Source: a virus
DNA: 64,000 bases
Direction: 5' to 3' (one strand)
Virus record (IMG/VR): IMGVR_UViG_3300005549_000002
Location: 1 to 64,000 of that record
The translations under genes and the position numbers were made by a program. Position 1 is the stretch's first letter. The number at the start of each line of letters is the position of its first letter. This document shows, one piece after another, positions 1-64,000 of the stretch. The notes beneath the pieces are model-generated. The model saw nothing but the letters and a program-made list of their open reading frames with translations, made no database searches and was not told the DNA's origin.

Positions 1-98
1 TCCATGATGTTGACGGGGATGCCGCAGCAGGTTGCGTAGTAAGCGCGCATGACGCGGGCATCGATGGCTTTGGATGCGGCTTTCTGTTGACGTGTCAC
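1..98 (-). CDS. Small phage protein, 5' part only
   Basis: The GTG start is at 98 and the gene runs off the left edge, so only about 32 residues are visible (VTRQQKAASKAID, then RAYYATCCGIPVNIM). The motif YY-x2-C-x-GI followed by hydrophobic residues resembles a small phage protein of unknown role that I have seen beside DUF932-type genes. That resemblance is from memory. It lies downstream of the DUF932 gene on the same strand, separated by a GC hairpin. The function is unknown. Confidence 0.6.
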   Translation of the reverse strand, partial: MTRQQKAASKAIDARVMRAYYATCCGIPVNIM

Positions 99-136
99 TG
101 GGTTCTCTTTCTATTGCTCGAGTCGTGAGCAAGGAG

Positions 137-161
137 GGGCGCCCGTTCACACCGGGCGCCC
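137..161 (-). terminator. GC-rich hairpin after the DUF932 gene
   Basis: Perfect 9-bp arms GGGCGCCCG (137-145) and CGGGCGCCC (153-161) surround a 7-nt loop. It sits just past the stop of the leftward DUF932 gene and before the next leftward start. There is no clear U-tract, so it may be a weak terminator or an RNA-stability hairpin. Confidence 0.4.
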
Positions 162-169
162 GACCACGA

Positions 170-1132
170 TCACGCTGCCATCTGGATAGCGGTCTCGAGA
201 GCACGCTTGTTCGTGCTGACCCCGCCCTGAAACCACAGGCGGTCGAGGCGTGTGTCGGCGTTCGCGCCGCGCTCGTACGAGAGGTACTCGGTCACGGCGT
301 TGTAAGCGGCCCACATGGTCCCGCGCACACCCGGGAGGCTGTTGCCGCGCCCGTTCTCGAATAGGTTCGTCACTGCAGAGAGCACGCGACCCTTCTCGGC
401 TTTTTTCGTCGTGTCCTCGTCGCTCGAGTCTTCTTTGCCAGGAGCGAAGACTCGGCAGACGTAGCGCGCGAGATCGGCGGAATTGATGTCGTGCGCTGCG
501 AGTCGGCGATACTGCTCGGCAGTCGCCTCGAATTGCGCGTTGGCGAGGTTCATGACGTCGCGCACGGCCTCGAGCGCATTGTCAACGTTGGCGACGTGGC
601 GGATGCGGACGAGCTTCGATCCGCCGTCACTGTGAGCGAGAGCGAGCGTGTTGGCGCAGACGACGCGAATCGGGGTGAACCCGACGCGCACGGCCATCGT
701 CCCGTCGTGGCTGTTCGAGAGCAGCACGTATTTGGAGACGATGTCGTTCGCCTTGGCGACGATGATGCTCGGCTCGCGATTGATCTTGGCAAGGACCCAG
801 ACGCGCGACCCTTGTCGAAGCGAGCCCGCGGTCTCGAAACAAGCTTCGCCCGACTGCACGAACGGATCGAAGAAGGCGAACGCGGCTTTATTCTGGACGG
901 GAACGTACTGCTCGCCGACGACGCCGAGGATGCGCTTGTCTGTCGAGCGTCGCGTGGCGAACGCGGGCGCGGTCTGACCGTCTGCAGTCTGCAGGCGCTC
1001 GGTGGAAACTTCCCAATCGAGTCCCGCGCAGCGAATCGCTTCCTCTGCGGAGGGGGGGTTCTCGAGCTTGGTGCCGAGCCCGTGCCACGGGGTTTCTTGG
1101 ACGTACATCATCGTTTCGATTTCGTGTGACAT
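170..1132 (-). CDS. DUF932-family phage/plasmid protein
   Basis: The protein has 320 residues from the ATG at 1132 (MSHEIETMMYVQETPWHG); GAGGC lies upstream. A longer in-frame start at 1474 is rejected because its extra N-terminus is basic, low-complexity shadow sequence of the next gene. The opening motif (ETPWHGLGTKLENPPSAEEA), the central region with RVVCANTL and the C-terminal half with ALETAI are characteristic of the DUF932 / phage-plasmid-like family found on many phages and plasmids. The biochemical role is unknown; a part in DNA metabolism or anti-defence is only speculation. It belongs to the leftward accessory block at the left edge. Confidence 0.85.
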   Translation of the reverse strand: MSHEIETMMYVQETPWHGLGTKLENPPSAEEAIRCAGLDWEVSTERLQTADGQTAPAFATRRSTDKRILGVVGEQYVPVQNKAAFAFFDPFVQSGEACFETAGSLRQGSRVWVLAKINREPSIIVAKANDIVSKYVLLSNSHDGTMAVRVGFTPIRVVCANTLALAHSDGGSKLVRIRHVANVDNALEAVRDVMNLANAQFEATAEQYRRLAAHDINSADLARYVCRVFAPGKEDSSDEDTTKKAEKGRVLSAVTNLFENGRGNSLPGVRGTMWAAYNAVTEYLSYERGANADTRLDRLWFQGGVSTNKRALETAIQMAA

Positions 1133-1193
1133 GTTGTTGCCTCTGTTCTTTTTTTTGGTTGTTGGGAATTGAAGTTTCGGAAAAGTCTTGGGG

Positions 1194-1550
1194 TTAGCCG
1201 ACGACGCGGCGCACGAGTTCGGCGACGTCAACGAGGTCGTTGTAGTCGTCGGCGTTGACGAACGGCTCGGACTTGCCGGCGACGAGCACGAGCAGCGTCG
1301 AGCAGAATCGGTCGATCTTCTTGAAGTCGGCGCCCGTCGCGCGAATCTCGTCGAGCTCAGTGCTCGTGATGCGATCGAACTTCCCACCGATGCAGCCGCG
1401 TCGGGGCGTGGCGAGCGTGTCGAGCAGATTGAAAAACTTGTCGGCGCTGCGGTCAGCGATGATCTCGAACGCATCGCTCACGACGCTCTCGGCGTTCGTG
1501 ATCGTGGCGACGGTGCGGCTCGTGGCGAGAACTTTGATTTGGGAATTCAT
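1194..1550 (-). CDS. Hypothetical small protein
   Basis: The protein has 118 residues from the ATG at 1550 (MNSQIKVLATSRTVATITNAES). An upstream ATG at 1580 would add ten residues but lacks a better ribosome site. The sequence is soluble and rather acidic at the C-terminus (VNADDYNDLVDVAELVRRV). I recognise no family. It is probably transcribed from the promoter-like block at 1597-1634 and lies just upstream of, and in line with, the DUF932 gene, so the two may be co-expressed. Confidence 0.65.
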   Translation of the reverse strand: MNSQIKVLATSRTVATITNAESVVSDAFEIIADRSADKFFNLLDTLATPRRGCIGGKFDRITSTELDEIRATGADFKKIDRFCSTLLVLVAGKSEPFVNADDYNDLVDVAELVRRVVG

Positions 1551-1596
1551 TGTGGGTCTTTCGTTTCGGTTCGGGGTCACTTGCTACAATCTTCAT

Positions 1597-1634
1597 TCTG
1601 ACGGACCGCTAGCGCAGCGCAAGAACTTTCCCGC
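1597..1634 (-). promoter_or_regulatory. Promoter-like block, copy 1
   Basis: This 38-bp block is repeated at 1924-1961 with one mismatch. Read leftward it contains CTTGCGCTGCGCTAGCGG, and a possible -35 TTGCGC lies 17 nt before AGAATG. It includes the 11-mer GCTAGCGCAGC (plus strand) that recurs in the promoter region of the lipoprotein gene at 21702-21734. It lies 47 bp upstream of the start at 1550. Promoter and operator function is inferred from repetition and position. Confidence 0.6.
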
Positions 1635-1654
1635 GCTGCCGGCGGAATATCCGC

Positions 1655-1879
1655 TTAGCGCTTGATTCCAAGCTTCCCGATGGGGAAGTCGTTCGCGGTC
1701 ATGTAGAGAACGTGCTCGATGACAGCGCCGACGATGCGCGCGTCGGTCTCGAACGTCGCGTTTCGCGGGACTTTCTCGCAGAATCGAACGTGCAAATCAG
1801 AGCTTCCGCTGACGGTCACTACCCACGTCCCCACTCGGACATACGTGGCACTCTTCTTGGCAATGAACTTGGTTTGCAT
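1655..1879 (-). CDS. Hypothetical 74-residue protein
   Basis: The start is the ATG at 1879 (MQTKFIAKKSATYVRVGTW). The open frame extends upstream to 2020, but that stretch crosses the promoter-like repeat at 1924-1961, so the shorter start is preferred. The sequence alternates hydrophobic and polar residues and suggests a small beta-rich fold. No family is recognised. It is the first gene of a short leftward transcript diverging from the packaging genes. Confidence 0.6.
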   Translation of the reverse strand: MQTKFIAKKSATYVRVGTWVVTVSGSSDLHVRFCEKVPRNATFETDARIVGAVIEHVLYMTANDFPIGKLGIKR

Positions 1880-1923
1880 TGGGTGTCTCGCTCTCGTTTC
1901 GTTTCGGTTACTGCACTCATCAC

Positions 1924-1961
1924 TCTGACGGACCGCTAGCGCAGCGCAAGTACTTTCCCGC
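1924..1961 (-). promoter_or_regulatory. Promoter-like block, copy 2
   Basis: It matches 37 of 38 bp of the block at 1597-1634. It is followed leftward by a gene start at 1879, at almost the same distance as copy 1 is from its gene. It lies directly upstream of the divergent terminase small-subunit gene, so a regulator bound here could also affect that transcript. Confidence 0.6.
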
Positions 1962-2009
1962 AGTTTCGCAGGGAAAGATGGGGGCTCGAGCGAATACGAG
2001 TAGTTAGCC

Positions 2010-2540
2010 GTGCCTGACAAAACCGACCCAGCGCTTGACTCTTCAGTAGAGAAGACGACGCAGCGGCACCCCGCGCTCGAGAGCGTGACTGAGCGCGTGC
2101 ATTACGTCGCCGATCTCATGGCGGCCGCGCTCTGGAACGAACGCACGTCGCGTCGCCTGCAGCGCGAGCTCGGGCAGCGCTGGGGCGTTTCGCCGAGCAC
2201 GATTCGAAACTACTCGACCGAGGCATCGCGCGCGATTCAGGATGCCATCATCGAGCGACGCGCCGCGATCGCGCAGCGCGCCATGGACCGCTTGGAAAAA
2301 ATCGGCGGCGTCGACATCGCAACGCCCGGCATTCCCGGGCTCGCCGGCGCCGTCGTGCATGCGAACGAGCTGCTCCTCAAGATTAGCGGCTTCGCCGAGC
2401 CCGACGAGGACAAGGCGCACCCGCTCGCGGGCCCCGCGGTCGTCATCAACATGACGGGCGCGACCGATCCCGGATCGGAAACCCCGGGCGCCGCGCCCGC
2501 GCCCGCATCCGAACCGCCACCGCCCGATGCTCCGGTTTAA
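2010..2540 (+). CDS. Terminase small subunit-like DNA-binding protein
   Basis: The protein has 176 residues and a GTG start at 2010. Residues 35-75 form a predicted helix-turn-helix (LGQRWGVSPSTIRNYSTEA), followed by a helical segment and a Pro/Ala-rich tail. It overlaps the large terminase gene by 14 bp. Position plus the DNA-binding domain support the small terminase role, which recognises phage DNA and recruits the large subunit. No strong ribosome site is visible, so the exact start is less sure than the gene. Confidence 0.75.
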   Translation: MPDKTDPALDSSVEKTTQRHPALESVTERVHYVADLMAAALWNERTSRRLQRELGQRWGVSPSTIRNYSTEASRAIQDAIIERRAAIAQRAMDRLEKIGGVDIATPGIPGLAGAVVHANELLLKISGFAEPDEDKAHPLAGPAVVINMTGATDPGSETPGAAPAPASEPPPPDAPV

Positions 2541-3873
2541 TCTCGACTCGTTTCAGGAGCGCGCGTTTTGGGAATGCGTGCCCGGAACGATTGCGACCTA
2601 CCCGTGGGGTCGCGGCGCTGGCAAAACGTTTCTCGGCCGCGCGCTCATCCACTCGCAGGCGTTCACTCGCCAAGGAATTCACGTCGGGCTCCTCATGCCG
2701 ACGCTCAAGCAGGCGCGCCAGGTTTTCTGGCCGGGCCTGCTCGCCGACTTCGAAGGGCCGCTGCGCAAGCGCATCCACGGGCGACCCAATCGCACGCTGC
2801 TCGAGGCGACCTACGAGAACGGCTCGCGCCTCACCACCTGGGGAGCGGAGAACGCGGGCGGCATCCGCGGTCAGCGCTTCGATGTCATCATCGAGGACGA
2901 GACCGACGACATCGCGCCCGAGGTGGAGCAAGCCGTCGTCCGCCCCACCTTCAGCCGCTCGGGCGTCAACGCCCTGTGGGTGAAGTTCGGCACGCCGCGG
3001 CGCGGCCGCGCGGGCTCGCTCTTCGGAAGTTTCAACCGCGCGCAGCGAAAGCAATCCCGCTACACCGGCTTCGCGCTGCGCTCGTGCGAGTCGCCGCAGG
3101 TGGATCAGGCGTGGCTCGACGGCGTCAAAGACGACACGCCCCCCGACATTTACGCGCGCGAGTATGACGTCAATTTCGACGCCGCCGGCGGACGGGTCTA
3201 CGGCGACGTCTTCAACGAGAAGTTCCACGTCCGCATCCCGCCCGAGGAAACCCAGTGGACGGAGATCCTCATCGGCGCCGACCACGGCTGGGAAGATCCC
3301 GGCTGCCTGCTGCTCATCGGCGTGCTCGGCTCGGGCCGCGACGCCGTCGCGTGGGTGCTCGATGAAATCTACGAACGTCACCGCGCCGATAGCTGGTGGG
3401 TCGATGCCCTGAAACCGTGGACCGAATGGTACCCGCGGCACAAGTTCTACGGCGATCCGTCGCGCCCCGGGCTCGTCGAGGACTATCGCAAGCTCGCCCA
3501 CGCGCGCGTGCAGGAAGTCGACAACGCGATCGAGGACGGGCTTGCCGCCGTCGCCGATCGGTTCCTCATCCGCGGCCGCTACGATGACAAGGGCGAGCTG
3601 CTCGAGCGCTACGCCCGCCTCTACATCCACCCGCGCTGCGTCAACACGCTCACCGAGCTCGGCGCCACGGTCGCGCCGTTCGAAAACCACAAGCCGCTCG
3701 ACGGCATCGGGCCCTACATGCGCAAAAAGGACCCGCTGCTCGAGCTGCGCTACCTCGAAGAAATCGTCGACCGCAACAACCACGCAATGGACGCGCTCCG
3801 TTACCCCATCCTGAACCGGTTCGGGAAGCCCCTGAGCCAGCGCAACGCCGCGCCCTACGACGCCAGGAGCTGA
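2527..3873 (+). CDS. Terminase large subunit (packaging ATPase/nuclease)
   Basis: The protein has 448 residues. Walker A is GRGAGKT (28-34) and Walker B is VIIEDE (120-125). The C-terminal RNase H-like nuclease carries acidic residues in IGADHG (Asp252), YGDPSRP (Asp310) and NHAMDALRYP near residue 420. It is the motor that pumps DNA into the procapsid and cuts the concatemer. Length and motif order are normal for the family. It sits directly before the portal gene, the classic packaging order. Confidence 0.95.
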   Translation: MLRFNLDSFQERAFWECVPGTIATYPWGRGAGKTFLGRALIHSQAFTRQGIHVGLLMPTLKQARQVFWPGLLADFEGPLRKRIHGRPNRTLLEATYENGSRLTTWGAENAGGIRGQRFDVIIEDETDDIAPEVEQAVVRPTFSRSGVNALWVKFGTPRRGRAGSLFGSFNRAQRKQSRYTGFALRSCESPQVDQAWLDGVKDDTPPDIYAREYDVNFDAAGGRVYGDVFNEKFHVRIPPEETQWTEILIGADHGWEDPGCLLLIGVLGSGRDAVAWVLDEIYERHRADSWWVDALKPWTEWYPRHKFYGDPSRPGLVEDYRKLAHARVQEVDNAIEDGLAAVADRFLIRGRYDDKGELLERYARLYIHPRCVNTLTELGATVAPFENHKPLDGIGPYMRKKDPLLELRYLEEIVDRNNHAMDALRYPILNRFGKPLSQRNAAPYDARS

Positions 3874-3898
3874 CCTCGGCAGGCGCCACAAAACGCCC

Positions 3899-5731
3899 AT
3901 GGCCGAGACTTCCTACGACGCGACGATCAAGCCGCAGCACTTCGCGAAGCTCGAGCGCTACAAGACGCTCGGCAAGCTCCGCGGGTACTACGCCAGCACG
4001 CAATACGAGGGGCGGCCCGATTTTTTCACCGGCCAGCGAACGCCGCACGACAAGCCCGTGCCGCTGCGCGAGCGTAAGCCCTGCGTCATCTACCCGCTGC
4101 CGAAGAACGCCGTCCACCAGGTGGTCAGGTTCACGTTCGGCGAGAGCCGCTTTCCGACCATCGCCGTCGAGGCTGTCGAGAAAGCCGAAGACGCCGTCTT
4201 CGGGCTCACGCTCGCCGACGACGAGTCCGAGACGCTCGAAAAATACATCGCCAAGCTCATCGAGACGAGCGCCCTCAAGCCGACCATGCGGCGCCTCATG
4301 CGCCCCGGGCTCGCCGTCGGAACCAGCGTCGCCATCCTCGTCGTTCGCAACGGCTGCTTTCGGATCGATATCGCCAACGCCGAAGATTGCATGCCCACTT
4401 TCCAGGGCGGCGACGTCAACGGCGACGTCCTCGCGCTCACCTGGTGCTACCCGTACAACAAGACCGTTCCGAACCGGCAGACGGGCGTGCCCGAGGTGCA
4501 GCGCACCTGGTACCGGCAAGACATTACCGAGGCGGCGTACGTCCTCTACAAGGAAGTCCCCGTCGAAGCCGGCATCGAGCCCGTGTGGCTCGTCGAGAAA
4601 GTCATCCCGCATACCTTCGGGTTCTGCCCGGTGCGCTGGATCCGCAACCTGCACGAGGAGGACTCGGGCAGCATCGACGGGATGAGCCTGTACGATGACC
4701 TGTTCGATGAATTCGACGCGCTCAATTTCGCGCTCTCGCAGCGGCACCGCGGCATCCACCACTTCGGCACCCCGCAGCCTTGGGAAACCGGCGTCGACGA
4801 AGACGACGGACCCGCTCCGACGGGGCGTAAATCCATCGGCACGCCCGGGTTTCAGCCGGCCGGCGGCCCCTCGCCGCACGGCGTGATCCTCGGCGCCGAC
4901 GGCTCGCCCGCGCGCAAGGGCGGTCCCGATCAGGTTTGGAGTTACTCGGGCAAGGAGGTGAGGCTCGGCGTCCTCGAGACGACGGGAAAAGCCTTCGAGG
5001 TTTCCACCCTTCACGTCAACGACATCCGCGCCCGCGTGCTCGAGAGCATGTCGGTCGTGCTCGTGAACATCTCGGAAATCGCCGGGCGCACCCAGCAAGG
5101 CCAGATGTCGGCGAAGTTCCTCGAGCTCGCCTACGAGCCGCTCCTCGCCGTGGTCGACGAGATGCGCCACTGCTGGTGGCCGCTCGGCCTGCAGGCGATC
5201 CTATCGATGATGCTGCGCGCGACCGTCGCGCTCGGCGGCAAAGATCTCTTGATCCCGGGCGCCGAGGGCGCGGCCGCCATCCTGCAGAAATTTCTCACCC
5301 GAACGACGGCGGGCCCGATGTGGGTGCCGCCGACGATGACCCCCAACTGGGGCGACTACTTCGCGGCCGGCCCCGAAGAAATCAACCAGGCGATCACCGC
5401 GGCGAAGACCGCCAACGAAGCGCACCTCGTTCCCATGGAGGACGCGGTGAAATACGTGCTGCCCTACTTCGGGCGCGAGGACGTGCAGGAAGCGCTCGAC
5501 GAAATCGAAGACGACAAGGCCGAGGCGCAAGCGCTCGCGCAAGAAACGGCCATGAACGAAGCGGCCGCGCTCCATGCGGCGGGCGGCATCAAGCCGCCAG
5601 GCGGTGACGGTGCCCCGACCCCGACGAAGCCAACGCCAAGAGCACGACGAGGAGGAAAGTCGAAAAAGGATGCTGCTCGTCGAGGCGGCGGCGCTGGCGC
5701 TCCTTTTGGCAAGACGCCGAAAGGCGGTTGA
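3899..5731 (+). CDS. Portal protein
   Basis: The protein has 610 residues and the ATG lies 26 bp after the terminase stop. Size, place between terminase and MuF-type gene, and the internal layout (N-terminal head-binding region, long helical part near 330-480, Ala/Pro/Lys-rich tail) fit a portal that forms the dodecameric DNA channel. The tail (residues 560-610) is basic and glycine-rich and overlaps the start of the next gene. The assignment rests mainly on synteny and length. Confidence 0.85.
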   Translation: MAETSYDATIKPQHFAKLERYKTLGKLRGYYASTQYEGRPDFFTGQRTPHDKPVPLRERKPCVIYPLPKNAVHQVVRFTFGESRFPTIAVEAVEKAEDAVFGLTLADDESETLEKYIAKLIETSALKPTMRRLMRPGLAVGTSVAILVVRNGCFRIDIANAEDCMPTFQGGDVNGDVLALTWCYPYNKTVPNRQTGVPEVQRTWYRQDITEAAYVLYKEVPVEAGIEPVWLVEKVIPHTFGFCPVRWIRNLHEEDSGSIDGMSLYDDLFDEFDALNFALSQRHRGIHHFGTPQPWETGVDEDDGPAPTGRKSIGTPGFQPAGGPSPHGVILGADGSPARKGGPDQVWSYSGKEVRLGVLETTGKAFEVSTLHVNDIRARVLESMSVVLVNISEIAGRTQQGQMSAKFLELAYEPLLAVVDEMRHCWWPLGLQAILSMMLRATVALGGKDLLIPGAEGAAAILQKFLTRTTAGPMWVPPTMTPNWGDYFAAGPEEINQAITAAKTANEAHLVPMEDAVKYVLPYFGREDVQEALDEIEDDKAEAQALAQETAMNEAAALHAAGGIKPPGGDGAPTPTKPTPRARRGGKSKKDAARRGGGAGAPFGKTPKGG

Positions 5732-6314
5732 GCAAGCCCTCAAGGCCGGTCAGTGGCCGGCCCTCGGCATCTTCGCCGCGCTCCAGCACACGATCGCCCT
5801 CACGCGCGAGGCGGCGCGCATGCTGGCCTTCGCACGCCTGCAGCTGCAGTTTCCGGATCTCCCCCTCATGCGCTCCCCGTTCGGCCCCGGCGTCGATCGG
5901 ATCCGCGCCGGCCAGATCGCGCGCCGGCAAGTGGCCGATCTCGAGCTCCGCGTGGCGCGGCTCGAGCTCGCCGAGCTTTCCGCGGAGCGCAGGTGGGCGA
6001 TCGCGCTCGCCAAGACCGAGGGGCGCGTCGCCGCGACCGCCGCCACCGAAACCTTTTCCGCCGCGAGCGCGGAGCGAACCCTCGTCACCCGCCAGCTCGG
6101 CGGCGGCTACCAGCTCTTGAAAGTTTGGGACGCGCAGCTCGACGCCTGTCCCATCTGCTTTCGGATGGACGGCATCACCGTCCCCGTGAGCGCGCATTTC
6201 CCCGGGGGGCTTGAGCCGGCGATGGTGCACCCGTGGTGCCGCTGCTGGTGCACGATCATCCGAGGCTTCCCACGACGACGAACCTTCCCGCTAGAGCCGC
6301 GCGAAGCGGCATGA
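5670..6314 (+). CDS. MuF-type minor head protein
   Basis: The protein has 214 residues from the ATG at 5670, which is preceded by GGAGG. A longer frame from 5574 lies wholly inside the portal tail and is rejected. The C-terminus holds the typical signature: KVWDAQLDACPICFRMDG, then HPWCRCW near 190-196. These Cys/His residues probably bind metal. MuF/SPP1 gp7-type proteins sit inside the head near the portal and may be ejected with DNA. It overlaps the portal gene by 62 bp. Confidence 0.85.
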   Translation: MLLVEAAALALLLARRRKAVEQALKAGQWPALGIFAALQHTIALTREAARMLAFARLQLQFPDLPLMRSPFGPGVDRIRAGQIARRQVADLELRVARLELAELSAERRWAIALAKTEGRVAATAATETFSAASAERTLVTRQLGGGYQLLKVWDAQLDACPICFRMDGITVPVSAHFPGGLEPAMVHPWCRCWCTIIRGFPRRRTFPLEPREAA

Positions 6315-6327
6315 GGACACAACCGCC

Positions 6328-6555
6328 ATGGCCTATTTCTGCACCAAAACCGGCAAGCGCATCGTAGCCCCCGGCGTCTGCAAGGAAGTCGATCCCGAAA
6401 ACGGGCAGGACGAATGTAACGAGGGCGATCCCGAGCCGAAAGCACCGAAGGCCAAGGCGAGCGAGGCTGCGTCGAAGACGGACGAGCACGCCGATCCGAA
6501 GACGACGCACGCCGCCGAGCACCACGATCACAAGTCGCCCAAGGGCGGCAAGTAA
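6328..6555 (+). CDS. Small charged hypothetical protein
   Basis: The protein has 75 residues. The N-terminus has three cysteines (FCTKTGKR, GVCKEV, DECNEG) and the rest is a highly charged Lys/Glu/His/Ala tail without predicted fold. It lies between the MuF-type gene and a putative structural gene, so it is probably a virion or assembly component. No family is recognised. Confidence 0.6.
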   Translation: MAYFCTKTGKRIVAPGVCKEVDPENGQDECNEGDPEPKAPKAKASEAASKTDEHADPKTTHAAEHHDHKSPKGGK

Positions 6556-6615
6556 ACCTCCGCAAGTTCACCGACAAACTCACCCGCTACCCGCGGACCA
6601 ACTGGAGATCTACCG

Positions 6616-7002
6616 ATGGCCGTTATCAATGGAACCGTGTGGAGCGTCGCGACCCTGGAAGCAGACGCTGTCTCGAACCTGCAGAAGGCCCTGGTGCTGT
6701 TCACGCTCACGGGCACCTATGCGCAAGCCGACGACGCCGCGCTCCTGCTCGTGACGACCGCGATCCAGAACAGCCGCCGTAATGGCAAGGCTGTCACCCT
6801 GGTCGGCGCGATCCTCGACAAGCCCGCCACCAAAGCCTCCGATCCGGCGGCGATCCTCGGTCTGAAAACCGTCGCCGTCTCGACGACGGGCCTCACCTTC
6901 GAGGTAACCGACGGCGACTTCGCCACCGAGTTTGCCAACGCAACCGCGATGGCGGCGCAATCGCGTCCCTTCTCGGTGCTGGTCGCGTTCACCGAGGCGT
7001 AA
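6616..7002 (+). CDS. Putative head decoration or small structural protein
   Basis: The protein has 128 residues (MAVINGTVWSVATLEADAV), small, Thr/Ala/Val-rich and without charged clusters, as is common for beta-rich capsid accessory proteins. It lies before the scaffold and capsid genes. The decoration role is inferred from position and composition only; it could also be a minor head protein. Confidence 0.5.
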   Translation: MAVINGTVWSVATLEADAVSNLQKALVLFTLTGTYAQADDAALLLVTTAIQNSRRNGKAVTLVGAILDKPATKASDPAAILGLKTVAVSTTGLTFEVTDGDFATEFANATAMAAQSRPFSVLVAFTEA

Positions 7003-7012
7003 AAATTCCCGA

Positions 7013-7091
7013 AGGCGCGCGTCCTCGCGGCGGCGCGCGCCTCCGTAGCTCGAGCCGCAACCTCCAACGCTCTCGCGGGCGATATCGCGAG
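7013..7091 (+). other. Two hairpins upstream of the scaffold gene
   Basis: The first hairpin pairs 7013-7021 with 7034-7042 (9 bp, AGGCGCGCG). The second pairs 7072-7077 with 7086-7091 (CTCGCG/CGCGAG). Neither has a T-run. They fill the only sizeable gap in the head operon, directly before a gene needing high expression, and may set mRNA processing or stability. Confidence 0.4.
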
Positions 7092-7103
7092 TAGGAGCGA
7101 CAG

Positions 7104-7742
7104 ATGACCCCCCCCGATGATCCGGCCCCCGCGCCGAACGGCGAAAAAACGCCCGCAGTTCCACCCCCCGCACCCGCGCCGGTCAACATGACGAGCGACC
7201 AGCTGAAGGTGCGGCTCGACGAAACACGCTCCTCCGCGGAAAAAGCGAAGGAGCACGAGATGCTCAAGGCCCTCGGGTTCAAGAGCATGGACGAAGCCAA
7301 GGCCGCTACCGCCAAGGCCAAGGAACAGCAGGACGCGCAGCTCTCGGAAAACGAGCGCTACAAAAAACAGGTCGAGGAGCTCCGGCCGAAGGTCGAACGA
7401 GGAGAGCGCTACGAGTCGCTCGCCAAGACGATCGTCGACGAACGCTTCGCGAAATTGCCGGAGGCGGCTCGTACCGCCATCGACGCCATCGCGAAGGGAG
7501 ATCCCGAGCAACGCTTCCAGCTCATGCGCATGGCGGAGGCGCTGCAACCCGTCGGTGCCCCAGCGCCGCCGGCGGCAACGCCTCCGGCGAACATCGCACC
7601 GCCGGCCGCGCCGCCTCCATCAGGACAGCAGACGAAATTCCAAGAGTACGAGGCCATGCGGGCAAAGAGCCCGGTCCTCGGCGACATCTTCTACCAATCC
7701 AACACGCGGGAGATCGAAGCAACGCGGCCTCCCGCCACGTAG
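7104..7742 (+). CDS. Scaffolding protein
   Basis: The protein has 212 residues. A Pro-rich N-terminus (to about residue 28) is followed by a long charged coiled-coil region (about 30-120, rich in Lys, Glu, Ala), a Pro/Ala linker and a short C-terminal segment. This acidic helical composition and the place directly before the major capsid gene are typical of phage scaffolds, which guide procapsid assembly and then leave. Confidence 0.75.
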   Translation: MTPPDDPAPAPNGEKTPAVPPPAPAPVNMTSDQLKVRLDETRSSAEKAKEHEMLKALGFKSMDEAKAATAKAKEQQDAQLSENERYKKQVEELRPKVERGERYESLAKTIVDERFAKLPEAARTAIDAIAKGDPEQRFQLMRMAEALQPVGAPAPPAATPPANIAPPAAPPPSGQQTKFQEYEAMRAKSPVLGDIFYQSNTREIEATRPPAT

Positions 7743-7757
7743 CGAGGGAAACAAACC

Positions 7758-8948
7758 ATGAGCGCAATTAGCCGCGGCACGCTGCCGCAAAATTTCGTTG
7801 ATTCGACTTCAACGGGAATGCGGCTGCCTTCGCCCGAGCCCCAGTATTGGTTTGCACGGGCGGCGATGGCCGGGCGGCTTTCGCTCGAGGCCCTTCGGGT
7901 CGGAGCGCCTACCGTTCAACAATTCTTGTCCATGATGGGCAACGGCGTCCAGCTGCCGCCCGATCTCGACCAGATGATGCGGGCTGCCGATGCCTACCCA
8001 GGCATGGTGCAGGCCGTCGATGAGTTCGGCAAGGAAGGCGGCGACACCGTCAAATTCCAGCGCGACGTCTACCCGTCGACCACGACCGGGCTGACCGAGG
8101 ACTCGCGCGTGCACGTTGCCGAGACGACCATCTCGACGACGGGCCAAGCCGTCAAGCAAGAGGAAGTGCCGGTCGTCCTGAAGGAATACAAGGGCCCCTG
8201 GAACGACGTCAGCGCGCAGGTCGATCCCTACGCGATCATCAATTTCGACGCGAAGTACCGCAAGAACCGGGAGGCGCTCGCGACCATCACGACGCGCTTC
8301 CTCCGCCGCGACTACATCCGCTGGCTCGATCGCGTGATCCGTAACCGCTTCATTGCGGACACCGGCAACGCCAACATCACGCTTCCCTCGGGCATCTCGG
8401 CGGTGACCGGGTTCGCCGCCGGCGGAGGCGCCAGCATTTCGCTCGAGCAGATCTTGGCGGCTCGCAAGGCGCTGTCCGATCGCGAGTGGGCGAAGTTCCC
8501 GAATGGGCGCTACGTGTGCGTCGTCCCGACGGCGTTCAACACCCAGATGATTTCCGATGTCGATTACCGGGAGCTGTCGAAAAACCACACCGACGGGCGT
8601 AACCAGCTCTTCGGTTACATCGGCTCGGTGCAGGACGTCGACTTCTTCGAGGTGACAACGACCGCGAACTACGCGCCCACCGCCACCGACGCCAATGCCT
8701 ACAAGACCACGGTCAACGGCGCGACGGTGGGAACGGGCGTGAACCTCGCCGAGGCGCTGCTGTTCGGGCCCGGCGTCGTCGGGTTCGGCACCGCCGTCTC
8801 GGATCAGCAGGGCGCCATCGGCCCCGAGGTTCGCTACGCGGACGACACCAACTACGGCACGATCGCCAAGGTCATCTGGTACGCCCTGCACGCGTTCCAA
8901 ACGCTCGACATCCGCGGTGTTCAGCGGATCCTCTTTCAGACTGCCTGA
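7758..8948 (+). CDS. Major capsid protein
   Basis: The protein has 396 residues and a good ribosome site (GAGGG) upstream of 7758. Length, position after the scaffold, and a long central helix-rich region with KYRKNREALATITTRFLR followed by beta-rich C-terminal domains fit an HK97-fold capsid subunit. The specific subfamily (P22-coat-like or N4 gp56-like) cannot be settled by eye. Most of the shell is expected to be made of this protein. Confidence 0.8.
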   Translation: MSAISRGTLPQNFVDSTSTGMRLPSPEPQYWFARAAMAGRLSLEALRVGAPTVQQFLSMMGNGVQLPPDLDQMMRAADAYPGMVQAVDEFGKEGGDTVKFQRDVYPSTTTGLTEDSRVHVAETTISTTGQAVKQEEVPVVLKEYKGPWNDVSAQVDPYAIINFDAKYRKNREALATITTRFLRRDYIRWLDRVIRNRFIADTGNANITLPSGISAVTGFAAGGGASISLEQILAARKALSDREWAKFPNGRYVCVVPTAFNTQMISDVDYRELSKNHTDGRNQLFGYIGSVQDVDFFEVTTTANYAPTATDANAYKTTVNGATVGTGVNLAEALLFGPGVVGFGTAVSDQQGAIGPEVRYADDTNYGTIAKVIWYALHAFQTLDIRGVQRILFQTA

Positions 8949-8993
8949 TCTCGGCTGCCGGGATTCGATTCGGACGATTCGGAGGAACACACC

Positions 8994-9374
8994 ATGGCAT
9001 CCGGTACCTATAACAAGCAGGTCGCGGCGCGGGCAGCCGCCATTCTCACGACAGGTGAGGTGGCGGGCGCGTCGTTCGATCTCAACGAGGCTTTCAATTC
9101 ACAGGTTTCCGTCTTTCTCGATTTCACGATCGGATCACTCACCAACGTGATCGCGCGTTTCTACGCGAGCATGGACGGCACGACCTTCTACCCGATTGCG
9201 GCGCCGACGGGCGCCGTCATGACCGAGACCATCACGGCGAACGGGACGCGCGCCTACACGCTCCCGTCACTCTGCGGGTGGAAGTACTTTCGCGCGTCGC
9301 TCCAAGGCACCGGCACGGCAACGAGCTCCACCGCGACGATGACCTACCGGTACCTGCGCCGCGGATCGCAGTAA
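8994..9374 (+). CDS. Putative head/structural accessory protein
   Basis: The protein has 126 residues with alternating Thr/Ser and hydrophobic residues, suggesting an Ig-like or jelly-roll beta sandwich (ITANGTRAYTLPSL, CGWKYFRASLQG). It lies directly after the capsid gene. A decoration function is possible; no family is recognised with confidence. Confidence 0.55.
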   Translation: MASGTYNKQVAARAAAILTTGEVAGASFDLNEAFNSQVSVFLDFTIGSLTNVIARFYASMDGTTFYPIAAPTGAVMTETITANGTRAYTLPSLCGWKYFRASLQGTGTATSSTATMTYRYLRRGSQ

Positions 9375-9380
9375 CCGGCG

Positions 9381-9992
9381 ATGGCCGTCACCGACGCGGA
9401 GATCGAGTCGCTCCGGTACCATCTCGGGTACGGCAATCTCGGTGTGGGCGGCTACCCGTACACGCCCGATGGGTTCCTCGAGCTCTTTCGGGACGTCATC
9501 CAGCCGAACCTGACGGGCGGGACCGAAACGACGGCGACGACCGCCATCACGGCCGGCTCGACCACCGCGGTCACGCCGGCCTCGATGACCGGCATCGTCG
9601 TTAACGCCCGCCTCGTCGTCGATGTCGGCGATCTCGCCGAGATCGTCCCGGTCAAGAGCGTCACCCTGACGACCTTTTCCGCGGTGTTCGTGAGCGCCCA
9701 CCCCGCGAGCGGCTACCCGATCGCGCTCCTCGGTGGGCAGGCGCGGCTTCGCTACCTCTTGCACCGCGCCGACTCCGCCGAGACGCTCTCGCTCGCGGCG
9801 GACGTCGGACTCTTGGCGGGCCTAAAGCAAGTGGACAAGGGCGACGTCGAGTGGTTTCAGTCGGGCTCGGGCGGCAGCAGCGTGCTCATCACGCGCCAGA
9901 AAGCCTACCAGCAGATCCGCCGCCAGCTGTCGAGCCTCGTGCGCGTCCCGCTCGCCGACGAAGGCGAGTCCACGGTCGTCGAGGCGTACTGA
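9381..9992 (+). CDS. Head-tail connector (gp15/gp6-like)
   Basis: The protein has 203 residues. The N-terminal helical part (TDAEIESLRYHLGYG) is interrupted by a Thr/Ala-rich beta insertion (about 55-110) and followed by a second helical part with QKAYQQIRRQLSS. Connector adaptors that bind beneath the portal share this helical core. The call depends on the position after the capsid genes. Confidence 0.55.
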   Translation: MAVTDAEIESLRYHLGYGNLGVGGYPYTPDGFLELFRDVIQPNLTGGTETTATTAITAGSTTAVTPASMTGIVVNARLVVDVGDLAEIVPVKSVTLTTFSAVFVSAHPASGYPIALLGGQARLRYLLHRADSAETLSLAADVGLLAGLKQVDKGDVEWFQSGSGGSSVLITRQKAYQQIRRQLSSLVRVPLADEGESTVVEAY

Positions 9993-9993
9993 C

Positions 9994-10440
9994 ATGAGCT
10001 TCGCCGATTCGCTGAAACCGATCCTGTACGGCGCGCGCGCGTTCGCCGGCCAGCTCGGCTTTCGGCCGCACGCGGTCGAGATCCTCACGGGCGCGTGGTC
10101 GGGCGCGCATACGGGCGACGGCACCGAAACCGCGACCGCCCTCCCGATCGCCGAGTCGGGCGGGCAGCCTCCGAAAACCAGGTGGCTGAACGACGAGCAG
10201 ATCGCGCTCGGGGGCCTGCCGCGGGGCACGGTCGAAATCGGGCCCATCACGCCGAGCTTTCCGGGCGGCGGCACCTTGCTCGCGACCCTCGCGGGCGACG
10301 CCCTTGTCCGCGGCGAGACGATTCACGTGCGCATCACCGGTCCGAAGCACCCGTCGGGCGCGCTCTATCGATTGACGAGCCTCACCGCCGACAAGGCCCT
10401 GAGCTACAAGCTCCAAGCGCAGCCGGTCGCCACCGCATGA
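9994..10440 (+). CDS. Neck or head-closure protein
   Basis: The protein has 148 residues and starts right after the previous stop. The C-terminal half (GETIHVRITGPKHPSG, YRLTSLTADKALSYKL) looks like the small beta-barrel of SPP1 gp16-type stoppers or similar neck proteins. It overlaps the next gene by ATGA at 10437, implying translational coupling. The function is inferred from order. Confidence 0.5.
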   Translation: MSFADSLKPILYGARAFAGQLGFRPHAVEILTGAWSGAHTGDGTETATALPIAESGGQPPKTRWLNDEQIALGGLPRGTVEIGPITPSFPGGGTLLATLAGDALVRGETIHVRITGPKHPSGALYRLTSLTADKALSYKLQAQPVATA

Positions 10441-11207
10441 CGCGCGCCGACTCGATGTTCCAAACATTCGGCGATCTGCACCTGCCGATCGACGCCGCCG
10501 ACGTCGCAACGACGCTCGAGCCGCTCGATCCCGGCCTCGGGAAACTGCTGGCGCTCTTCAAGACCGCCATCAATTCCGAGTACGGGCCCGTGTGGCACAA
10601 GGTCGTCGACGCGCTCCCCGTCGGGCACCCGCTTCGCGCGAGCGATCCGGTCGCCGACACGCTCGAGCTCGAGCCGAGCCCGTCGGTGATGCAGCAGCGC
10701 AAGGCGACGTGGCCGCTGCTTTGCCTGCACCGGACCGGCGAGGCGACCTACGAGCGCGTCATGCTCGACCAGGACCGCCTCACCCAGGAGTGGGGCCTAC
10801 ACTACATCCTCTCGCCGCTCGACATCGGCGATCTCAGGCGCCTCGCGCCGATCTGCGTCGCCGTCGGCAAGCTCATCCGCCTGGTCATCCGCCAGCGCGG
10901 TCACAAGAGCTACGAAGCCGGCGAGCTGCAGTTTTTTCCCGACAAGGGCGGCTTCGCCAGCATCGCGCTCGACTCGCAGGAGGGGCCGGGGCAGGCGTCC
11001 TTCGCGGGCGGCGACAACGATGGGCCGACCTACTACGCGGTCTCGTTCAAGCTCAAAACGACCGAGCTCGCGTACGACGATCTCGACGGGTACGGCGAGT
11101 ATGAGGGCACCGACGTGTCCGTCGGCGTCGGCACGGGCGATGCGATCGTTCCCGATCTCATCCAAGCCGACACCTCGCTTCCCGTCGATCCCGTCGGGGA
11201 CGACTGA
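10437..11207 (+). CDS. Neck/tail-terminator region protein, unknown
   Basis: The protein has 256 residues from the ATG at 10437, which overlaps the previous stop. A longer frame from 10095 is shadow sequence. The central part (ERVMLDQDRLTQEWGLHYIL) is followed by a beta-rich segment and a very acidic C-terminus (DDLDGYGEYEGTD, ending PVGDD). Its place between stopper-like and gp10-like genes suggests a tail-completion protein. No family is named. Confidence 0.5.
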   Translation: MTRADSMFQTFGDLHLPIDAADVATTLEPLDPGLGKLLALFKTAINSEYGPVWHKVVDALPVGHPLRASDPVADTLELEPSPSVMQQRKATWPLLCLHRTGEATYERVMLDQDRLTQEWGLHYILSPLDIGDLRRLAPICVAVGKLIRLVIRQRGHKSYEAGELQFFPDKGGFASIALDSQEGPGQASFAGGDNDGPTYYAVSFKLKTTELAYDDLDGYGEYEGTDVSVGVGTGDAIVPDLIQADTSLPVDPVGDD

Positions 11208-11240
11208 CCGGTTTTTAATCGCAGCGCGAGGAGCGTCCCC

Positions 11241-11432
11241 ATGTCGATCATCGGCATCATCGTAGTCATCATCGTCGTCGGCGTGCTGCTCTACCTGGTG
11301 AACAGCGTTATCCCGATGGACCCGAAGGTGCGGATCATTCTTCAGGTCGTGGTCGTCCTCGCCCTGATCCTCTGGCTGCTCAACGTGTTCGGGCTCCTCT
11401 CCGGCAACATCGGCTCGACGCGGATCCGGTAG
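11241..11432 (+). CDS. Small two-helix membrane protein
   Basis: The protein has 63 residues and two transmembrane segments (about 3-22 and 31-53), separated by a short loop with PMDPKVR. It resembles the small Thivi_2564-type membrane protein family known from bacteria and phages, as I recall it. It lies oddly among neck genes and could act at the host membrane. AGGAG in the 5' region supports the start. Confidence 0.65.
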   Translation: MSIIGIIVVIIVVGVLLYLVNSVIPMDPKVRIILQVVVVLALILWLLNVFGLLSGNIGSTRIR

Positions 11433-11439
11433 TTCACGC

Positions 11440-11895
11440 GTGCGAGACGGGCCGATCAACATCGACAAGGTGCTGCGCGCCCACACCCGGTTCAAGCGCC
11501 TACACCATTCCCTCTTCGATCGCGAGGTGGAAAAGATCGGAAGGTTCGGCGTCCAGTACGTCAGAGACCACCCGACGTTCAAGCCGCGGACGGGCAACCT
11601 CCAGAAGCAAACCGATTTCCGGATCGTGCGGCTGCGGAGCGGCGCGATCGTCCAGATCCGAAACCGCGCCAAGTACGCGACGGCGATCGATACGGGCTCG
11701 CCGCGTCACATCATCGTGGCGCGCCGCGCGCAATGTCTCTCCTTCATCTGGAAAGGCGTGCGCGTGCGCTTTCGCTGGGTGATGCACCCCGGCAACCGAC
11801 CTTTCAAGTTTCTCTACCGCGCCAGCAACGCTGCCGGCCGCGTCTTCGTACCCAGGATGCACTCCGGCATGGAGCGCATCGCCAAGCAGTTCTGA
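11440..11895 (+). CDS. Tail completion / HK97 gp10-like neck protein
   Basis: The protein has 151 residues with a GTG start. It is basic, with the pattern KIGRFGVQYVRDHPTFKPRTGNLQ, then ATAIDTGSPRHII and HPGNRPFKF typical of gp10-like tail-completion proteins, which close the head-tail joint. Position before the sheath gene agrees. Family identity was judged by eye. Confidence 0.6.
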   Translation: MRDGPINIDKVLRAHTRFKRLHHSLFDREVEKIGRFGVQYVRDHPTFKPRTGNLQKQTDFRIVRLRSGAIVQIRNRAKYATAIDTGSPRHIIVARRAQCLSFIWKGVRVRFRWVMHPGNRPFKFLYRASNAAGRVFVPRMHSGMERIAKQF

Positions 11896-11907
11896 GGGGG
11901 CACTTCC

Positions 11908-12375
11908 ATGAAGCTGCGTTTTTACGCGAACGCCGACGCGCTCGTCTACATCCCGGGCTCGCGGGCCGGCATCGGACAGCCGGCTCACTACATCGGCCGG
12001 CGCTACCAGGCGCCGAAGGACGGCAAGCCCGCGTCCTACCCCGCCACCGAGGAGCCGTACGAGGTCGAGCTCGATCGGACGAGGCTCGTCGACGAGCAGA
12101 TTTTCCTTCGCTACATGAAGCTCACCCGGCGCGGCGACATCTTGCCCGCCGATGAGGCGACGGCCAAGGAGTGCGGCGCCGAGTACCGGGCCGCCACGTT
12201 CAAGGACGACGAGTGGACCCAGCCACCGAAACCGCCCGAGGCGCCGCCCCCGACCCTCGTTGGCAGCGAGCCGAGCGTCGTCACCTCGGCGCCGGCGGAC
12301 GCCGCCTTCCCGCCCCCGCCCGCGACCTACAAGCCTCTCGTCGACAAACGCCACCCACGCAAGGAGTCTGAGTAA
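11908..12375 (+). CDS. Hypothetical protein before the tail sheath
   Basis: The protein has 155 residues. The N-terminal part has a compact fold (MKLRFYANADALVYIPGSR) and the last third is a Pro-rich acidic-to-basic tail. Small proteins at this position in Mu-like tails (gpK/gp38 region) are of unknown role. Its stop overlaps the sheath start by one base, so the two are probably translated together. Confidence 0.6.
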   Translation: MKLRFYANADALVYIPGSRAGIGQPAHYIGRRYQAPKDGKPASYPATEEPYEVELDRTRLVDEQIFLRYMKLTRRGDILPADEATAKECGAEYRAATFKDDEWTQPPKPPEAPPPTLVGSEPSVVTSAPADAAFPPPPATYKPLVDKRHPRKESE

Positions 12376-13928
12376 TGGGCGCTCCCGTCATTCCGATCAC
12401 CGGCATCGACGCGACTTGGCGCGTGCCGGGCGCCTACGCCGAAATCCTGTTCGCGCAAGGCCCGGCGACCGCGAGCGCGGGCGTTCGCGAAATCATCATC
12501 GTCATGCCGAAGCTTTCCGCGGGCCTGTGGACGGCGGCGACGAAGTACAAGGTCCAGAACGAGAAGGACGCCGAAGACGGCGCCGGCGCGGGCTCGCCGA
12601 TTCACCGCGCGGTTCGCATGATCCTACAGGCGAACAAGAACGCCAAGATCTGGGCCGTGCCGGTCTCCGAGACATCGGGCGGCAGCCCCATCGCCGCGAC
12701 CGCGGTCCTCACGATCGCGACCAACGCGACCGGGACCGGCACCCTCACCGTGACCATTTGCGGCGAGGAGTGCGCCTACACCTTCCTCAACACCAACACG
12801 CCGACGATCATCGGCGACGGCATCCGCGATGCTATCAACGCCAAGACGTGGCTGCCCGTCGTGGCCGTCAACGTGACCGGCACCGTCACCCTGACGGCGA
12901 AGCTGAAAGGGATCTCGCAAGGGACCGCCACGCTCGGCGTCATCCGCGTGCGGGCGACCATCACGGCCGGCGTCGGCACCACTGCGGTCTTCGGCGGCGC
13001 GTTTCTCGGGAGCGGCGCGACCGGCGTCGAGGGATCGACGACCGAGGCTGCCAACACCCTGACGGCGTTGAACACCATCGTCGCCGTCAACAAATACTAC
13101 CTGGTCTCGAGCGCGAACGACGCGACGACGCTCGGGCACTTCAAGACCCATTGCGCGACCAAAGCCGAGCCCCGGCAAGGGATCTTCTCGGTCACCATCG
13201 CTGGCTACACCGGCTCGGCGGCGACGGCGCAGACGCTCGCGACGGGCAAAAACTACGAGCGGCTCGCCCTCTATTGCCAGCCGAACAGCGAGCACGACTC
13301 CGCCGAGATCGCGGGCAACGTGGCGGCGATTCGGCAAAAACGCGAGCAGACCGACAGCTCGTACAACCTCGCCGGCTACAGCGAGCCGGATTGGCTCATC
13401 AAGCAGGCGTTCGCCGACGCCGATTGGCCCGACGCCGACGATCTCAACGACATGATCAACGACGGCGTCAGCCCCATCGCCTCGAAAGAGGGCGGGTCCT
13501 ACCTCGTCATGTCGGTCAACACACGTTCGAAGATTTCGACGGGGACCATCGACGATTTTCGCGCGTGCGAGACGCACCGGGTTTCCGCCGCCGACGAATT
13601 CGTGACCCAGATGGTGAACCAGGCGCGGCTCGATCACCAGGGCAAGAAGCTCGAGAACGACCAGTTTCTGGCGGACGGCACCGTCAACCCGAGCCAGCCG
13701 CGCAAGCGCGGTGTCATCCGGCCCTCGACGCTGCGCAAGCCCATCTGCCTGCAGCTCGACGAATTCGAGGCCGCCGGCAAGCTGCAGAACGTGCAGAAGT
13801 CGAAGGACTCGCTTCGCACCGTGAAATCGCCTGCGAACGCTGCGCGCGTGGAATGCGGGCTCGATCTCTACGTCATCGATCACGCCCACCAGTTCACGTT
13901 CCGGGTCGCCGAAAACAGCACCGGCTGA
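12375..13928 (+). CDS. Tail sheath protein (Mu gpL-like)
   Basis: The protein has 517 residues, close to the usual Mu-type sheath length of about 490-500. An N-terminal arm (WRVPGAYAEILFAQGPATASAG) is followed by an inserted beta-rich domain (about 110-215), then the core with the C-terminal segment DHAHQFTFRVAENSTG, which resembles Mu sheath ends. It is the contractile outer layer of the tail and defines the phage as a myovirus. Confidence 0.88.
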   Translation: MGAPVIPITGIDATWRVPGAYAEILFAQGPATASAGVREIIIVMPKLSAGLWTAATKYKVQNEKDAEDGAGAGSPIHRAVRMILQANKNAKIWAVPVSETSGGSPIAATAVLTIATNATGTGTLTVTICGEECAYTFLNTNTPTIIGDGIRDAINAKTWLPVVAVNVTGTVTLTAKLKGISQGTATLGVIRVRATITAGVGTTAVFGGAFLGSGATGVEGSTTEAANTLTALNTIVAVNKYYLVSSANDATTLGHFKTHCATKAEPRQGIFSVTIAGYTGSAATAQTLATGKNYERLALYCQPNSEHDSAEIAGNVAAIRQKREQTDSSYNLAGYSEPDWLIKQAFADADWPDADDLNDMINDGVSPIASKEGGSYLVMSVNTRSKISTGTIDDFRACETHRVSAADEFVTQMVNQARLDHQGKKLENDQFLADGTVNPSQPRKRGVIRPSTLRKPICLQLDEFEAAGKLQNVQKSKDSLRTVKSPANAARVECGLDLYVIDHAHQFTFRVAENSTG

Positions 13929-13950
13929 CCGAGAAAGGTAACGACGCAGC

Positions 13951-14328
13951 ATGGGAACGTTCCAGGATTTTGCACAAATTGGTCTCATGTATGGCGGCAA
14001 TGAGCTGAAGATGCTCACGTCCGTCAAGATGACGACCGACAGCGGGCAGCAGCCCGTGGACCTTCTGAACGAGGGCCTTTCCGGGTTCACGCCCGGCTCG
14101 GGCCGCGTGACCGTCGACATCGGCTACGCGGTGCCGATCGGCGGCCCCGAGGCGCCCTACCAGCAGGATTGCGCCGCCGGCAGTTTCGTGACGCTGCAGG
14201 TCTTCGAGGGCGCGCTCTCGTACATCGGCAAGGGCAAGATCATCAACAACGAGGTCGGGCAATCGACGAACAACCCGATGGAAGGCTCGTGCCAGTGGAT
14301 GGGACCGCTCGCGCCGATCGAGATCTGA
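13951..14328 (+). CDS. Tail tube protein (Mu gpM-like)
   Basis: The protein has 125 residues and directly follows the sheath, with AGAAAGG upstream. The text MLTSVKMTTDSGQQPVD near the start and GSCQWMGPLAPIE at the end match the size and layout of Mu-type tube proteins. These stack as hexamers to form the inner DNA channel. It is the last gene before a terminator-like element. Confidence 0.8.
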   Translation: MGTFQDFAQIGLMYGGNELKMLTSVKMTTDSGQQPVDLLNEGLSGFTPGSGRVTVDIGYAVPIGGPEAPYQQDCAAGSFVTLQVFEGALSYIGKGKIINNEVGQSTNNPMEGSCQWMGPLAPIEI

Positions 14329-14409
14329 GCCCCCCAAAAATATAACGGAACGGCGCCGAGCGCGTGGCATGGGATAGGGACCCAGGCTCGGCAAGGTCGT
14401 TTCACAAAG

Positions 14410-14468
14410 CGAAAGCCCCGAGGCAGCCCCCGCGTCCCTATCGCGTCGGGCCGCCATCGGGGCTTTCG
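14410..14468 (+). terminator. Rho-independent terminator-like stem with T-rich tail
   Basis: A 12-bp stem CGAAAGCCCCGA (14410-14421) pairs with TCGGGGCTTTCG (14457-14468) across a 35-nt loop and is followed by GTTTATTT. It lies between the tube and chaperone genes. Partial termination here would raise sheath and tube mRNA over downstream genes. The 9-mer GATAGGGAC at 14373-14381 can pair with 14434-14442 inside the loop, an alternative fold. Confidence 0.65.
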
Positions 14469-14495
14469 GTTTATTTGCCGCGAGGAAACCATTCC

Positions 14496-15266
14496 ATGGC
14501 AGGACCGCCCGTCGACATCGAGCAGAGCGAACTCTTCCGGAAACTATGCGAGCCCGGCCCGAGCGAAGTGATCGATTTCCCGCGCCGCAAGGCCAACGGC
14601 GAACCGATCGGCAGCGTTCGCATCCAGGTGCTCACGCAAGAGGAGCACGACCGGGCGCGCACCTTCGCCCACCGCGGGATGAAACTGCAGGGGTTCGACA
14701 AGGACGATCTCAAGGACGCCACCATCCAGGAGATCACCGGCGACGCGATCGCGCGCGAGCTCTTGGCCATGGCGTGCCTCACCGTCACGGGCCCCGAGGA
14801 CGACACGGGGGCGCCCCTCCTCGGCCGCGTGTTTCGCAACGCCGACGATCTGAAAAAACTCCGGCCCGACGAGATCGCGTTTCTCTTCTCGGCCTACCTC
14901 CTGGTGCAATCGAAATACGGGCCGTTTGAAAAGATCATCGGCTCGCCCGAGGATCTCAACGCCTGGATCAAGCGTCTCAAGGAGGGCGGCTCGGAGTTCC
15001 CTTTACTTCGGTTGCAATTGCCTCAATTGGCCCAACTAGCCTACTCGTTGGCGGAAAGAGTCTCTTTGCTCTACGGCATCCTGGAATCCCAGCGACCGAA
15101 CTTGCCGCCTATTTTGGTGTCGCTCCTCGACGACTTCTCTATGGGCACTGGCTCGTTTGGCGAGCCTGCTGCGAGCTCCACCGCGACCGATGGGGAAAGC
15201 TCAGCTGACGAGGGGCCCACCGTTGGGCAGGTGACGACGGTCGCCGAGCAGCTGCGGGGCGCCTGA
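14496..15266 (+). CDS. Tail assembly chaperone, zero-frame product
   Basis: The protein has 256 residues from the ATG at 14496, with CGAGGAAA upstream. A longer frame from 14364 would cross the terminator and is rejected. Position between tube and tape-measure genes is diagnostic of tail assembly chaperones, which coat the tape measure during tail polymerisation. At 14999-15005 the in-frame heptamer C CCT TTA is a classical -1 slippery site. After it, codon use turns unusual (TTA, CTT, TTG, CAA, CTA) while the -1 frame is also open, which indicates dual coding. Confidence 0.8.
   Translation: MAGPPVDIEQSELFRKLCEPGPSEVIDFPRRKANGEPIGSVRIQVLTQEEHDRARTFAHRGMKLQGFDKDDLKDATIQEITGDAIARELLAMACLTVTGPEDDTGAPLLGRVFRNADDLKKLRPDEIAFLFSAYLLVQSKYGPFEKIIGSPEDLNAWIKRLKEGGSEFPLLRLQLPQLAQLAYSLAERVSLLYGILESQRPNLPPILVSLLDDFSMGTGSFGEPAASSTATDGESSADEGPTVGQVTTVAEQLRGA
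14999..15208 (+). other. Programmed -1 frameshift site and frameshifted chaperone tail
   Basis: Slippery heptamer CCCTTTA lies at 14999-15005, in the phase required for a -1 slip. A hairpin follows at 15011-15035: two CAATTG arms around CCT, with GTTG/CAAC outside. After slipping, the -1 frame stays open for 67 codons to TGA at 15206-15208. The extension contains FGVAPRRLLYGHW and VWRACCELHRDRW. The product would be about 237 residues, against 256 without slipping. The longer chaperone form made by frameshifting is conserved across tailed phages (lambda gpG/gpGT). Confidence 0.75.
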
Positions 15267-15267
15267 G

Positions 15268-17580
15268 GTGGCGCTGCTCCAATACGACATCAAGGTTGTC
15301 GGCAAGGAATCGGTCGATCGCGCGCTCGCCGGCATCGAGGCGCGCCTGCGCCAGCACAACGCGACGGTCGGCCGCATCAGCGGCGACGTGGGCGGCGCGC
15401 GGCGCGCGGGCACGGCCCCGGCGACGGCGCAGCGGCGTTTCCAATCCTCCGCCGCGCAGCACTTCAAGGAGGTCGACCGCGATCAGAAAAAGGCGATCGC
15501 GGATGAGGCGAAGCTCAAGACCAAGGGGCTGCGCGACGAGCACCGCGTCCGTAACCAAATCAACTCCCTCAACATCCGGGAGCTGAAAAAAGAAGAGCGG
15601 CTGCGCGCCTCGATGGCGACCCGCGACGAGCGGATCATCAGGCGCCAGGCGCGCGCGCGAAGCGAGTTTGCCCAGGCGACGATCGGACACGGCGTCGGCC
15701 GCGCGGCGGGAACCATCAAGGCCGTCGGCGCGGCGGGCGCGGGCCTGCTCGGCGTGGGCGGCGCGGGCCTCGCGGCAACGGCCGTCGCCGGCGCGACGCG
15801 GCTCGACGACAAGGTCCGGCGCCTCATCATCTCCGGCCGGCAGGGCGGCGAGATTTCCAAGTACCACCCCGAGGAGCTCTCCAAGCAATTTCAGCGCACC
15901 GGCATCGAGACGGGCCTTGACCCCGAGGCGGTCGCGGGCGGCGTGCAGGCGTTCGTCACCAAGACGGGCGACATCGAAACGGCGATCAAGAACCACAAGA
16001 CCTTCGCCAAGGTCGCGCAGGCAACGGGCGCCGCCGTGGAGGATGTCGCCTCGGCCGCCGCGGACATGTCCGAGAAGATGGGCATCAAGTCCGTCGAGCA
16101 AATGCAAGAGGCCTTGGCGACGCTCACCCTCCAGGGGAAAAAGGGCGCGTTCGAGCTGAAGGACGCCGCCCAGCAGCTTCCCGAAATCCTCGCCGACGCG
16201 GCGAGCTTCGGCATCAAGGGCAACGCCGGCCTGACCCAGCTCGGCGGGTTTCTGCAGATCGCCCGGCAGGCGACGGGCAGCGGCGCGGAGACGGCGACGG
16301 CGACGTCCGCGGCATTCCGGCAGCTCAAGGCAAAGTCCGCCGACATCCAATCGGGCGGGGCTTTCAGCGGGCGCGCGGTGCAGGTCTTCGAGGGCGGCGA
16401 TCCGACCAAGCCCCTGCGCGACTTCAACGAGATCCTCGGCGACGTGATTTCCGCCTCGCGCGGCAACCTCGTCCAGCTGCAGGAGGTCTTCGACGTGCGC
16501 GGCATCCGCGCCGTCAATCCGCTCATCACGACCTTTCGCAACGCGAGCGAGGCGGCGGGCGGCGGCGACAAGGGCGCGAAGGCGGGGCGCGCCGCCGTGA
16601 TCGGGCAGCTGAAGGAGGCGGCGACCGTCAAGGGGGGCTTTGGCGAGATCGAGAAGGACAGCGCCGCGGCCATGCAGTCTTTCGCGGTGCAGATGTCCAT
16701 CGTCGAGATGCGTTTCAAGCAGGCGATGGCCGGCGAGCTCTTGCCGCAGCTCATCAAACTCGGCCCCGAGATCGGCAAGCTCGTGCCGTACGTCGGGCGC
16801 GCAACGAAGATGTTCGTCGATCTGGTGTCCTTTCTGCTCGCGCACCCTTTCCAGGCGGTCGCGATCATCGTCGCGACGCAGCTCGCCGCCGATTTTGCCA
16901 AGGCGCGGCTCGGCAACCTCGTCGGCGGCCTCATTGGCAAGGCGTTCATGGGGGTCAGGACGCCGGCGGCGGGCGCCGTCGGCGGCGGCGTCGGCGGTGG
17001 TGGTGGCGGGGGCGCAGCTCCGACGGGCGGGTTTCTCCGTGGTAACCCCGGGCTCGCCGGCGCGGCCAGCGCCGCGGGGGCGGGCCTCGCGCTCGGGCTC
17101 ACCATCGGATCGGCCATCATCACGGCGAACGTGGTCAATTTCGAGGCCGGCGAGGCGCAGATGAAGTCGAGCGGCGAGCTGCTCAACAAGATCCGCGAGA
17201 TGAATTCGCCCGAGCAGGCGAAGGAAGCGCGCAAACTCGTCGAGGAGCAGCGCGTCGTGGTCGGCGACACGAAAAAGACGGGCGTCTTCGAATCGATCGC
17301 CAGCGCCGTCATGCCCGACAGCTGGGCGCATAGCATGGCGCAAACGGTCGGAACTGCGGCGAGCGACACCGAGGTCAAGACCCAGGAGTCGTTCCTCGCC
17401 GAGATGGAAATGCAGCTGCGTAAACTCAATGCGCTGGAGGATATCGCCAAACGGCTCAGCACCGCCGGCGTGAGCCAGGAAGCCGCCGCCGTGGAACTGA
17501 GCGCCGCCGCTAAGAAGCTCGGCCTCGCTAGCCCGAACCGCGGCAACACACCGAGCCCCGTAGGCCCAGCCAAAACATGA
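15268..17580 (+). CDS. Tail tape measure protein
   Basis: The protein has 770 residues with a GTG start one base after the chaperone stop. The N-terminal half is helical and basic, glycine/alanine hydrophobic stretches lie near 150-180 and 555-625 (GGGVGGGGGGG), and the C-terminus is helical. Tape measures set tail length at roughly 1.5 angstrom per residue, suggesting a tail near 110 nm. That number is a family rule, not a measurement. Confidence 0.85.
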   Translation: MALLQYDIKVVGKESVDRALAGIEARLRQHNATVGRISGDVGGARRAGTAPATAQRRFQSSAAQHFKEVDRDQKKAIADEAKLKTKGLRDEHRVRNQINSLNIRELKKEERLRASMATRDERIIRRQARARSEFAQATIGHGVGRAAGTIKAVGAAGAGLLGVGGAGLAATAVAGATRLDDKVRRLIISGRQGGEISKYHPEELSKQFQRTGIETGLDPEAVAGGVQAFVTKTGDIETAIKNHKTFAKVAQATGAAVEDVASAAADMSEKMGIKSVEQMQEALATLTLQGKKGAFELKDAAQQLPEILADAASFGIKGNAGLTQLGGFLQIARQATGSGAETATATSAAFRQLKAKSADIQSGGAFSGRAVQVFEGGDPTKPLRDFNEILGDVISASRGNLVQLQEVFDVRGIRAVNPLITTFRNASEAAGGGDKGAKAGRAAVIGQLKEAATVKGGFGEIEKDSAAAMQSFAVQMSIVEMRFKQAMAGELLPQLIKLGPEIGKLVPYVGRATKMFVDLVSFLLAHPFQAVAIIVATQLAADFAKARLGNLVGGLIGKAFMGVRTPAAGAVGGGVGGGGGGGAAPTGGFLRGNPGLAGAASAAGAGLALGLTIGSAIITANVVNFEAGEAQMKSSGELLNKIREMNSPEQAKEARKLVEEQRVVVGDTKKTGVFESIASAVMPDSWAHSMAQTVGTAASDTEVKTQESFLAEMEMQLRKLNALEDIAKRLSTAGVSQEAAAVELSAAAKKLGLASPNRGNTPSPVGPAKT

Positions 17581-18482
17581 CCGACGTCTTCCGACTCCTC
17601 CAACCCTTCGAGTGGCGCGGCCGCCGCTACCCGCTGACGGCGCGGCAGATCACGTTCCAGCACGAGAACGCGCCGCACAAGGTGCAGTACCGCGACGGCG
17701 AGTTTGTCGACATGACGGGCGCGACGGGGTTTTCCTTCTCGTACACGATCCCGATGCGCGAGGACATCGCCAAGGGCCCCTACAAGAACCTCTTCAACGA
17801 GGGGCTGCCGATCCTCCTGCGCGACATCCGCCTGCGCACGCCCGGCATCCTCATCGATCCGGTGCTCGGCCAGTTCCGGTGCGTGCCGCAAACCTTCACC
17901 GACGAGTCCGACGTCCAGCGCCGCGACGGCGACGACATACGGCTCGAGTTCAAGCAAGCGCCCGAATTCGACGCCGACGATCCGGCCATCCGCGACAACC
18001 TGACGGGCATCAATGGCCTCGTCTCCGACGCGGGGCAGCTCGATCAAGCGCTCACCAAGGCCGACTGGAAACAAGAGCCGTCGCCCGAGGGCGTGACGGA
18101 TATCCTTTCGCAGCTGAGCGGCATCGGGAGCGGCGTGCTCCGTCAAAAAAACCGCGTCTCCGCCTACCTCAACGATCTCGCCTTCAAGCTCGAGAAGATC
18201 GAGGACACGGCCGACAAGGTCGAGAACCCTCAGAACTGGGGCCTTCGCAACGACGTGCGCCGCATGCGTGACGTGGTGACGCAGCTGAACCTGCGCGCCG
18301 CGGAAAACCCCGTGCGCAAGTTTCGCCGCATCACCAAGAACGTGGCGATCACCGTCTCCGCGCTCGCCGCCGAGCTCGACATGACCCTCGAAGAACTGAT
18401 CAAGTTAAACCCGGCGCTCGTGAAACTGCCCATGGTGCCGGCCGGGACCAAAGTCACGGCGTACGCCGCGAAGACAGCCTAG
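17577..18482 (+). CDS. Baseplate/hub protein with Mu gp43-like N-terminus and LysM-like C-terminus
   Basis: The protein has 301 residues and overlaps the tape-measure gene by ATGA. Residues 1-130 (FEWRGRRYPL, VQYRDGEFVDMTGATGF) resemble Mu gpN/gp43 (DNA circularisation) N-terminal domains. Residues about 255-300 (AITVSALAAELDMTLEELIKLNP) look like a LysM peptidoglycan-binding fold. The position after the tape measure fits a protein attaching the baseplate hub to the tail tube. Confidence 0.7.
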   Translation: MTDVFRLLQPFEWRGRRYPLTARQITFQHENAPHKVQYRDGEFVDMTGATGFSFSYTIPMREDIAKGPYKNLFNEGLPILLRDIRLRTPGILIDPVLGQFRCVPQTFTDESDVQRRDGDDIRLEFKQAPEFDADDPAIRDNLTGINGLVSDAGQLDQALTKADWKQEPSPEGVTDILSQLSGIGSGVLRQKNRVSAYLNDLAFKLEKIEDTADKVENPQNWGLRNDVRRMRDVVTQLNLRAAENPVRKFRRITKNVAITVSALAAELDMTLEELIKLNPALVKLPMVPAGTKVTAYAAKTA

Positions 18483-18488
18483 CCCGCC

Positions 18489-19874
18489 GTGCCTTACGAC
18501 TCACCGCCGACGACCGTCGCGCCGCGCGGCGGCGCCCCCGGCGAGCCGCCCGAGACGCCGCTGCTCGTGCGCTTTCCCGGGCTCGGGCGCGAGACGACAT
18601 CGATCACCGCCTGGTCCATCGACTCGAACTACATGACCTCGACCGACGGGTTCGAGTTCACCCTCTACGACGAGAACATCGAGAACACCCGGCACCTCGA
18701 GCTTCAGCCCGTGGAGCTCATCGTCAACGGCCAATCGCGCCTCATCGGCCGCATTGACCACACGCGGCGCGGCGACGACGGCCTTGCCATTACGTGCATG
18801 GGGCGCGACTTCATCGGCGACATCCTCGAGTGTAACGTCGATCCGCTGCTCAAGATCAAGGAGGGCGACGAGCTGCTCAACGCCATCACGACCGCGGCCG
18901 GGCCCGCCGGCATCAACGCCGTCTTCGACGACGACGGCGCCATGCGGGAGCTCCGGGCCGGCCGCAAGGTGAAGGTCCGGCAGAAAAAACCGAGCAAGAA
19001 AAAGAAGAAGTTGAACGAGTACAAGCCGATGCCCGGTCAGGGCATGTATGAGTTCCTCAACAAGATCAGCGCGCGCGAGGGCGTCACGCTGCAGGCCGGG
19101 CCGAACCGCAACACGCTCGTGATTTCGAGCCCGAACTACGACCAGGATCCGCTCTACCGGATCTTCCGGACGCGCGACCAGCTGACCGGTGCCCATAACA
19201 ACATCGAGAGCGCCGTCGCCGACCGCGATTTTTCCAAGATGCCGACGTACGTGATCGTGCAGGGCGCGTATGCCAAGCCCGGGCAGAAGGGCGATCGCTT
19301 CACCCAGATGTTCGACATGTGGAGCATTTCGGCCCGGTTCGTGAGCGAGCTCGGTAGGAGCCTGCAGGACGTCACGGTGTCGAGCCGATGGGTGCCGGGC
19401 CAGAATCCGGCCGAGGAGGTGCTGCGCGGCGCGCTCTACCGGCTGCTCGTCATCCGCGACGACGACGCGCGCAGCGCCGAGCAAATCGAAAAATCGGCCA
19501 AGCGCGCCATCGCCGAGCGCATGAAGGACACGCTCGAGTACCGCGTCACCTTGAAGGGGCACATCGCCCCCGACTCGGGCGCGCTCTATTCCCAGGACAC
19601 GATGATCCAGGTCGACGACGAGATTGCCGATTTGCACGAGGTGCTCTGGGTCGCGGGCGCGCGCCTCAGCTACAAGCCGCGCGAGGGCCCGAAGACCGAT
19701 CTCGTGTGCTGGCGCCCGGAGTCGTTCCTGATCGACGAGCCGTACCAGCCCGGGGACTCGGGGCCGCCGAAGAAGAAGAAGGAGCCCGAAAAGAAACCCG
19801 AGGACAAGATCGCGCCGCTCATCGATTTGACGGGCGTGGCCCGCGACGACGACGAGGTGCAGCGAAAACTATGA
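18489..19874 (+). CDS. Baseplate hub protein (Mu gpP/gp44-like)
   Basis: The protein has 461 residues with a GTG start. It follows the gp43-like gene as in Mu. The N-terminal beta domain (WSIDSNYMTSTDGFEFTLYD) and middle part with MPGQGMYEFLNKISAREGVTL match Mu gp44/T4 gp27-type hubs. A lysine run (KKPSKKKKK, near 165) and a basic C-terminal linker are surface features. The hub trimer connects the tail tube with the spike. Confidence 0.8.
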   Translation: MPYDSPPTTVAPRGGAPGEPPETPLLVRFPGLGRETTSITAWSIDSNYMTSTDGFEFTLYDENIENTRHLELQPVELIVNGQSRLIGRIDHTRRGDDGLAITCMGRDFIGDILECNVDPLLKIKEGDELLNAITTAAGPAGINAVFDDDGAMRELRAGRKVKVRQKKPSKKKKKLNEYKPMPGQGMYEFLNKISAREGVTLQAGPNRNTLVISSPNYDQDPLYRIFRTRDQLTGAHNNIESAVADRDFSKMPTYVIVQGAYAKPGQKGDRFTQMFDMWSISARFVSELGRSLQDVTVSSRWVPGQNPAEEVLRGALYRLLVIRDDDARSAEQIEKSAKRAIAERMKDTLEYRVTLKGHIAPDSGALYSQDTMIQVDDEIADLHEVLWVAGARLSYKPREGPKTDLVCWRPESFLIDEPYQPGDSGPPKKKKEPEKKPEDKIAPLIDLTGVARDDDEVQRKL

Positions 19875-20542
19875 GCGATGCCGTCGTCGTCGTCCTCGGA
19901 GCCTCGCACGTCACGGCCGAAGGAGTGCCGCTCATCCAGGCGGTCAACCCTATCGGCAATAGCAACGACGACGTCGAGCCGTTCGGCGAAGTCGCCTCCT
20001 ACCAGGTGCTCGGCGTCACGTCGCTCCCGTGGCCGACGACCAAGGAGGGGCACGCCGAGGGGCTCGTCATCGTCAACGTGGGCGGGCATGACGCCGTCCT
20101 CGTCGGCGCGCGCGATCTTCGCACGGCGAAAATCGTCGGCAAGATGGGGCCCGGTGACACCGTCCTGCACAGCACGGGGCCCGAGCAGGCCGCGCAGGTG
20201 CAGCTCAAGGAAAAAAAGCGGCAGGTCGTGCTCGCCACGAAGGACTCGTCGGGCGAGACCATGATGGTCATCCTCGACGGCAAGAACGACGCCGTCCAGA
20301 TCGTCGGTGCGGGGCATGCGTTCAAGATGTCGCGCAAGGACGGCATCTCGCTCGTCGACAGCTCCGGCAAAGCCGGCATCCAGATCAAGGACGGCGTGGT
20401 CAGCATCTTCGGCGCCCTCGTGTTCGGGGGCCGCACCCCCGATCCCGCGTTCAAGTTCATGCTCGGCCCGGCGACGGGTTCCCCCGGCGCGGCTGCTTCG
20501 ACGCCGATGATCGCAGCGCCCGGGATCTCGCTCGGGCGATGA
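19871..20542 (+). CDS. Baseplate spike protein (Mu gp45-like)
   Basis: The protein has 223 residues from the ATG at 19871, which overlaps the hub stop by ATGA. A longer frame starting at 19388 is shadow. An OB-like N-terminal part (VASYQVLGVTSLPWP, GLVIVNVGGHDAVLVGARD) is followed by a repetitive beta region (GISLVDSSGKAGIQIKDGV), as in membrane-piercing Mu gp45/gpV spikes that form a trimeric beta-helix needle. Confidence 0.8.
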   Translation: MSDAVVVVLGASHVTAEGVPLIQAVNPIGNSNDDVEPFGEVASYQVLGVTSLPWPTTKEGHAEGLVIVNVGGHDAVLVGARDLRTAKIVGKMGPGDTVLHSTGPEQAAQVQLKEKKRQVVLATKDSSGETMMVILDGKNDAVQIVGAGHAFKMSRKDGISLVDSSGKAGIQIKDGVVSIFGALVFGGRTPDPAFKFMLGPATGSPGAAASTPMIAAPGISLGR

Positions 20543-20856
20543 GCTGCAACTTCAAGCTGCCGACCGTCGCGCTGCCGCTGCCGTCGCTCGCGCTCCCGAA
20601 AATACCGGCGCTCCCGTCCTTCGACCTGCCCGACGTCGACTTCCCGATCAACTTGAAGCTGCCGAAGATCGCGCTGCCGCTGCCGTCGCTGTCCTTGCCG
20701 AAAATACCGGCGCTGCCCTCCTTCGCGCTGCCCGATCTCGGCGAGCTCGGCATCAAGCTGCCGAAACTCCCGACGGTCGCGCTGCCCATCCCCTCGTTCG
20801 GCCTGCCGAAGATCCCGAGCCTTCCGACCTTCAAGCTCGAGTGCCCGTTTGACTAG
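20539..20856 (+). CDS. Leu-Pro repeat protein, possible spike tip
   Basis: The protein has 105 residues and overlaps the spike gene by ATGA. It consists of three repeats of about 33 residues built on LPLPSLALPKIPALPSF, with Pro every three or four residues and a Cys near each end (Cys3 and the Cys of LECPFD). No catalytic residues are seen. Its place directly after the spike suggests a cap or tip component; this is inference. Its stop meets the stop of the opposing lipoprotein gene. Confidence 0.65.
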   Translation: MSCNFKLPTVALPLPSLALPKIPALPSFDLPDVDFPINLKLPKIALPLPSLSLPKIPALPSFALPDLGELGIKLPKLPTVALPIPSFGLPKIPSLPTFKLECPFD

Positions 20857-21665
20857 GGCGTCACCGTCCACGTGCAGGGCGGGGGCAAGCACCCGACGCG
20901 GCCGAGCGCGTCGTTCGCCGTCACGCTGATCTCGTTGACGCCAAGCGTGAAAATGATTGGGTCGGTTCCGCCCGCCCCGTGAAACGCGATCTCGTGGCCG
21001 GTCGTCGCCGTGCTCGGCACGCCCATGTAGGTTCTTACCATCGCGCCGTTCTTCACGGTCATCACGCCGTCGACGAAGCGGTCCTGAAAGGGACTCGCGA
21101 TGGGGCTCCGAAGTCGGATCTCGCTGAATTGGTAGCTACCGCCCGGCGCGCTCGTCGTCGCGCCGCAGAGAGGGTGGGGGTACGTCGAGATGGGCACCCC
21201 CTCGAGCTCGAACGCGCCGCAAGGCGGCGGGCCCGTGTCGATCGCCCCGTCGACGGCGCCGTCGACGCCCGCATCGGGAGCTCGGTCCGGTTGGCTGTCG
21301 GGCGCCCCGCCCTCGCTGTCGCCGCTGTCGGGCGCGCGGTCGAATCCGCCCACATCTGTCCCCGCTTCGGGCCCTCCTTCCGCGCCGCTGTCGATGGCGT
21401 CCAGGCCGCCCTCGCCGCCCTCAGGCGACCTCGCGTCCGGCATGGCGCCCGCTTCCACCCCAGCCTCTTGGGCGGCCTCGCTGCCGGCGTCGAGCGAAGC
21501 GTTGCCCCCTTCTGCGGCGCTCGCGCCCGCGGCCCCCCCGCCGCTGTCGGGCGCTCCGTCCGGCGGCTCGGGCGGCGGCGCCGTAAACCCCGTCCCCTCG
21601 CTGCCAAAGCACGCTGCCCCCGCGGCGGCGAGGAGCACGAGGCCCACCCAATTCATCGTTTTCAT
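20853..21665 (-). CDS. Secreted lipoprotein with Asp/Ala/Gly-rich region (moron)
   Basis: The protein has 270 residues from the ATG at 21665. The signal peptide MKTMNWVGLVLLAAAGAAC places the lipidated cysteine at residue 19, and AGGGA lies 8 nt upstream of the start. Upstream in-frame ATGs at 21692 and 21701 are less likely because the latter falls inside the promoter repeats. Residues 20-150 are low-complexity (DAGVDGAVDGAIDTG), a style common in Polyangia lipoproteins; the C-terminal part forms a beta-rich domain. It stands alone on the opposite strand inside the baseplate operon. Surface change or superinfection exclusion is possible. Confidence 0.8.
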   Translation of the reverse strand: MKTMNWVGLVLLAAAGAACFGSEGTGFTAPPPEPPDGAPDSGGGAAGASAAEGGNASLDAGSEAAQEAGVEAGAMPDARSPEGGEGGLDAIDSGAEGGPEAGTDVGGFDRAPDSGDSEGGAPDSQPDRAPDAGVDGAVDGAIDTGPPPCGAFELEGVPISTYPHPLCGATTSAPGGSYQFSEIRLRSPIASPFQDRFVDGVMTVKNGAMVRTYMGVPSTATTGHEIAFHGAGGTDPIIFTLGVNEISVTANDALGRVGCLPPPCTWTVTP

Positions 21666-21701
21666 TCGGAGCGTCCCTATCGCTGTGTTCATGAGCGTCA
21701 T

Positions 21702-21734
21702 GCTAGCAGAGCGCTAGCGCAGCGCTAGCAGACG
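21702..21734 (-). promoter_or_regulatory. Three 11-bp repeats in the lipoprotein promoter
   Basis: GCTAGCAGAGC, GCTAGCGCAGC and GCTAGCAGACG stand in tandem at exact 11-bp spacing, each starting with the palindrome GCTAGC. The middle copy is identical to the 11-mer inside both promoter-like blocks at 1597-1634 and 1924-1961. All lie upstream of leftward accessory genes, so a common regulator is suggested. Confidence 0.6.
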
Positions 21735-21800
21735 CCCCAATTCCCACACCCGCTCGTACGGCCCTTCTCGCGGGGGGCCGGAGAGGACCGCCCGTTCAGC

Positions 21801-22241
21801 ATGCCCGGTTTTGGCGTCTATCCCTCCTGCGTCTCGCCCTACGGGCTCGGCACCCCCACGCCGGCCGCCGAACCGGCGAGCGGTCCCGCCGGATCGCGGT
21901 ACATCAACCCCGCGACGGGCGACTACGAGCAGGACCCGACGACCCGGCAGCTCGCGCAGATGCCGACGACGCGCCAGCGCGTGCTGCTCGCGGTCAAGAC
22001 GCTGCAGAGCTCCATCTCCGTCAAGCGCACCTTCGGCATCAAGCTGCCGCGCAAGATGGGCACCCTCTTCGATTCCGAGATGAAGCAAGCGGTTCGCTCC
22101 GCGCTTCACCACCTCACCGACGACGAGGCGGTCATCCGCATCGACGGCATCACCGTCGTGCGCGGCCGCGCGGGGCGTTCGGAGACGACGATCGAATGGT
22201 TCGATCTCGAAACCGGCAAGTCCGATTCGCTGAGCTTCTAA
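21801..22241 (+). CDS. Baseplate wedge protein (Mu gp46/gp25-like)
   Basis: The protein has 146 residues; GGAGAGGA lies upstream. After a glycine/proline-rich leader, INPATGDYEQDPTTRQLAQMPTTRQRVLLAVKTLQSS is the typical gp46 pattern, and DDEAVIRIDGITVVRGR continues it. It joins the gpJ-type protein to make the baseplate wedge. It resumes the baseplate operon after the interrupting lipoprotein gene. Confidence 0.8.
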   Translation: MPGFGVYPSCVSPYGLGTPTPAAEPASGPAGSRYINPATGDYEQDPTTRQLAQMPTTRQRVLLAVKTLQSSISVKRTFGIKLPRKMGTLFDSEMKQAVRSALHHLTDDEAVIRIDGITVVRGRAGRSETTIEWFDLETGKSDSLSF

Positions 22242-22245
22242 AAAA

Positions 22246-23754
22246 ATGGCCGATCTCTACCAGCCCGCAAACGCCGACGAGCTCAAGGGGCAGTTCCTGC
22301 GCGACGTGCGCCTCGGCGCGATCGACGCCGGGCTCGCGGAGCCGCCGACCACCCCCGGAACCGACTGGGATCTGCTCGCGACCGCCGTCGCCAACATGGG
22401 CCTACTCGGCTTCGCCAACGTCAACGCGATCGAGGACGACGCCAATATCTTGAACGCGACGGGGCAGGCGCTCGAGGACGCGCGCAAGGCGGAGGGGCTG
22501 CCCGAGGTGCCGCCGGCGGGCGCGACCGGCAAGCTCGTCATTTCGGTCGAGGGCGTGACCACGATCGTCAACGGGCTCGAGTTCACCTACCCGAGCGGGC
22601 TTCGCGGGCGCGTGACGAGCGGCTACGTGAACCCCGCCGACCAGTCGGAGGTCAACGTCGCCGCGATCGACACCGGGCTCAATTCGAACCTGCGCGCGGG
22701 CGAGATCGTCCGGTTCAAAAACCCGCCCGTGAACCTGTCCGTCGAGGCGAAGGTCTCCACGGGCGAGCCGCTCACGGGCGGGACCGAAGAGGAGAGCGAC
22801 GACCGCAAGCGCGATCGCATCCTCAACGTCCGGCGCAACAAACCCGCGGGCGGCAACTGGGCGCACATCCGCCAGATCGTCCTCGATGCGCTCGGCTCGG
22901 TGCAGGACGTGTACGTCTACCCGGCGCTTGGCGGGCCGGGCTCGGTCAAGGTCGTGCCCGTCAAGGACTTCGATCTCACGCAGGATGATTTCTCGCGCGC
23001 GCTCTCGAGCACGGCGCTCGATGTCGTCCGGCTCGCGATCCAATCGAACCTGCCGACGCCGCAGGAGGTTGTCGTCAACGCCGTCGTGAACCAGGTGGCG
23101 GACTTCACCATCAAGCTCACCATTCCCGACAGCACGCTCGCTGGCGGCAACGGTCGGGGCTGGTCCGATCCGGCGCCGTGGCCGCGGCTCGTCGGCGCGG
23201 AAACCTCGACGCCGATCACGGCCATCAACGCGACCTACGACGTGATCACCGTCGACGCCGACACGACCGTGGCGCCCATCCCCGGCCTTACGCACGTCGC
23301 CTGGTGGTCGCAGGTCGATCGCAAGTTTTACCAGGCCCTCGTGCTCGCCCAAGCGGGCGCGGCGGGCGCGTGGCTGCTCACGCTCGACCGGCCCCTCGTC
23401 GGAAAAAACGGGGCGGGCCCCGTCGTCGGCGGCACGGGCGATTTCGTCTGCCCGGCGGCCGAGAGCATCGACCTTTACGGCGCCGCCTGGGTCGACATCT
23501 TTCGCTCGCTCGGGCCGGGCGAGAACACCACCGACGCGGGCCGCCTGCCGCGCGCGAAGCGCCACCCGTACGTGAGCGACGAGGATCCGTCGACGCTCAC
23601 GAACTCCGTCCTGACCAAGCTCGTGCAGAAGTTCCCCGAGATCACCGACATCGAATACGGCCTGAAGTCGCCTGCGGCGCCGACGGTGCCGGCCTCGGTC
23701 GTCACCGCCCCGAACGTCCTCGTCCCCCGGCGCCTCGCGTTCTACCCGATCTGA
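22246..23754 (+). CDS. Baseplate J-like protein (Mu gp47-like)
   Basis: The protein has 502 residues. The N-terminus (NADELKGQFLRDVRLGAID) and the segment TEEESDDRKRDRILNVRRNKPAGGNWAHIRQIVLDALGSVQDVYVYPA match baseplate J family proteins, with the usual EEsDe-R-R-I motif near residue 185. It forms the wedge arms. Longer than Mu gp47 (about 360) because of an inserted domain near 290-400. The stop overlaps the next start. Confidence 0.85.
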   Translation: MADLYQPANADELKGQFLRDVRLGAIDAGLAEPPTTPGTDWDLLATAVANMGLLGFANVNAIEDDANILNATGQALEDARKAEGLPEVPPAGATGKLVISVEGVTTIVNGLEFTYPSGLRGRVTSGYVNPADQSEVNVAAIDTGLNSNLRAGEIVRFKNPPVNLSVEAKVSTGEPLTGGTEEESDDRKRDRILNVRRNKPAGGNWAHIRQIVLDALGSVQDVYVYPALGGPGSVKVVPVKDFDLTQDDFSRALSSTALDVVRLAIQSNLPTPQEVVVNAVVNQVADFTIKLTIPDSTLAGGNGRGWSDPAPWPRLVGAETSTPITAINATYDVITVDADTTVAPIPGLTHVAWWSQVDRKFYQALVLAQAGAAGAWLLTLDRPLVGKNGAGPVVGGTGDFVCPAAESIDLYGAAWVDIFRSLGPGENTTDAGRLPRAKRHPYVSDEDPSTLTNSVLTKLVQKFPEITDIEYGLKSPAAPTVPASVVTAPNVLVPRRLAFYPI

Positions 23755-24290
23755 TGGCCATTACACCGAACGGACTGCCGGCTTGGACGCGCACCGCCAG
23801 CCACACCAACTACGGCGGCGACACCAACAAGCGCAACTACCTATCGCGCGGCGTGATCGATGCCCTGACCGACGTCGGCGCCGAGGCGATTTGCCGCATG
23901 GCCGCGGACATGGAAGCGATCGTGCGCGTCGCGCCCTTCGCGACCATCACCTACCTTTGCGTCGACGGCGCGCCGGCCGCGCCGACGATCGAAACCGTTT
24001 TCATGATGACGGGCGTCCGGCTGACGAGCTACGTCGGCGACGCGGCGCCCGCCGGCTACCCGGCGGCCGCGCGCAATGGCAACGGCGACGTCACCTTCAC
24101 GTTCCTCGCGTCGTACACGGATCCGTACGGCGTCGCCGGCACGTACGCCCCGAAGCATGCCACGGCCCAGATCCACAGCGCGACCGCGGGCGAGCCCGTA
24201 GTCATCATCGCGGCCCAGACGGTGCGGGTGCGCGCGTTCAACGGCGGCGCGGCGCTCGCGAGCCCGCGCGTCACCCTCGTGGTGTGGTGA
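23754..24290 (+). CDS. Tail/baseplate protein with PAWTR N-terminus
   Basis: The protein has 178 residues from the ATG at 23754, which shares a base with the previous stop. A longer frame from 23178 is shadow. The N-terminus (GLPAWTRTASHTNYGGDTNK) resembles the N-terminus of the gp48-like protein two genes on, and the C-terminal beta part resembles the next gene. It probably belongs to the baseplate periphery. No named family is recognised. Confidence 0.65.
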   Translation: MAITPNGLPAWTRTASHTNYGGDTNKRNYLSRGVIDALTDVGAEAICRMAADMEAIVRVAPFATITYLCVDGAPAAPTIETVFMMTGVRLTSYVGDAAPAGYPAAARNGNGDVTFTFLASYTDPYGVAGTYAPKHATAQIHSATAGEPVVIIAAQTVRVRAFNGGAALASPRVTLVVW

Positions 24291-24291
24291 G

Positions 24292-24738
24292 ATGCCGCTC
24301 GGCGCCTTCGCACCCTTGCCGCTACGCCTCGGGGGCGACGCGCTCGAGGGCTTCGACGCCCGCTCGCACGCGCGCCTTTGCGCGGATCTGGTCGCCGCCA
24401 AGCTCGGCGCGTTCCTCGCGGTCTTCTCCTACACCAAGGTCGGCGCGACGGTTGTGATCCGCGACTACTACGGCCAGAACGGCGCCGGCAGCGCCTACGC
24501 GCCCGACAGCGTGACGGTCGTCGGCACGGGCGAAGTCACCTTCAAGTGGTCGGCGCGGCAGTTCACCGATCCGTACCTCATCGAGCGCCCCATCAACGCG
24601 AAGGCGGGCCGGGCGACCGCCCACAATACGGCGTCCGTTCGCTGCGAGGTCACGGTCATCGCCAACGGCGTGACGGTCAAGACGTTCGATGCCGCCGGCG
24701 CGGCCGTCGACTCGGGCGCCACCGTGGTGCTCGCGTAA
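24292..24738 (+). CDS. Tail protein, paralogue of the preceding gene's C-terminal part
   Basis: The protein has 148 residues. The segment with YAPDSVTVVGTGEVTFKW, TDPY and the C-terminal VTVIANGVTVKTFDAAGAAV parallels the previous protein (GDVTFTFLASYTDPYG, TVRVRAFNGGAAL). A gene duplication is likely. The stop overlaps the following ATG. It is probably structural. Confidence 0.6.
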   Translation: MPLGAFAPLPLRLGGDALEGFDARSHARLCADLVAAKLGAFLAVFSYTKVGATVVIRDYYGQNGAGSAYAPDSVTVVGTGEVTFKWSARQFTDPYLIERPINAKAGRATAHNTASVRCEVTVIANGVTVKTFDAAGAAVDSGATVVLA

Positions 24739-25514
24739 TGGCTGTCATCGTTATCACGGCGGTGCCGACGGGCGAGCCGGCCTGGACGCGCCGGGCCGCT
24801 ATTGGCGACTACGACGGCGCGCTCGACAAGGAAGACTCGACGACCGAGGCGCTGATCCCGTACGCGGGGCAGTGGTACCGCGAGCTCCACGCGATGCGCG
24901 GCTCGGCGTACACCCAGAAACCGCACACGCTGGTCGACGCCGAGAACGTTGCGATCGCGCGGTTCATGTCCGGCGTTTTCAGCCGCACGCCCGAGAAAGC
25001 GCGCGCCAATGCGACGCCGCTCCGCTGCGATGAGAAACTCGAGTACTGGGTCGAGGTCATGCGGCTGCCGTACCGCACCGGCGAGCAGCGCTGGCAGATG
25101 CGCGATCGCGCGCGCGCGCACTACCGGGCCGCCAACGGCCCGACGATCCAGAACGTGATCGACGCGCTCGACGCGCTGCTCGGCGACGCGCTGGTCGGCG
25201 TGACGCACCCCGAGGGGGTCGATCTGGCGACGCCGCCGACGCACACGTTCTGGCCCATCATCAATCCCGGCGCGGCGTCGTTCAGCCTCGGCAAGGGCGC
25301 GTGGCTCTCCGAACGGTGCACGCTCGCCATCGAGACCGACATCCCCGTAGGCATGAGCGACGGCGATTTTTTGCACCTCATGAACGTCGAGATGTTCAGC
25401 CTCCTCGACACCATGCTGCCGGCGTGGGCTTCGTTCAACTGGGCAACGACCAGCGGTCCAGGCTCCGGATTCTTCCTCGATGTCTCACGGCTCGACTTCG
25501 AAGGTCTCACATGA
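24738..25514 (+). CDS. Baseplate protein (Mu gp48/DUF2313-like)
   Basis: The protein has 258 residues from the ATG at 24738. It begins with PTGEPAWTRRAAIGDYDG, echoing the protein encoded at 23754. The body with KLEYWVEVMRLPYRTGEQRWQMRDRARAH matches the logic of YmfQ/DUF2313 proteins, which link the J-like wedge to tail fibres. Gene order (J, then this, then fibres) supports it. Confidence 0.6.
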   Translation: MAVIVITAVPTGEPAWTRRAAIGDYDGALDKEDSTTEALIPYAGQWYRELHAMRGSAYTQKPHTLVDAENVAIARFMSGVFSRTPEKARANATPLRCDEKLEYWVEVMRLPYRTGEQRWQMRDRARAHYRAANGPTIQNVIDALDALLGDALVGVTHPEGVDLATPPTHTFWPIINPGAASFSLGKGAWLSERCTLAIETDIPVGMSDGDFLHLMNVEMFSLLDTMLPAWASFNWATTSGPGSGFFLDVSRLDFEGLT

Positions 25515-25801
25515 TCCTCACCGACCACTACCCGTCCACCAAAGGGCTCAGCGTCTACAACGCGCTCTCCTTGGCAGGCCGCGACCTCACCCCCGATGAG
25601 ATCGGGGACTACCTCCGAGCGACGTTCGACGAGCGGGTCGACGCCGCCTACGTCGCCGTGGGCATCGACTACCTGGTCAAGCGGGGCTTCGCCGAGCGCG
25701 CGCACGGCCTCGTGGTGATTCCACGCTACGGCGCCGACCGCCATGGCCGCGCGCTCGTGCGCGCCAGAGAAGACATCGATCTCGTCTACGGGAGAGCGTA
25801 A
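25511..25801 (+). CDS. Small protein, possible winged-helix fold
   Basis: The protein has 96 residues from the ATG at 25511, overlapping the previous stop by ATGA. LSVYNALSLAGRDLTPDEIGDYLRATFDERVDAAYVAVGIDYLVKRGFAERA looks like a three-helix plus wing fold. Such a DNA-binding-like protein is unusual among fibre genes. The function is unknown; it may be a fibre assembly factor. Confidence 0.6.
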   Translation: MILTDHYPSTKGLSVYNALSLAGRDLTPDEIGDYLRATFDERVDAAYVAVGIDYLVKRGFAERAHGLVVIPRYGADRHGRALVRAREDIDLVYGRA

Positions 25802-25807
25802 AAATCC

Positions 25808-26416
25808 ATGACGTATTCCAGGGTAAAGCCGGCCGGCTGGGCGTTCGGCGAGAAGCTGAGCAGCGCCGAAATGAATACGCTCGACACCGATCACGCCGAC
25901 GCGATCGACGCGACGACGCGAACGCTGGGAGCGTTGCCCCTCAACGTGTCGCGCCGCGGGCAATGGCTGCCCACCGCCGATCTGGCCGCCAACTGGGACA
26001 CGCTCAACCTGCAACTCGGCTACGCCGCGTGCACGACCGTCAATGCCAACAGGGTTTTCTGGCCGTTCAGGCTTCCGCACAACGCGACGCTTAACGGCAT
26101 TGTGGTCGTCATCGAACCCGCCGGCGGCCACGCGGCGCTGCCGATCCAGATGCCGGGGTTCGAGCTCATCTCGCTCGACCACTTTGGCGCCGTGACCACG
26201 GAGATCCCATTTGTCGTCGACACGAGCGCGAACGTCGCCGCCTACCAGACGGTTCACGGAATAGCGACGCCACTCGCGCTCACGATCGTCATGTACAACA
26301 CGAGCAAGCACTACACCCTGTGCTTCTCATCGGAGGGCAGCACGAACGCGATCGCCGGGTTGAAGGTCTTTCACTATTACTACGGCTACACGATGACCGT
26401 CCTCGACGCCGACTGA
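25808..26416 (+). CDS. Tail-associated structural protein
   Basis: The protein has 202 residues. The N-terminus (KPAGWAFGEKLSSAEMNTLDTDHADAID) resembles the tail-attachment start seen in many phage fibre proteins; the rest is a beta-rich domain ending HYYYGYTMTVLDAD. It is probably a short fibre or fibre connector. The family is not named. Confidence 0.55.
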   Translation: MTYSRVKPAGWAFGEKLSSAEMNTLDTDHADAIDATTRTLGALPLNVSRRGQWLPTADLAANWDTLNLQLGYAACTTVNANRVFWPFRLPHNATLNGIVVVIEPAGGHAALPIQMPGFELISLDHFGAVTTEIPFVVDTSANVAAYQTVHGIATPLALTIVMYNTSKHYTLCFSSEGSTNAIAGLKVFHYYYGYTMTVLDAD

Positions 26417-27550
26417 ATGACCACAGTCGCGACGCTGCCCACCTACGCCATGCCGAACGCGGAGGCGCAGGTGATCTTTACCCGCACCGAGTCCGGCTCG
26501 AACTACTGCCGGGTGTGGGTCACGGCCGCGCCCGATGGATCCGAGCTCGACGGCAAGCTCGAGAAAAGTACGCAGAGCCGCTTCCTCGTCTACCAGGGCG
26601 ACGGCGGCGCAACGCAGCCCTGGCGCTTCACCGCGGACAAGGGGGGCGTCTACACCTTCAAGGCGCAGGAATACATGCGCGGCTCGGGCTACGGCGGCGG
26701 CTACCAGGGCGATCCCGCCGGGGCGCCGAGCGAGACCAAGGTCGGCGCCGAGGCGACGCTCGCGCTCGCCATCGGCAAAAAGGCGACGCAAAAGGTCGGC
26801 GTCTCGCCCGACACGGCCACGCTCGTCGTTTGGGTCTGGGACACGACCATCCGGGCGACGCTCCTCGGCGTGCACGGCGAGGCGAGCCCGCGGCTCGAGG
26901 CGCAGTCGCCGACGGCCCGAACGCTCAGCGCGATGGCGACGCCCGCCGTCCTCACCGCGGTCGCGGCCCTCGCCGACACGACGCAAGCGACGGCGCTCGG
27001 AAGCTTGGCGCTCATCGTCTCGGAGATGGGCACGGACATCAATGCCCATAACGCCCTCGGCGCGACGGCGCACAACGCGGCCGATGCCGACAACGCCATC
27101 CCGGTCGAGCTGCGCTCCTCGCCGTCGCCGCAAACGCTCGCGGAGTTCGTCAACGATGCGCTGCTCAAGATGCGGCGCCACCGCCTGAACGACCACGGGG
27201 GCAAGCCCGCCATCCCCGAGAACCCGGGCACGGGCTCGGCCGCCTACCACCAGATCGGGGGCGTGCGGCAGGCCGATCTCTTGAACATGCCGCTCTACCA
27301 GGGCGTCGCGAGCCTCGACGAGGCCTACGGCGCGCTCGCCGACATCTGGCGCGCGCACGAGGGGCACCGTGTGAGTACGGCCGTGCACGGGACGGCCGAC
27401 ACGACGACCGGGCTCGCGGCGCTCCCGAAAGTGCTCGAGGTGCACCGCCAATACTTGACGGTGCTCGCCAGCCTTTCACCTGCGGTACCGCCGGCACAGG
27501 CGGCGCTCGTCCAGGCCCTCGTTTCGACGGCCGGTTTCGAGGAGGCGTAG
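26417..27550 (+). CDS. Tail fibre or fibre-network protein
   Basis: The protein has 377 residues, starting directly after the previous stop. A beta-rich N-terminal half (QPWRFTADKGGVYTFKAQEY) precedes helical and coil-like regions (AMATPAVLTAVAALADTTQATALG) and a His/Arg-containing C-terminal part. It stands immediately before the giant fibre, so a fibre attachment role is plausible. Confidence 0.5.
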   Translation: MTTVATLPTYAMPNAEAQVIFTRTESGSNYCRVWVTAAPDGSELDGKLEKSTQSRFLVYQGDGGATQPWRFTADKGGVYTFKAQEYMRGSGYGGGYQGDPAGAPSETKVGAEATLALAIGKKATQKVGVSPDTATLVVWVWDTTIRATLLGVHGEASPRLEAQSPTARTLSAMATPAVLTAVAALADTTQATALGSLALIVSEMGTDINAHNALGATAHNAADADNAIPVELRSSPSPQTLAEFVNDALLKMRRHRLNDHGGKPAIPENPGTGSAAYHQIGGVRQADLLNMPLYQGVASLDEAYGALADIWRAHEGHRVSTAVHGTADTTTGLAALPKVLEVHRQYLTVLASLSPAVPPAQAALVQALVSTAGFEEA

Positions 27551-27557
27551 AAAATCG

Positions 27558-30500
27558 ATGAGTGGGATCCTAGCCAATAGCTCGACCGCCACGATGGTCG
27601 ATGCCGACACGACGCCCGACAATGCGCGGAGCGGCTACGTCACCGCCGACCAGATCACGCTCGGCGTCACGGGCACGCCGGTATCGACCGTGTGGTCGAT
27701 GGCGAAGCCCTCGGCGGAGACCGCGGCTTGCGAGCTGTCGTCGTCGACGGACCCGAACCCGACCTTCACGGCGACGGTCGACGGCTACTTCACCGTCGTT
27801 TGCGTCGTCGACGGGACGACGACCTACGTCCTTCGCATGGCGGTCGCGCGCGTCGGCGTGGTGAGCACGCTCACGGCGGTGCGCATGCTGCCGATCTTGA
27901 ATGCGAGCGTGCCGACGCCGGCGACGGGCCGGACGCTCTTCTCGTCGTCCGATCTCAACGATCTCGCCCAGAAGCTTCCCGACGGGATCACCTATGCGCT
28001 CGCGGGCGGCGCGGGCGGCGGCGGGGGCGGCAGCGGCAGCGGCGCTTACGCCACGATCGCAGCGCTCAAGGCGATCAGCTCGACGCTCCTCGCGACCCTG
28101 GACGACGGCGTCTCGCTTGCGTACGTGACCCCGCTCCGCGCCTGGTTTGTTTGGCAGGCCGCGAGCACGGTCGCCGACGACACGACCGATTTCCTCAGCG
28201 TTGCGGTCACGGTGAACGGCGCCGCGGCGGGGCGCTGGCGCCGGCTCGACTGGGCGCACCCGGCGTGGCGCGAGCAAGCCGCCTGGTTCGTGGATACGGC
28301 GGGCTCGAACGCGAACGACGGGGCAACCGCGCTCACGCCCGTGAAGACGGACGCGGAGATCCAGCGGCGCTGGGGCGCGGGGGTGCGGGCGCGGCTCACG
28401 GTGCCGGTCACGATCACCTACGCGCAGGCTCCCGTCGGGCAGACCAACTACCTTTTCGAGCTCGGCTCGGGCGCTGCGCTCAGCATCGTCGGGACGCCGA
28501 CCATCACCAAGCCCGGCACGATCCTGACGGCAGTGCAGGCGCAGGTGCGGACCGCGGGGGCCGAGCTTGCGTGGGCCATCACGGCGACTGGGCTCGACGC
28601 GACGGATGTCGGCAAGCTCGCCTTCATTACGGCGAGCGGCACCGGCGCCAATGTTGGCGCCTACGCGATGGTGCTGAAGGACGAGACGGGCGGCAAGCTC
28701 CGCGTGTCGCCTTTCGGGACCGTTGACGCGACGACCGCGGCGTTCACCCAGCGCACGCCGCAGGTGGGCGACACGATCGAGATCCGCACGCCGACGACGC
28801 TCAGCGTGGGGTCGATCGATTGCCATGGTGCAGCCGCCGGCGTAACGTCGGCCGGCCTTAACCGGGTGCTGTTCGATTCGGTTACCCTTGATTCTGCCAG
28901 CACGGCCGACGGCGGGATCTATGGTCGCAAGGCGAGCGTCTATTACGCCCGGTCGATACTCAACGGGATCACCTGGATGGGTGAGGGCACCGGGGGGAAA
29001 CCGCCGCACCTGATGCGCGGTGGTGGGATCGGGACGGCGCAGCTGTACGTGCGCAGTGGCGGCGCCAACAGCATTACTTGTCCAGGCTGCCTTGGCACGG
29101 TGTCCGTGGGCGCGAACGGGCACGCCACGATCACGGCCGACACCTATTTCCAGAACAGCGGACTCACGGTTGCGCGGGGAGCCTTCGTCAACTCCCAGGG
29201 ACTGGCGTTCTTCGACAGGAGCACGTCGGACGCCTCGTTGGCAGTGACCCCCGGCGGCTTTTGCCAGCAGAGCGGGGCTGTGCCCGATTGGGGCGCGGCG
29301 AACGCCGGCCACGGGTTGAATGTCCAGTCGGGCTCCAGCTACGTGTACGTGACGAAGCCGACCATCAACAGTGGTCTCGGCGCCGGGCGCGAAGCGAAGG
29401 TCGGCGGTACCGACAAGCTCTACTCAGCAGTTCCGTACATCGAGCCCGCGAACAACGCCGTCTTGGTCCTCAACGACGGCACCGACGGGCCCGCGGCGTA
29501 TTACCAGACCTACGCGACCATCGCGCTCTTGAAGGCGATCACGGCGACGCGGCTCGGTAACCTCCAGGACGGGCAGCGCGTCTACGTCGCGACGCTCCGC
29601 GCGTGGTTTGCCTGGCACGCGGCGAGCGCCGTTGCGGACGACACCGTCGCTTTCCTTTCCGTTGCTGTCACCGCGAACGGGGCAAGCGCGGGCCGGTTCG
29701 TGCGGCTCGGCTGGGCGCACCCGTCGTGGCGGGCGCAGACGGCGTGGTTTGTCAGCACCGCGGGGAGCAACGAGAACGACGGGGCGACGGTGGGCGCCCC
29801 CGTGCTGAGCGACGAGGAGATCGCGCGGCGGTGGGGCGCGGGCATGGTGCTGACGGTGCCGGTCACCGTCACCTATGCCCAGAGCCCGACGACGACGACG
29901 AACCTCGACGTCGGCTACGCGGACGGCGGCTCGCTCTCGCTCGTCGGGACGCCGACGGTGACGAAGGCGGGTACGGTCATCTCGGCAGTGCAGGCGCAGG
30001 TGCGCACGGCCGGATCGGAACTCGGCTGGGCCATCACGGGGACTGGTCTCGGTGCAACCGAGGTCGGCAAGATCGCGGTCATCACGGCGGGCACCGCGAA
30101 CAACATCGGGGCGTACGCCGGCATCCTGAAGGACGAAACCGGCGGCAAGGTCCGCATTTCGCCGTTTGGTAAAGCAACCGCCGACGGTCTCTTTTCTCAA
30201 GTGACGCCGGTCGCGGGCGACACCGTCGAGATCCGCGAGAATACGACCGTTCTGAAGGTCGCTTTCATCAACGTGCAGGGGCTCTCGCAGCTCGCGGCCG
30301 TCGCGAGTCCCGTGCAGAATGTCGTTGTCTTCGACTCCCTTCTCCTCGACGGGAGCGTCGGCGGTAGCCTCAATGGCGGAATCGTTCGCAACGAAGGAGC
30401 TCAGATCTCCTACGTGAGGTGCACGCTGCAAGACCTCATTCTTGCTAGCGCGCCGTCCACATTCTCCAAGCTGCAGTCGGTTTGCGGTGGGCTGATCACC

Positions 30501-33500
30501 GCCGGCGCCGGGGGAGTCGACCTTCGCGGCAATATCATCATGCGTCAGGTCGGTGTGCTCAACACCATCATCTCTGAATCGGCACCTACTGGAAATGCGA
30601 GCTTTCAGGCCGACAATTACTTCCAGAATTCACAGCTCAGCATGAACGCCGGCTGTCCGGCGGTTACCCAGGGCATCGCTTTCTTCGATCGATCCTCGAG
30701 CGACGCCACCTTCACCTTGGGAGCCTCGTCGAACGGCGGAAGCGCCTACGTGCGCCAGACGGGCGCCGTTGCCGACTGGGGCACCGCTAACGCCGGGCAC
30801 GGTCTCGTCGTGCGAAGCGCGAGCTCGTACGTCTACGCGACGAAGCCGACGATCAACTCGGGGCTCGGCGCGGGTCGCGAAGCACTTATCGGCGGCACCG
30901 ACAAGCTGCTGAGCGCCGTCCCGTACATCGAGCCGGGCTGCAACGCCATGGTGACGTCGGCCGATAACATCGACGGCCCGGCCGTCTTCTATTCGGCTTA
31001 CGCCACCATCGCGCTCTTGAAGGCGATCTCGGCCAACCGCCTCGCCGGCCTTGTCAACGGGCAGCGGGTGTTTGTGACCACGCTCCGCTCGTGGTTCGCG
31101 TGGGACGCGACCAGTGCGGTGGCAGACGACACGACGGATTTCCTGTCGGTGGCCGTGACCGCGAACGGCGCCGCGGCGGGGCGTTTCGTCCGGGTCCTTT
31201 CCGACACGCATCCGTCATGGGTCGCGCAGACCGCCTGGTTTGTCAGCACGGCGGGCAACAACGAGAACGACGGGCTGACCTTGGGCACGGCCGTCAAAAC
31301 CGACGCGGAGATCCAGCGGCGGTGGGCTGGCCCTGGCAAGCGCGGGCGCATCGCCGTCACGGTCACGATCACCTACGCGCAATCGCCGGCCGGCGAGACC
31401 AACCTAATATTTGAAATCATCACGGGCGGGCAGCTGCGGCTTGTCGGCACGCCGACCGTCACCAAGGCCGGCACCGTTCTGACGGCGGTGCAGACACAGG
31501 TCCGAACGGCGGGCGCCGAGCTCGGATGGGCGATCACGGGCACCGGGCTCGGTGCGACCGAAGTCGGCAAGCTCGTCGCTATCACGGCGAGCGGCACCGG
31601 CGCGAATGTCGGCGCAACGGCGATGATTCTTAAGGACGAGACGGGCGGCAAGCTCCGGATCTCTCCGTTCGGCACGCTGGCCGAGGCGACGACCGTGTAC
31701 ACCAACATCACCCCGCAGGTAGGTGACACGATCGAAATCCGCGACGTGGCGGCAACGACGCTTACCCTTGGGAAGATCGAAGCTTACTCGGCAGCGAGCG
31801 TCCAGATCCCGGCGGCCTTTGTCTGCGACTCGCTGATGCTCGACGGGGGTGCGAGCGCCGTTGGCAGCGTCTACGCCGCCGGTCCTCTTGTCATCTATAC
31901 CCGTTGCATTCTCAGCAAAATGATTTTGAACGGGCACAGCGCCCCTTCGACAACGCCGCATTCGGTGCGCGGCGGCGGCATCATTGGGGCAGTGTTCAGC
32001 ATCCGGAATTTGGCTGCGTTAACGTCAGTCGGAATTCTAGCGCCGCTTACGATCCGCCAGGGCGGCAACGTGTTTTTACAGCAAGACTGCTACTTCCAAA
32101 ACGCTGGTGTGACCGTGGCCCTTGGCGGTATGGCGCAAGGGACCGGCAACGCTTTCTTCGACCGCTCGACCGCAAGTTCCAGCCTCTTCGTCCAAGAGGG
32201 CGGGCGGTACGTGGCGACGGGTGCGGTGCCCGACTGGGGCACGGCCAACGCTGGCTACGGCGTCGTCGTGCAAAGCAACGCCAGCTACGGGTACGCGACG
32301 AAGCCGACGATCAACAGCGGCCTCGGCGTCGGCCGCGAGGCGATTATCGGGGGCACCGACAAGCTCTACAGCGCGGTTCCTTACGTCGAGCCGGCGAACA
32401 ACGCCGCGTTGGTGCTCACCAACGGCACCGACGGCCCCGCGGTCTTCTATTCGGCCTATGCGAACGTCGCCGCGCTCAAGGCGATCTCGTCGAACCGCCT
32501 GGCGGGTCTGCAGGACGGCCAGCGCGTCTACGTCGCGACCCTCAAGTCCTGGTTCGCTTGGCACGCTGCGAGTGCCGTCGCCGATGACACGACGGATTTC
32601 CTCTCTGTCGCGGTGACGGCCAACGGCGCGAGCGCCGGGCGCTTCGTTCGGCTCGCCGACGCGCATCCCGCCTGGCTCGCCCAGACGGCGTGGTTCGTCA
32701 GTACCGCGGGCTCGAACGAGAACGATGGCGCGACGGTGGGCGCTCCGGTCCTGACGGACGCCGAGATCCAGCGGCGGTGGGGTGCGGGCGCGCGGCTTTC
32801 CGTTCCGGTGACGGTCACGTATGCACAATCGCCAACCGGTATCACCAATTACAATGTCGAGATTGTCACCAATGCCTCGCTCACCTTGGTCGGCACGGCG
32901 ACGGTGACGAAGGCGGGCACCGTCATCTCGGCGGTGCAGGCGCAGGTGCGCACGGCGGGCTCTGAGCTCGGGTGGGCGATCACGGCCACGGGGCTCGACG
33001 CGACCGATGTCGGGAAGATCGCCGTCATCACGGCTGGCACAGCCGGAAACATCGGCGCATATGCGGCTGTCCTGAAGGACGAGACGGGCGGCAAGGTGCG
33101 CGTTTCCCCGTTCGGTAAGTTCACCGCGAACACATCGCCGTTCACGCAAGTGACGCCGGTCGCGGGCGACACCATCGATATTCGTGACCCTACGACGCTA
33201 AAGGTGGGGACGATCGAAGTCAGGTCGTTGACGAACGACAACTTGACGGGAACCGTCGTCAACAACTATCTGATGTTTGATTCGATCCGCGAAAGCGGCG
33301 ATGCCAACGATGGCAATGGCGGCGTTTGCGCGAACCGCGTCACCGTCTTTCATTGCGTGCGTGGCGCCATCGATGCCATTTCGCTCAGCGGCAGCACCGG
33401 CAGCCTCTCGTCGCACAAGTTATGTGGTGGACTCGTGCACAACGCGAGTCCTTCATTCGGCGTCGTGTTCCGCGGTGGCACCGTCGGCACCGTGCACCAG

Positions 33501-33899
33501 AGTGGTTGCCTTACGTCGATTACAGCATCGGCTGGATCGCTATGCATCTTGCAGGCTGATACTTATTTCCAAAACTGTGGTCTCACGATCAGCAGAGGAG
33601 GCGTCGCCAACACACAGGGCGTCGCGTTTTTCGATCGTAGCAGTTCGAACAGTTCCCTTTTGGTTTCCGCGTTGGGCATGTGTCAGCAAACCGGCGCAGT
33701 GCCCGATTGGGGGGCCGCGAATGCCGGCCATGGTTTGACGATTCAATCCGCAGGCTCCTGCGTTTATACGACCAAGCCCACGGTCAACTCGGGGCTCGGC
33801 GCCGGGCGCGAGGCGCAGGTCGGCGGGACCGACAAACTCTACTCGGTTGTCCCCTACGTCGAAGCCACCAACAACGCAGCGCTCGTCCTACTCGCGTAA
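27558..33899 (+). CDS. Giant four-unit receptor-binding/tail fibre protein
   Basis: The protein has 2,113 residues. An N-terminal head (1-150) ends in a glycine linker (GGAGGGGGGSGSG). Four units of about 485 residues follow. Each opens YATIALLKAI and contains WFVSTAGSNENDG, a motif seen at the start of right-handed beta-helix domains. Each ends with VPDWGAANAGHGL, TKPTINSGLGAGREA and GGTDKLYSAVPY. Unit ends are strongly conserved and cores diverge. No autocleavage motif is seen. The protein probably binds or degrades host surface glycans; that is inference. Confidence 0.8.
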   Translation: MSGILANSSTATMVDADTTPDNARSGYVTADQITLGVTGTPVSTVWSMAKPSAETAACELSSSTDPNPTFTATVDGYFTVVCVVDGTTTYVLRMAVARVGVVSTLTAVRMLPILNASVPTPATGRTLFSSSDLNDLAQKLPDGITYALAGGAGGGGGGSGSGAYATIAALKAISSTLLATLDDGVSLAYVTPLRAWFVWQAASTVADDTTDFLSVAVTVNGAAAGRWRRLDWAHPAWREQAAWFVDTAGSNANDGATALTPVKTDAEIQRRWGAGVRARLTVPVTITYAQAPVGQTNYLFELGSGAALSIVGTPTITKPGTILTAVQAQVRTAGAELAWAITATGLDATDVGKLAFITASGTGANVGAYAMVLKDETGGKLRVSPFGTVDATTAAFTQRTPQVGDTIEIRTPTTLSVGSIDCHGAAAGVTSAGLNRVLFDSVTLDSASTADGGIYGRKASVYYARSILNGITWMGEGTGGKPPHLMRGGGIGTAQLYVRSGGANSITCPGCLGTVSVGANGHATITADTYFQNSGLTVARGAFVNSQGLAFFDRSTSDASLAVTPGGFCQQSGAVPDWGAANAGHGLNVQSGSSYVYVTKPTINSGLGAGREAKVGGTDKLYSAVPYIEPANNAVLVLNDGTDGPAAYYQTYATIALLKAITATRLGNLQDGQRVYVATLRAWFAWHAASAVADDTVAFLSVAVTANGASAGRFVRLGWAHPSWRAQTAWFVSTAGSNENDGATVGAPVLSDEEIARRWGAGMVLTVPVTVTYAQSPTTTTNLDVGYADGGSLSLVGTPTVTKAGTVISAVQAQVRTAGSELGWAITGTGLGATEVGKIAVITAGTANNIGAYAGILKDETGGKVRISPFGKATADGLFSQVTPVAGDTVEIRENTTVLKVAFINVQGLSQLAAVASPVQNVVVFDSLLLDGSVGGSLNGGIVRNEGAQISYVRCTLQDLILASAPSTFSKLQSVCGGLITAGAGGVDLRGNIIMRQVGVLNTIISESAPTGNASFQADNYFQNSQLSMNAGCPAVTQGIAFFDRSSSDATFTLGASSNGGSAYVRQTGAVADWGTANAGHGLVVRSASSYVYATKPTINSGLGAGREALIGGTDKLLSAVPYIEPGCNAMVTSADNIDGPAVFYSAYATIALLKAISANRLAGLVNGQRVFVTTLRSWFAWDATSAVADDTTDFLSVAVTANGAAAGRFVRVLSDTHPSWVAQTAWFVSTAGNNENDGLTLGTAVKTDAEIQRRWAGPGKRGRIAVTVTITYAQSPAGETNLIFEIITGGQLRLVGTPTVTKAGTVLTAVQTQVRTAGAELGWAITGTGLGATEVGKLVAITASGTGANVGATAMILKDETGGKLRISPFGTLAEATTVYTNITPQVGDTIEIRDVAATTLTLGKIEAYSAASVQIPAAFVCDSLMLDGGASAVGSVYAAGPLVIYTRCILSKMILNGHSAPSTTPHSVRGGGIIGAVFSIRNLAALTSVGILAPLTIRQGGNVFLQQDCYFQNAGVTVALGGMAQGTGNAFFDRSTASSSLFVQEGGRYVATGAVPDWGTANAGYGVVVQSNASYGYATKPTINSGLGVGREAIIGGTDKLYSAVPYVEPANNAALVLTNGTDGPAVFYSAYANVAALKAISSNRLAGLQDGQRVYVATLKSWFAWHAASAVADDTTDFLSVAVTANGASAGRFVRLADAHPAWLAQTAWFVSTAGSNENDGATVGAPVLTDAEIQRRWGAGARLSVPVTVTYAQSPTGITNYNVEIVTNASLTLVGTATVTKAGTVISAVQAQVRTAGSELGWAITATGLDATDVGKIAVITAGTAGNIGAYAAVLKDETGGKVRVSPFGKFTANTSPFTQVTPVAGDTIDIRDPTTLKVGTIEVRSLTNDNLTGTVVNNYLMFDSIRESGDANDGNGGVCANRVTVFHCVRGAIDAISLSGSTGSLSSHKLCGGLVHNASPSFGVVFRGGTVGTVHQSGCLTSITASAGSLCILQADTYFQNCGLTISRGGVANTQGVAFFDRSSSNSSLLVSALGMCQQTGAVPDWGAANAGHGLTIQSAGSCVYTTKPTVNSGLGAGREAQVGGTDKLYSVVPYVEATNNAALVLLA
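28045..33899 (+). repeat. Four tandem 1.44-1.49 kb repeats inside the giant fibre gene
   Basis: Units begin near 28045, 29511, 30996 and 32455. Flanking parts of each unit are similar at DNA level, for example the segment coding GTDKLYSAVPY at each unit end. The central 450-550 bp of each unit differs and has lower GC, most clearly at 33190-33760 in unit four. The pattern suggests duplication followed by core replacement or diversification. Confidence 0.8.
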
Positions 33900-33916
33900 A
33901 GGAAAGGGAAAAGCAA

Positions 33917-34087
33917 ATGGAGACTCTCAATGTCGACGACCGCGTGGTCGTCAAAGCCAACACGGCATTTCACGGCGTCGTCACCCGCGCGGATGAAGGG
34001 GGCGGCGGGGGCTACGTCCACATGGACAGCGACGAGGAGCCGACGACGGAGACGTACTTTTCGGCCGGCGAGCTCGATCCGGAGTAG
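33917..34087 (+). CDS. Small acidic protein between fibre genes
   Basis: The protein has 56 residues from the ATG at 33917 with AGGAAAGGG upstream. It is METLNVDDRVVVKANTAFHG followed by an acidic C-terminus with GGGGGYVHMDSDEEP. The start looks like a small SH3-like barrel. It may be a fibre chaperone; there is no direct evidence. A longer frame from 33680 is shadow of the fibre gene. Confidence 0.55.
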   Translation: METLNVDDRVVVKANTAFHGVVTRADEGGGGGYVHMDSDEEPTTETYFSAGELDPE

Positions 34088-34099
34088 CCAGGCCCGCTG

Positions 34100-37000
34100 A
34101 TGCCCATCTCCGCGCACTTCACCGTTGACGGGGTCGCGAACCCCGGCGAGCACATCGTCGCCTACGGGGCGACGGTCACGCTCGCGCTCACGTCGATCAC
34201 CGCCGCCGACGTCATTTCTTGGCAGGTGCTCGTCGCGAGCGAGCCCGCGTACACGATCCCGACCATCACGCCCGGCGGTACGCCGCCCGGCTCGACGGCC
34301 TCGTTCACGTTCCCGGCCGATCCGGGCGACGACGTGGGGCGGTCGTTCCGCGTGCGCGCGGTCGTCTCCAATGGGCAGGAGACGGATTTCGAAGATGCGC
34401 TGATCGGCGCCGCGAACATCAACGGCATCGTTCCGCTCTGCCCCGGCGAGCAGTTCGAGCGCCATGCAACGCACGGGTGGGGGCCGGTCATCAATGCGCT
34501 GCTCGCCGGCGGCGCGGGCACGCCCGTGTCGCTTGGCGGCGACGTCGTCGGGACGACCGCCGCCAACACGGTCGTCAAGGTCAACGGCGCGTCGGTCACG
34601 ACGGCAGGGGCCGCTGCCGTCGGCGACGTGCTGCAGCTCACGGCGCCCAATACGCTCGGCTACGCGAAGGTCGCCGCCGCCTCCCTTGCGGCCGGCGCGG
34701 CAATCCTCGGGCAAGCGCTCATCTTCAACGGCACCGCGTGGGCGGCGGGCAACGACTTCGCCGCCCGTAACCTCGCCACCACGGGCACGCTCGCCGCGGG
34801 CGCGACGACGGTCACGGGATCTCTGACGGCGGGGGTGAATACGGCCAAGGCCGTGCTGAATAGCTACAGCGCGACGCCGACGACGCACGGCGCCCTCTGG
34901 CTCGGCGCGATTGTCGCGAGCTCGACGAACCAGGCGCTCGCCGGCGACGGCACGAGCACGTCGATCAACGGCATCACGCGCGTGCAGGTCGCCGCCTCGA
35001 GCGTGGTCAAGGCGGTCTTCACCGCGTCGGGGCTGCGCATCGGCGACGCGACGGACCCCACGACGACGCTCGACGTCCTCGGTCGCGCGACGATTGGCGT
35101 CAGCACCGCCAAGGTCATTCTCGACAGCCACCCAGACGCCCCCACGAGCAACGCGTCGGTCTGGCTGGCGCAGGCTTCCCCGAGCGGCACCAATTACGTG
35201 CTCAACGGGAATGCGTCGACGACGATCCTGAACGCCCCGACGCAGGTGAGGTTCGCCGTCGCAGCCGCGGCGGTCGGGAACTTCACCGCGACCGGGCTCC
35301 GCGTAGGCGATGCGACGACGGCGACCGCGACCCTCGACGTCGTCGGCAGCGCGAAGGTAGGGGCCAGCTACCAAGCCACCATCGCCAGTTTGCCGGGGGC
35401 AACGACGACGCACGCGGGGATGTTCTTTGCCACGCCTTCGGCGACGAACTACGCCTTTTTAGGCAACGCCGCCGACTCCTGGGTCAACGCTCCGACCGGC
35501 AAGCTCTACCTTCAAATCGGGGCGGCCGCCACGGCGAATTTGACTTCGACGGGCCTGCGGATAGGCGACAACACAACCGCGACCGAGAAGCTCGACGTCG
35601 TCGGGCGAGCGGTCATCGGCGTCGGCGCGGGCAAGGCGACGCTCGATAGCTTGGCGGGGTCCACCGCCACGCACGGCGCATTGTGGCTGGGTGTCGCCGC
35701 GGCAAGCGGAACCAATTACACCATCTTTGGAAACGGGAGCACCGACCTTCGCTTGAACGCCCCCGCCTCGGGGATGGGTTTCGATTTCACGGCGGGCAAT
35801 AGCCAGCTGCTCGCGCGCCTCACGGCGACGGGCTTGCGGGTCGGCGACATCACGAGCGCGACGGAAAAGCTCGACGTGGTCGGCCGCGCGAAGATCGGCG
35901 TCGGTGCCGGCAAGTGCGTTATCGATAGCGACATTTCCTTTCCGGCGTCCGACGCCGTCATTTGGCTCGGCCCCATCACACCATCGGCGACCAACGGCGC
36001 GCTTCGCGGCGACGGCACGACCTATACGATGCTCAACGGGGCATCGAACCTCCGCTTTCGCACGGCGAACACCGGCCGCGGGTACTGGGACGCAACCGGC
36101 CTCAAGATTGGCGCGGAGTCGGCAGCGACCGAGTGCCTCGAGGTCGTCGGTCGCGCGAAGATCGGCGTCGATACGGCCAAGGTCTTCATCGATTCGCTTA
36201 TCGGCGCGCCCGCAAGTTGGGGCGGAATCTGGATGGGGCTCACCCCCTCAGGTTCTAACTACATGCTTGCTTCGAACGGATCGGAGACGCGATTAAACGC
36301 GCCTTCGACGCTGGTGCGCATAGGGGTAGGGCTCAACTTCAAGGTCATCTGTAATTCTGTCGGCACACAGGTTGCGCTTAACGGATCCGGTGCGGTAACC
36401 GATCAGCTCGAAGTGGTCGGCACGGCGTCCGCGTCGGTGGACGTCATCGCCAACAGCTTGGCTAACGGTAAGGCGCGCTTGGCGGGGCTCGTCGGCAGCA
36501 CCACGACGCACGGCGCGCTGTACCTCGGCAACATCACGCCATCGGCGACGAACGCGACGCTCTTCGGCAACGGCACGACCGACACGCGCCTGTCGGTGCC
36601 GGGCGCCGGGGCGATCGACATCTACCGCAACAACGCCGGCATCGCTCGCTTCACGGATACGGGCCTCAAGATCGGCGCGGCGAGCAACGCGGCGGCCGCG
36701 CTCGACGTCGGCACGAGCGGGCAGGTGCTCGCCGGGTTCGTCACGTGCGGGGCCACGCCCGCCGCGAGCGGCGCGCTGCGCCTCACCAACAACACCGGGC
36801 TTTACGCCCGCAACCAGGCGAACAGCGCCGACGTACGCATCGTCGATCTCGACACGAACAACAAGACCAACGTCGGCTCCGCGACGACCAAGCAGAGTTT
36901 CAGCGGCGCCCACGAGGTCGTTGTCCGCAACGTCACCGCCAGCTTCACGGTCGACACGACGACGATGGATCAAACCATCTGCGTCGGGACGGGGCTCGGC

Positions 37001-37240
37001 AACGTCACCGTCACACTGCCCACGCCGACGGTGGGCCGGCGCATCACGATCAAGCGTACGTCCGGCACCAATGATGTGATCGTCGATCCCGGCGCGAACC
37101 TGATCGACGGCTCGGCCTTCAACAGAAACCTCGTGACGGACCCGATCGATGGGGAAATCGAGCCCTACCTCGCGCTCGAGGCGGCGACGGTATCGTACTG
37201 GGCGATCGTCGCGCACTGGTCGGTGCTGATGGGCGAATAG
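34100..37240 (+). CDS. Long tail fibre with about seven shaft repeats
   Basis: The protein has 1,046 residues. Residues 1-110 form Ig-like beta sequence (TVDGVANPGEHIVAYGATVTL). From about 270 to 880, a module of 85-90 residues recurs around TATGLRIGDATxxTxTLDVVGRAKIGV, then a THGALWLG-type line and a GNGSTDxRLNAP line. The C-terminal part (from about 940) has NVTVTLPTPTVGRRITIKRTSG and ends in VSYWAIVAHWSVLMGE. Repeats of this type build trimeric fibre shafts. It is a second adsorption organelle next to the giant fibre. Confidence 0.75.
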   Translation: MPISAHFTVDGVANPGEHIVAYGATVTLALTSITAADVISWQVLVASEPAYTIPTITPGGTPPGSTASFTFPADPGDDVGRSFRVRAVVSNGQETDFEDALIGAANINGIVPLCPGEQFERHATHGWGPVINALLAGGAGTPVSLGGDVVGTTAANTVVKVNGASVTTAGAAAVGDVLQLTAPNTLGYAKVAAASLAAGAAILGQALIFNGTAWAAGNDFAARNLATTGTLAAGATTVTGSLTAGVNTAKAVLNSYSATPTTHGALWLGAIVASSTNQALAGDGTSTSINGITRVQVAASSVVKAVFTASGLRIGDATDPTTTLDVLGRATIGVSTAKVILDSHPDAPTSNASVWLAQASPSGTNYVLNGNASTTILNAPTQVRFAVAAAAVGNFTATGLRVGDATTATATLDVVGSAKVGASYQATIASLPGATTTHAGMFFATPSATNYAFLGNAADSWVNAPTGKLYLQIGAAATANLTSTGLRIGDNTTATEKLDVVGRAVIGVGAGKATLDSLAGSTATHGALWLGVAAASGTNYTIFGNGSTDLRLNAPASGMGFDFTAGNSQLLARLTATGLRVGDITSATEKLDVVGRAKIGVGAGKCVIDSDISFPASDAVIWLGPITPSATNGALRGDGTTYTMLNGASNLRFRTANTGRGYWDATGLKIGAESAATECLEVVGRAKIGVDTAKVFIDSLIGAPASWGGIWMGLTPSGSNYMLASNGSETRLNAPSTLVRIGVGLNFKVICNSVGTQVALNGSGAVTDQLEVVGTASASVDVIANSLANGKARLAGLVGSTTTHGALYLGNITPSATNATLFGNGTTDTRLSVPGAGAIDIYRNNAGIARFTDTGLKIGAASNAAAALDVGTSGQVLAGFVTCGATPAASGALRLTNNTGLYARNQANSADVRIVDLDTNNKTNVGSATTKQSFSGAHEVVVRNVTASFTVDTTTMDQTICVGTGLGNVTVTLPTPTVGRRITIKRTSGTNDVIVDPGANLIDGSAFNRNLVTDPIDGEIEPYLALEAATVSYWAIVAHWSVLMGE

Positions 37241-37252
37241 GAAGGAATCCAA

Positions 37253-37735
37253 ATGGCGAACCTGCGTTACATTCTCATTCCCGCGAGCGTCTCGGTCAGC
37301 GTCAACCAGGCGCGGTGGAGTTTTCTCCACTGCTTCGTGCACGTGATCGATCGGCACCCGTCGTTCAACCAGACCGGCACCGGGGTGCGCGCAGCGGCGC
37401 GCGTCATGGCGCTCGTCACCGACAACCAGGGGAGGTTCCTGAAGAAGGAAGGCGACGTCATCACGCTCGACCAAGCCGACTGGCAAATGGTGCAGGCGGC
37501 GTTCGAGGAGCCCGCGGCCGGTTACATCCCGGGCCCCTTGACCGACGACGCCGGCGTCCCTATCAACGTTCCGGCGCGCTCGTTCGTTACGTACATCGAG
37601 GCGGTGAGCGACGAGGCGACGAAGAACCACCCCGCGCCGACCGCGGTGCCGCTCGGCGGCATTGCCGAGAACGGCGTCGCCGTCCCGGTGCCCGCGCCCG
37701 CGCCGGCGCTGCCGGCGGCCGAGCCGCCGTCGTAG
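37253..37735 (+). CDS. Hypothetical protein after the long fibre
   Basis: The protein has 160 residues. The core is ILIPASVSVSVNQARWSFLHCF followed by a soluble part and a Pro/Ala-rich tail. A fibre-assembly role would fit its position after the fibre gene. No family is recognised. Confidence 0.55.
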   Translation: MANLRYILIPASVSVSVNQARWSFLHCFVHVIDRHPSFNQTGTGVRAAARVMALVTDNQGRFLKKEGDVITLDQADWQMVQAAFEEPAAGYIPGPLTDDAGVPINVPARSFVTYIEAVSDEATKNHPAPTAVPLGGIAENGVAVPVPAPAPALPAAEPPS

Positions 37736-37738
37736 CGC

Positions 37739-38254
37739 GTGCCGAAGTACGACGACCGGATCGAGCGCGCGAGGCGCGCGCGCGAGGCCGACGAGCGGGC
37801 GCGCGAGAAAGACCCGCGACGAGCGCACAAGGCGTTCCAGTCGACCGATCCGCCTCCGCCCGACTCGTCGTGGCCGCCGAAGCCCGTGCCCGGCGTCGGC
37901 TCGCCGAGCGTCCCGTACCGGCCGCGGCAGCCGACCTTCGGGCGCGGCATCGCGCACATCGCGCACGCCTCGGGGCAGCTGCCGAAACGCGTCGCCGTGC
38001 TGGTCGCTATCTGGGGCGTCGTCTCGACGACCGCCAGCGCCGGGGCCGTGTACCTGATGAGCCAATACATGGTCGGCCTCGATCGCTACGCGAAGGACGA
38101 GGCGGCGCGCAAGGAAGCCGACAGCACGCTCCGCCGCGAGATCGAGGGGCTGCGCGCGACCGTGAATGATCTGCGCGTGAAGATCGCAGGGGCGGAGACC
38201 GCCCTCAAGATGATGCAGCAGGAACCCATTTTGCCGGAGAAAAAACGCCGATGA
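37739..38254 (+). CDS. Single-pass membrane protein with coiled coil
   Basis: The protein has 171 residues with a GTG start. A charged and Pro-rich cytoplasmic-like N-terminus (1-80) precedes one transmembrane helix (about 84-106, VAVLVAIWGVVSTTASAGAVYL). A periplasmic coiled coil follows (115-160). It lies in the lysis-like region. The topology would suit an inner-membrane spanin subunit paired with the lipoprotein at 39176, but the long N-terminus is atypical. Confidence 0.5.
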   Translation: MPKYDDRIERARRAREADERAREKDPRRAHKAFQSTDPPPPDSSWPPKPVPGVGSPSVPYRPRQPTFGRGIAHIAHASGQLPKRVAVLVAIWGVVSTTASAGAVYLMSQYMVGLDRYAKDEAARKEADSTLRREIEGLRATVNDLRVKIAGAETALKMMQQEPILPEKKRR

Positions 38255-38946
38255 TCACCATGAAACGATTCGGATGGGCGCTCGCCTTGGCGGCGGCATG
38301 GCTGCTCGTGTGCACGACGGTGTGGGCGGCGGACGCGCCGGCTTTGTCGACGGCGGTGGGCCACCACATCTGGCTCACCCTCATCGGCGGACTCTTGCCG
38401 CCGCTCATCAAGGCGTTCAACGAGGGGACGCTGAACCTGCCGACGGTGCCGGCGCGCTACCGGCTGCTGCTCATCGCGGTGCTCTCGGGCATCGCGACGG
38501 CGGCCGAGATGGTCGGCAACGGCGGCGCTTGGCCGGAGGCGCTCATGGCGCTCGCGATCGCCGCGGGCCCGTCGCTCCTCATCGAGGCCGTGCACGCGCG
38601 GTGGGGCGGCTGGAAGGGCGCCACGGTCACCGAGGGGCCCAAATCGAGCGACGGCGGACCGGGCCCCAAGCTCATCTCGGTGCCGCCCCCGCGGCAGACG
38701 GTCACCCCACCGCCGCTCCCCACCACCTTGAAGATGGCGACGCTCGTGATTGCGATGGGGGCCCTGCCCCTCGCGTGCGCTGCGATCTGCCCCACCATCA
38801 AGCTCGCGAGCGACATTTGCCCGATCATCATGGTCGAGCTGCCCGACGGCTCCCTCGAGCCCGTGCCGAAGGCGCAGATCACCGGGCTCGCGGTGCAATC
38901 GCGCGCCATGCGCACCGCGCCGCCCCGGGACGCCGGCCCGGAATAA
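38251..38946 (+). CDS. Multi-pass membrane protein, putative holin
   Basis: The protein has 231 residues and overlaps the previous gene by ATGA. Hydrophobic segments lie near 7-26, 42-58, 75-95, 98-116 and 160-180, with a Pro-rich linker around 140-155. Place before an endolysin set and multiple short membrane helices are consistent with a holin, though it is long for one. An alternative is a structural membrane protein. Confidence 0.5.
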   Translation: MITMKRFGWALALAAAWLLVCTTVWAADAPALSTAVGHHIWLTLIGGLLPPLIKAFNEGTLNLPTVPARYRLLLIAVLSGIATAAEMVGNGGAWPEALMALAIAAGPSLLIEAVHARWGGWKGATVTEGPKSSDGGPGPKLISVPPPRQTVTPPPLPTTLKMATLVIAMGALPLACAAICPTIKLASDICPIIMVELPDGSLEPVPKAQITGLAVQSRAMRTAPPRDAGPE

Positions 38947-38949
38947 CCA

Positions 38950-39186
38950 ATGGAGATCGCGCCGCTGCCGATCGGGCAGCTTGTCAACGTCAGTGAATCG
39001 CTGCGCGCGCTTTCCGATCACGCCGTCGCGAAGGACGCGATCCAGTGCGTCGTCGTGCTCATGGTGCCCGGCTCGAAATGCATCGAGCTGCGCGCCTTCG
39101 GGGCGGGGGCGGACTCCGATCGGGCGCATGTGCTGCTCGGGCTCGCCGCCCGGCAGATAGAGGAGTGGTTCGTCGATGCGATATAG
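38950..39186 (+). CDS. Small hypothetical protein of the lysis region
   Basis: The protein has 78 residues (MEIAPLPIGQLVNVSESLRALSDH). It is mixed alpha/beta with VVVLMVPGSKCIELRAFG and has no signal peptide. It overlaps the following lipoprotein gene by 11 bp. The function is unknown. Confidence 0.55.
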   Translation: MEIAPLPIGQLVNVSESLRALSDHAVAKDAIQCVVVLMVPGSKCIELRAFGAGADSDRAHVLLGLAARQIEEWFVDAI

Positions 39187-39478
39187 CGCGATCGTCCTGG
39201 TCATTGCCTTCGGCTGCGCCGGTCCCGTCAAGCCGGGGCCGCGCCCGATCACGCCCGCGCCCGAGGCGTGCGAAGCGGCGGAGGCGAAGCTGCGCCAGCT
39301 CGACTGCCGGCGCGACGACGGCTCGCCGTGGGCGCTGACGCCGGGGGGGACGCCCTTCGCGCCAGCGTGCCGGCGCGCGCTCGCCGACGGGCGTAACTGG
39401 AACCCGCACTGCATCGCGAAGATCGAGGTCTGCTCGGTGCTCATGTGCGCCTACCGGGGGGAGTGCTGCGGATCATGA
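39176..39478 (+). CDS. Small Cys-rich lipoprotein, possible outer spanin
   Basis: The protein has 100 residues. A short signal (MRYSAIVLVIAFGC) has a lipobox with Cys14, followed by a Pro-rich start (AGPVKPGPRPITPAPE), as in Rz1-like outer-membrane spanins. Several further cysteines (about six pairs' worth in the C-terminal half) could form disulphides. Its stop overlaps the protease start by ATGA. Confidence 0.6.
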   Translation: MRYSAIVLVIAFGCAGPVKPGPRPITPAPEACEAAEAKLRQLDCRRDDGSPWALTPGGTPFAPACRRALADGRNWNPHCIAKIEVCSVLMCAYRGECCGS

Positions 39479-40302
39479 TACGGCTTACGGGGGCGCTCCC
39501 CGACCGCGCGCAGTCACGCGAGCGCGATCGCGCCGAGTTCAATTTCGAGGGCACGGCCTCGGCGCTGCTCTACACGAGCGACGCGGATTTCGTGCAGCCG
39601 ATCCGAGGGATCCGGACGCAGCCGAAGTTCCCCGATTGCGTGGGCGAGTCGTGCGCCGCCTTCATCGACGCCAAGCTCCCGGACGCGCTTTGGAGCTCGG
39701 GCGTCTCCATCTGGCGCGAAGCGCGGCGCCGGCAGGGCCTCATCGAGGTGATCGAGATCGGCACGCGCTACGAGTACGCGGTGGAGGGGCTCGTCCGGCG
39801 CGGCTGGGATCTGTACCGCGAGGGCGAGGAGACCGACGACGAGGAAGCCGGCAAGGGCGCGGCGCCGGCGGGCGATGATCTCGCCGACGAGATGTTCGCC
39901 GACGACAAGCGCCTCGGCAAAGATCTCAAGCGCTACCGGATCCTCGGGCTTGGCTCGGGCGTGCTCGACGCGGTCGACGAGGCCCTGCGCCGGGGGTGGG
40001 GCGTCGGCATCGGCACCGGCCTCTTGCCGCCGTTCTTCCAGTACGCGAGCGCGCCCGTGAAAGTCGATCGGGTGCTCGGCACCGACTACATGGGCGGCCA
40101 CCAGGACAGCCACGCGCTGCGCGTCGCGGGCCGCGCCATCACCAAGGACGGCCGCCGCGAGTACCTCGTCCAGAACAGCTGGGGCACCGACTGGGGCGGG
40201 TGCCACGCGCCTGACGGCTCTTGGCTGGCGGGCTGCGTCTGGGTGGACGAAGCGGTCATCCGCGGCGCGCACGACATCCACGTGGTCCAGGTGACCGCCT
40301 GA
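39475..40302 (+). CDS. Papain-family (C1A-like) cysteine protease
   Basis: The protein has 275 residues from the ATG at 39475. Catalytic elements are Cys60 in DCVGESCAAF, His213 in DSHALRVAGR and Asn234 in LVQNSWGTDWGG, in the order and spacing of papain. An acidic insertion lies at 118-145. No signal peptide is seen, so export would depend on holin lesions, or the protein acts in the virion or cytoplasm. It sits between a lipoprotein and an endolysin gene. A protease of this family is unusual in a phage lysis region. Confidence 0.8.
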   Translation: MIRLTGALPDRAQSRERDRAEFNFEGTASALLYTSDADFVQPIRGIRTQPKFPDCVGESCAAFIDAKLPDALWSSGVSIWREARRRQGLIEVIEIGTRYEYAVEGLVRRGWDLYREGEETDDEEAGKGAAPAGDDLADEMFADDKRLGKDLKRYRILGLGSGVLDAVDEALRRGWGVGIGTGLLPPFFQYASAPVKVDRVLGTDYMGGHQDSHALRVAGRAITKDGRREYLVQNSWGTDWGGCHAPDGSWLAGCVWVDEAVIRGAHDIHVVQVTA

Positions 40303-40526
40303 GCGAGCGCCGCAAACGGGGGACGGGCACGATCTTTTTCCGCAATGGCAAGTGGGTCGCGCTCGCGCCGCAGATCGGCGGGCGCGGCAAGGCGAAGCAA
40401 GAGCGCGTCGCGCGCGAGGAAATGCGGGACAAGGCCGAGGCGCGCCTCCATGCGTGGCTCAACCGGAGCGGGCGGATCGTCCACCGCGACCCCAAGCCCG
40501 AGAAACGATCACGGAGAACAGCATGA
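40221..40526 (+). CDS. Orphan integrase arm-binding (AP2-like) domain protein
   Basis: RRKRGTGTIFFRNGKWVALA, then a basic helix ending AEARLHAWLNRSG, fits the N-terminal arm DNA-binding domain of tyrosine integrases, but no catalytic domain follows. The start is uncertain: TTG at 40221 lies inside the protease gene, while a CTG at 40299 has AGGTGA just upstream and yields about 75 residues. The stop overlaps the endolysin start by ATGA, which supports translation. It may be a remnant or a small DNA-binding protein. Confidence 0.5.
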   Translation: MAGGLRLGGRSGHPRRARHPRGPGDRLSERRKRGTGTIFFRNGKWVALAPQIGGRGKAKQERVAREEMRDKAEARLHAWLNRSGRIVHRDPKPEKRSRRTA

Positions 40527-41341
40527 CAACGCCGAGGGACTTGAAGCGGGGGATGGTCGGCGCGGACGTCGAGCTCTGGCAGCGCACCGTCAGCTGCCCC
40601 GTCATCGACGGCGTCTTCGGCGAGAAGACCGAGCAGCTCACCAGGATGTGGCAGCAAATGAAGCGGCTGACGCCCGACGGCATCGTCGGCCCGAAGACGA
40701 GGGAAGCGGCCGCGCTCGCTTCGACGCTGCCCCCGCCGCCGCCGATCGACGAGGTGCTGCCGACGCCGGTGACCTACATCGAAGCGCGCTACTTCACCCG
40801 CGGGCGCCGCGGCGCGACCGTTTCCTGCATCGTCATCCACACCGCCGAGACGCCCGAGGGGGAGAAGACGGCGCGCGGCGTCGGCAGGTGGTTCGCGAGC
40901 GAGATGCGGGGGGCCGACGGGGAGATCCACGAGGGCTCGACCCACTACGGCGTCGACGCGAAGGAGATTGTGCAGTACGTCCGCGAGAGCGACATGGCCT
41001 ACGGGGCGGGGGGCGCGAACGGCAGGGGCATCCACATCGAGCACGCGGGGCGCGCGAGCCAGACCGCCGCCGCGTGGGCGGACCGCTACTCCGAGGAGAT
41101 GCTGCGGCGGTCGGCCGCGCTCGTCGCCGACATCTGCCGCCGGCACGGCATCCCCATCAAGCGCATCGCCGCCGACGAGCTCAAGGCGGGGGCGCGCGGG
41201 ATCTGCGGCCACGACACCGTCACCGCGGCCTACCCCGTCAAGGGGGGGCACACCGATCCGGGGCCGCATTTCCCGTGGGCGCACTACCTCGAACTCGTGA
41301 TGGCGGCCGACGGGCTCGATCATCTCAAGCCGGGCGCTTGA
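40523..41341 (+). CDS. Endolysin: N-acetylmuramoyl-L-alanine amidase with peptidoglycan-binding domain
   Basis: The protein has 272 residues. Residues 5-65 form a PG_binding_1-like repeat (VDELWQ-type helix, DGVFGEKTEQL, DGIVGPKT). Residues about 95-255 form an Amidase_2 domain: VIHTAE (His106), HYGVD, GRGIHIEHAG and GGHTDPGPHFPW (His243, Asp245). It cleaves the amide bond between MurNAc and the stem peptide. There is no signal peptide, so it needs a holin. It is coupled to the next gene through a TTGA overlap. Confidence 0.92.
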   Translation: MTTPRDLKRGMVGADVELWQRTVSCPVIDGVFGEKTEQLTRMWQQMKRLTPDGIVGPKTREAAALASTLPPPPPIDEVLPTPVTYIEARYFTRGRRGATVSCIVIHTAETPEGEKTARGVGRWFASEMRGADGEIHEGSTHYGVDAKEIVQYVRESDMAYGAGGANGRGIHIEHAGRASQTAAAWADRYSEEMLRRSAALVADICRRHGIPIKRIAADELKAGARGICGHDTVTAAYPVKGGHTDPGPHFPWAHYLELVMAADGLDHLKPGA

Positions 41342-41589
41342 CCCGGCAGATCGCCTGCCCTCGCTGCCAAGGCGACGGCATGATCCTCGAAGCGCCCCAT
41401 GTGCTGGTCACGTGCACGCGCTGCCAGGGCAGAGGGACGATCGCCGCCGCGGCCGAGGCGAAGATGCGCGAGGCCGTCACGACGGTGCCGTGCCCGGTCT
41501 GCGAGCACTGCGCCGCGTGTGACGGTGCACATATGGTCACCCCCGCGCGCGCCGTCGAGCTCCGCAAGCGGCAGCCGCCGCGCCCGTGA
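41338..41589 (+). CDS. DnaJ-type zinc-ribbon protein
   Basis: The protein has 83 residues with a TTG start at 41338 that overlaps the amidase stop (TTGA). CPRCQGDG, CTRCQGRG and CPVCEHCAACDG are CxxCxGxG-like zinc motifs, as in the DnaJ central domain, but no J domain is present. It is the last rightward gene before the tRNA-like element. The role is unknown. Confidence 0.6.
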   Translation: MTRQIACPRCQGDGMILEAPHVLVTCTRCQGRGTIAAAAEAKMREAVTTVPCPVCEHCAACDGAHMVTPARAVELRKRQPPRP

Positions 41590-41598
41590 AACCCTTGT

Positions 41599-41673
41599 GG
41601 GGCGGTAGCTCAGAAGAAAGAGCGCCGCGGTTAACCGCCGCGGAGGTCGGAAGTTGAAGTCTTCCTCGCCCCA
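41599..41673 (+). tRNA. tRNA-like cloverleaf, degenerate
   Basis: The acceptor arm GGGGCGG (41599-41605) pairs with TCGCCCC (41666-41672), then A73. The D stem is GCTC/GAGC. The anticodon stem is six pairs of the self-complementary CCGCGG around the loop TTAACCG. The T stem is GGAAG/CTTCC with loop TTGAAGT. The D loop lacks G19 and the T loop lacks C56, so the elbow pair is lost. The central triplet would be AAC, rare in bacterial tRNAs. T7 follows at 41676-41682. It may be a decayed tRNA or a small structured RNA. Confidence 0.55.
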
Positions 41674-41837
41674 CCTTTTTTTCTAACGCCCCTTCGCCAG
41701 AGTTTTTTCGCGAGCGCCTTCCAACGGCGCGCCCCCCGCTCCTGGCCGTCCAGCGCCCGCACGAGCGTGCGGATAACCTCGTGCGGATCCAGCGTGCGAA
41801 TGGACGGCGCGACGTACAGCTTGCCCCGATCGCTCAT
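41631..41837 (-). CDS. Small basic hypothetical protein
   Basis: The protein has 68 residues from the ATG at 41837 behind GGAGGAGGGG. N-terminus MSDRGKLYVAPSIRTLDPHE, C-terminus strongly basic. The last part overlaps the tRNA-like element on the other strand. It is the last gene of the leftward operon. The family is unknown. Confidence 0.55.
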   Translation of the reverse strand: MSDRGKLYVAPSIRTLDPHEVIRTLVRALDGQERGARRWKALAKKLWRRGVRKKGGARKTSTSDLRGG

Positions 41838-41895
41838 GCTCGTTCCCCTCCTCCGATAGCGCTACCAAACCAGCTTCACCGGCCCCCGCCCTCCC

Positions 41896-42249
41896 TCACC
41901 GGAGCGCGGGGGCTTCGTCATTTTGTACCCGGAGCGACAGGTACCGAATCTTGCCGTTCGCGCCGACGTGCGGATCGACGATGATCGCGACGCGCTGCGC
42001 GCCCATGTCCGCTGCAAACTGCCGGGCGTCGGAGACTTGCCTGATGCGCTCGTAGCGGAGGGAAAACTCGGCCGCCGCAGTGGCGATCGCCTCGAGCGAG
42101 GAAAAGACCGGGATGCAATGCCCGACGCCGCCGGCGACGCGCAAGAGGACCGGTTGCTCGCCGCGCCACAGGAGCAGCATGCCCTCCAAAAAAACCTCGC
42201 CGACGCGCCCCGTCGGCCTCGGCGGCGAACCGTCGTCGCCCATCACCAT
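41896..42249 (-). CDS. SseB-like hypothetical protein
   Basis: The protein has 117 residues from the ATG at 42249 (MVMGDDGSP); a second ATG at 42243 is in a TGATG overlap with the upstream stop. LEGMLLLWRGEQPVLLRVAG followed by IPVFSSLEAIATAAAE recalls the N-terminal domain of SseB-type proteins. The similarity is weak. It sits in a chain of overlapping small leftward genes. Confidence 0.55.
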   Translation of the reverse strand: MVMGDDGSPPRPTGRVGEVFLEGMLLLWRGEQPVLLRVAGGVGHCIPVFSSLEAIATAAAEFSLRYERIRQVSDARQFAADMGAQRVAIIVDPHVGANGKIRYLSLRVQNDEAPALR

Positions 42250-42524
42250 AGGTCGCCCTCGGCCCATTGAGAAATGCGATCGCGGTCGAGATCGACGCCC
42301 GTCCATCGCAGGATCTGCTCGCGCGTCCACACGATGCGGTCGAAGACGACGCCGGCGGTGAGTTTCGAGTCGGCCTCCGACGTGTCGAAGTGGCCGATGT
42401 AGCCATTGCCGACACGCGCCTCGACGTGCAGGTTGCCCTTCAACGCAAGGCCGCCCTTCAACTGCAGAACGATCGGCAGGCGCCGACCTTGACTCGTGCT
42501 CATTTTTTGGTTTCCCCCCTTCAT
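42243..42524 (-). CDS. Hypothetical small protein
   Basis: The protein has 93 residues. The start at 42524 overlaps the upstream stop by ATGA; an alternative ATG at 42503 gives 86 residues. The sequence LPIVLQLKGGLALKGNLHVEA looks like a beta-hairpin-rich fold, with HFDTSEADSKLTAGVVFDRI after it. No family is recognised. Confidence 0.6.
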   Translation of the reverse strand: MKGGNQKMSTSQGRRLPIVLQLKGGLALKGNLHVEARVGNGYIGHFDTSEADSKLTAGVVFDRIVWTREQILRWTGVDLDRDRISQWAEGDLW

Positions 42525-43006
42525 GCGTCTTCGTCGGTTAGATCTTCGTCGCTCGTCCGTTTTGCCATGAACGTGTCGTAGTTGTTCCGAATGAACATGA
42601 CCGCGCGCTCGTGCCCCGCCTCGGCCTGCTCCCAGGTCGAATAGCGTTTCTGCAGATCCAGCCAGCCGTGATCGCGCGGTCCTCGGATCGGCGTGGTGAT
42701 CGGGTAATCGACCATCGTCTCGAACAGGAGCGGCGGGCCCAGGCGCTCGCCGTCATTGCCGATGTGGAAGTTGTGATCGATGCCGAGGAACGTCGTGTAG
42801 ACGGTGAAGACGCCGACTTCGGTCTTGCCGACGCGCCGCGCCTCGGCATCATTGAACCACGCCCCCCACGCGCGGGAGTCCGCGCACGGGACCGGCGTGT
42901 GCCCGTCGAGCACGTAGATCCCGAGGAACCGCCCGTCGTACCGCGGATCGGGCGCTTCGCGCGAGCGAACGAGCTCCAAGACCGCGCGCTTTTTCCGACC
43001 GGTCAT
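42521..43006 (-). CDS. Hypothetical protein
   Basis: The protein has 161 residues from the ATG at 43006; the longer frame to 43393 is shadow. FLGIYVLDGHTPVPCADSRA and VGVFTVYTTFLGIDHNFHIG give a mixed alpha/beta look, and the C-terminus is acidic (SDEDLTDEDA). Overlaps of ATGA type exist at both ends. The role is unknown. Confidence 0.65.
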   Translation of the reverse strand: MTGRKKRAVLELVRSREAPDPRYDGRFLGIYVLDGHTPVPCADSRAWGAWFNDAEARRVGKTEVGVFTVYTTFLGIDHNFHIGNDGERLGPPLLFETMVDYPITTPIRGPRDHGWLDLQKRYSTWEQAEAGHERAVMFIRNNYDTFMAKRTSDEDLTDEDA

Positions 43007-43296
43007 GGGCGAACCTTGATCGGCACCACGAACGCGGGGACGTTCCTCGGTAGGATGCCGGCGTCTTTGATGTCGCAGACGAAGCACCGAAAGACCGTCT
43101 CCTCCGGCCGCTCGTACGGCGCGTCGAGCGTTGCGATCGTCGCCGCCTCGGCGTGCGAAGCGTAGAGCCTGCGGCACGCGGGGCACGCCCACGGCTCGGC
43201 CGGCCATTGGATTCGCACGAGCTCGGCGGCGATGCGCATGGCCTCGCGCCCTTCGGCGTCGTTGCCTGCGGTGCTCGGGTGAAGGAACTTGCTCAT
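43003..43296 (-). CDS. Zinc-ribbon-like small protein
   Basis: The protein has 97 residues. CPACRRLY and CFVCDIKD provide two CxxC pairs separated by about 35 residues. Such small zinc ribbons are common in phage accessory operons. It overlaps both neighbours by four bases. The function is unknown. Confidence 0.6.
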   Translation of the reverse strand: MSKFLHPSTAGNDAEGREAMRIAAELVRIQWPAEPWACPACRRLYASHAEAATIATLDAPYERPEETVFRCFVCDIKDAGILPRNVPAFVVPIKVRP

Positions 43297-43700
43297 GAGC
43301 TCGGCACCTTCCTCGTCGGGTTGAAGATTCGCGCCGCCGTGTCGACGCCGAGCTCGCCAGGCGCGACCTGTTCGTATTCGACGCCCTCTTCATCGAGAAG
43401 CGCCTGCAGCATCATCACGGTCGGCGCATTGCCACGCTCGATCAAGTCGGCGCCGGCGCAGAAGAGGGCCCGAAGCTCGCGCGCCGCGTCGTTCCTGAAG
43501 ATGAGGGGGACGTCGTCGATCGATGCGCAGAGAGGCGTCTCGCGGTGCAGCAGCGCGAAGTGCGGATGCACCGTCGGGTTTTGCCGGCGCCACTCCCGAA
43601 GCACGCTCACCATCATGGCGCAGCAGCGGACGTAGCTATCGGTGGGGTCCGCTTCGCCCCGCGCGACCGACGCCGCTTTGCGCCGCTCGTGCCGGTTCAT
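43293..43700 (-). CDS. Hypothetical protein with MNRHERR start
   Basis: The protein has 135 residues from the ATG at 43700 (MNRHERRKAASVARGEADP); the frame further upstream is shadow. A helical core includes VRCCAMMVSVLREWRRQNP. The first seven residues are identical to the next gene upstream in the operon. A terminal peptide shared by unrelated bodies may be a functional tag. Confidence 0.6.
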   Translation of the reverse strand: MNRHERRKAASVARGEADPTDSYVRCCAMMVSVLREWRRQNPTVHPHFALLHRETPLCASIDDVPLIFRNDAARELRALFCAGADLIERGNAPTVMMLQALLDEEGVEYEQVAPGELGVDTAARIFNPTRKVPSS

Positions 43701-43912
43701 GCCGATGCCGCCTTCCCGACAGCGCTTTCGAAGCGTTGCCCGCAAACGGGACAGATCACGACGATGAGGATACGGGCCGGCGGCGGACCGACGTGGGCTA
43801 GCTCCGCGTACGCTTCGCGCGGGGCAAGCCAACCGCATGGGCACTCTTGCTGAATGCTGCCCGCTTCGTTGGCGGCCCTCGCGGCGACGGCGCGACGTTC
43901 GTGCCGGTTCAC
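43697..43912 (-). CDS. Zinc-ribbon-like protein with MNRHERR start
   Basis: The protein has 71 residues with a GTG start at 43912, which overlaps the upstream stop (GTGA). MNRHERRAVAARAANEAGSI is followed by CPCGWL and CPVCGQRF, two zinc-knuckle pairs. ATGA overlap with the following gene supports the frame. The function is unknown. Confidence 0.6.
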   Translation of the reverse strand: MNRHERRAVAARAANEAGSIQQECPCGWLAPREAYAELAHVGPPPARILIVVICPVCGQRFESAVGKAASA

Positions 43913-44169
43913 GGCCAAACCTCCCGGCGGTATTCGAGCAGCACGCCCACGAGCTCGTCGAGCGCGCGCGCCGACTTCAATCGGAGCACGACCTGGACGT
44001 CGCTGGCGATCGGGATGAGCAGGTGCACTTGCGTCGTCGGGCCCGAGCCCGGCGGCCCCGGGCGCCAGTCGCGGACAGCGTACTCGTCGCCGACGAAGTA
44101 ACCGGTCTTGCCGTCGTCGACCGGCTGCTCGAGGGATTCGGATGCCGGTATCGGTTGGATCGTTTTCAT
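43909..44169 (-). CDS. Hypothetical small protein
   Basis: The protein has 86 residues. VHLLIPIASDVQVVLRLKSARALDELVGVLLEYR suggests an alpha/beta two-layer fold. Its stop overlaps the next start by GTGA. No family is recognised. Confidence 0.6.
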   Translation of the reverse strand: MKTIQPIPASESLEQPVDDGKTGYFVGDEYAVRDWRPGPPGSGPTTQVHLLIPIASDVQVVLRLKSARALDELVGVLLEYRREVWP

Positions 44170-44193
44170 GTGCGCCTTCGCCTTCCCAAAATC

Positions 44194-44445
44194 CTAAAGC
44201 GCCTGGCCCCGCTTGACGAGCCACGCCTCGATCTCCGCCTTCGCACGGTCGAGATCGAAGTAGTAGCGCGGCCAGCCGTCCGCTTCGTCGAAGCCGAGGA
44301 AGAGCTTGCCCCAAGCGTCAATGGTCGCAATGAAGTTGCCGCGGTCGCACCAGCCCGCGCGCGGCGCGAGCCAGATGCTGCACTCGCGCCCGCGAATCAT
44401 GAGGTGCCCGGGGTAGTCTTCCGGGGTCTCCCACGTCATCGCCAT
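44194..44445 (-). CDS. Hypothetical small protein
   Basis: The protein has 83 residues (MAMTWETPEDYPGHLMIRG). WLAPRAGWCDRGNFIATIDA and ADGWPRYYFDLDRAKAEIEA recall short phage-encoded proteins with an alpha/beta plait. No catalytic motif is seen. It lies between the coiled-coil protein gene and the small zinc-ribbon cluster. Confidence 0.6.
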   Translation of the reverse strand: MAMTWETPEDYPGHLMIRGRECSIWLAPRAGWCDRGNFIATIDAWGKLFLGFDEADGWPRYYFDLDRAKAEIEAWLVKRGQAL

Positions 44446-44450
44446 CGGTT

Positions 44451-44897
44451 TTACCGCGCCAGCTCGAAGCGATACTTTCCGTTCGTGCCGGTGCGCGTGA
44501 CGATGCCGCGCTCGACCGCCCTTTTCAGGACGCCGTACGTCAACGCCTCGTGCGACCCCTTCGGCGCAACCCGCTTGTGAATGGACTTCGCCGCGACCGG
44601 CGTCTTCTTGCCGCGCAGGAACTTCACGACGCGACCGAGGGACCCATCGGGGTCGATGCTCGTCGCCGCGTCGCCACCGTTGCCGTTGCCGTTCCTGTGC
44701 TCGTCGAGCTTCAGTAGCTTGCCGATCCGCTCGACGCCGCTCCCCGACAGCGCGGCAATGGCGGCTTCGATGCGGGCAAGCTCCGCCACAGCCGTTTCGC
44801 GTTCTTTGATCCGCTCGTCGATCTCGGCAATCTCTTTTCCGACGCGGTCTCGCTCTTGGTTCAATTGCGCGATGATGCTCGGCACCTTCGGTTCCAT
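44451..44897 (-). CDS. Coiled-coil plus winged-helix protein
   Basis: The protein has 148 residues. Residues 5-55 form a charged coiled coil (ERDRVGKEIAEIDERIKERE). A Gly/Asn linker follows, and residues 85-148 have a winged-helix look (AAKSIHKRV, YGVLKRAVERGIVTRTGTNG). It could be a DNA-binding regulator. It is the first gene downstream of the integrase and attP-like site in the leftward direction. Confidence 0.6.
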   Translation of the reverse strand: MEPKVPSIIAQLNQERDRVGKEIAEIDERIKERETAVAELARIEAAIAALSGSGVERIGKLLKLDEHRNGNGNGGDAATSIDPDGSLGRVVKFLRGKKTPVAAKSIHKRVAPKGSHEALTYGVLKRAVERGIVTRTGTNGKYRFELAR

Positions 44898-45048
44898 TTT
44901 GGTCGTCCCCTTTCCCGACGTCGGATCTTCTTTACGCCCGCTCGGGCAGAGGGATCAACGACAAAGTATCACGCGTGTAGTAACGCTCGGCCAGGGTTTG
45001 CCCGTAGCGACGGCTTTCGTTTTCCGCTTTTCCCCGAGGATTTCGCCT

Positions 45049-45096
45049 TGAGAACAACCGCCAGCGAACACTTATTACACGCCACGGTTGTTCTCA
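45049..45096. other. Candidate attP site for the serine integrase
   Basis: Perfect 12-bp inverted arms TGAGAACAACCG (45049-45060) and CGGTTGTTCTCA (45085-45096) flank a 24-bp centre with lower GC. Total size 48 bp, adjacent to the 3' end of the integrase gene. Serine integrase attP sites are typically about 50-bp imperfect inverted repeats beside the integrase gene, as in phiC31. No T-run follows either arm, arguing against a terminator. Confidence 0.6.
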
Positions 45097-45142
45097 CCAC
45101 GAAATCACCGGGTGAAATGGCCTTTTCGTAGGTCCCCCCCCC

Positions 45143-46636
45143 TCAAATCAGGCCGGTTTCTGGGGAGATCTCCTCGGCCAGTTCATCGAGCGTTCGCCAC
45201 TCGATCTCGGGCCGCTTGTCGCGCTCGATCTTGACCACGCGGGCGAGCAGCACGACGAGGCGCCGCCGTTGCTCCATCGGCAGGTTCTGCCACGCCCCTT
45301 GGAGCTGGACGACATTCGCGAGCAGCGCCCGCCGGACGCTAACGTCCTCGAGCGGGGAGCGCTTCAACGCCTGCGCCTCGGCGGCATCGATCTTGGTGCG
45401 CGCGGCGTCGAACTTCGCCATCCTCGCGCTGAACTCCTCGCGGGAGAGGTGCCCATCGACGCGCACCTCGAGCAGCCTATCGCGTTTTTTCTCGAGCGCC
45501 GCACGCTCGCGAGCGAAGTCGATCGTCGGCCGCACAATCCCGCCAGCTTTCGGCGCCAGCGCGATCTCCTTGCGCAGGTGCACGAGGCGCTCGAACATCG
45601 TCTCGCCGACGGCGCCGTCCGCCTCATGCACGGGCACATACCTCGCGCCGCAATTACGAAAGCACCGGTAGTAGTCCACGTAATTCTTGTCGGCGCCGAA
45701 GCCGCCGCCGTACGCGGGACTCATGCGAGACCCGCACCGTCCGCACGAGGCGAGCCCGCGCAGGAGCCAGTGCTGGGTGCGCGAGTCGGTGCCCGCCTTC
45801 GCGCCGCCGAGCTTGCGACGGTCGAGCGCTGCCTGCGTTCGCGCGAAAAGTTCCGGCCGGATGATCGCGGGGTGCCGCCCTTTGATCCACACGCCAGTCG
45901 AGTTTTTGATCTCGCCGAGGTAGATCCGATTGCGCAGGATCCGGTTGACGGTCGTTTTATCCCACTTGCGCGACGCGTCCTTGCGCGCCTCGACGAGAAT
46001 GTCGCCGCACGACCACCCGCGGGCCGACAGCTGGAAGAATTCCAAGACGAGCTTGGCGCGCGGCTCGTCGAGCTCGAGCACGTTGCGCTCGACGCTGCGC
46101 GTGCGCGTGCCCGCTGCGATGGGCCGCCGGTAGCCGATCGGCGCCAGCCCCTCGACGTAGTAGCCCTGATTGCGCAGGAGCAGGCGCGTGCCGACCATGC
46201 GGAGCCTGATCCGCTTGTGCTCCTCGCGCGCCATCATCACGCGCATGTTGAGCATCGAATCGCCCTCGGGCGTCGTTGGGTCGAACATGTCGCCGACGAA
46301 GTAGACGGTCGCGCCGGCCTCGCGGATCTGGCGCATCGATCGGTAGGTGAACTCCGGATCGCGCGACCACCGATCGAGCTTGTCGCAGAGCACGAGATCG
46401 CCAGCGCGCAGCGATGCCATGAGCTGCTGCATTTTCTCGCGCCGTTCGAACTTCTCGTGAACGGCGCTCTCCGCCTCCACGTACCAGACGGCGACGCCCT
46501 TTAGGCCGCGTGACCGCGCGTACGCTTGGAGGACGTTCTGCTGATCTTGGAGCGACGTACCGAGGGCCTGTTCGGGGGAACTGACCCTGGCGTAGCCGCG
46601 GACGCACCCGTACTTCGGCGCCGGCGATTTGGGCAT
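45143..46636 (-). CDS. Large serine recombinase (integrase)
   Basis: The protein has 497 residues. The N-terminal resolvase domain has VRGYARVSSPEQ with the likely catalytic Ser19, then LVLCDKLDRWSRDP. The recombinase domain follows (170-280, TTVNRILRNRIYLGEI). A zinc ribbon has CGRCGSRMSP and a later Cys pair (RCFRNCG). A coiled-coil motif lies at 375-430. It catalyses site-specific integration between attP and attB. The ATG at 46636 has a poor ribosome site, whereas a short upstream reading frame has a strong one. Confidence 0.93.
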   Translation of the reverse strand: MPKSPAPKYGCVRGYARVSSPEQALGTSLQDQQNVLQAYARSRGLKGVAVWYVEAESAVHEKFERREKMQQLMASLRAGDLVLCDKLDRWSRDPEFTYRSMRQIREAGATVYFVGDMFDPTTPEGDSMLNMRVMMAREEHKRIRLRMVGTRLLLRNQGYYVEGLAPIGYRRPIAAGTRTRSVERNVLELDEPRAKLVLEFFQLSARGWSCGDILVEARKDASRKWDKTTVNRILRNRIYLGEIKNSTGVWIKGRHPAIIRPELFARTQAALDRRKLGGAKAGTDSRTQHWLLRGLASCGRCGSRMSPAYGGGFGADKNYVDYYRCFRNCGARYVPVHEADGAVGETMFERLVHLRKEIALAPKAGGIVRPTIDFARERAALEKKRDRLLEVRVDGHLSREEFSARMAKFDAARTKIDAAEAQALKRSPLEDVSVRRALLANVVQLQGAWQNLPMEQRRRLVVLLARVVKIERDKRPEIEWRTLDELAEEISPETGLI

Positions 46637-46686
46637 GGCACTAGCGCCTGTACCAGGATCTCGGCAATCAAGTCAAAACGGTTCAC
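46627..46686 (-). other. Leader frame with -1 slippery heptamer before the integrase
   Basis: A GTG at 46686 with GGAGGGGAG eight bases upstream opens MNRFDLIAEILVQALVPCP. At 46633-46627 the in-frame heptamer C CCA AAT matches the -1 slippery pattern, and a -1 slip enters exactly the integrase frame two codons after its ATG. Either frameshift fusion or coupled reinitiation could control integrase output. This is inferred from sequence alone. Confidence 0.45.
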
Positions 46687-46782
46687 GATACGTGCTCCCC
46701 TCCGGCTATTTGCATCTGCGCGGATGTTCGGCGTTTGCAGAGATCGCGTGTTTTCAGCCTCGCGGTTTTTCGGTGTCGGCAA

Positions 46783-46992
46783 TCACGGCTGCAGCTTGCC
46801 GGCGATGAGGCGCCGGCAGGAGGGGCAGAGCATGAACAGATCGTCCGACGCCGCGTGGCGTGCCCACCAGCCGGCGCGCTCCGCCGCGTTGCGCAGGTAC
46901 ACCGGGCTGCCGTCTTCGCACGGCGCCTCCTCCCCGCCGCAGCCGTCGCACTTCGGCGCGTGGAACGTGACGGTCCATTTCCGAGATGCCAT
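46783..46992 (-). CDS. Zinc-ribbon-like small protein
   Basis: The protein has 69 residues behind AGAGGGG. KCDGCGGEEAPCEDGSPVYL and LCPSCRRLIAGKL give two CxxC pairs. A longer frame starting four bases earlier is shadow. It lies between the integrase promoter region and the ubiquitin-like gene group. The role is unknown. Confidence 0.65.
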   Translation of the reverse strand: MASRKWTVTFHAPKCDGCGGEEAPCEDGSPVYLRNAAERAGWWARHAASDDLFMLCPSCRRLIAGKLQP

Positions 46993-47021
46993 TCAACGCT
47001 ACCCCTCTTCAGTGGTTCAGT

Positions 47022-47537
47022 TCATTCCGAATTGCCCATGCCCAAGAGCGGCGGCATGTGCCCGCCCACGTAGGCGGCTTCGATTCCGGGCTTCAGCCAC
47101 TCGCCAACGGTCTGCCCATCGGGCAGCGAGATGTCGGCGAGGAACTCGCGGTCAACGGTCGACATCTTCAGCTCTATCAATTCAAGCTTCGCCTTCACAA
47201 TGAGCAGCATGCACCGCCAGCGCGTGCGCGCCTTCTGGTCAAACTGGGCGGCGACCCACTCCGTGCGCTTGGCGGTGCTCAGGTAATTCCAGCCGCGCGG
47301 CGTCTTCAGCTTGGTATCCCAGTCGCGCTTGTCGACCGGCGGAAACTCCTCGCGGCGCGGCAGAGGGATTTGCATCCGAATCTGCCGGCCACCCAGCGAG
47401 AACACGACGACGGCGCGCCCCTTCTCGTCGTCGTGTCCCATCGCGCGCTGGGTCGCGCCATGCTTCTGGAGCAACAGGTCGAGCTCGACCTTTGTCCGCT
47501 CGACCGATACCGATGTGTTTTCGGCGAAGGTCGTCAC
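47022..47537 (-). CDS. Conserved phage protein of unknown function
   Basis: The protein has 171 residues with a GTG start overlapping the upstream stop (GTGA). It starts VTTFAENTSVSVERTKVELD, then ALVVFSLGGRQIRM-like beta strands and KARTRWRCMLLIVKAKLELI. The C-terminus EFLADISLPDGQTVGEW is like a protein family I remember from many phages and plasmids with no known role. It is directly coupled to the ubiquitin-like gene. Confidence 0.75.
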   Translation of the reverse strand: MTTFAENTSVSVERTKVELDLLLQKHGATQRAMGHDDEKGRAVVVFSLGGRQIRMQIPLPRREEFPPVDKRDWDTKLKTPRGWNYLSTAKRTEWVAAQFDQKARTRWRCMLLIVKAKLELIELKMSTVDREFLADISLPDGQTVGEWLKPGIEAAYVGGHMPPLLGMGNSE

Positions 47538-47809
47538 TCGCGACTCCAGGCGACGACGTCGAACGCGTCGCCGGCGCGCACGACCATGTGGTTGCCCGGC
47601 TTCAAGCTGCCGGCGAAATCGGGCTCGCGGTGCACCGTCACGGTGAAGAGCTCCTGGATCGCGACGTCGCCGCGGGCGAGCCGCACGACGTCGTTGTAGG
47701 TGAGGACCGCCTGGTTCGCGTTCCAGCACGCGACTTGTCGCGGGCGTCCGTTGACGAGGACGGTGATCTGCTTGGTGACGCCGGTGCTGGTATTTTCGCG
47801 CGCGCTCAT
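47534..47809 (-). CDS. Ubiquitin-like (multiubiquitin family) protein
   Basis: The protein has 91 residues from the ATG at 47809. ITVLVNGRPRQVACW, LTYNDVVRLARG, FTVTVHREPDFAGSLKPGNHMVV and DAFDVVAW follow the strand-helix-strand order of the bacterial multiubiquitin domain, present here as one unit. It ends SRE, with no C-terminal GlyGly. No E1, E2 or JAB partner is visible in the window. Related cellular systems act in conjugation and anti-phage defence, so a phage copy could be a decoy or a tag; that is inference. Confidence 0.7.
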   Translation of the reverse strand: MSARENTSTGVTKQITVLVNGRPRQVACWNANQAVLTYNDVVRLARGDVAIQELFTVTVHREPDFAGSLKPGNHMVVRAGDAFDVVAWSRE

Positions 47810-48054
47810 GGTGCATGGCCTCCTTCGGTGAGACGGTGGTGGGGTGGGCAGTAATCGCGATCGGGCCCGACGCGTACGGCGCACTTGCCGCAGAGCCAGC
47901 GATCGCAGGTACCGCTCTTGGTTTGGACAGGGTAGTCGCATTGCTTGTTGGCGCCGCCCCAGCCGCACGACGAGCACTTGTGGCTCTCGCGCCGGCTGCG
48001 ATCGCACGCGATGCCGACGGCGTGCCCGTTGATGAAAAGGGTCCGGCAGCCCAT
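47806..48054 (-). CDS. Cys-rich zinc-binding protein
   Basis: The protein has 82 residues from the ATG at 48054. It has ten cysteines, including CSSCGWGG, CDYPVQTKSGTCDRWLCGKC and YCPPHHR, suggesting two zinc sites in a ring- or ribbon-like fold. It overlaps the ubiquitin-like gene by ATGA. The cluster with a ubiquitin-like protein is noteworthy but does not prove a link. Confidence 0.65.
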   Translation of the reverse strand: MGCRTLFINGHAVGIACDRSRRESHKCSSCGWGGANKQCDYPVQTKSGTCDRWLCGKCAVRVGPDRDYCPPHHRLTEGGHAP

Positions 48055-48371
48055 CAGCGCGCCCGCACCTGCTCGGGGGTAAGCTGGCGGTAGTACGTAG
48101 AGGGCCCGCCGTCGCGCTGAGCGCCCCACGTGGGCCCTTCGCCGCCTCCCCAGGCGCAGTACCCGCCAGGGCGGCAATCCCAGCCGTCCTGGCAGCACGT
48201 GCCGCCACCGCAGCTATGCCAGTCGCGGCCGCAGGGGTTACCCGGCTCGGGCACGATGGGCCCGGGTTCGTTCCAGCGGCAGCTTTCCATCGAGGCGACG
48301 CAGGTCACCACGCTGACCGCCGAGAGGGCGGCGATGGCGATGGCGCAGAGCAAGGCAACCGGATCCTTCAT
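48054..48371 (-). CDS. Secreted cysteine-rich protein
   Basis: The protein has 105 residues. An N-terminal hydrophobic segment (LLCAIAIAALSAVSVVTC) may be a signal or anchor. The following part has a knottin-like series: NPCGRDWHSCGGGTCCQDGWDCRPGGYCA. Such modules are common in myxobacterial surface proteins. The start at 48371 and TGATG overlap at 48054 place it in the operon. Export of a disulphide-rich protein from an early operon is unusual. Confidence 0.6.
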   Translation of the reverse strand: MKDPVALLCAIAIAALSAVSVVTCVASMESCRWNEPGPIVPEPGNPCGRDWHSCGGGTCCQDGWDCRPGGYCAWGGGEGPTWGAQRDGGPSTYYRQLTPEQVRAR

Positions 48372-48559
48372 GGGCGACTCCTTTTTTTCGGCGCGAGCAC
48401 GTACGGGCCCGTGATGACGGTGCAGCGTTTGCTATGGGACGCGGGGCACGCGAGCGGCCGCCAGAGCTTGGCGGTCTGCCGGGAGTCCTCGGCGGCGATG
48501 AATCGGCGGCACTCGCCGCACGTGATCGCGTAGAGCTCGGGCGGCGCCGTCGGTTTCAT
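48368..48559 (-). CDS. Zinc-ribbon-like small protein
   Basis: The protein has 63 residues from the ATG at 48559 (MKPTAPPELYAITCGECRRF). CGEC and two later cysteines could hold a zinc ion. Both ends overlap neighbours by ATGA. A longer frame to 48613 is rejected. The function is unknown. Confidence 0.6.
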   Translation of the reverse strand: MKPTAPPELYAITCGECRRFIAAEDSRQTAKLWRPLACPASHSKRCTVITGPYVLAPKKRSRP

Positions 48560-48777
48560 GCACGCGCCCCCTTGCCGCCCCGCACCTTCGGCCAGTTCAT
48601 GCCGTACGTCCACGAGAGCTTACCGTCGTCGTGCGATCCGTACGCGTGCGGCGGCAACGTGCAGACGTGGGTGTGCCATACCGCGCCGCAGCGCAGCGCT
48701 TTCGCCTTGCCGGCGGTGTCGGTTTCGGTCGATATTGCTTTGGTCGCGATGCTGAACACGATCGCCGTGCTGCTCAT
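48556..48777 (-). CDS. Hypothetical small protein
   Basis: The protein has 73 residues if translation starts at the ATG at 48777, where AGAGGA stands six bases upstream; ATGs at 48783 and 48813 are alternatives. The C-terminal half (CGAVWHTHVCTLPPHAYGSH) is the conserved-looking part. A short open frame with a transmembrane look on the other strand here (48749-48850) lacks a ribosome site. Confidence 0.5.
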   Translation of the reverse strand: MSSTAIVFSIATKAISTETDTAGKAKALRCGAVWHTHVCTLPPHAYGSHDDGKLSWTYGMNWPKVRGGKGARA

Positions 48778-48866
48778 CGGCATCCTCTGGCTTGCGCTTG
48801 CCGTGCCGCTCATCGGTGAGATCGTGCGCGAGCGCCGGCGCCGAGACTGACGGCCCCCCCCGAGGC

Positions 48867-50174
48867 TCACGCAGCGCCCGCGGTACGCTCGGGAACGGCC
48901 TCGGCGACGAGCACCGATCCGTCCTCGATGATGATGGCGCCCTCGTCGCCGTTGCCGACGCGCTCGATCCAGCACTGCGCCCCGGTCTCCTTGGCGAGCT
49001 CGGCGAGGAGAGCGAGGCTCGCGGCGTCGAGCAGCGAGCCCTCGCGGATGAGCATGACCTTGACGCGCGGGTTCAGGGCGGCGCCGATGGCGACCGACAG
49101 GCGCAGGCGCTCGGCCTGGCTCGCCTGCGCGAGCGGCACGCCGCCGAACGTCGGGCCGGCGTCGTCGAAGCCGAGCCCTTCGATGGGAAACTTCACCGCC
49201 GCGAGGCGCTCGGCTTTTTCTGCGTCGAGATCGGCGATGACCTCGGAGAGCTCGTCGCCCTCTTTCGCCTTCGCGGTCGCCTCCTGCTCGAGCCGATCGT
49301 AGTAGAGGTTGGCGCGCACCTTGTGGTTGGTCGCCTCGGCGCTGCTCAAGGCACTTTGCAAGTCGTCGACGGGCGCGGGCTCGGGGGGCAGCGCTTCCTC
49401 GGCGGCGAGGATGGCTTTCACCTGCTGCTCGCGGCGCACCTTGGCCTCGGCGAGATCGCGTTCGAGCTTGGCGATCTGCTCGTCGATAAAACCGAGCTTG
49501 GCGCGGTCCTTGTCGACGAGGGCGAGCAACGTGGTGCGCGAGCCGACGGCGTTGCGGTGGATCTGCAGCTTCTCATTGAGCGCGGCGATGTCGACGAGCT
49601 GCTTCGGGGCGCCGGGGTGGCGCTCGGTGGATTTGAGGACCGCCTCGAGCCGCTTGACCTCTTTGTTCACTTCGGCGCGTTTCTGGTAGGCGACGTCGCG
49701 CGCGCTCGCGAGATCGGACAGATCGAGCCCGACCATCTTTTTCAGGAGCTCGTCCTGTTTCGGCGCCTCCATGCGGGAGAACGCGAGCGGATCGAACGTC
49801 ACCTTGGCGCAGAGACTGTCGAGCAGCTTTTGTGGGCTCGCCTTGGGCACGCCGTCCGCGCCGCGCACGACGAGCTCGGTGCCCTTGGCCGTGAAGGTGC
49901 GTTCGATCTTGAACTCGACTTCGCCCGTCTGGGAATTGCCGAGACCGACATCGACGTCGGCCTTGCGCGTGCCGTGGCGGACGGGTTCGAGCGGGATCGC
50001 CCGAGCGCCCGAGAGCGCCATCTCGATCGAATCGAGGATCGAGCTCTTGCCTTGGCCGTTGCGGCCGCCGATGAGGATGGTGTCGCCCTCCGGCGTGATC
50101 GTGACGGCGCGCAGGCGCTTCACATTGGAGACTTCCAGAGAAAGGATGTGGAGGGGAGTCTTCTCGTTGCTCAT
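48867..50174 (-). CDS. SMC/RecF-like ATPase
   Basis: The protein has 435 residues from the ATG at 50174. Walker A is GGRNGQGKSS (36-45). Coiled-coil arms run through about 160-300. The C-terminal signature-like SQAERLRLSVAIG and the segment VMLIREGSLLD replace the usual Walker B acidic pair by Arg-Glu. Such phage proteins work with YqaJ-type nucleases and annealing proteins in DNA recombination or repair, as the upstream genes suggest. Confidence 0.8.
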   Translation of the reverse strand: MSNEKTPLHILSLEVSNVKRLRAVTITPEGDTILIGGRNGQGKSSILDSIEMALSGARAIPLEPVRHGTRKADVDVGLGNSQTGEVEFKIERTFTAKGTELVVRGADGVPKASPQKLLDSLCAKVTFDPLAFSRMEAPKQDELLKKMVGLDLSDLASARDVAYQKRAEVNKEVKRLEAVLKSTERHPGAPKQLVDIAALNEKLQIHRNAVGSRTTLLALVDKDRAKLGFIDEQIAKLERDLAEAKVRREQQVKAILAAEEALPPEPAPVDDLQSALSSAEATNHKVRANLYYDRLEQEATAKAKEGDELSEVIADLDAEKAERLAAVKFPIEGLGFDDAGPTFGGVPLAQASQAERLRLSVAIGAALNPRVKVMLIREGSLLDAASLALLAELAKETGAQCWIERVGNGDEGAIIIEDGSVLVAEAVPERTAGAA

Positions 50175-50188
50175 GTCGGGCCTTCCTT

Positions 50189-51268
50189 TCAACCGTCGGC
50201 GCCTGGTTCGGGGGCGCCGTCTTTGCCCGCGGCGGGATCGCCCTGGGGCTGCGCGCTCGTGTCCGCGGGCTTTGCTTCGCCCGCCTTCGCGCTCTTCACC
50301 GCGGCCGCCGTTCTGGTTTTGTGCTTGTCGAGGACCTCTTGCACCTTTTTGGCGGCCGCGTTGTCCTTCTGCTCGCCCTCGGCCGCCGGCGCCTTCGCGT
50401 CGACGATCGCGGCCCAGGTCGTCTCGCCGTCGCGGATGGCCGAGTGGATGCCGCGAAGGTCCGCGAGCTGCGCCGGCTGCAGATCGCCCTCGGTGCCGAG
50501 GTATTCCTTGAGCTGGTCGGGCATCACGCCGAGGAGCGCGAAGGCGTCGAAAATGCGCTTCTTGGCCGCGGCCGGATCCGTGGCATCGGTCTTGCGCTGC
50601 GTCGCGCGGCACGCCGCTTCGCAATCGTCCTGGATGTCGCCGGGCAAGAGGCGCAGGACGCCGTTGCGCAGCGCCTTGGAGATGAAGGCGTTGGTTTTGT
50701 TGAGCACCTCGTCGTCGGTCGCGGGCACGATGAAGACCACGTCGCCGTAGGAGTTCATGCGCTCCGCGAGCGGGCGCTGCCCTTGCTTCAAGAATTTGCG
50801 CTCGACGGTTTTGGTGACGTGCACGTCCTGCTCGATCGTCGAGTTCGCCTCGAGATCCATCACCGTGATGCGCACGATCGCCTTCTCGTCGTCGTCGTAG
50901 ATGCTCGTCGCCGACGAGTAGAAATTGGTGACGTTGCGGATGGCGGCTTCGGCGAACCGGACCGAGAGCCCCTCGACGAAATTCTTCTCATAGACGCCCG
51001 TCTCCGCGTTCTTCTTACTGCCGACGGGCTTTCGGTAGATGGCGGCTTCGGCAAAGCCGGGGCGCGCGCACTCCTTCATGAGTTTGCTCCGCACCACGTC
51101 CCAGTCGCGCGGCTGTTTCATCGCGAGGACGTAGCGGGCCTCGATCGAAGCCTTGGCCGCCGCGGCGATCGCGCTGGAGGCGGTCTCGTGCTGGGCCTGC
51201 ATCTCGCTGCTCGAGAAGCCTTGCCGCACGATGGCGCCGCTATTGTTATTCGGATCTTGCTGGGTCAT
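50189..51268 (-). CDS. Putative single-strand annealing protein
   Basis: The protein has 359 residues from the ATG at 51268. Core segments are RPGFAEAAIYRKPVG, VEGLSVRFAEAAIRN and IVRITVMDLEANSTI, with a helical C-terminal part and a Pro/Ala/Gly-rich tail. The gene directly follows the YqaJ exonuclease (ATGA overlap), the standard pair of a phage recombinase. I do not see a RecT or Erf signature, so the annealing role is inferred from the context. Confidence 0.6.
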   Translation of the reverse strand: MTQQDPNNNSGAIVRQGFSSSEMQAQHETASSAIAAAAKASIEARYVLAMKQPRDWDVVRSKLMKECARPGFAEAAIYRKPVGSKKNAETGVYEKNFVEGLSVRFAEAAIRNVTNFYSSATSIYDDDEKAIVRITVMDLEANSTIEQDVHVTKTVERKFLKQGQRPLAERMNSYGDVVFIVPATDDEVLNKTNAFISKALRNGVLRLLPGDIQDDCEAACRATQRKTDATDPAAAKKRIFDAFALLGVMPDQLKEYLGTEGDLQPAQLADLRGIHSAIRDGETTWAAIVDAKAPAAEGEQKDNAAAKKVQEVLDKHKTRTAAAVKSAKAGEAKPADTSAQPQGDPAAGKDGAPEPGADG

Positions 51269-52356
51269 CGTTTTGATCTCCTTCGTCCTTGTCCGTAGCG
51301 AATCTTGGGAAGCGTCTCGCGCTCGACGCTCTCGGCGAGCAAATCGACCAGCGTGTTGGTATTGGCGGGCGGTAGCGCGGCCGCTTTCACGAGGCCGCCG
51401 GGGTGCCCCTTCAGCGGCATGAGCTTGCGCGCCTCGCGCGCCTCGACTTCGTAGGCTTCGCGGGCCTCGGTCGCCCAGCGCCAGATGCTTTTCCCGCCGA
51501 CGGGCTCGGGCAGCACGCCGTAGCTGGCGGATCCCATGGCGTGCATGATGAGCTGTTTGAAATGCTGCTGGCGGCGCTTGAGCTCGGCGCGCTGCGTCGA
51601 TGCGTCCTGGTACGCGCGCGTCCACTCGAGCGCCTCGGCCGGCAGCGCGACCGTTGTGCCGTTCTCGCGGGGGTAGAGGCGCTCGAGCGCTCTCGTGGCG
51701 CCGGGCTTGCCATCGAGCGGCGGCCGCGGCGGCGTGAGCGTGCGAACCATTTCCATGAACCGCTCCGACTCCTCGACGATGGCGGCGTGAAACTCGGCGT
51801 TCGCCTCGATGTTGATGCGCACGGGGCGCTGGCCGCCGATGAGGCAGAAAATGATGGCGCGCTCGGCGCCCGTCACCAGCATTTGGTGCTGGGCCTGCAG
51901 GATCACGTGCGTCGGGCAGAGGCTCGTGTCCTCGTTCCAGTCCTTGGCGCGCCACGCGCTCGTCGTCTTTCCCTCGTAGATATGCCAGCCGCCCCGGCCG
52001 CCGACGTCGACGGCGCCGTCGAGCGTCGCGCCGAGGTGCGGGTGCTTACGCGATCGGAGCAGCTCCCCGCCGGGCGCATGCTTCCACCCGTAGTAGCGGG
52101 CCGCCGATTCGAGGATCGCGCTCTCGAGCGCGCTGCCCCAGAACATCGGGCTATTGATGTTGACGATCTCCTCCGCGGGGCGTTCGGTCACCATCTCGAC
52201 GTAGAGATCGAGGGCGGAGGCGAACGGGTGCTCGCCGAAAAGGGCGGCGGTCTTGCTCGCCGTCACCATGGTGCGGCGCATCGCGAGCCACTTCGCACGC
52301 TCGGCCACGGTGACGCCGGTGAACTCGGCGGCGGGGAAAAGATCGGCGGTGCTCAT
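51265..52356 (-). CDS. YqaJ-family viral exonuclease
   Basis: The protein has 363 residues from the ATG at 52356. RRTMVTASKTAALFGEHPF is followed by HLGATLDGAVDVGG (Asp113) and HIYEGKTT (Glu128, Lys130), the PD-(D/E)xK catalytic set. ILQAQHQMLVTG carries the QxQ motif. Enzymes of this class degrade one strand of dsDNA to feed an annealing protein. The neighbour gene supplies that partner. Confidence 0.87.
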   Translation of the reverse strand: MSTADLFPAAEFTGVTVAERAKWLAMRRTMVTASKTAALFGEHPFASALDLYVEMVTERPAEEIVNINSPMFWGSALESAILESAARYYGWKHAPGGELLRSRKHPHLGATLDGAVDVGGRGGWHIYEGKTTSAWRAKDWNEDTSLCPTHVILQAQHQMLVTGAERAIIFCLIGGQRPVRINIEANAEFHAAIVEESERFMEMVRTLTPPRPPLDGKPGATRALERLYPRENGTTVALPAEALEWTRAYQDASTQRAELKRRQQHFKQLIMHAMGSASYGVLPEPVGGKSIWRWATEAREAYEVEAREARKLMPLKGHPGGLVKAAALPPANTNTLVDLLAESVERETLPKIRYGQGRRRSKR

Positions 52357-52571
52357 TTGTCGGGCAGCCCCTTTCCCATGCGGAGCCGCTCGGCAGCGCG
52401 GATATCCGAGACGATGGTGGTGACTTGTTCGAGGACGAGCTCGCGCGGGCCGCCGCGACCGAGCATCACTTCGATGGTGCCGAGGACGGCCCGCGCGAGC
52501 GCCTCGTCGGAGAGGGTGGCGATGATCTTCACCATGGGAAAGCGCGGATCGAGGTAGGTCCGCTCGGTCAC
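52353..52571 (-). CDS. Hypothetical small helical protein
   Basis: The protein has 72 residues with a GTG start at 52571 overlapping the upstream stop. FPMVKIIATLSDEALARAVLGTIEVML is helical. The ATG at 52533 would give a shorter form. It is coupled to the YqaJ gene, so a helper role is possible. Confidence 0.6.
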   Translation of the reverse strand: MTERTYLDPRFPMVKIIATLSDEALARAVLGTIEVMLGRGGPRELVLEQVTTIVSDIRAAERLRMGKGLPDK

Positions 52572-52879
52572 GGCGCCACCTTGGCGGGGCAGACGTGCGC
52601 CCGGAAACGTGACCAGCCGGCGTGGAGCGCTTCGTCGTAGGGCGCGGCCATTTGCCCGCCGAATGCATTCTCGACGACGACATAGGCGCCGTCGTTGACG
52701 GGTTCCGCGTTCAGGATGAGCTCGTCGCCGAAGGCGTCGCTCGTGTAGACGGTCCGCTGGCGGCATGCGCAGGGGAGCAGGCGCGCGACGACGCGGCAGA
52801 CGCGCTTGCCCGGGTGAGCTTGCGCGGGGGGGAAGTAGGGCGTGCCGCGCTCGGGCTTGCCGAAGGGGACGCGGCTCAC
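52568..52879 (-). CDS. Hypothetical protein
   Basis: The protein has 103 residues with a GTG start at 52879 in a GTGA overlap. RVCRVVARLLPCACRQRTVY has a cysteine cluster; ELILNAEPVNDGAYVVVENAF follows. No known family. It is in the first half of the left operon. Confidence 0.6.
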   Translation of the reverse strand: MSRVPFGKPERGTPYFPPAQAHPGKRVCRVVARLLPCACRQRTVYTSDAFGDELILNAEPVNDGAYVVVENAFGGQMAAPYDEALHAGWSRFRAHVCPAKVAP

Positions 52880-53364
52880 GACGCTAACGCCTTTCGCGCG
52901 GCGGCCATGAGCCGCAGGAAGTTCTTCGGGCGCTCGATGACGCGCCGATCGTTCGGATCGACCAGGTGGCCGACGTGACGGCGCAGCGCCTTCAGGGTAT
53001 CGCCGCCGACCATCGTGCGATGAATCCGAAACTCCCGCGCCGCCAGGGCGGTGGCGAGCGTGTTGGACGCGCAGATCTCCTCGGGCTCGTGCCCGTCCCA
53101 CCAGTAGAAGTGCAGCTGGAAGAGGCTCAAGGCGAGGGGGTTGCCGTTCTTGTCGGCGTCGCATTCCCAGCGCTTGCAATTGCAGCGCTCGATGTCCTCG
53201 CGAAAGTCGGCTTCGGCTTTGGCGGTGACAACGAGCATGAGGCCGAGCTCGAGATCATCGCCGACCGCCAAGGCGATATCGCTCGCGTACCTAGTCGCCG
53301 TCTCGGGGGGCAAGGACGGCGCGAGCGACAGGATCGCGCTTGTGAAGAGGGCGGAGAGCGTCAT
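52876..53364 (-). CDS. Lysozyme-like (transglycosylase fold) exported protein
   Basis: The protein has 162 residues from the ATG at 53364 (MTLSALFTSAILSLAPSLP); an ATG at 53385 is an alternative. The N-terminus looks like a signal or signal-anchor. VTAKAEADFRED with a potential catalytic Glu, and LALSLFQLHFYWW, which resembles the usual GxxQ segment, suggest a lysozyme-superfamily fold. It is the first gene of the leftward operon from PL, which is unexpected for a wall-active protein. Confidence 0.55.
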   Translation of the reverse strand: MTLSALFTSAILSLAPSLPPETATRYASDIALAVGDDLELGLMLVVTAKAEADFREDIERCNCKRWECDADKNGNPLALSLFQLHFYWWDGHEPEEICASNTLATALAAREFRIHRTMVGGDTLKALRRHVGHLVDPNDRRVIERPKNFLRLMAAARKALAS

Positions 53365-53409
53365 AGGCCACCGCCCCAACGGCAAGCGTAGTTCGGGTCC
53401 ATGGATCTA

Positions 53410-53488
53410 CCACGACCGTAGTACGTACTACGAACGTGGTCAAGCGCCGGGCGCAAGTATTTTGCGCGAAGGAAACTAGTACGAACGT
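53410..53488 (-). promoter_or_regulatory. Left operator and promoter (OL/PL)
   Basis: Leftward TTGACC (53443-53438) is followed 17 nt later by TACGGT. Between them sits CGTAGTACGTACTACG (53417-53432), a perfect 16-bp palindrome with outer arms CCACG/CGTGG. The 12-mer ACGTTYGTASTA occurs at 53426-53437 and 53477-53488 on the minus strand. The 20-mer GCTTGACCACGTTYGTAGTA is shared with PR at 54693. It drives the leftward early operon and is presumably closed by the repressor. Confidence 0.75.
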
Positions 53489-53503
53489 ACGCCCGGCGAC
53501 CGT

Positions 53504-53947
53504 TTAGGTCCGAATCGCGCGCAGCTGGGTTCCGGAGTGGCCGTGCATCATGAAGATCGACTGCACCATGGAAAGCGGCGCGTGCGGCTGCAGCTCGGCG
53601 AGCTCGCAAAATGTCGCGCTGCGTGCCGCCGTCTCCGGCAGGATCAGTTCACACATGAGCGGGTACGGCGGGAAATCCGGCCAGAGGTGCTTGACGATGA
53701 AGCGGTACATCGCGAGGCCGCGCTGCACGAGCGTCGCGTCCTGCGGATAGTAGAGAAAGCCATCTTGTACGAACGCGACCTCGGTTCGGTTCGGGCACGG
53801 CGAGAGGCCGAACGTGTCCGCCAGATCGCGCGGATCGCAGCAGTGCGGCTCGCCGGCGATGTTGTACGCGGTCTCGACGAGGAGCCGCACGTCCTTGCGC
53901 GCAAGTGCGCCGCGTAGCGCGTGATGCAACGTAAGCGGTCGTGTCAT
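53504..53947 (-). CDS. ImmA/IrrE-like protein lacking HExxH
   Basis: The protein has 147 residues. DPRDLADTFGLSPCP, a central beta part and LMCELILPETAAR resemble the ImmA/IrrE layout, but the region where HExxH should stand reads RFIVKHLWPDF, so zinc protease activity is doubtful. It is downstream of the repressor on the same strand, in the position of rexA in lambda. A regulatory or exclusion role is inferred. Confidence 0.5.
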   Translation of the reverse strand: MTRPLTLHHALRGALARKDVRLLVETAYNIAGEPHCCDPRDLADTFGLSPCPNRTEVAFVQDGFLYYPQDATLVQRGLAMYRFIVKHLWPDFPPYPLMCELILPETAARSATFCELAELQPHAPLSMVQSIFMMHGHSGTQLRAIRT

Positions 53948-54057
53948 CCGACGAAGTGCCCCCTCGGCCGGATTAACATCGCGCTGATCAAGTATCCGTG
54001 TCTACGCCGAATCGACCGGACCAAAACTTTTTTTTCGGCACCGGGGCAAACGTGCCC

Positions 54058-54066
54058 TGTGGATAA
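54058..54066 (-). promoter_or_regulatory. DnaA-box-like site in the repressor/ImmA-like gap
   Basis: TTATCCACA (minus strand) is a perfect match to the DnaA box. It stands in a 138-bp gap (53948-54085) that also has T8 at 54028-54035 and two small hairpins (GGGCA/TGCCC and GTGCT/AGCAC). A single box may be chance; a role in replication or host-coupled control is possible. Confidence 0.35.
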
Positions 54067-54085
54067 ATCGTGCTTACGGGAGCAC

Positions 54086-54646
54086 TTATCCCTTGGGTGG
54101 CGAGGAGCGCCGCGGGGTCGGCTGCTCGGCGTGCCCGATCGGGGCGAAATACGTTTTGCGAAACCAGCGTGCTTTCTTGTCGAGGCGCTGCCGCTCGTTC
54201 AGATCGGCGCACGTCTTCTTGAAGCGCTCGGCTTGGTTGAGCAGCCAGTAGGCGGTGAGCTCGTCCGTGGCGGTTTTGCGCGGGAGCTCGCCAACGCCGA
54301 CGATCGCCCAGTCGAGCGTCGGGTCGAGCTGCATCGCGTGCGTAGCGATCTCGACCCATGGGCTCGTGGTGTCGTTGGCGATCTCGAGTGAGAGGGAAGG
54401 CGGTGGTTGTCTTGGCACGTCGGGCTCCTCGGGGGCGCCGACGCCGCTGACGATCCAGCTGCGCGACACCTTGGTAATGAAGGAAAGTTTCTCGGCCGCC
54501 TCGGCGCCGATATTTTTGCGCGCGGGATCGGCAAGGATGCGGCGCAGGAACGAGCGGCTGAGGCCGGCGCGGACCGACAGTTTTTCCGGGGAAAGCTGGG
54601 TCAGGTCGCAGAGGTACTGCAACCGCTGTTGGATCGTCGTCGCCAT
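54086..54646 (-). CDS. CI-like repressor
   Basis: The protein has 186 residues. An N-terminal helix-turn-helix (SPEKLSVRAGLSRSFLRRILA, about 19-39) is followed by WIVSGVG, a phrase frequent after phage-repressor HTH domains. The C-terminal half has no Ser-Lys LexA-type protease motif, so induction by self-cleavage is unlikely. It lies between two shared operators and diverges from the Cro-like gene. It probably maintains lysogeny. Confidence 0.8.
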   Translation of the reverse strand: MATTIQQRLQYLCDLTQLSPEKLSVRAGLSRSFLRRILADPARKNIGAEAAEKLSFITKVSRSWIVSGVGAPEEPDVPRQPPPSLSLEIANDTTSPWVEIATHAMQLDPTLDWAIVGVGELPRKTATDELTAYWLLNQAERFKKTCADLNERQRLDKKARWFRKTYFAPIGHAEQPTPRRSSPPKG

Positions 54647-54692
54647 GCACCTACATCATGCCCAAATACAACCACGCGCGTAATACAATTTT

Positions 54693-54732
54693 GCTTGACC
54701 ACGTTTGTAGTAGTAATTATACGTTCGTACTA
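54693..54732 (+). promoter_or_regulatory. Right operator and promoter (OR/PR)
   Basis: The -35 TTGACC (54695-54700), 17-nt spacer and -10 TATACG (54718-54723) form a good sigma-70 promoter. The 12-mer ACGTTYGTASTA lies at 54701-54712 in the spacer and at 54721-54732 across the -10 and start region, 20 bp apart. Repressor bound here would block RNA polymerase. It parallels the OL/PL region. Confidence 0.78.
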
Positions 54733-54748
54733 CATGGGACGGGGCAAA

Positions 54749-55003
54749 ATGGACGACATCGCGGCGCGACTGACGTGGGCTCGCACGGCTTCGGGAATGA
54801 CGGCCTATGCGCTCAGCATCCGCGCGGGCCTCTCGAAAACCCATTGCTCGATGATCGAAAATCGCGAGCGCAGAAAGATCGAAGTGGAAACCGCTCAGAA
54901 AATCTCGGCGGTGCTTGGCATACCCTGGCCCTGGCTTTTGTCGGGCGAGGGCAACGCGCCGACGGAAGCGCAGATCAAAAAGGCAGTGGCGGGAGCAGCG
55001 TAG
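54749..55003 (+). CDS. Cro-like HTH regulator
   Basis: The protein has 84 residues from the ATG at 54749 with GGGACGGGG upstream; an ATG at 54734 would add five residues but overlaps the operator. RASGM-like start, then YALSIRAGLSKTHCSMIENRERR (HTH_3 type) and VLGIPWPWLLSGEGNAP. The transcript from PR has a very short leader. It is the first gene of the right operon. Confidence 0.8.
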   Translation: MDDIAARLTWARTASGMTAYALSIRAGLSKTHCSMIENRERRKIEVETAQKISAVLGIPWPWLLSGEGNAPTEAQIKKAVAGAA

Positions 55004-55006
55004 GCC

Positions 55007-55177
55007 ATGGCCGCGCGCTCGGCGTTGCAAGTGGGTACGCGGCCGCTTGCGAGCTTTCCATTCGCGGCGCCCTATCACCACACCGTCCACCTTGGCGCCG
55101 CGCAAGGTGAAGGGCAAGGGCTGAAATGCACTGAACAGCACACGCAATTCGAAGAACGGGAGCGGGGGGCTCACTGA
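55007..55177 (+). CDS. Small hypothetical protein, 56 residues
   Basis: An open frame from the ATG at 55007 to the TGA at 55175-55177, whose stop overlaps the next start (TGATG). It begins MAARSALQVGTRPLASFPF and ends with EERERGAH. It fills exactly the gap between the Cro-like and sigma-like genes. No family is recognised; it is plausible because of the overlaps. Confidence 0.5.
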   Translation: MAARSALQVGTRPLASFPFAAPYHHTVHLGAAQGEGQGLKCTEQHTQFEERERGAH

Positions 55178-55677
55178 TGGCGCGGCAGCTCAAGGTCTAT
55201 ACGACGCACAAGGACCTGCGCAACCGCCGCACGCGCGAGGTGCGCGCCAAGACCGAATCGATGCTGCGCCTCTCGCGCCGCGAGCTCGAGCGCGGGCGCC
55301 TTCTTTTCCCGAGGAGCGAAGACGGCCCTCGTCCGCGCGTGCGCGGCGATTGCATTGCGGGACCGCGCCCATGCCCCTACGTCGCGTGCCGGTACCACCT
55401 CTACCTCGACGTCAAAAAAAACGGCGCCGCCATCAAGTACAACTTCCCCGATCTCGAAGTGGGCGAGCTTTCGGATTCCTGCGCGCTCGACGTTGCCGAT
55501 AACGGCGGCAACACGCTCGAGGTGGTCGCCAAGCTCATGAACCTCGTGCGCGAGGCCGAGAGCCGAGCCAAGCGCGTCGTCGCCGATCACCTCCTCGACA
55601 AGGTGCGAGCCCGCAAACGGGAAGCGGACTCACGCGTGTGCGCGCGCGCGCGAGGGGGGGAGGGGGGCCGCCCATGA
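55177..55677 (+). CDS. Sigma-70 region 4-like regulator
   Basis: The protein has 166 residues. RPCPYVACRYHLYLDV, then YNFPDLEVGELSDSCALDVADNGGNTLEVVAKLMNLVREA resembles sigma factor region 3/4-like proteins found on deltaproteobacterial elements: NTLEVVAKLMNLVREAE would be the HTH. The last 25 residues are basic and Gly-rich. It could control transcription of phage genes; the exact class is uncertain. Confidence 0.6.
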   Translation: MARQLKVYTTHKDLRNRRTREVRAKTESMLRLSRRELERGRLLFPRSEDGPRPRVRGDCIAGPRPCPYVACRYHLYLDVKKNGAAIKYNFPDLEVGELSDSCALDVADNGGNTLEVVAKLMNLVREAESRAKRVVADHLLDKVRARKREADSRVCARARGGEGGRP

Positions 55678-56642
55678 CCGAGGAGTGGGTGCCGTTCCAG
55701 AAACGCCTCGCGAAGGGGGCGAAGCGTTCGCTGCCGCGGGGGGTGCGCTTCGTGCTGCTCGAGCTCGCTCTTGAGGCGCGGCAGCGCGCCGGGACCATCG
55801 AGCTACCCCTCGGGTGGACGACCGAGAAGGCCGTCCACGATCTCCTCGGCGGCAACAAAAAAGAGATCAACCAGGCGCTCCGAGAGTTCACAAAACCGGA
55901 CGCAAGTGGAGTCCAAGTCGTTCAAATTGAACGAGATGACACCAAGCACAGACTAACTTTTTGCAAGTGGTCGCAATTTTCCGGGCCCAAGTCGAGCACG
56001 TCTCGCGTGCAACTTTTCCGCGAGCGGAGGAAAAACGCCGACTTAGCTGGCGATGAAACGCAGGGCGACGTTTCCGAACGAAACGGCGAAACGCTCTACA
56101 GTACAGAACAGAATAGAACAGTAGAGAACAAACCCCCCCTACCCCCCGAGGGGGAAGAAGAGGGCGACCCTAGTTCACCGCCCGAGCCGGTCGTGCACGA
56201 CGGCGGTCGCAAGACGACCTACGACCAAGCGTGGCGCCTCTGGCGGGAATTGTACGAGGCGAGCCGACGCCGGTACGGCAAGTACGTCGAGGTGTTCGTG
56301 CAGGACGACCGCGTCGTGCAGCGGCTCGCGCACCGCGCCGAGGAGCTCGCCGAGGGCAACGCGGCGCGCACGGCGGCGCTCCTGCGCCATTGGTTCGTGA
56401 GCTTCCTGCGCGACGACGGCGACATGAGCTGTCACGTCAACGCGCGGCACCCCCTTCGCCTGCTCGAGCGACGACTGCCGACGTACGGCGATCTGCCGAG
56501 GCCCGCATCGGTGACGCGCATCAAGGCGCCGCGCCCCGCCGAGCCGCCGCCGCTGTCGCAAGAAGAACATCTCGCCGCCGTCGAGCGCGCGCGCGCCATC
56601 GCACGGGGCATCGGCGATCCGAAGAAAGGATCGACCGCATGA
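55674..56642 (+). CDS. Replication initiation protein (O/DnaD-like)
   Basis: The protein has 322 residues from the ATG at 55674 in an ATGA overlap. The N-terminal winged-helix-like region (residues 1-110) has GWTTEKAVHDLLGGNKKEINQALRE. A low-complexity segment (ETLYSTEQNRTVENKPP) is encoded by phased iterons. The C-terminal helical part (about 185-260) may bind the helicase. The DnaB gene follows at once, as lambda P or DnaB-like genes follow O. Confidence 0.75.
   Translation: MTEEWVPFQKRLAKGAKRSLPRGVRFVLLELALEARQRAGTIELPLGWTTEKAVHDLLGGNKKEINQALREFTKPDASGVQVVQIERDDTKHRLTFCKWSQFSGPKSSTSRVQLFRERRKNADLAGDETQGDVSERNGETLYSTEQNRTVENKPPLPPEGEEEGDPSSPPEPVVHDGGRKTTYDQAWRLWRELYEASRRRYGKYVEVFVQDDRVVQRLAHRAEELAEGNAARTAALLRHWFVSFLRDDGDMSCHVNARHPLRLLERRLPTYGDLPRPASVTRIKAPRPAEPPPLSQEEHLAAVERARAIARGIGDPKKGSTA
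56105..56130 (+). repeat. Iterons, candidate phage replication origin
   Basis: AGAACA stands at 56105, 56115 and 56125, exactly 10 bp apart, on one helix face. The neighbourhood is locally AT-rich with GAAACG repeats upstream (56070-56092), and downstream C7 plus a CCCCC/GGGGG palindrome (56145-56155). Iterons inside the initiator gene are the classical arrangement of lambdoid phages. Confidence 0.6.
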
Positions 56643-58072
56643 CGGCAGCGCGCGATCGCTACGCCGAGGACCGCCAGGCGCCCGTCGCTGGGCGTATTCC
56701 CCAGCACGATCTCGACGCCGAGGCGGCGGTGCTGTCGGCCATGCTGCTCGAGCAAGAGGCTGCCGATCTCGTCATTCCCATCTTGCGCGCCGAGCACTTT
56801 TACTCCGAAGCGAATCGCCGCATCTACGAAGCCGCGCTCGAGCTCGTGCACGAGGGCAAGCCCATCGACGTCGTGACCGTCGCGGGGCGCCTTCGCGACA
56901 AGGACAGGCTCGCGCAGGTCGGCGGCAGTGCGTACTTGGCAGGGCTCGTCGACGCCGTCCCGTCCGTCGCGCACATCGAAACGTACGCCGCGACGATTGT
57001 CGACAAGGCGCGCCTGCGCGCGCTCTGCACGCTTTGCCAGACCGTCGCCGCGGAAGCTTACGGGCACCGAGGACCTGCAGCGGAGCTCATTGAGACCGCC
57101 GAGCGCGGCATCTTCGATCTGTCGAGCCAAGACACGAGCCACGACTTCGTCGACATCGGCGAGCCGGTCGGCGCTGCGTTCGACCACCTGATGGATCTCG
57201 CCCGCCGAGGCGAGCGCATGGTCGGCCAGTCGACCGGGTTTTTCCGCCTCGATTCGAAGACGGCGGGCCTGCACGACGGCGATCTCACCATCGTCGCCGC
57301 GCGCCCTGGCATGGGCAAAACGTCGCTCGTGCTCGACATCGCGCAGCACGTCGCGGGGCTCGACGTCGACCCGCTGCGCGGCGTTGCCATCTTCTCGCTC
57401 GAGATGCCGAAGGAGCAGCTCGCCATGCGGATGATGTGCTCGCGCGCGAGCGTCTCGGTGAACCGTCTTCGCCACGGGCACATCTCGGGCGACGAGTGGG
57501 ACCGCCTCGCGCTCGCAGCGAACGAGCTTCGCCAGATGCCGATCTTCATCCTCGACAAGCCGGGGCTCACGCTCATCCAATTGCGCAGCGGCCTACGGAA
57601 ACTCATCCGAGAAAAGAAACGCGCGGGCACGCTGATCCGCGTCGTCGCCGTCGACTACCTGCAGCTCATGCACGGCGCCGGAAAATCGCGCGAAGAAGTC
57701 ATCGCTGGGCTGTCGGCGGGGCTGAAAGAGATTGCCAAGGAATTCGAGCTGCCCGTCGTCGCGCTCGCGCAGCTCAACCGCGCCCCCGAAACGCGCGGCG
57801 GCAAGGACAAGCGCCCGCAGCTTTCGGATTTGCGCGAGTCGGGCGCCGTCGAGCAGGACGCGGACAACGTCATCTTCGTTTACCGCGAGGACTACTACGA
57901 CAAGCGCACCGAGAAAAAAGATCTCGCCGAGCTCATCGTGGCCAAACAGCGCAATGGCCCGACGGGCAGAACGCTCTGCCGCTTTCGCGGCCCCTTCACG
58001 CGATTCGAAAACCTCGCGAGCGGCGAGGAGCCCGACGACTCCGACGAACCCGACGACGACAGCGCAGCATAA
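56639..58072 (+). CDS. dnaB: Replicative DNA helicase (DnaB-like)
   Basis: The protein has 477 residues from the ATG at 56639, overlapping the initiator stop. The N-terminal DnaB domain (HDLDAEAAVLSAMLL) is followed by Walker A RPGMGKTS (222-229), the Walker B region VVAVDYLQLM and the C-terminal motif FRGPFTRFE. Hexameric 5'-3' helicase that unwinds DNA at phage forks. Length and motifs equal bacterial DnaB. Confidence 0.95.
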   Translation: MTAARDRYAEDRQAPVAGRIPQHDLDAEAAVLSAMLLEQEAADLVIPILRAEHFYSEANRRIYEAALELVHEGKPIDVVTVAGRLRDKDRLAQVGGSAYLAGLVDAVPSVAHIETYAATIVDKARLRALCTLCQTVAAEAYGHRGPAAELIETAERGIFDLSSQDTSHDFVDIGEPVGAAFDHLMDLARRGERMVGQSTGFFRLDSKTAGLHDGDLTIVAARPGMGKTSLVLDIAQHVAGLDVDPLRGVAIFSLEMPKEQLAMRMMCSRASVSVNRLRHGHISGDEWDRLALAANELRQMPIFILDKPGLTLIQLRSGLRKLIREKKRAGTLIRVVAVDYLQLMHGAGKSREEVIAGLSAGLKEIAKEFELPVVALAQLNRAPETRGGKDKRPQLSDLRESGAVEQDADNVIFVYREDYYDKRTEKKDLAELIVAKQRNGPTGRTLCRFRGPFTRFENLASGEEPDDSDEPDDDSAA

Positions 58073-58090
58073 CCCAAGGAGAGCCCCAAA

Positions 58091-58576
58091 ATGAAACCGA
58101 TCCTTCATCGTGTTGGCGAGAAACTCACCGCAGGCGAGCGCGACAAACTGCTTATCGAACTCGCCGAGGCGCGGCTCGAGTGGACGCGCATCAAGGACGA
58201 GAAACGCGAAGAAGACCGCACCTACAACGAGCAGATGAACCTGCTCGACGACAAGATCCAGCTGCTCGCCGAGTCCGCGCGCGACAATAAGAAATACGAG
58301 GACGTCGAGGTGCGGCTCGAGCCCGACGACGTGGCGGAAGAGATCACGATCTACCGCCTCGACAACGACGAGAAGATCCTGACGCGCCCGATGGACCCGG
58401 ACGAGTGCGACGAGGCGGCGAAGCGGCGCAAGAACCCGACGCTGCCGTTCGTCGGCGCCGCCAAGCGAAAAACCATCTACGACGAGCCGCCCGATCGCCT
58501 GAAACACAACGGGCAGGAGCTGCAGAAGGTCAAGCGCGCGAAGGGGAGGGGCAAGGGCAAGGAGGTGCGGCCGTGA
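58091..58576 (+). CDS. Hypothetical charged protein
   Basis: The protein has 161 residues and AAGGAG upstream. The long helical N-terminal half (ERDKLLIELAEARLEWTRIK) ends in a coiled coil, followed by a short beta part (IYRLDNDEKILTRPM) and a basic Lys/Arg tail. The layout is like phage proteins between helicase and nuclease genes. The function is unknown. Confidence 0.65.
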   Translation: MKPILHRVGEKLTAGERDKLLIELAEARLEWTRIKDEKREEDRTYNEQMNLLDDKIQLLAESARDNKKYEDVEVRLEPDDVAEEITIYRLDNDEKILTRPMDPDECDEAAKRRKNPTLPFVGAAKRKTIYDEPPDRLKHNGQELQKVKRAKGRGKGKEVRP

Positions 58577-59502
58577 ACTTCGCCGTCGTGATCTACCACG
58601 AGCACTGCGTCGACGGTTTCACCGCCGCGTGGGTCGCGTGGTCGCAGCTCGGCGACGGGGCAGCGTACGTGCCCGCAAAATACGGGAGCAAGCCGCCCGA
58701 CGTCGCGGGCAAGGACGTACTCGTGCTCGACTTCAGCTACCCGCGCGAGGTGCTGCTCGACATGGCGGGCAAGGCGCGCACGCTGCGCGTCCTCGATCAC
58801 CACGCGAGCGCGCAACGCAACCTCGCCGGGCTCACCTTCTGCAAATTCGACATGGAGCGCAGCGGCGCGGGGCTCGCTTGGGACGAGCTCTGTCCCGACG
58901 CGCCGCGCCCGCTGCTCGTCAACCTCGTCGAGGATCGCGATCTCTGGCGCTTCAAACTGATGGACTCGAAAGCGCTGAGCGCGTGGATCAGCGTGCAGCC
59001 GCGCGAGTTCGAACGCTGGGACGAGCTCGAGGTAGAGCTCCTTGGCGACTATGCCGGCTGCGTCGCCAAGGGCAACGCGATCCTCGATCACATCGCGGCG
59101 TACATCGACGCGACGGCGAAGAACGCGCGCATGATGGACGTGCTCGATCACTACGTGCCGGTCGTCAACGCGCCCGGCATGATGGCGTCTGAGCTCGTCG
59201 GGCACCTCGCCGAGAATGCGGATTTTGCGGTGGGGTGGTTTCAGCGCGTCGACGGCCGCTACCAATATTCGCTGCGCTCGCGAGGCGACGTCGACGTCGC
59301 CGAGATTGCCGAGACGTTCGGCGGCGCGGGGCACCGGGGCGCGGCGGGTTTCGATTCCATCATGCCGCCCTCGTGGCTGTTCGACGACAAGCCGCGCGAG
59401 CGCGACACCGACAGACCGCCGGCGCAAGGCGAGGAGCCGCTCTCGCCCGAGTACATCGGAAAACTCGTCGGCGTCGACCGCGGCAGGGAGGGTGCGCCGT
59501 GA
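58573..59502 (+). CDS. DHH/DHHA1-family phosphoesterase
   Basis: The protein has 309 residues with a GTG start in a GTGA overlap and GGAGG upstream. YHEHCVDGFTAAW, VLDFSYPRE, VLDHHAS (Asp75-His76-His77) and NLVEDRDLW are the DHH metal motifs. GGAGHRGAAGF belongs to the DHHA1 substrate site. Such enzymes cleave small nucleotides or short oligos (NrnA-like) or DNA (RecJ-like). Its exact substrate is unknown. Confidence 0.85.
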   Translation: MNFAVVIYHEHCVDGFTAAWVAWSQLGDGAAYVPAKYGSKPPDVAGKDVLVLDFSYPREVLLDMAGKARTLRVLDHHASAQRNLAGLTFCKFDMERSGAGLAWDELCPDAPRPLLVNLVEDRDLWRFKLMDSKALSAWISVQPREFERWDELEVELLGDYAGCVAKGNAILDHIAAYIDATAKNARMMDVLDHYVPVVNAPGMMASELVGHLAENADFAVGWFQRVDGRYQYSLRSRGDVDVAEIAETFGGAGHRGAAGFDSIMPPSWLFDDKPRERDTDRPPAQGEEPLSPEYIGKLVGVDRGREGAP

Positions 59503-59633
59503 GCCCGTGGGTCTGGAAGTGCTGGCGGCTTGCATGGACGGAGTTCGGCGACATGCGGCAGGGCGAGATGAGCAGCGGCGGCGGCAACGTCTGGCGGCGC
59601 GTCGTTTTCGGCCTCTGGTGGAGGACGTCATGA
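59499..59633 (+). CDS. Tiny protein, 44 residues
   Basis: GTG start at 59499 in a GTGA overlap and TGA in an ATGA overlap with the next gene, so it exactly fills the gap. It contains VSPWVWKCWRLAWTEFGDM and VWRRVVFGLWWRTS, many Trp residues. It could be a membrane-associated peptide. The function is unknown. Confidence 0.5.
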   Translation: MSPWVWKCWRLAWTEFGDMRQGEMSSGGGNVWRRVVFGLWWRTS

Positions 59634-59983
59634 GGGTCATCTACATCGCGGGACCGTTTCGCGGCGCAAGCACGTGGGACATCGAGTGCAACGTACGGCG
59701 CGCGGAAGCGGTCGCGCTCGAAGTCGCCAAGCTCGGCGCGATGCCGCTCTGTCCGCACACCAACACGCGCTTTTTCCACGGGCAGCTCGACGACGCGTTC
59801 TGGCTCGGCGGCACGCTCGAGCTCATGCGCCGGTGCGATGCGTTGCTCCTGCTCCCCGACTGGGAGCGCTCGTCGGGCACGCGCGGCGAGAAGACGGCGG
59901 CGGAGGGCACCAGCATGCCCATCTTCTCGAGCCTCGGCGATCTCGAATGGTGGCTGAAGAACGACGGGAGGGAAGTCGGATGA
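59630..59983 (+). CDS. DUF4406 / nucleoside deoxyribosyltransferase-like protein
   Basis: The protein has 117 residues from the ATG at 59630. VIYIAGPFRGASTWDIECNV, PLCPHTNTRFFHG and DALLLLPDWERSSGTRGEK are the three signatures of phage DUF4406 proteins, which have the fold of nucleoside 2-deoxyribosyltransferases. It may act on nucleotides or their sugars. It is coupled to both neighbours. Confidence 0.78.
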   Translation: MRVIYIAGPFRGASTWDIECNVRRAEAVALEVAKLGAMPLCPHTNTRFFHGQLDDAFWLGGTLELMRRCDALLLLPDWERSSGTRGEKTAAEGTSMPIFSSLGDLEWWLKNDGREVG

Positions 59984-60219
59984 GCGCCAAATGCAATTCG
60001 TGCGATGCGCCCATCATCTGGGCGCTGACGGAGAACGGCAAGCGCATGCCCGTCGACGCCGAGCCCGTGCGCGATGGCAATATCGTGCTCGAGCACCATG
60101 GCCAACGCGTCACCGCCATCGTGCGCGACGCGATGCTGCCGGGCCTCGAGCCGCTCTACAAATCCCATTTCGCAACGTGCCCGAACGCGAGCACGCATCG
60201 AAGGACGACAGGAAAGTGA
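59980..60219 (+). CDS. Zinc-ribbon-like small protein
   Basis: The protein has 79 residues. CNSCDAPIIWALTENGKRMPVDAEP is a common phage zinc-ribbon start, with a later SHFATCPNAS giving a further Cys and His. Overlaps on both sides (ATGA, TGATG). The function is unknown. Confidence 0.7.
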   Translation: MSAKCNSCDAPIIWALTENGKRMPVDAEPVRDGNIVLEHHGQRVTAIVRDAMLPGLEPLYKSHFATCPNASTHRRTTGK

Positions 60220-60468
60220 TGACAAGCGCCGAAACCTGGTTCGAGCTCGCCGAGCGCGAGTTCGAAAGCATCGTCGACGCCGAGGACGACGCGGCGAGGG
60301 CGGCGGTCGGCCATGCTCGATCTGCACGACGGCAACGGCTTCGCGTCGAAGCTCTCGCAGGAAACCGCCGAGGAATACCGCAAGAGCATGCGCATCGTGA
60401 AGGAGCTGCAGTGCATCGACGCGGCCGCGCAAGAGGAGCCGACAGCGCCACCGACGGGGCTCGCATGA
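60219..60468 (+). CDS. Gene split across two frames (possible frameshift)
   Basis: The ATG at 60219 opens MTSAETWFELAEREFESIVD with high GC3 codons, but from about 60312 this frame turns low in GC3 and stays open into the next gene. In the +1 frame a good coding sequence starts at 60313 (MLDLHDGNGFASKLSQ) and ends at 60468, in ATGA overlap with the next start. A single gene of about 80 residues with a +1 shift, or two genes with a lost stop, explains it. It may be programmed, a mutation or an assembly error. Confidence 0.5.
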
Positions 60469-60593
60469 ACCCCGGGCTCCTGCTCGTTTGCACGTTCTTT
60501 GTCGCCGGCCCCCTCGTCGGCATCCTGCTCGCGCTGCTCGAGATCGCTGCCGAGCTCCGAATCCACAACAACAACCGACGGGGCGAGCCATGA
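60465..60593 (+). CDS. Small single-pass membrane protein
   Basis: The protein has 42 residues (MNPGLLLVCTFFVAGPLVGI), one transmembrane helix at about 4-29, followed by a charged tail HNNNRRGEP. The ATG overlaps the preceding stop and its stop overlaps the next start. Too short for most gene finders. The function is unknown. Confidence 0.55.
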   Translation: MNPGLLLVCTFFVAGPLVGILLALLEIAAELRIHNNNRRGEP

Positions 60594-60802
60594 GCAAACG
60601 AAGCGAGGACACGGAGGTGCTCGAACAGATTCGCCGCAAGGGATGCCGCTGGCCACACTGCAGGCAAGAAGCGAAGGTCACCAGAGTTTCTGCGCTTGAC
60701 GCCTCCGACGGATTCTCGGTGCCCCTCTGCGTCGAGCATGCCGCTGAGGGCGATCGCCTCGGATATTGGGAACCGTACGAAACGGAGCCGAGGGAACCAT
60801 GA
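60590..60802 (+). CDS. Hypothetical small protein
   Basis: The protein has 70 residues. MSKRSEDTEVLEQIRRKGCR then CRQEAKVTRV and VPLCVEHAAEGDR: three Cys and a His may form a zinc site (C-H-C...C-x-x-H). Both ends overlap neighbouring genes by ATGA. Confidence 0.6.
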   Translation: MSKRSEDTEVLEQIRRKGCRWPHCRQEAKVTRVSALDASDGFSVPLCVEHAAEGDRLGYWEPYETEPREP

Positions 60803-61428
60803 AAGACTGGACACGACCGCGGCAGACCAAGCTCGCGCTCATCCCGGGGCAGCGCGTCGACGACGACGACGCCACCATTCCGGCGCTCGGCGATTCGATG
60901 CCGATCGCGACGAGGGCGCCGCCGAACCCGCCGCAGGTCGTCTTCACCGTGCCGGGCGATCCCGTCCCGTGCTCGCGCCCGCGCGCGGTGCCGCTCATGC
61001 GCGACGGCAAGGCCGTCCTCGGGCCCGGCGGGCGGCCCATCATCACCGCCTTCACGCCGACGGAAACCCGTCACTACGAGCAGCACGTCCAGCGCCACGC
61101 GCGCGCGGCGTTCGAGCATTGCGACGACTGGCGGCGCGTCTACGCGAAGAAAGAGGCGGTGCGCATCCACATGCACATCGTCCGCCGGCACTGGCGCGGC
61201 GACTGGGACAACTTCGCGAAAGGCATCGCCGACGGCATTGCCAATAGCGGGCTCGTCTTCTTCAACGACAACCGGATCACCGAGGCGCTCATCTCGATGC
61301 GCACCGATCCGGACGACGAACCGCGCGTCGAGGTGAAGGTCGAGCGCGCGACCAAGGATCTGCGGATGCAATTGTGGATGCAAATCGCGCTCGAGAACGG
61401 CTGGACGCCGCCGGCGAGGCCCGCGTGA
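60799..61428 (+). CDS. RusA-like Holliday junction resolvase
   Basis: The protein has 209 residues from the ATG at 60799. VVFTVPGDPVPCSRPRAVP opens the domain. WRGDWDNFAKGIADGIANSGLVFFNDNRIT is the RusA catalytic segment (with the Asp-x-Asp-Asn-like triad). The first 50 residues are an extra Pro/Asp-rich arm. RusA enzymes cut branched DNA made by recombination or replication before packaging. Confidence 0.85.
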   Translation: MKDWTRPRQTKLALIPGQRVDDDDATIPALGDSMPIATRAPPNPPQVVFTVPGDPVPCSRPRAVPLMRDGKAVLGPGGRPIITAFTPTETRHYEQHVQRHARAAFEHCDDWRRVYAKKEAVRIHMHIVRRHWRGDWDNFAKGIADGIANSGLVFFNDNRITEALISMRTDPDDEPRVEVKVERATKDLRMQLWMQIALENGWTPPARPA

Positions 61429-61748
61429 TGGCGCTCTCCCCCTTTTCCATGCACAAGGCTCGCCAGCGCGCGCTCGACGCCGCGCTCGAAGCCAAGCGCG
61501 GGCTCGATGCGACCAGGTGGGTGGTCACCGTGGGCGTTTTCATCGGGCAGCTCGCGCGCGTCTGGAACGAGACGCTCACCGGCGCTCGCCTGGCGCTCTG
61601 CCTCGGCGTGCCCTTTTTTTCCTTGCTCGTGATGTCGAGCGCGCAAGCCATCTGGGCCCGGCGGGCGGCGCGGCGGATCGAAACGTACTGGCCGCTGCCG
61701 CCGCTGCCGAAGCTGCACCTCGGAGACGACGATGAGAACGACGAATGA
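61428..61748 (+). CDS. Membrane protein, unknown
   Basis: The protein has 106 residues from the ATG at 61428, TGATG overlap with RusA. A hydrophobic segment at about 66-87 (ARLALCLGVPFFSLLVMSSA) and an amphipathic helix at 36-55 are seen. C-terminus acidic (DDDENDE). No family is recognised. Confidence 0.55.
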   Translation: MALSPFSMHKARQRALDAALEAKRGLDATRWVVTVGVFIGQLARVWNETLTGARLALCLGVPFFSLLVMSSAQAIWARRAARRIETYWPLPPLPKLHLGDDDENDE

Positions 61749-61980
61749 CATTTACGACAAGCTCGCCGCGCACATCAAGCACTGGCGCAAGATCAAGGGC
61801 AAGGGCTTTAACGCCAACCCGTTCGCCGAGCTGAACGAAAAGGTGCGCTGGCTCTGCTCGTACGCCGACGGACAGGAGAAAGTGCTGCTGCGATTCCTCT
61901 TGCGGCTCGAAACGATCGGATTGGAGCAGACGAAACGCGCGCTGAAACCACGCGCGACGAAAGGAAGGGGAGCGACGTAA
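61732..61980 (+). CDS. Hypothetical small protein
   Basis: The protein has 82 residues and overlaps the preceding gene by 17 bp. Helical and basic: NDIYDKLAAHIKHWRKIKG, then EKVRWLCSYADGQEKVLLRF. It may bind nucleic acid. No family is recognised. Confidence 0.6.
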   Translation: MRTTNDIYDKLAAHIKHWRKIKGKGFNANPFAELNEKVRWLCSYADGQEKVLLRFLLRLETIGLEQTKRALKPRATKGRGAT

Positions 61981-62019
61981 GCAGCACGCAAAACGGTAAC
62001 GGCAAGGAGGATAGGGACC

Positions 62020-62592
62020 ATGCAAAAGATAAAACTGCGACTGAACGGTGTGCGACCTCTCATGATGCACAACGGGCGACTCGCCGACCCGATGAACGAA
62101 TACGTGCGCGAGATGAAGAAGATTACCGGCAAGGGCAAAAAGAAAACGGACGATGACCTTCTCAAGCTGCGCTGGCTCGAATGGCGTGGTGGCCTCTACG
62201 TCGATGAGAAGGGTGCGCCGTGCATGCCCGGGGACAACATCCACGCAGCGCTGGTCGAGGGTGCGCGCAAGCAGCGCCTCGGCAAAGACGTCGATGCGGC
62301 GATCATGGTGGATGAGCCCGAGTTCCCGCTCAAGTACGAGGGAACGCGAGACGTGCAAAAGCTCTACGACGATCCGCGGTTCGTCGACGTGCGTGGCGCC
62401 GTCGTTGGCAAAGCGCGCATCATGCGAACGCGGCCGATCTTCCGGAATTGGTCCCTCGACATCGAGGTGAATTTCGACCCATCGCTCGTGAACGAGGCGC
62501 AGGTCATCGAGGCTGCACGCGCATGCGGAGAGCAGATCGGTCTCGGCGATAACACGCCGCGCTTTGGTCGCTTCTTGGTCGAGCAGATTTGA
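62020..62592 (+). CDS. Conserved phage protein of unknown function
   Basis: The protein has 190 residues with an ideal ribosome site AAGGAGG nine bases upstream. LMMHNGRLADPMNEYVREMK, LEWRGGLYVDEKGAPCMPGD, MRTRPIFRNWSLDIEV and GLGDNTPRFGRF are strongly conserved-looking segments of a family I remember from many phages without known role. It is the last gene before the repetitive region. Confidence 0.75.
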   Translation: MQKIKLRLNGVRPLMMHNGRLADPMNEYVREMKKITGKGKKKTDDDLLKLRWLEWRGGLYVDEKGAPCMPGDNIHAALVEGARKQRLGKDVDAAIMVDEPEFPLKYEGTRDVQKLYDDPRFVDVRGAVVGKARIMRTRPIFRNWSLDIEVNFDPSLVNEAQVIEAARACGEQIGLGDNTPRFGRFLVEQI

Positions 62593-62594
62593 GC

Positions 62595-62995
62595 ATGGCG
62601 GTGCGTGGCGCGGCGATGCGTGTCATGGTCGGACCAGGTCGGGTCAGGCGACGCAAGGCATGGAGTTCTCGGCTATCGGAAGGTGGCCGTGAGCTCTGTG
62701 GTTGGGTTTGGCGTGGCGGTGCACGTCAAGGCGGGTCTCGGCAGGGCGCAGCATGGCAAGGAGCTGTCCGCGATCGAGAGATTGCGAACAGCACTGTTGG
62801 TGCGGTCGGGATGGGTCTGGTTGGGCAGGGCCAGGATGGGCATGTCCAGTCCCGTCATGGCTCGGTTTGGCAGGAGTTTGGCAAGGAGCGATCGCCCGTT
62901 CGAGAGGATGGGCGGTTGCACTATGGCGGTGCGTGGCCTGGCTCTGTTGGCCGTGGCGCGATCGGTCGCGGAAGGGCAGGGCGCGGCAAGTTGAG
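62595..62995 (+). repeat. Degenerate 5-bp-periodic GGC arrays with spacer modules
   Basis: Runs such as ATGGC GGTGC GTGGC GCGGC and ATGGC AAGG follow a 5-bp rhythm with G at places 3-4 and C at 5. At least four runs are separated by non-periodic modules. The 15-mer ATGGCGGTGCGTGGC occurs at 62595 and 62923. Open frames here encode low-complexity Trp/Arg/Gly text and I do not accept them as genes. The 443-bp stretch 62593-63035 holds no convincing gene. Confidence 0.55.
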
Positions 62996-63035
62996 GAGCT
63001 GTCAACAGTCGACGAGCCGAACTCGTGGTGAACGC

Positions 63036-63233
63036 GTGGGGACGTCTAAGCTCGGGCCTGACGACGTCCGCGCGGTACTCGGGCTCCACGATGTCGGCGC
63101 CATGCGCAAGGACATAGCTGAGCTGTTCGGAATAGCCGGCAAGTCCGTGGAGCGAATCGTCTATTTGGCGTCACGTGGAAGCACATCCACGAGGAGCGGA
63201 GCCGATGACCGCGAAGAAGCGCAAACCGAGTGA
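63036..63233 (+). CDS. Small HTH protein
   Basis: The protein has 65 residues from a GTG at 63036. LGPDDVRAVLGLHDVGAMRK, DIAELFGIAGKSVERIVYLA is a clear helix-turn-helix of the resolvase/transposase-like type. The open frame extends back to 62589, but only through the low-complexity array. Codon use is less GC-biased than in the rest of the phage. It is probably a DNA-binding regulator. Confidence 0.55.
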   Translation: MGTSKLGPDDVRAVLGLHDVGAMRKDIAELFGIAGKSVERIVYLASRGSTSTRSGADDREEAQTE

Positions 63234-63387
63234 GGTGGAGGTGGTTGCGATGGCGATGTGGGCGCAAGGCAACTGGCATCATATGGCCCCGCCGCAGATT
63301 GAATGGCGACAGCGGCCGCTGGGCACAAGGGCGATGTATCGCGGCTTCGCTCGCGCATTCCTCCGCGCACTGAGGGGGGCTACTTGA
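63205..63387 (+). CDS. Small hypothetical protein
   Basis: The protein has 60 residues from the ATG at 63205 with GGAG upstream; a GTG at 63175 is an alternative. MTAKKRKPSEVEVVAMAMWA then WRQRPLGTRAMYRGFARAF. It overlaps the HTH gene by 29 bp. The function is unknown. Confidence 0.5.
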   Translation: MTAKKRKPSEVEVVAMAMWAQGNWHHMAPPQIEWRQRPLGTRAMYRGFARAFLRALRGAT

Positions 63388-63470
63388 CCGCCGCCGAAAC
63401 CAGACGCGCGTTCGAGAGACTGCGGGCAGCGCCTGTGGTGTCGGTCGCTTGGCGGGGTTGGCTCTGGTCC

Positions 63471-63540
63471 GGCATGCTCGGGCATGTCCCGGCACGGCTC
63501 CGGCAGGTCCGGGCATGGCACGGCGTGGCAAGGCGAGGGC
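63471..63540 (+). repeat. Second GGC pentamer array
   Basis: A 70-bp run of pentamers: GGCAT, GCTCG, GGCAT, GTCCC, GGCAC, then GGCAT, GGCAC, GGCGT, GGCAA, GGCGA. It is preceded by a module (63409-63430, TTCGAGAGACTGCGGGC) similar to modules at about 62775 and 62899. The 180-bp gap 63388-63567 has no convincing complete gene; a TTG-started frame at 63384 opens with MTAAETRRAFERLRAA and then runs into the array. Confidence 0.6.
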
Positions 63541-63567
63541 CTTCGCCGGCGTTGAAAGGAATCGACA

Positions 63568-64000
63568 ATGAACGAATCGGTCAAAGTAGCACTTGTTCAC
63601 CCGATAGACTTCGAGTCGATCCGAAAGGGCGACGCCATCGGGCAAGCACAGATCGAGATCATTTCGCAGGTGCGCTACTCGGAAGATCCCGAGCGGTATC
63701 GAATCGAGCAGATGCAACTGAAAGGACAGATTGAGCAGCATCGACCCGATCTCGCAGTGGTCATGTCACGGCGATGCCTGCGCGTGCTCACCGATCCGGA
63801 GCTCGTCGGCTATCGGCAAACACGTCAGGAGCGCGACGTTCGATCGCTGAAACGCAACGTTGCCCTCGGCGCTCGCGTCGACCGATCGCAGCTTGGTGAG
63901 ACCGAAGTGAGACGTGCCGATTGTCTCGACATGCACATCGCGGTGAGCGCCATCGAAGCGGATCGGAATCTGCGGGAGTCGAGAAAGAAGATTCGTGAAC
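63568..64000 (+). CDS. Hypothetical protein, 3' end outside the window
   Basis: An ATG at 63568 with GAAAGGA upstream opens at least 144 codons to the edge. MNESVKVALVHPIDFESIRK, GDAIGQAQIEIISQVRYSED and many Arg/Glu/Asp residues suggest a soluble, largely helical protein. Codon use contains CGA, ATA and AAA more often than the rest of the phage. No family is recognised. Confidence 0.65.
   Translation, partial: MNESVKVALVHPIDFESIRKGDAIGQAQIEIISQVRYSEDPERYRIEQMQLKGQIEQHRPDLAVVMSRRCLRVLTDPELVGYRQTRQERDVRSLKRNVALGARVDRSQLGETEVRRADCLDMHIAVSAIEADRNLRESRKKIRE

Follow-up and report, generated by a model that had tools for sequence, protein, structure and literature searches.

Organization of the tail module

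The analyzed stretch of DNA (the window) comprises 64,000 nt of a 72,612-base IMG/VR virus record. It contains a tail module in which the genes for sheath, tube, chaperone and tape measure are followed by hub and baseplate genes. The features relevant to the chaperone locus are:

12375..13928 (+), tail sheath gene (PHROG 165, E=2e-51)
13951..14328 (+), probable tail tube gene (judged by its location, size and conservation among related phages)
14496..15266 (+), tail assembly chaperone gene read in the zero frame (256 aa; flanked by tube and tape measure)
14979..14985 (+), AAGGAGG resembling a Shine-Dalgarno sequence, ahead of the slip, candidate frameshift stimulator
14999..15005 (+), slippery heptamer C CCT TTA (X XXY YYZ), at the same alignment column in relatives
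15005..15208 (+), extension of 67 codons and a stop in the -1 frame, putative T-like domain of the frameshift product
15006..15205 (+), stretch read as dual-coding in the zero and -1 frames (codon-position mismatch pattern, shuffling tests)
15209..15263 (+), zero-frame-only tail (recurring T-x-E-x-A-x-x-x-A pattern in relatives; predicted C-terminal helix)
15268..17580 (+), tape measure protein gene (PHROG 794, E=2e-25; Pfam PhageMin_Tail, E=8e-13)

The probable tube gene gave no family match in Pfam or PHROG. The order of sheath, tube, heptamer-containing gene and tape measure agrees with the original prediction, which had placed the gene with the heptamer between tube and tape measure; this is the position that is characteristic of chaperones of the G/GT type. 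The likeliest start of the zero-frame ORF is the ATG at 14496, and the tape measure gene begins 1 nt past its stop codon (15264-15266). The N-terminus of the encoded protein could be aligned to 27 relatives.

Several other ORFs in this region were observed. Within the tail module, the ORF at 20853-21701 on the minus strand runs opposite to all its neighbours and resembles an Asp/Ala/Gly-rich lipoprotein having a signal peptide with Cys; Pfam gave no match, the phage collection contained no relative, and the ORF is possibly a moron. Between the hub and baseplate genes, 20539-20856 (+) encodes a 105-aa protein of repeated LPKxALPxPSxxLPKIPxLPSF units, and two very long ORFs of 2113 and 1046 aa (27558-33899 and 34100-37240, both +) are located after the baseplate genes; Pfam matches were absent for all three. 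In one relative, L081, an ORF between sheath and tube (3349-4185) has Cys-rich and HNH-like motifs and looks like a homing endonuclease insertion.

Slip site and reading frames

The C CCT TTA heptamer (14999-15005) was found in the correct phase of the ORF 14496-15266, as had been proposed. Past the slip, no stop interrupts the zero frame for 86 codons or the -1 frame for 67, so that both previously given lengths were reproduced. The stop codon of the -1 frame (15206-15208) is located 58 nt ahead of that of the zero frame and the -1 ORF is therefore nested within the zero frame, an arrangement that was implied by the numbers of the original prediction but not remarked on there. The zero frame had also been described as turning AT-richer at the slip. 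Accordingly, GC3 of this frame drops from about 0.84 before the slip to 0.64-0.72 across the overlap. For comparison, 17 genes or ORFs in the window hold 24 in-phase XXXYYYZ sites, and after 18 of these the -1 frame stays open for 60 codons or more. Since open -1 frames after heptamers are common here, the observation in this single genome is not significant by itself; the window alone gives no better than chance, and the case therefore rests on relatives.

Conservation of the slip site in related phages

The first relatives obtained, MW202476.1 (Manatee Spring) and three IMG/VR contigs, all contained the heptamer and both open frames, with an identity of 48-60% in the -1 extension. An alignment search with N-terminal patterns, supplemented by two genes from a search with the -1 extension, yielded a first set of 28 distinct genes, including two pairs that are nearly identical. 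Because nearly all members were found by N-terminal motifs, the retrieval did not select for the heptamer. The heptamer occurred at one alignment column in 28/28 genes and was CCCTTTA with the exception of one CCCTTTC. TTA represents 1.4% of the Leu codons upstream, yet it is nearly invariant at the slip. The -1 ORF comprised 65-83 codons, and the zero frame extended for a further 84-130 codons, or 66 in a contig that is truncated.

To avoid bias from the chaperone itself, a second set of relatives was fetched via the neighbouring sheath gene. This yielded 59 complete chaperone genes, 52 of them distinct and 31 new. All had an in-phase heptamer followed by 70-130 zero-frame codons, within which a -1 ORF of 61-83 codons was nested. 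The slip in this set was chosen as a heptamer meeting length limits, so that a few sites in the more distant genes may be assigned wrongly. The resulting distribution among the 52 genes was CCCTTTA (30), CCCTTTT (9), TTTTTTA (9), CCCTTTC (2), TTTTTTG (1) and TTTTTTT (1). A profile built from the first-set -1 extensions only matched 30 of the 31 new -1 frames with E-values of 1e-33 to 3e-5, and nothing below E=1 was obtained for any zero or +1 frame. The single -1 frame missed by the profile was that of L116 (E=0.23). L116 and L117 are intermediate, with T TTT TTA as slip and a zero frame that outlasts the -1 ORF by only 6 codons.

The in-phase X XXY YYZ site typical of G/GT-type genes was hence kept in 28/28 and 52/52 distinct genes, none of which lacked the heptamer or a -1 frame open for at least 61 codons. 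In both sets together, the nested layout is conserved in about 58 distinct phage genes. When 84,980 prokaryote genomes were searched directly, neither a single protein nor an alignment as query brought up any relatives. The one annotated GenBank relative, MW202476, lists the zero frame only, an example of how the -1 product is missed by gene callers.

Evidence for coding in both frames

At zero-frame codon positions 1, 2 and 3, the mismatch among relatives was.42/.34/.61 upstream of the slip,.37/.48/.47 in the overlap and.54/.48/.67 downstream. The excess of third-position mismatches was thus present upstream, evened out in the overlap, and back downstream. Shuffling nulls, which do not follow a tree, were used for either frame. 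Against the zero-only null, the observed -1 similarity per site was 2.14 compared to an expected 0.08-0.23, exceeding the null by >25 SD, and 0 stops occurred in the -1 frame where 31-37 were expected (25 sequences, 60 codons). Against the -1-only null, the observed zero-frame similarity was 1.56 compared to an expected -0.06 to 0.21, with 0 zero-frame stops where 21-24 were expected (25 sequences, 60 codons). In an upstream control block, which gives the effect of relatedness alone, the -1 similarity was 0.54 and 27 stops occurred in 21 sequences. When the overlap was divided into quarters, both frames were above their nulls throughout. In the last 15 of the 60 overlap codons, however, the zero-frame similarity was 0.97 versus a null of 0.5, an excess no larger than relatedness could give, and strict dual coding is therefore firmest for about the first 45 codons. 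Over the overlap, the -1 frame was more conserved than the zero frame. The codon usage of the two frames was equally intermediate (p=0.29) and gave no answer as to their relative age.

Judged by these comparisons, both frames are constrained across the overlap, and coding in a single frame is rejected by the shuffling tests. The proposal that about 200 bp code in two frames thus stood up to the analysis of related phages, in which each frame was free of stops and more similar than its null, and did so most firmly for the first 45 or so codons. In terms of sequence, the gene also has the shared N-terminus and conserved alternative C-terminus of the G/GT type, the -1 ORF being both conserved and constrained.

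It is conceivable that past the slip only the -1 frame is of importance and that the zero-frame tail is passive read-through carrying ribosomes to the tape-measure start. The stronger conservation of the -1 frame and the weak zero-frame constraint in the last quarter of the overlap would fit such a role, as would the position of the zero-frame stop, which in 25 of 28 loci is found between -8 and +13 nt from the start of a downstream ORF and would suit translational coupling. A passive tail is nevertheless improbable, as it would leave the zero-frame similarity near 0 rather than at 1.56, should have accumulated the 21-24 expected stops, and accounts neither for the constraint on the first 45 overlap codons in both frames nor for the motif that recurs in the zero-frame tail past the -1 stop. 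The frequency of long -1 ORFs after in-phase heptamers in the window (18/24) might suggest that only the zero frame codes and that the -1 ORF is a chance open frame in GC-rich DNA. Given the absence of -1 stops where more than 30 were expected, a similarity >25 SD over the null, the recovery of 30/31 new relatives by the -1 profile, and zero-frame third positions that become conserved in the overlap, we regard a chance origin as scarcely credible.

Candidate signals for frameshifting

A -1-frame start codon near the slip was absent in the window and many relatives, and none was common to the relatives; slippage is therefore the simplest route to the -1 product. In some relatives the -1 frame has a GTG, TTG or ATG 36 nt before the slip, which could point to a separate gene with its own internal start. 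This is most unlikely, since the window and several relatives lack a start codon near the slip, in several the -1 frame stays open for just 2-6 codons upstream, and the invariance of the rare-codon heptamer would be left unexplained.

A Shine-Dalgarno-like stretch occurred upstream of the heptamer in 26/26 sequences, usually as GGAGG ending about 13 nt before it. Its mean pairing energy was -10.6 compared to -8.65 +/- 0.45 kcal/mol by synonymous resampling (60 resamplings). Upstream sequences of this kind are described as known stimulators of bacterial -1 frameshifting, e.g. in dnaX (PMC5600365), and the motif appears to be a better candidate stimulator than the hairpin with CAATTG arms that had been proposed about 5 nt downstream. 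The 80 nt downstream of the heptamer fold no better than shuffled sequences (z = -0.13), and the arms (15015-15020 and 15024-15029, separated by a 3-nt loop) are located 9 nt past the heptamer. As a conserved element the hairpin was rejected, as no conserved pair was detected in a 25-sequence alignment. A highly conserved stretch of DNA, TTGCCTCAATTGG (or TGGCATCAATTGG), was observed soon after the heptamer at 15010-15029 and in relatives. Dual coding may explain this conservation, and the stretch may also have a role in frameshifting.

Structure predictions and family searches

Structures were predicted by AlphaFold, with one GenBank row left out. The 67-residue -1 extension was predicted with a pLDDT of 94 to consist of a beta hairpin and two main helices, and a fold search with it matched no known fold. 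The zero-frame product (pLDDT 77) had low confidence at residues 218-242 and a C-terminal helix at residues 243-255. Its best PDB match by Foldseek was the HK97 chaperone 2ob9, a weak hit (E=1.0; TM 0.56 on target), and its BFVD matches include several tail assembly chaperones, again weak (E 0.009-0.5). Pfam and PHROG gave no family for either chaperone product, and no profile match to the P2 GpE' family PF06528 was obtained in the whole record. Tail assembly chaperones diverge strongly in sequence, and a family match is supportive only.

Comparison with known systems

Programmed -1 frameshifting in tail chaperones is textbook knowledge. In phage lambda, low-level G-T frameshifting results in a gpG:gpGT ratio of about 30:1, with G binding the tape measure and T the tail tube (PMC5009743), and frameshifting of an HK97-type chaperone was measured at 6-7% (PMC3711429). 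The gene described here shares with lambda gpG/gpGT its location between tube and tape measure, an X XXY YYZ site, and the -1 slippage, predicted here, that gives a second C-terminus. In lambda, however, the zero frame stops 5 codons past the slip while T runs for 144 codons, whereas in the window the zero frame continues for 86 codons with the -1 ORF nested inside. P2 gpE/gpE+E' has the contractile tail and the -1 shift (predicted here) in common with our phage, and a similar spaced pattern can be seen by eye in its extension (AVIFHWPPSEL...LITWREKA), but the zero frame stops 6 codons past the slip and E' goes beyond the zero stop. The frameshift ORF goes beyond the zero frame also in HK97, where the latter stops at most 17 codons past the slip. 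The module of Mu has a similar order of sheath, tube, chaperone (gp41), tape measure and then hub genes; the shift there is -2 and occurs near the gene end, the overlap is at most 12 codons, and the frameshift ORF again passes the zero stop. The chaperone of Pseudomonas phage Adele has a conserved -1 frameshift and an alignment without -1 stops, but its GTTTTT site is located near the 3' end of TAC-N and the extension is downstream and non-nested (PMC12846349). The usual G/GT layout, which is not strictly defining, has the slip near the zero-frame end and the frameshift ORF running past the zero stop; the present gene departs from it. Among the open-licence papers searched, no nested chaperone frameshift was found.

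A sister IMG/VR group (L123, L124-L159), whose sheath is 31% identical, has a chaperone in the same place. Its -1 extension appeared homologous in a single comparison (hhalign probability 87%, E=4e-6, 29 columns). In contrast to the nested genes, the slip is A AAA AAA/G, the zero frame extends just 27-28 codons further, and the -1 ORF ends 77-98 nt past the zero stop in 24/24 distinct loci, which is the usual layout.

Proposed mechanism and evolution

Based on these comparisons, the gene very likely encodes the G/GT-type chaperone of a phage with a contractile tail, made with programmed -1 frameshifting into an ORF that is nested in the zero frame. The heptamer in 28/28 genes, the lack of stops in either frame and the constraint on both are in accordance with the programmed -1 slippage in a tail assembly chaperone that was originally predicted; slippage in the cell and its rate are inferred. 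Most ribosomes would stay in the zero frame as far as the stop next to the start of the tape measure gene, resulting in a 256-aa protein. Some would slip by -1 at C CCT TTA, probably aided by the GGAGG about 13 nt upstream, and produce a protein of about 237 aa. The first 170 residues would be common to both products, followed in the latter by a different 67-residue end. By analogy to gpG/gpGT of lambda, binding of the tape measure protein would fall to the shared part, and recruitment of tube subunits to the rarer -1 end. The spacing between the zero-frame stop and the following start would be expected if translating the zero frame to its end helps to start the tape measure.

The nested form looks derived, because the frameshift ORF passes the zero stop in lambda, P2, HK97, Mu and the sister group. 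As the -1 end and the frameshift end of the sister group are homologous, the zero frame of this clade probably grew across the former T region until it reached the start of the tape measure. In the simplest history, an old -1 (T-like) domain would later have been covered by the extending zero frame. We lean slightly towards the broader view that a large phage clade overprinted its frameshift domain, with a functional zero-frame extension of ~85-130 residues reaching the tape-measure start, two conserved chaperone ends from ~200 bp, and translational coupling to the tape measure.

In the cases checked, the two frames of chaperone genes overlap briefly, whereas here a whole domain appears to be dual-coded. 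This overlap is unusually long, and dual coding at domain length is kept by about 58 distinct phage genes. The nested, long dual-coding region, as read from sequence, is a new form of the known programmed -1 frameshift chaperone. Since the unshifted protein would be the longer one here, the rule derived from lambda, that the rarer of the two products is also the longer, would not hold in general. As the sister group keeps the usual layout, the transition from briefly overlapping to fully nested frames is directly accessible to study.
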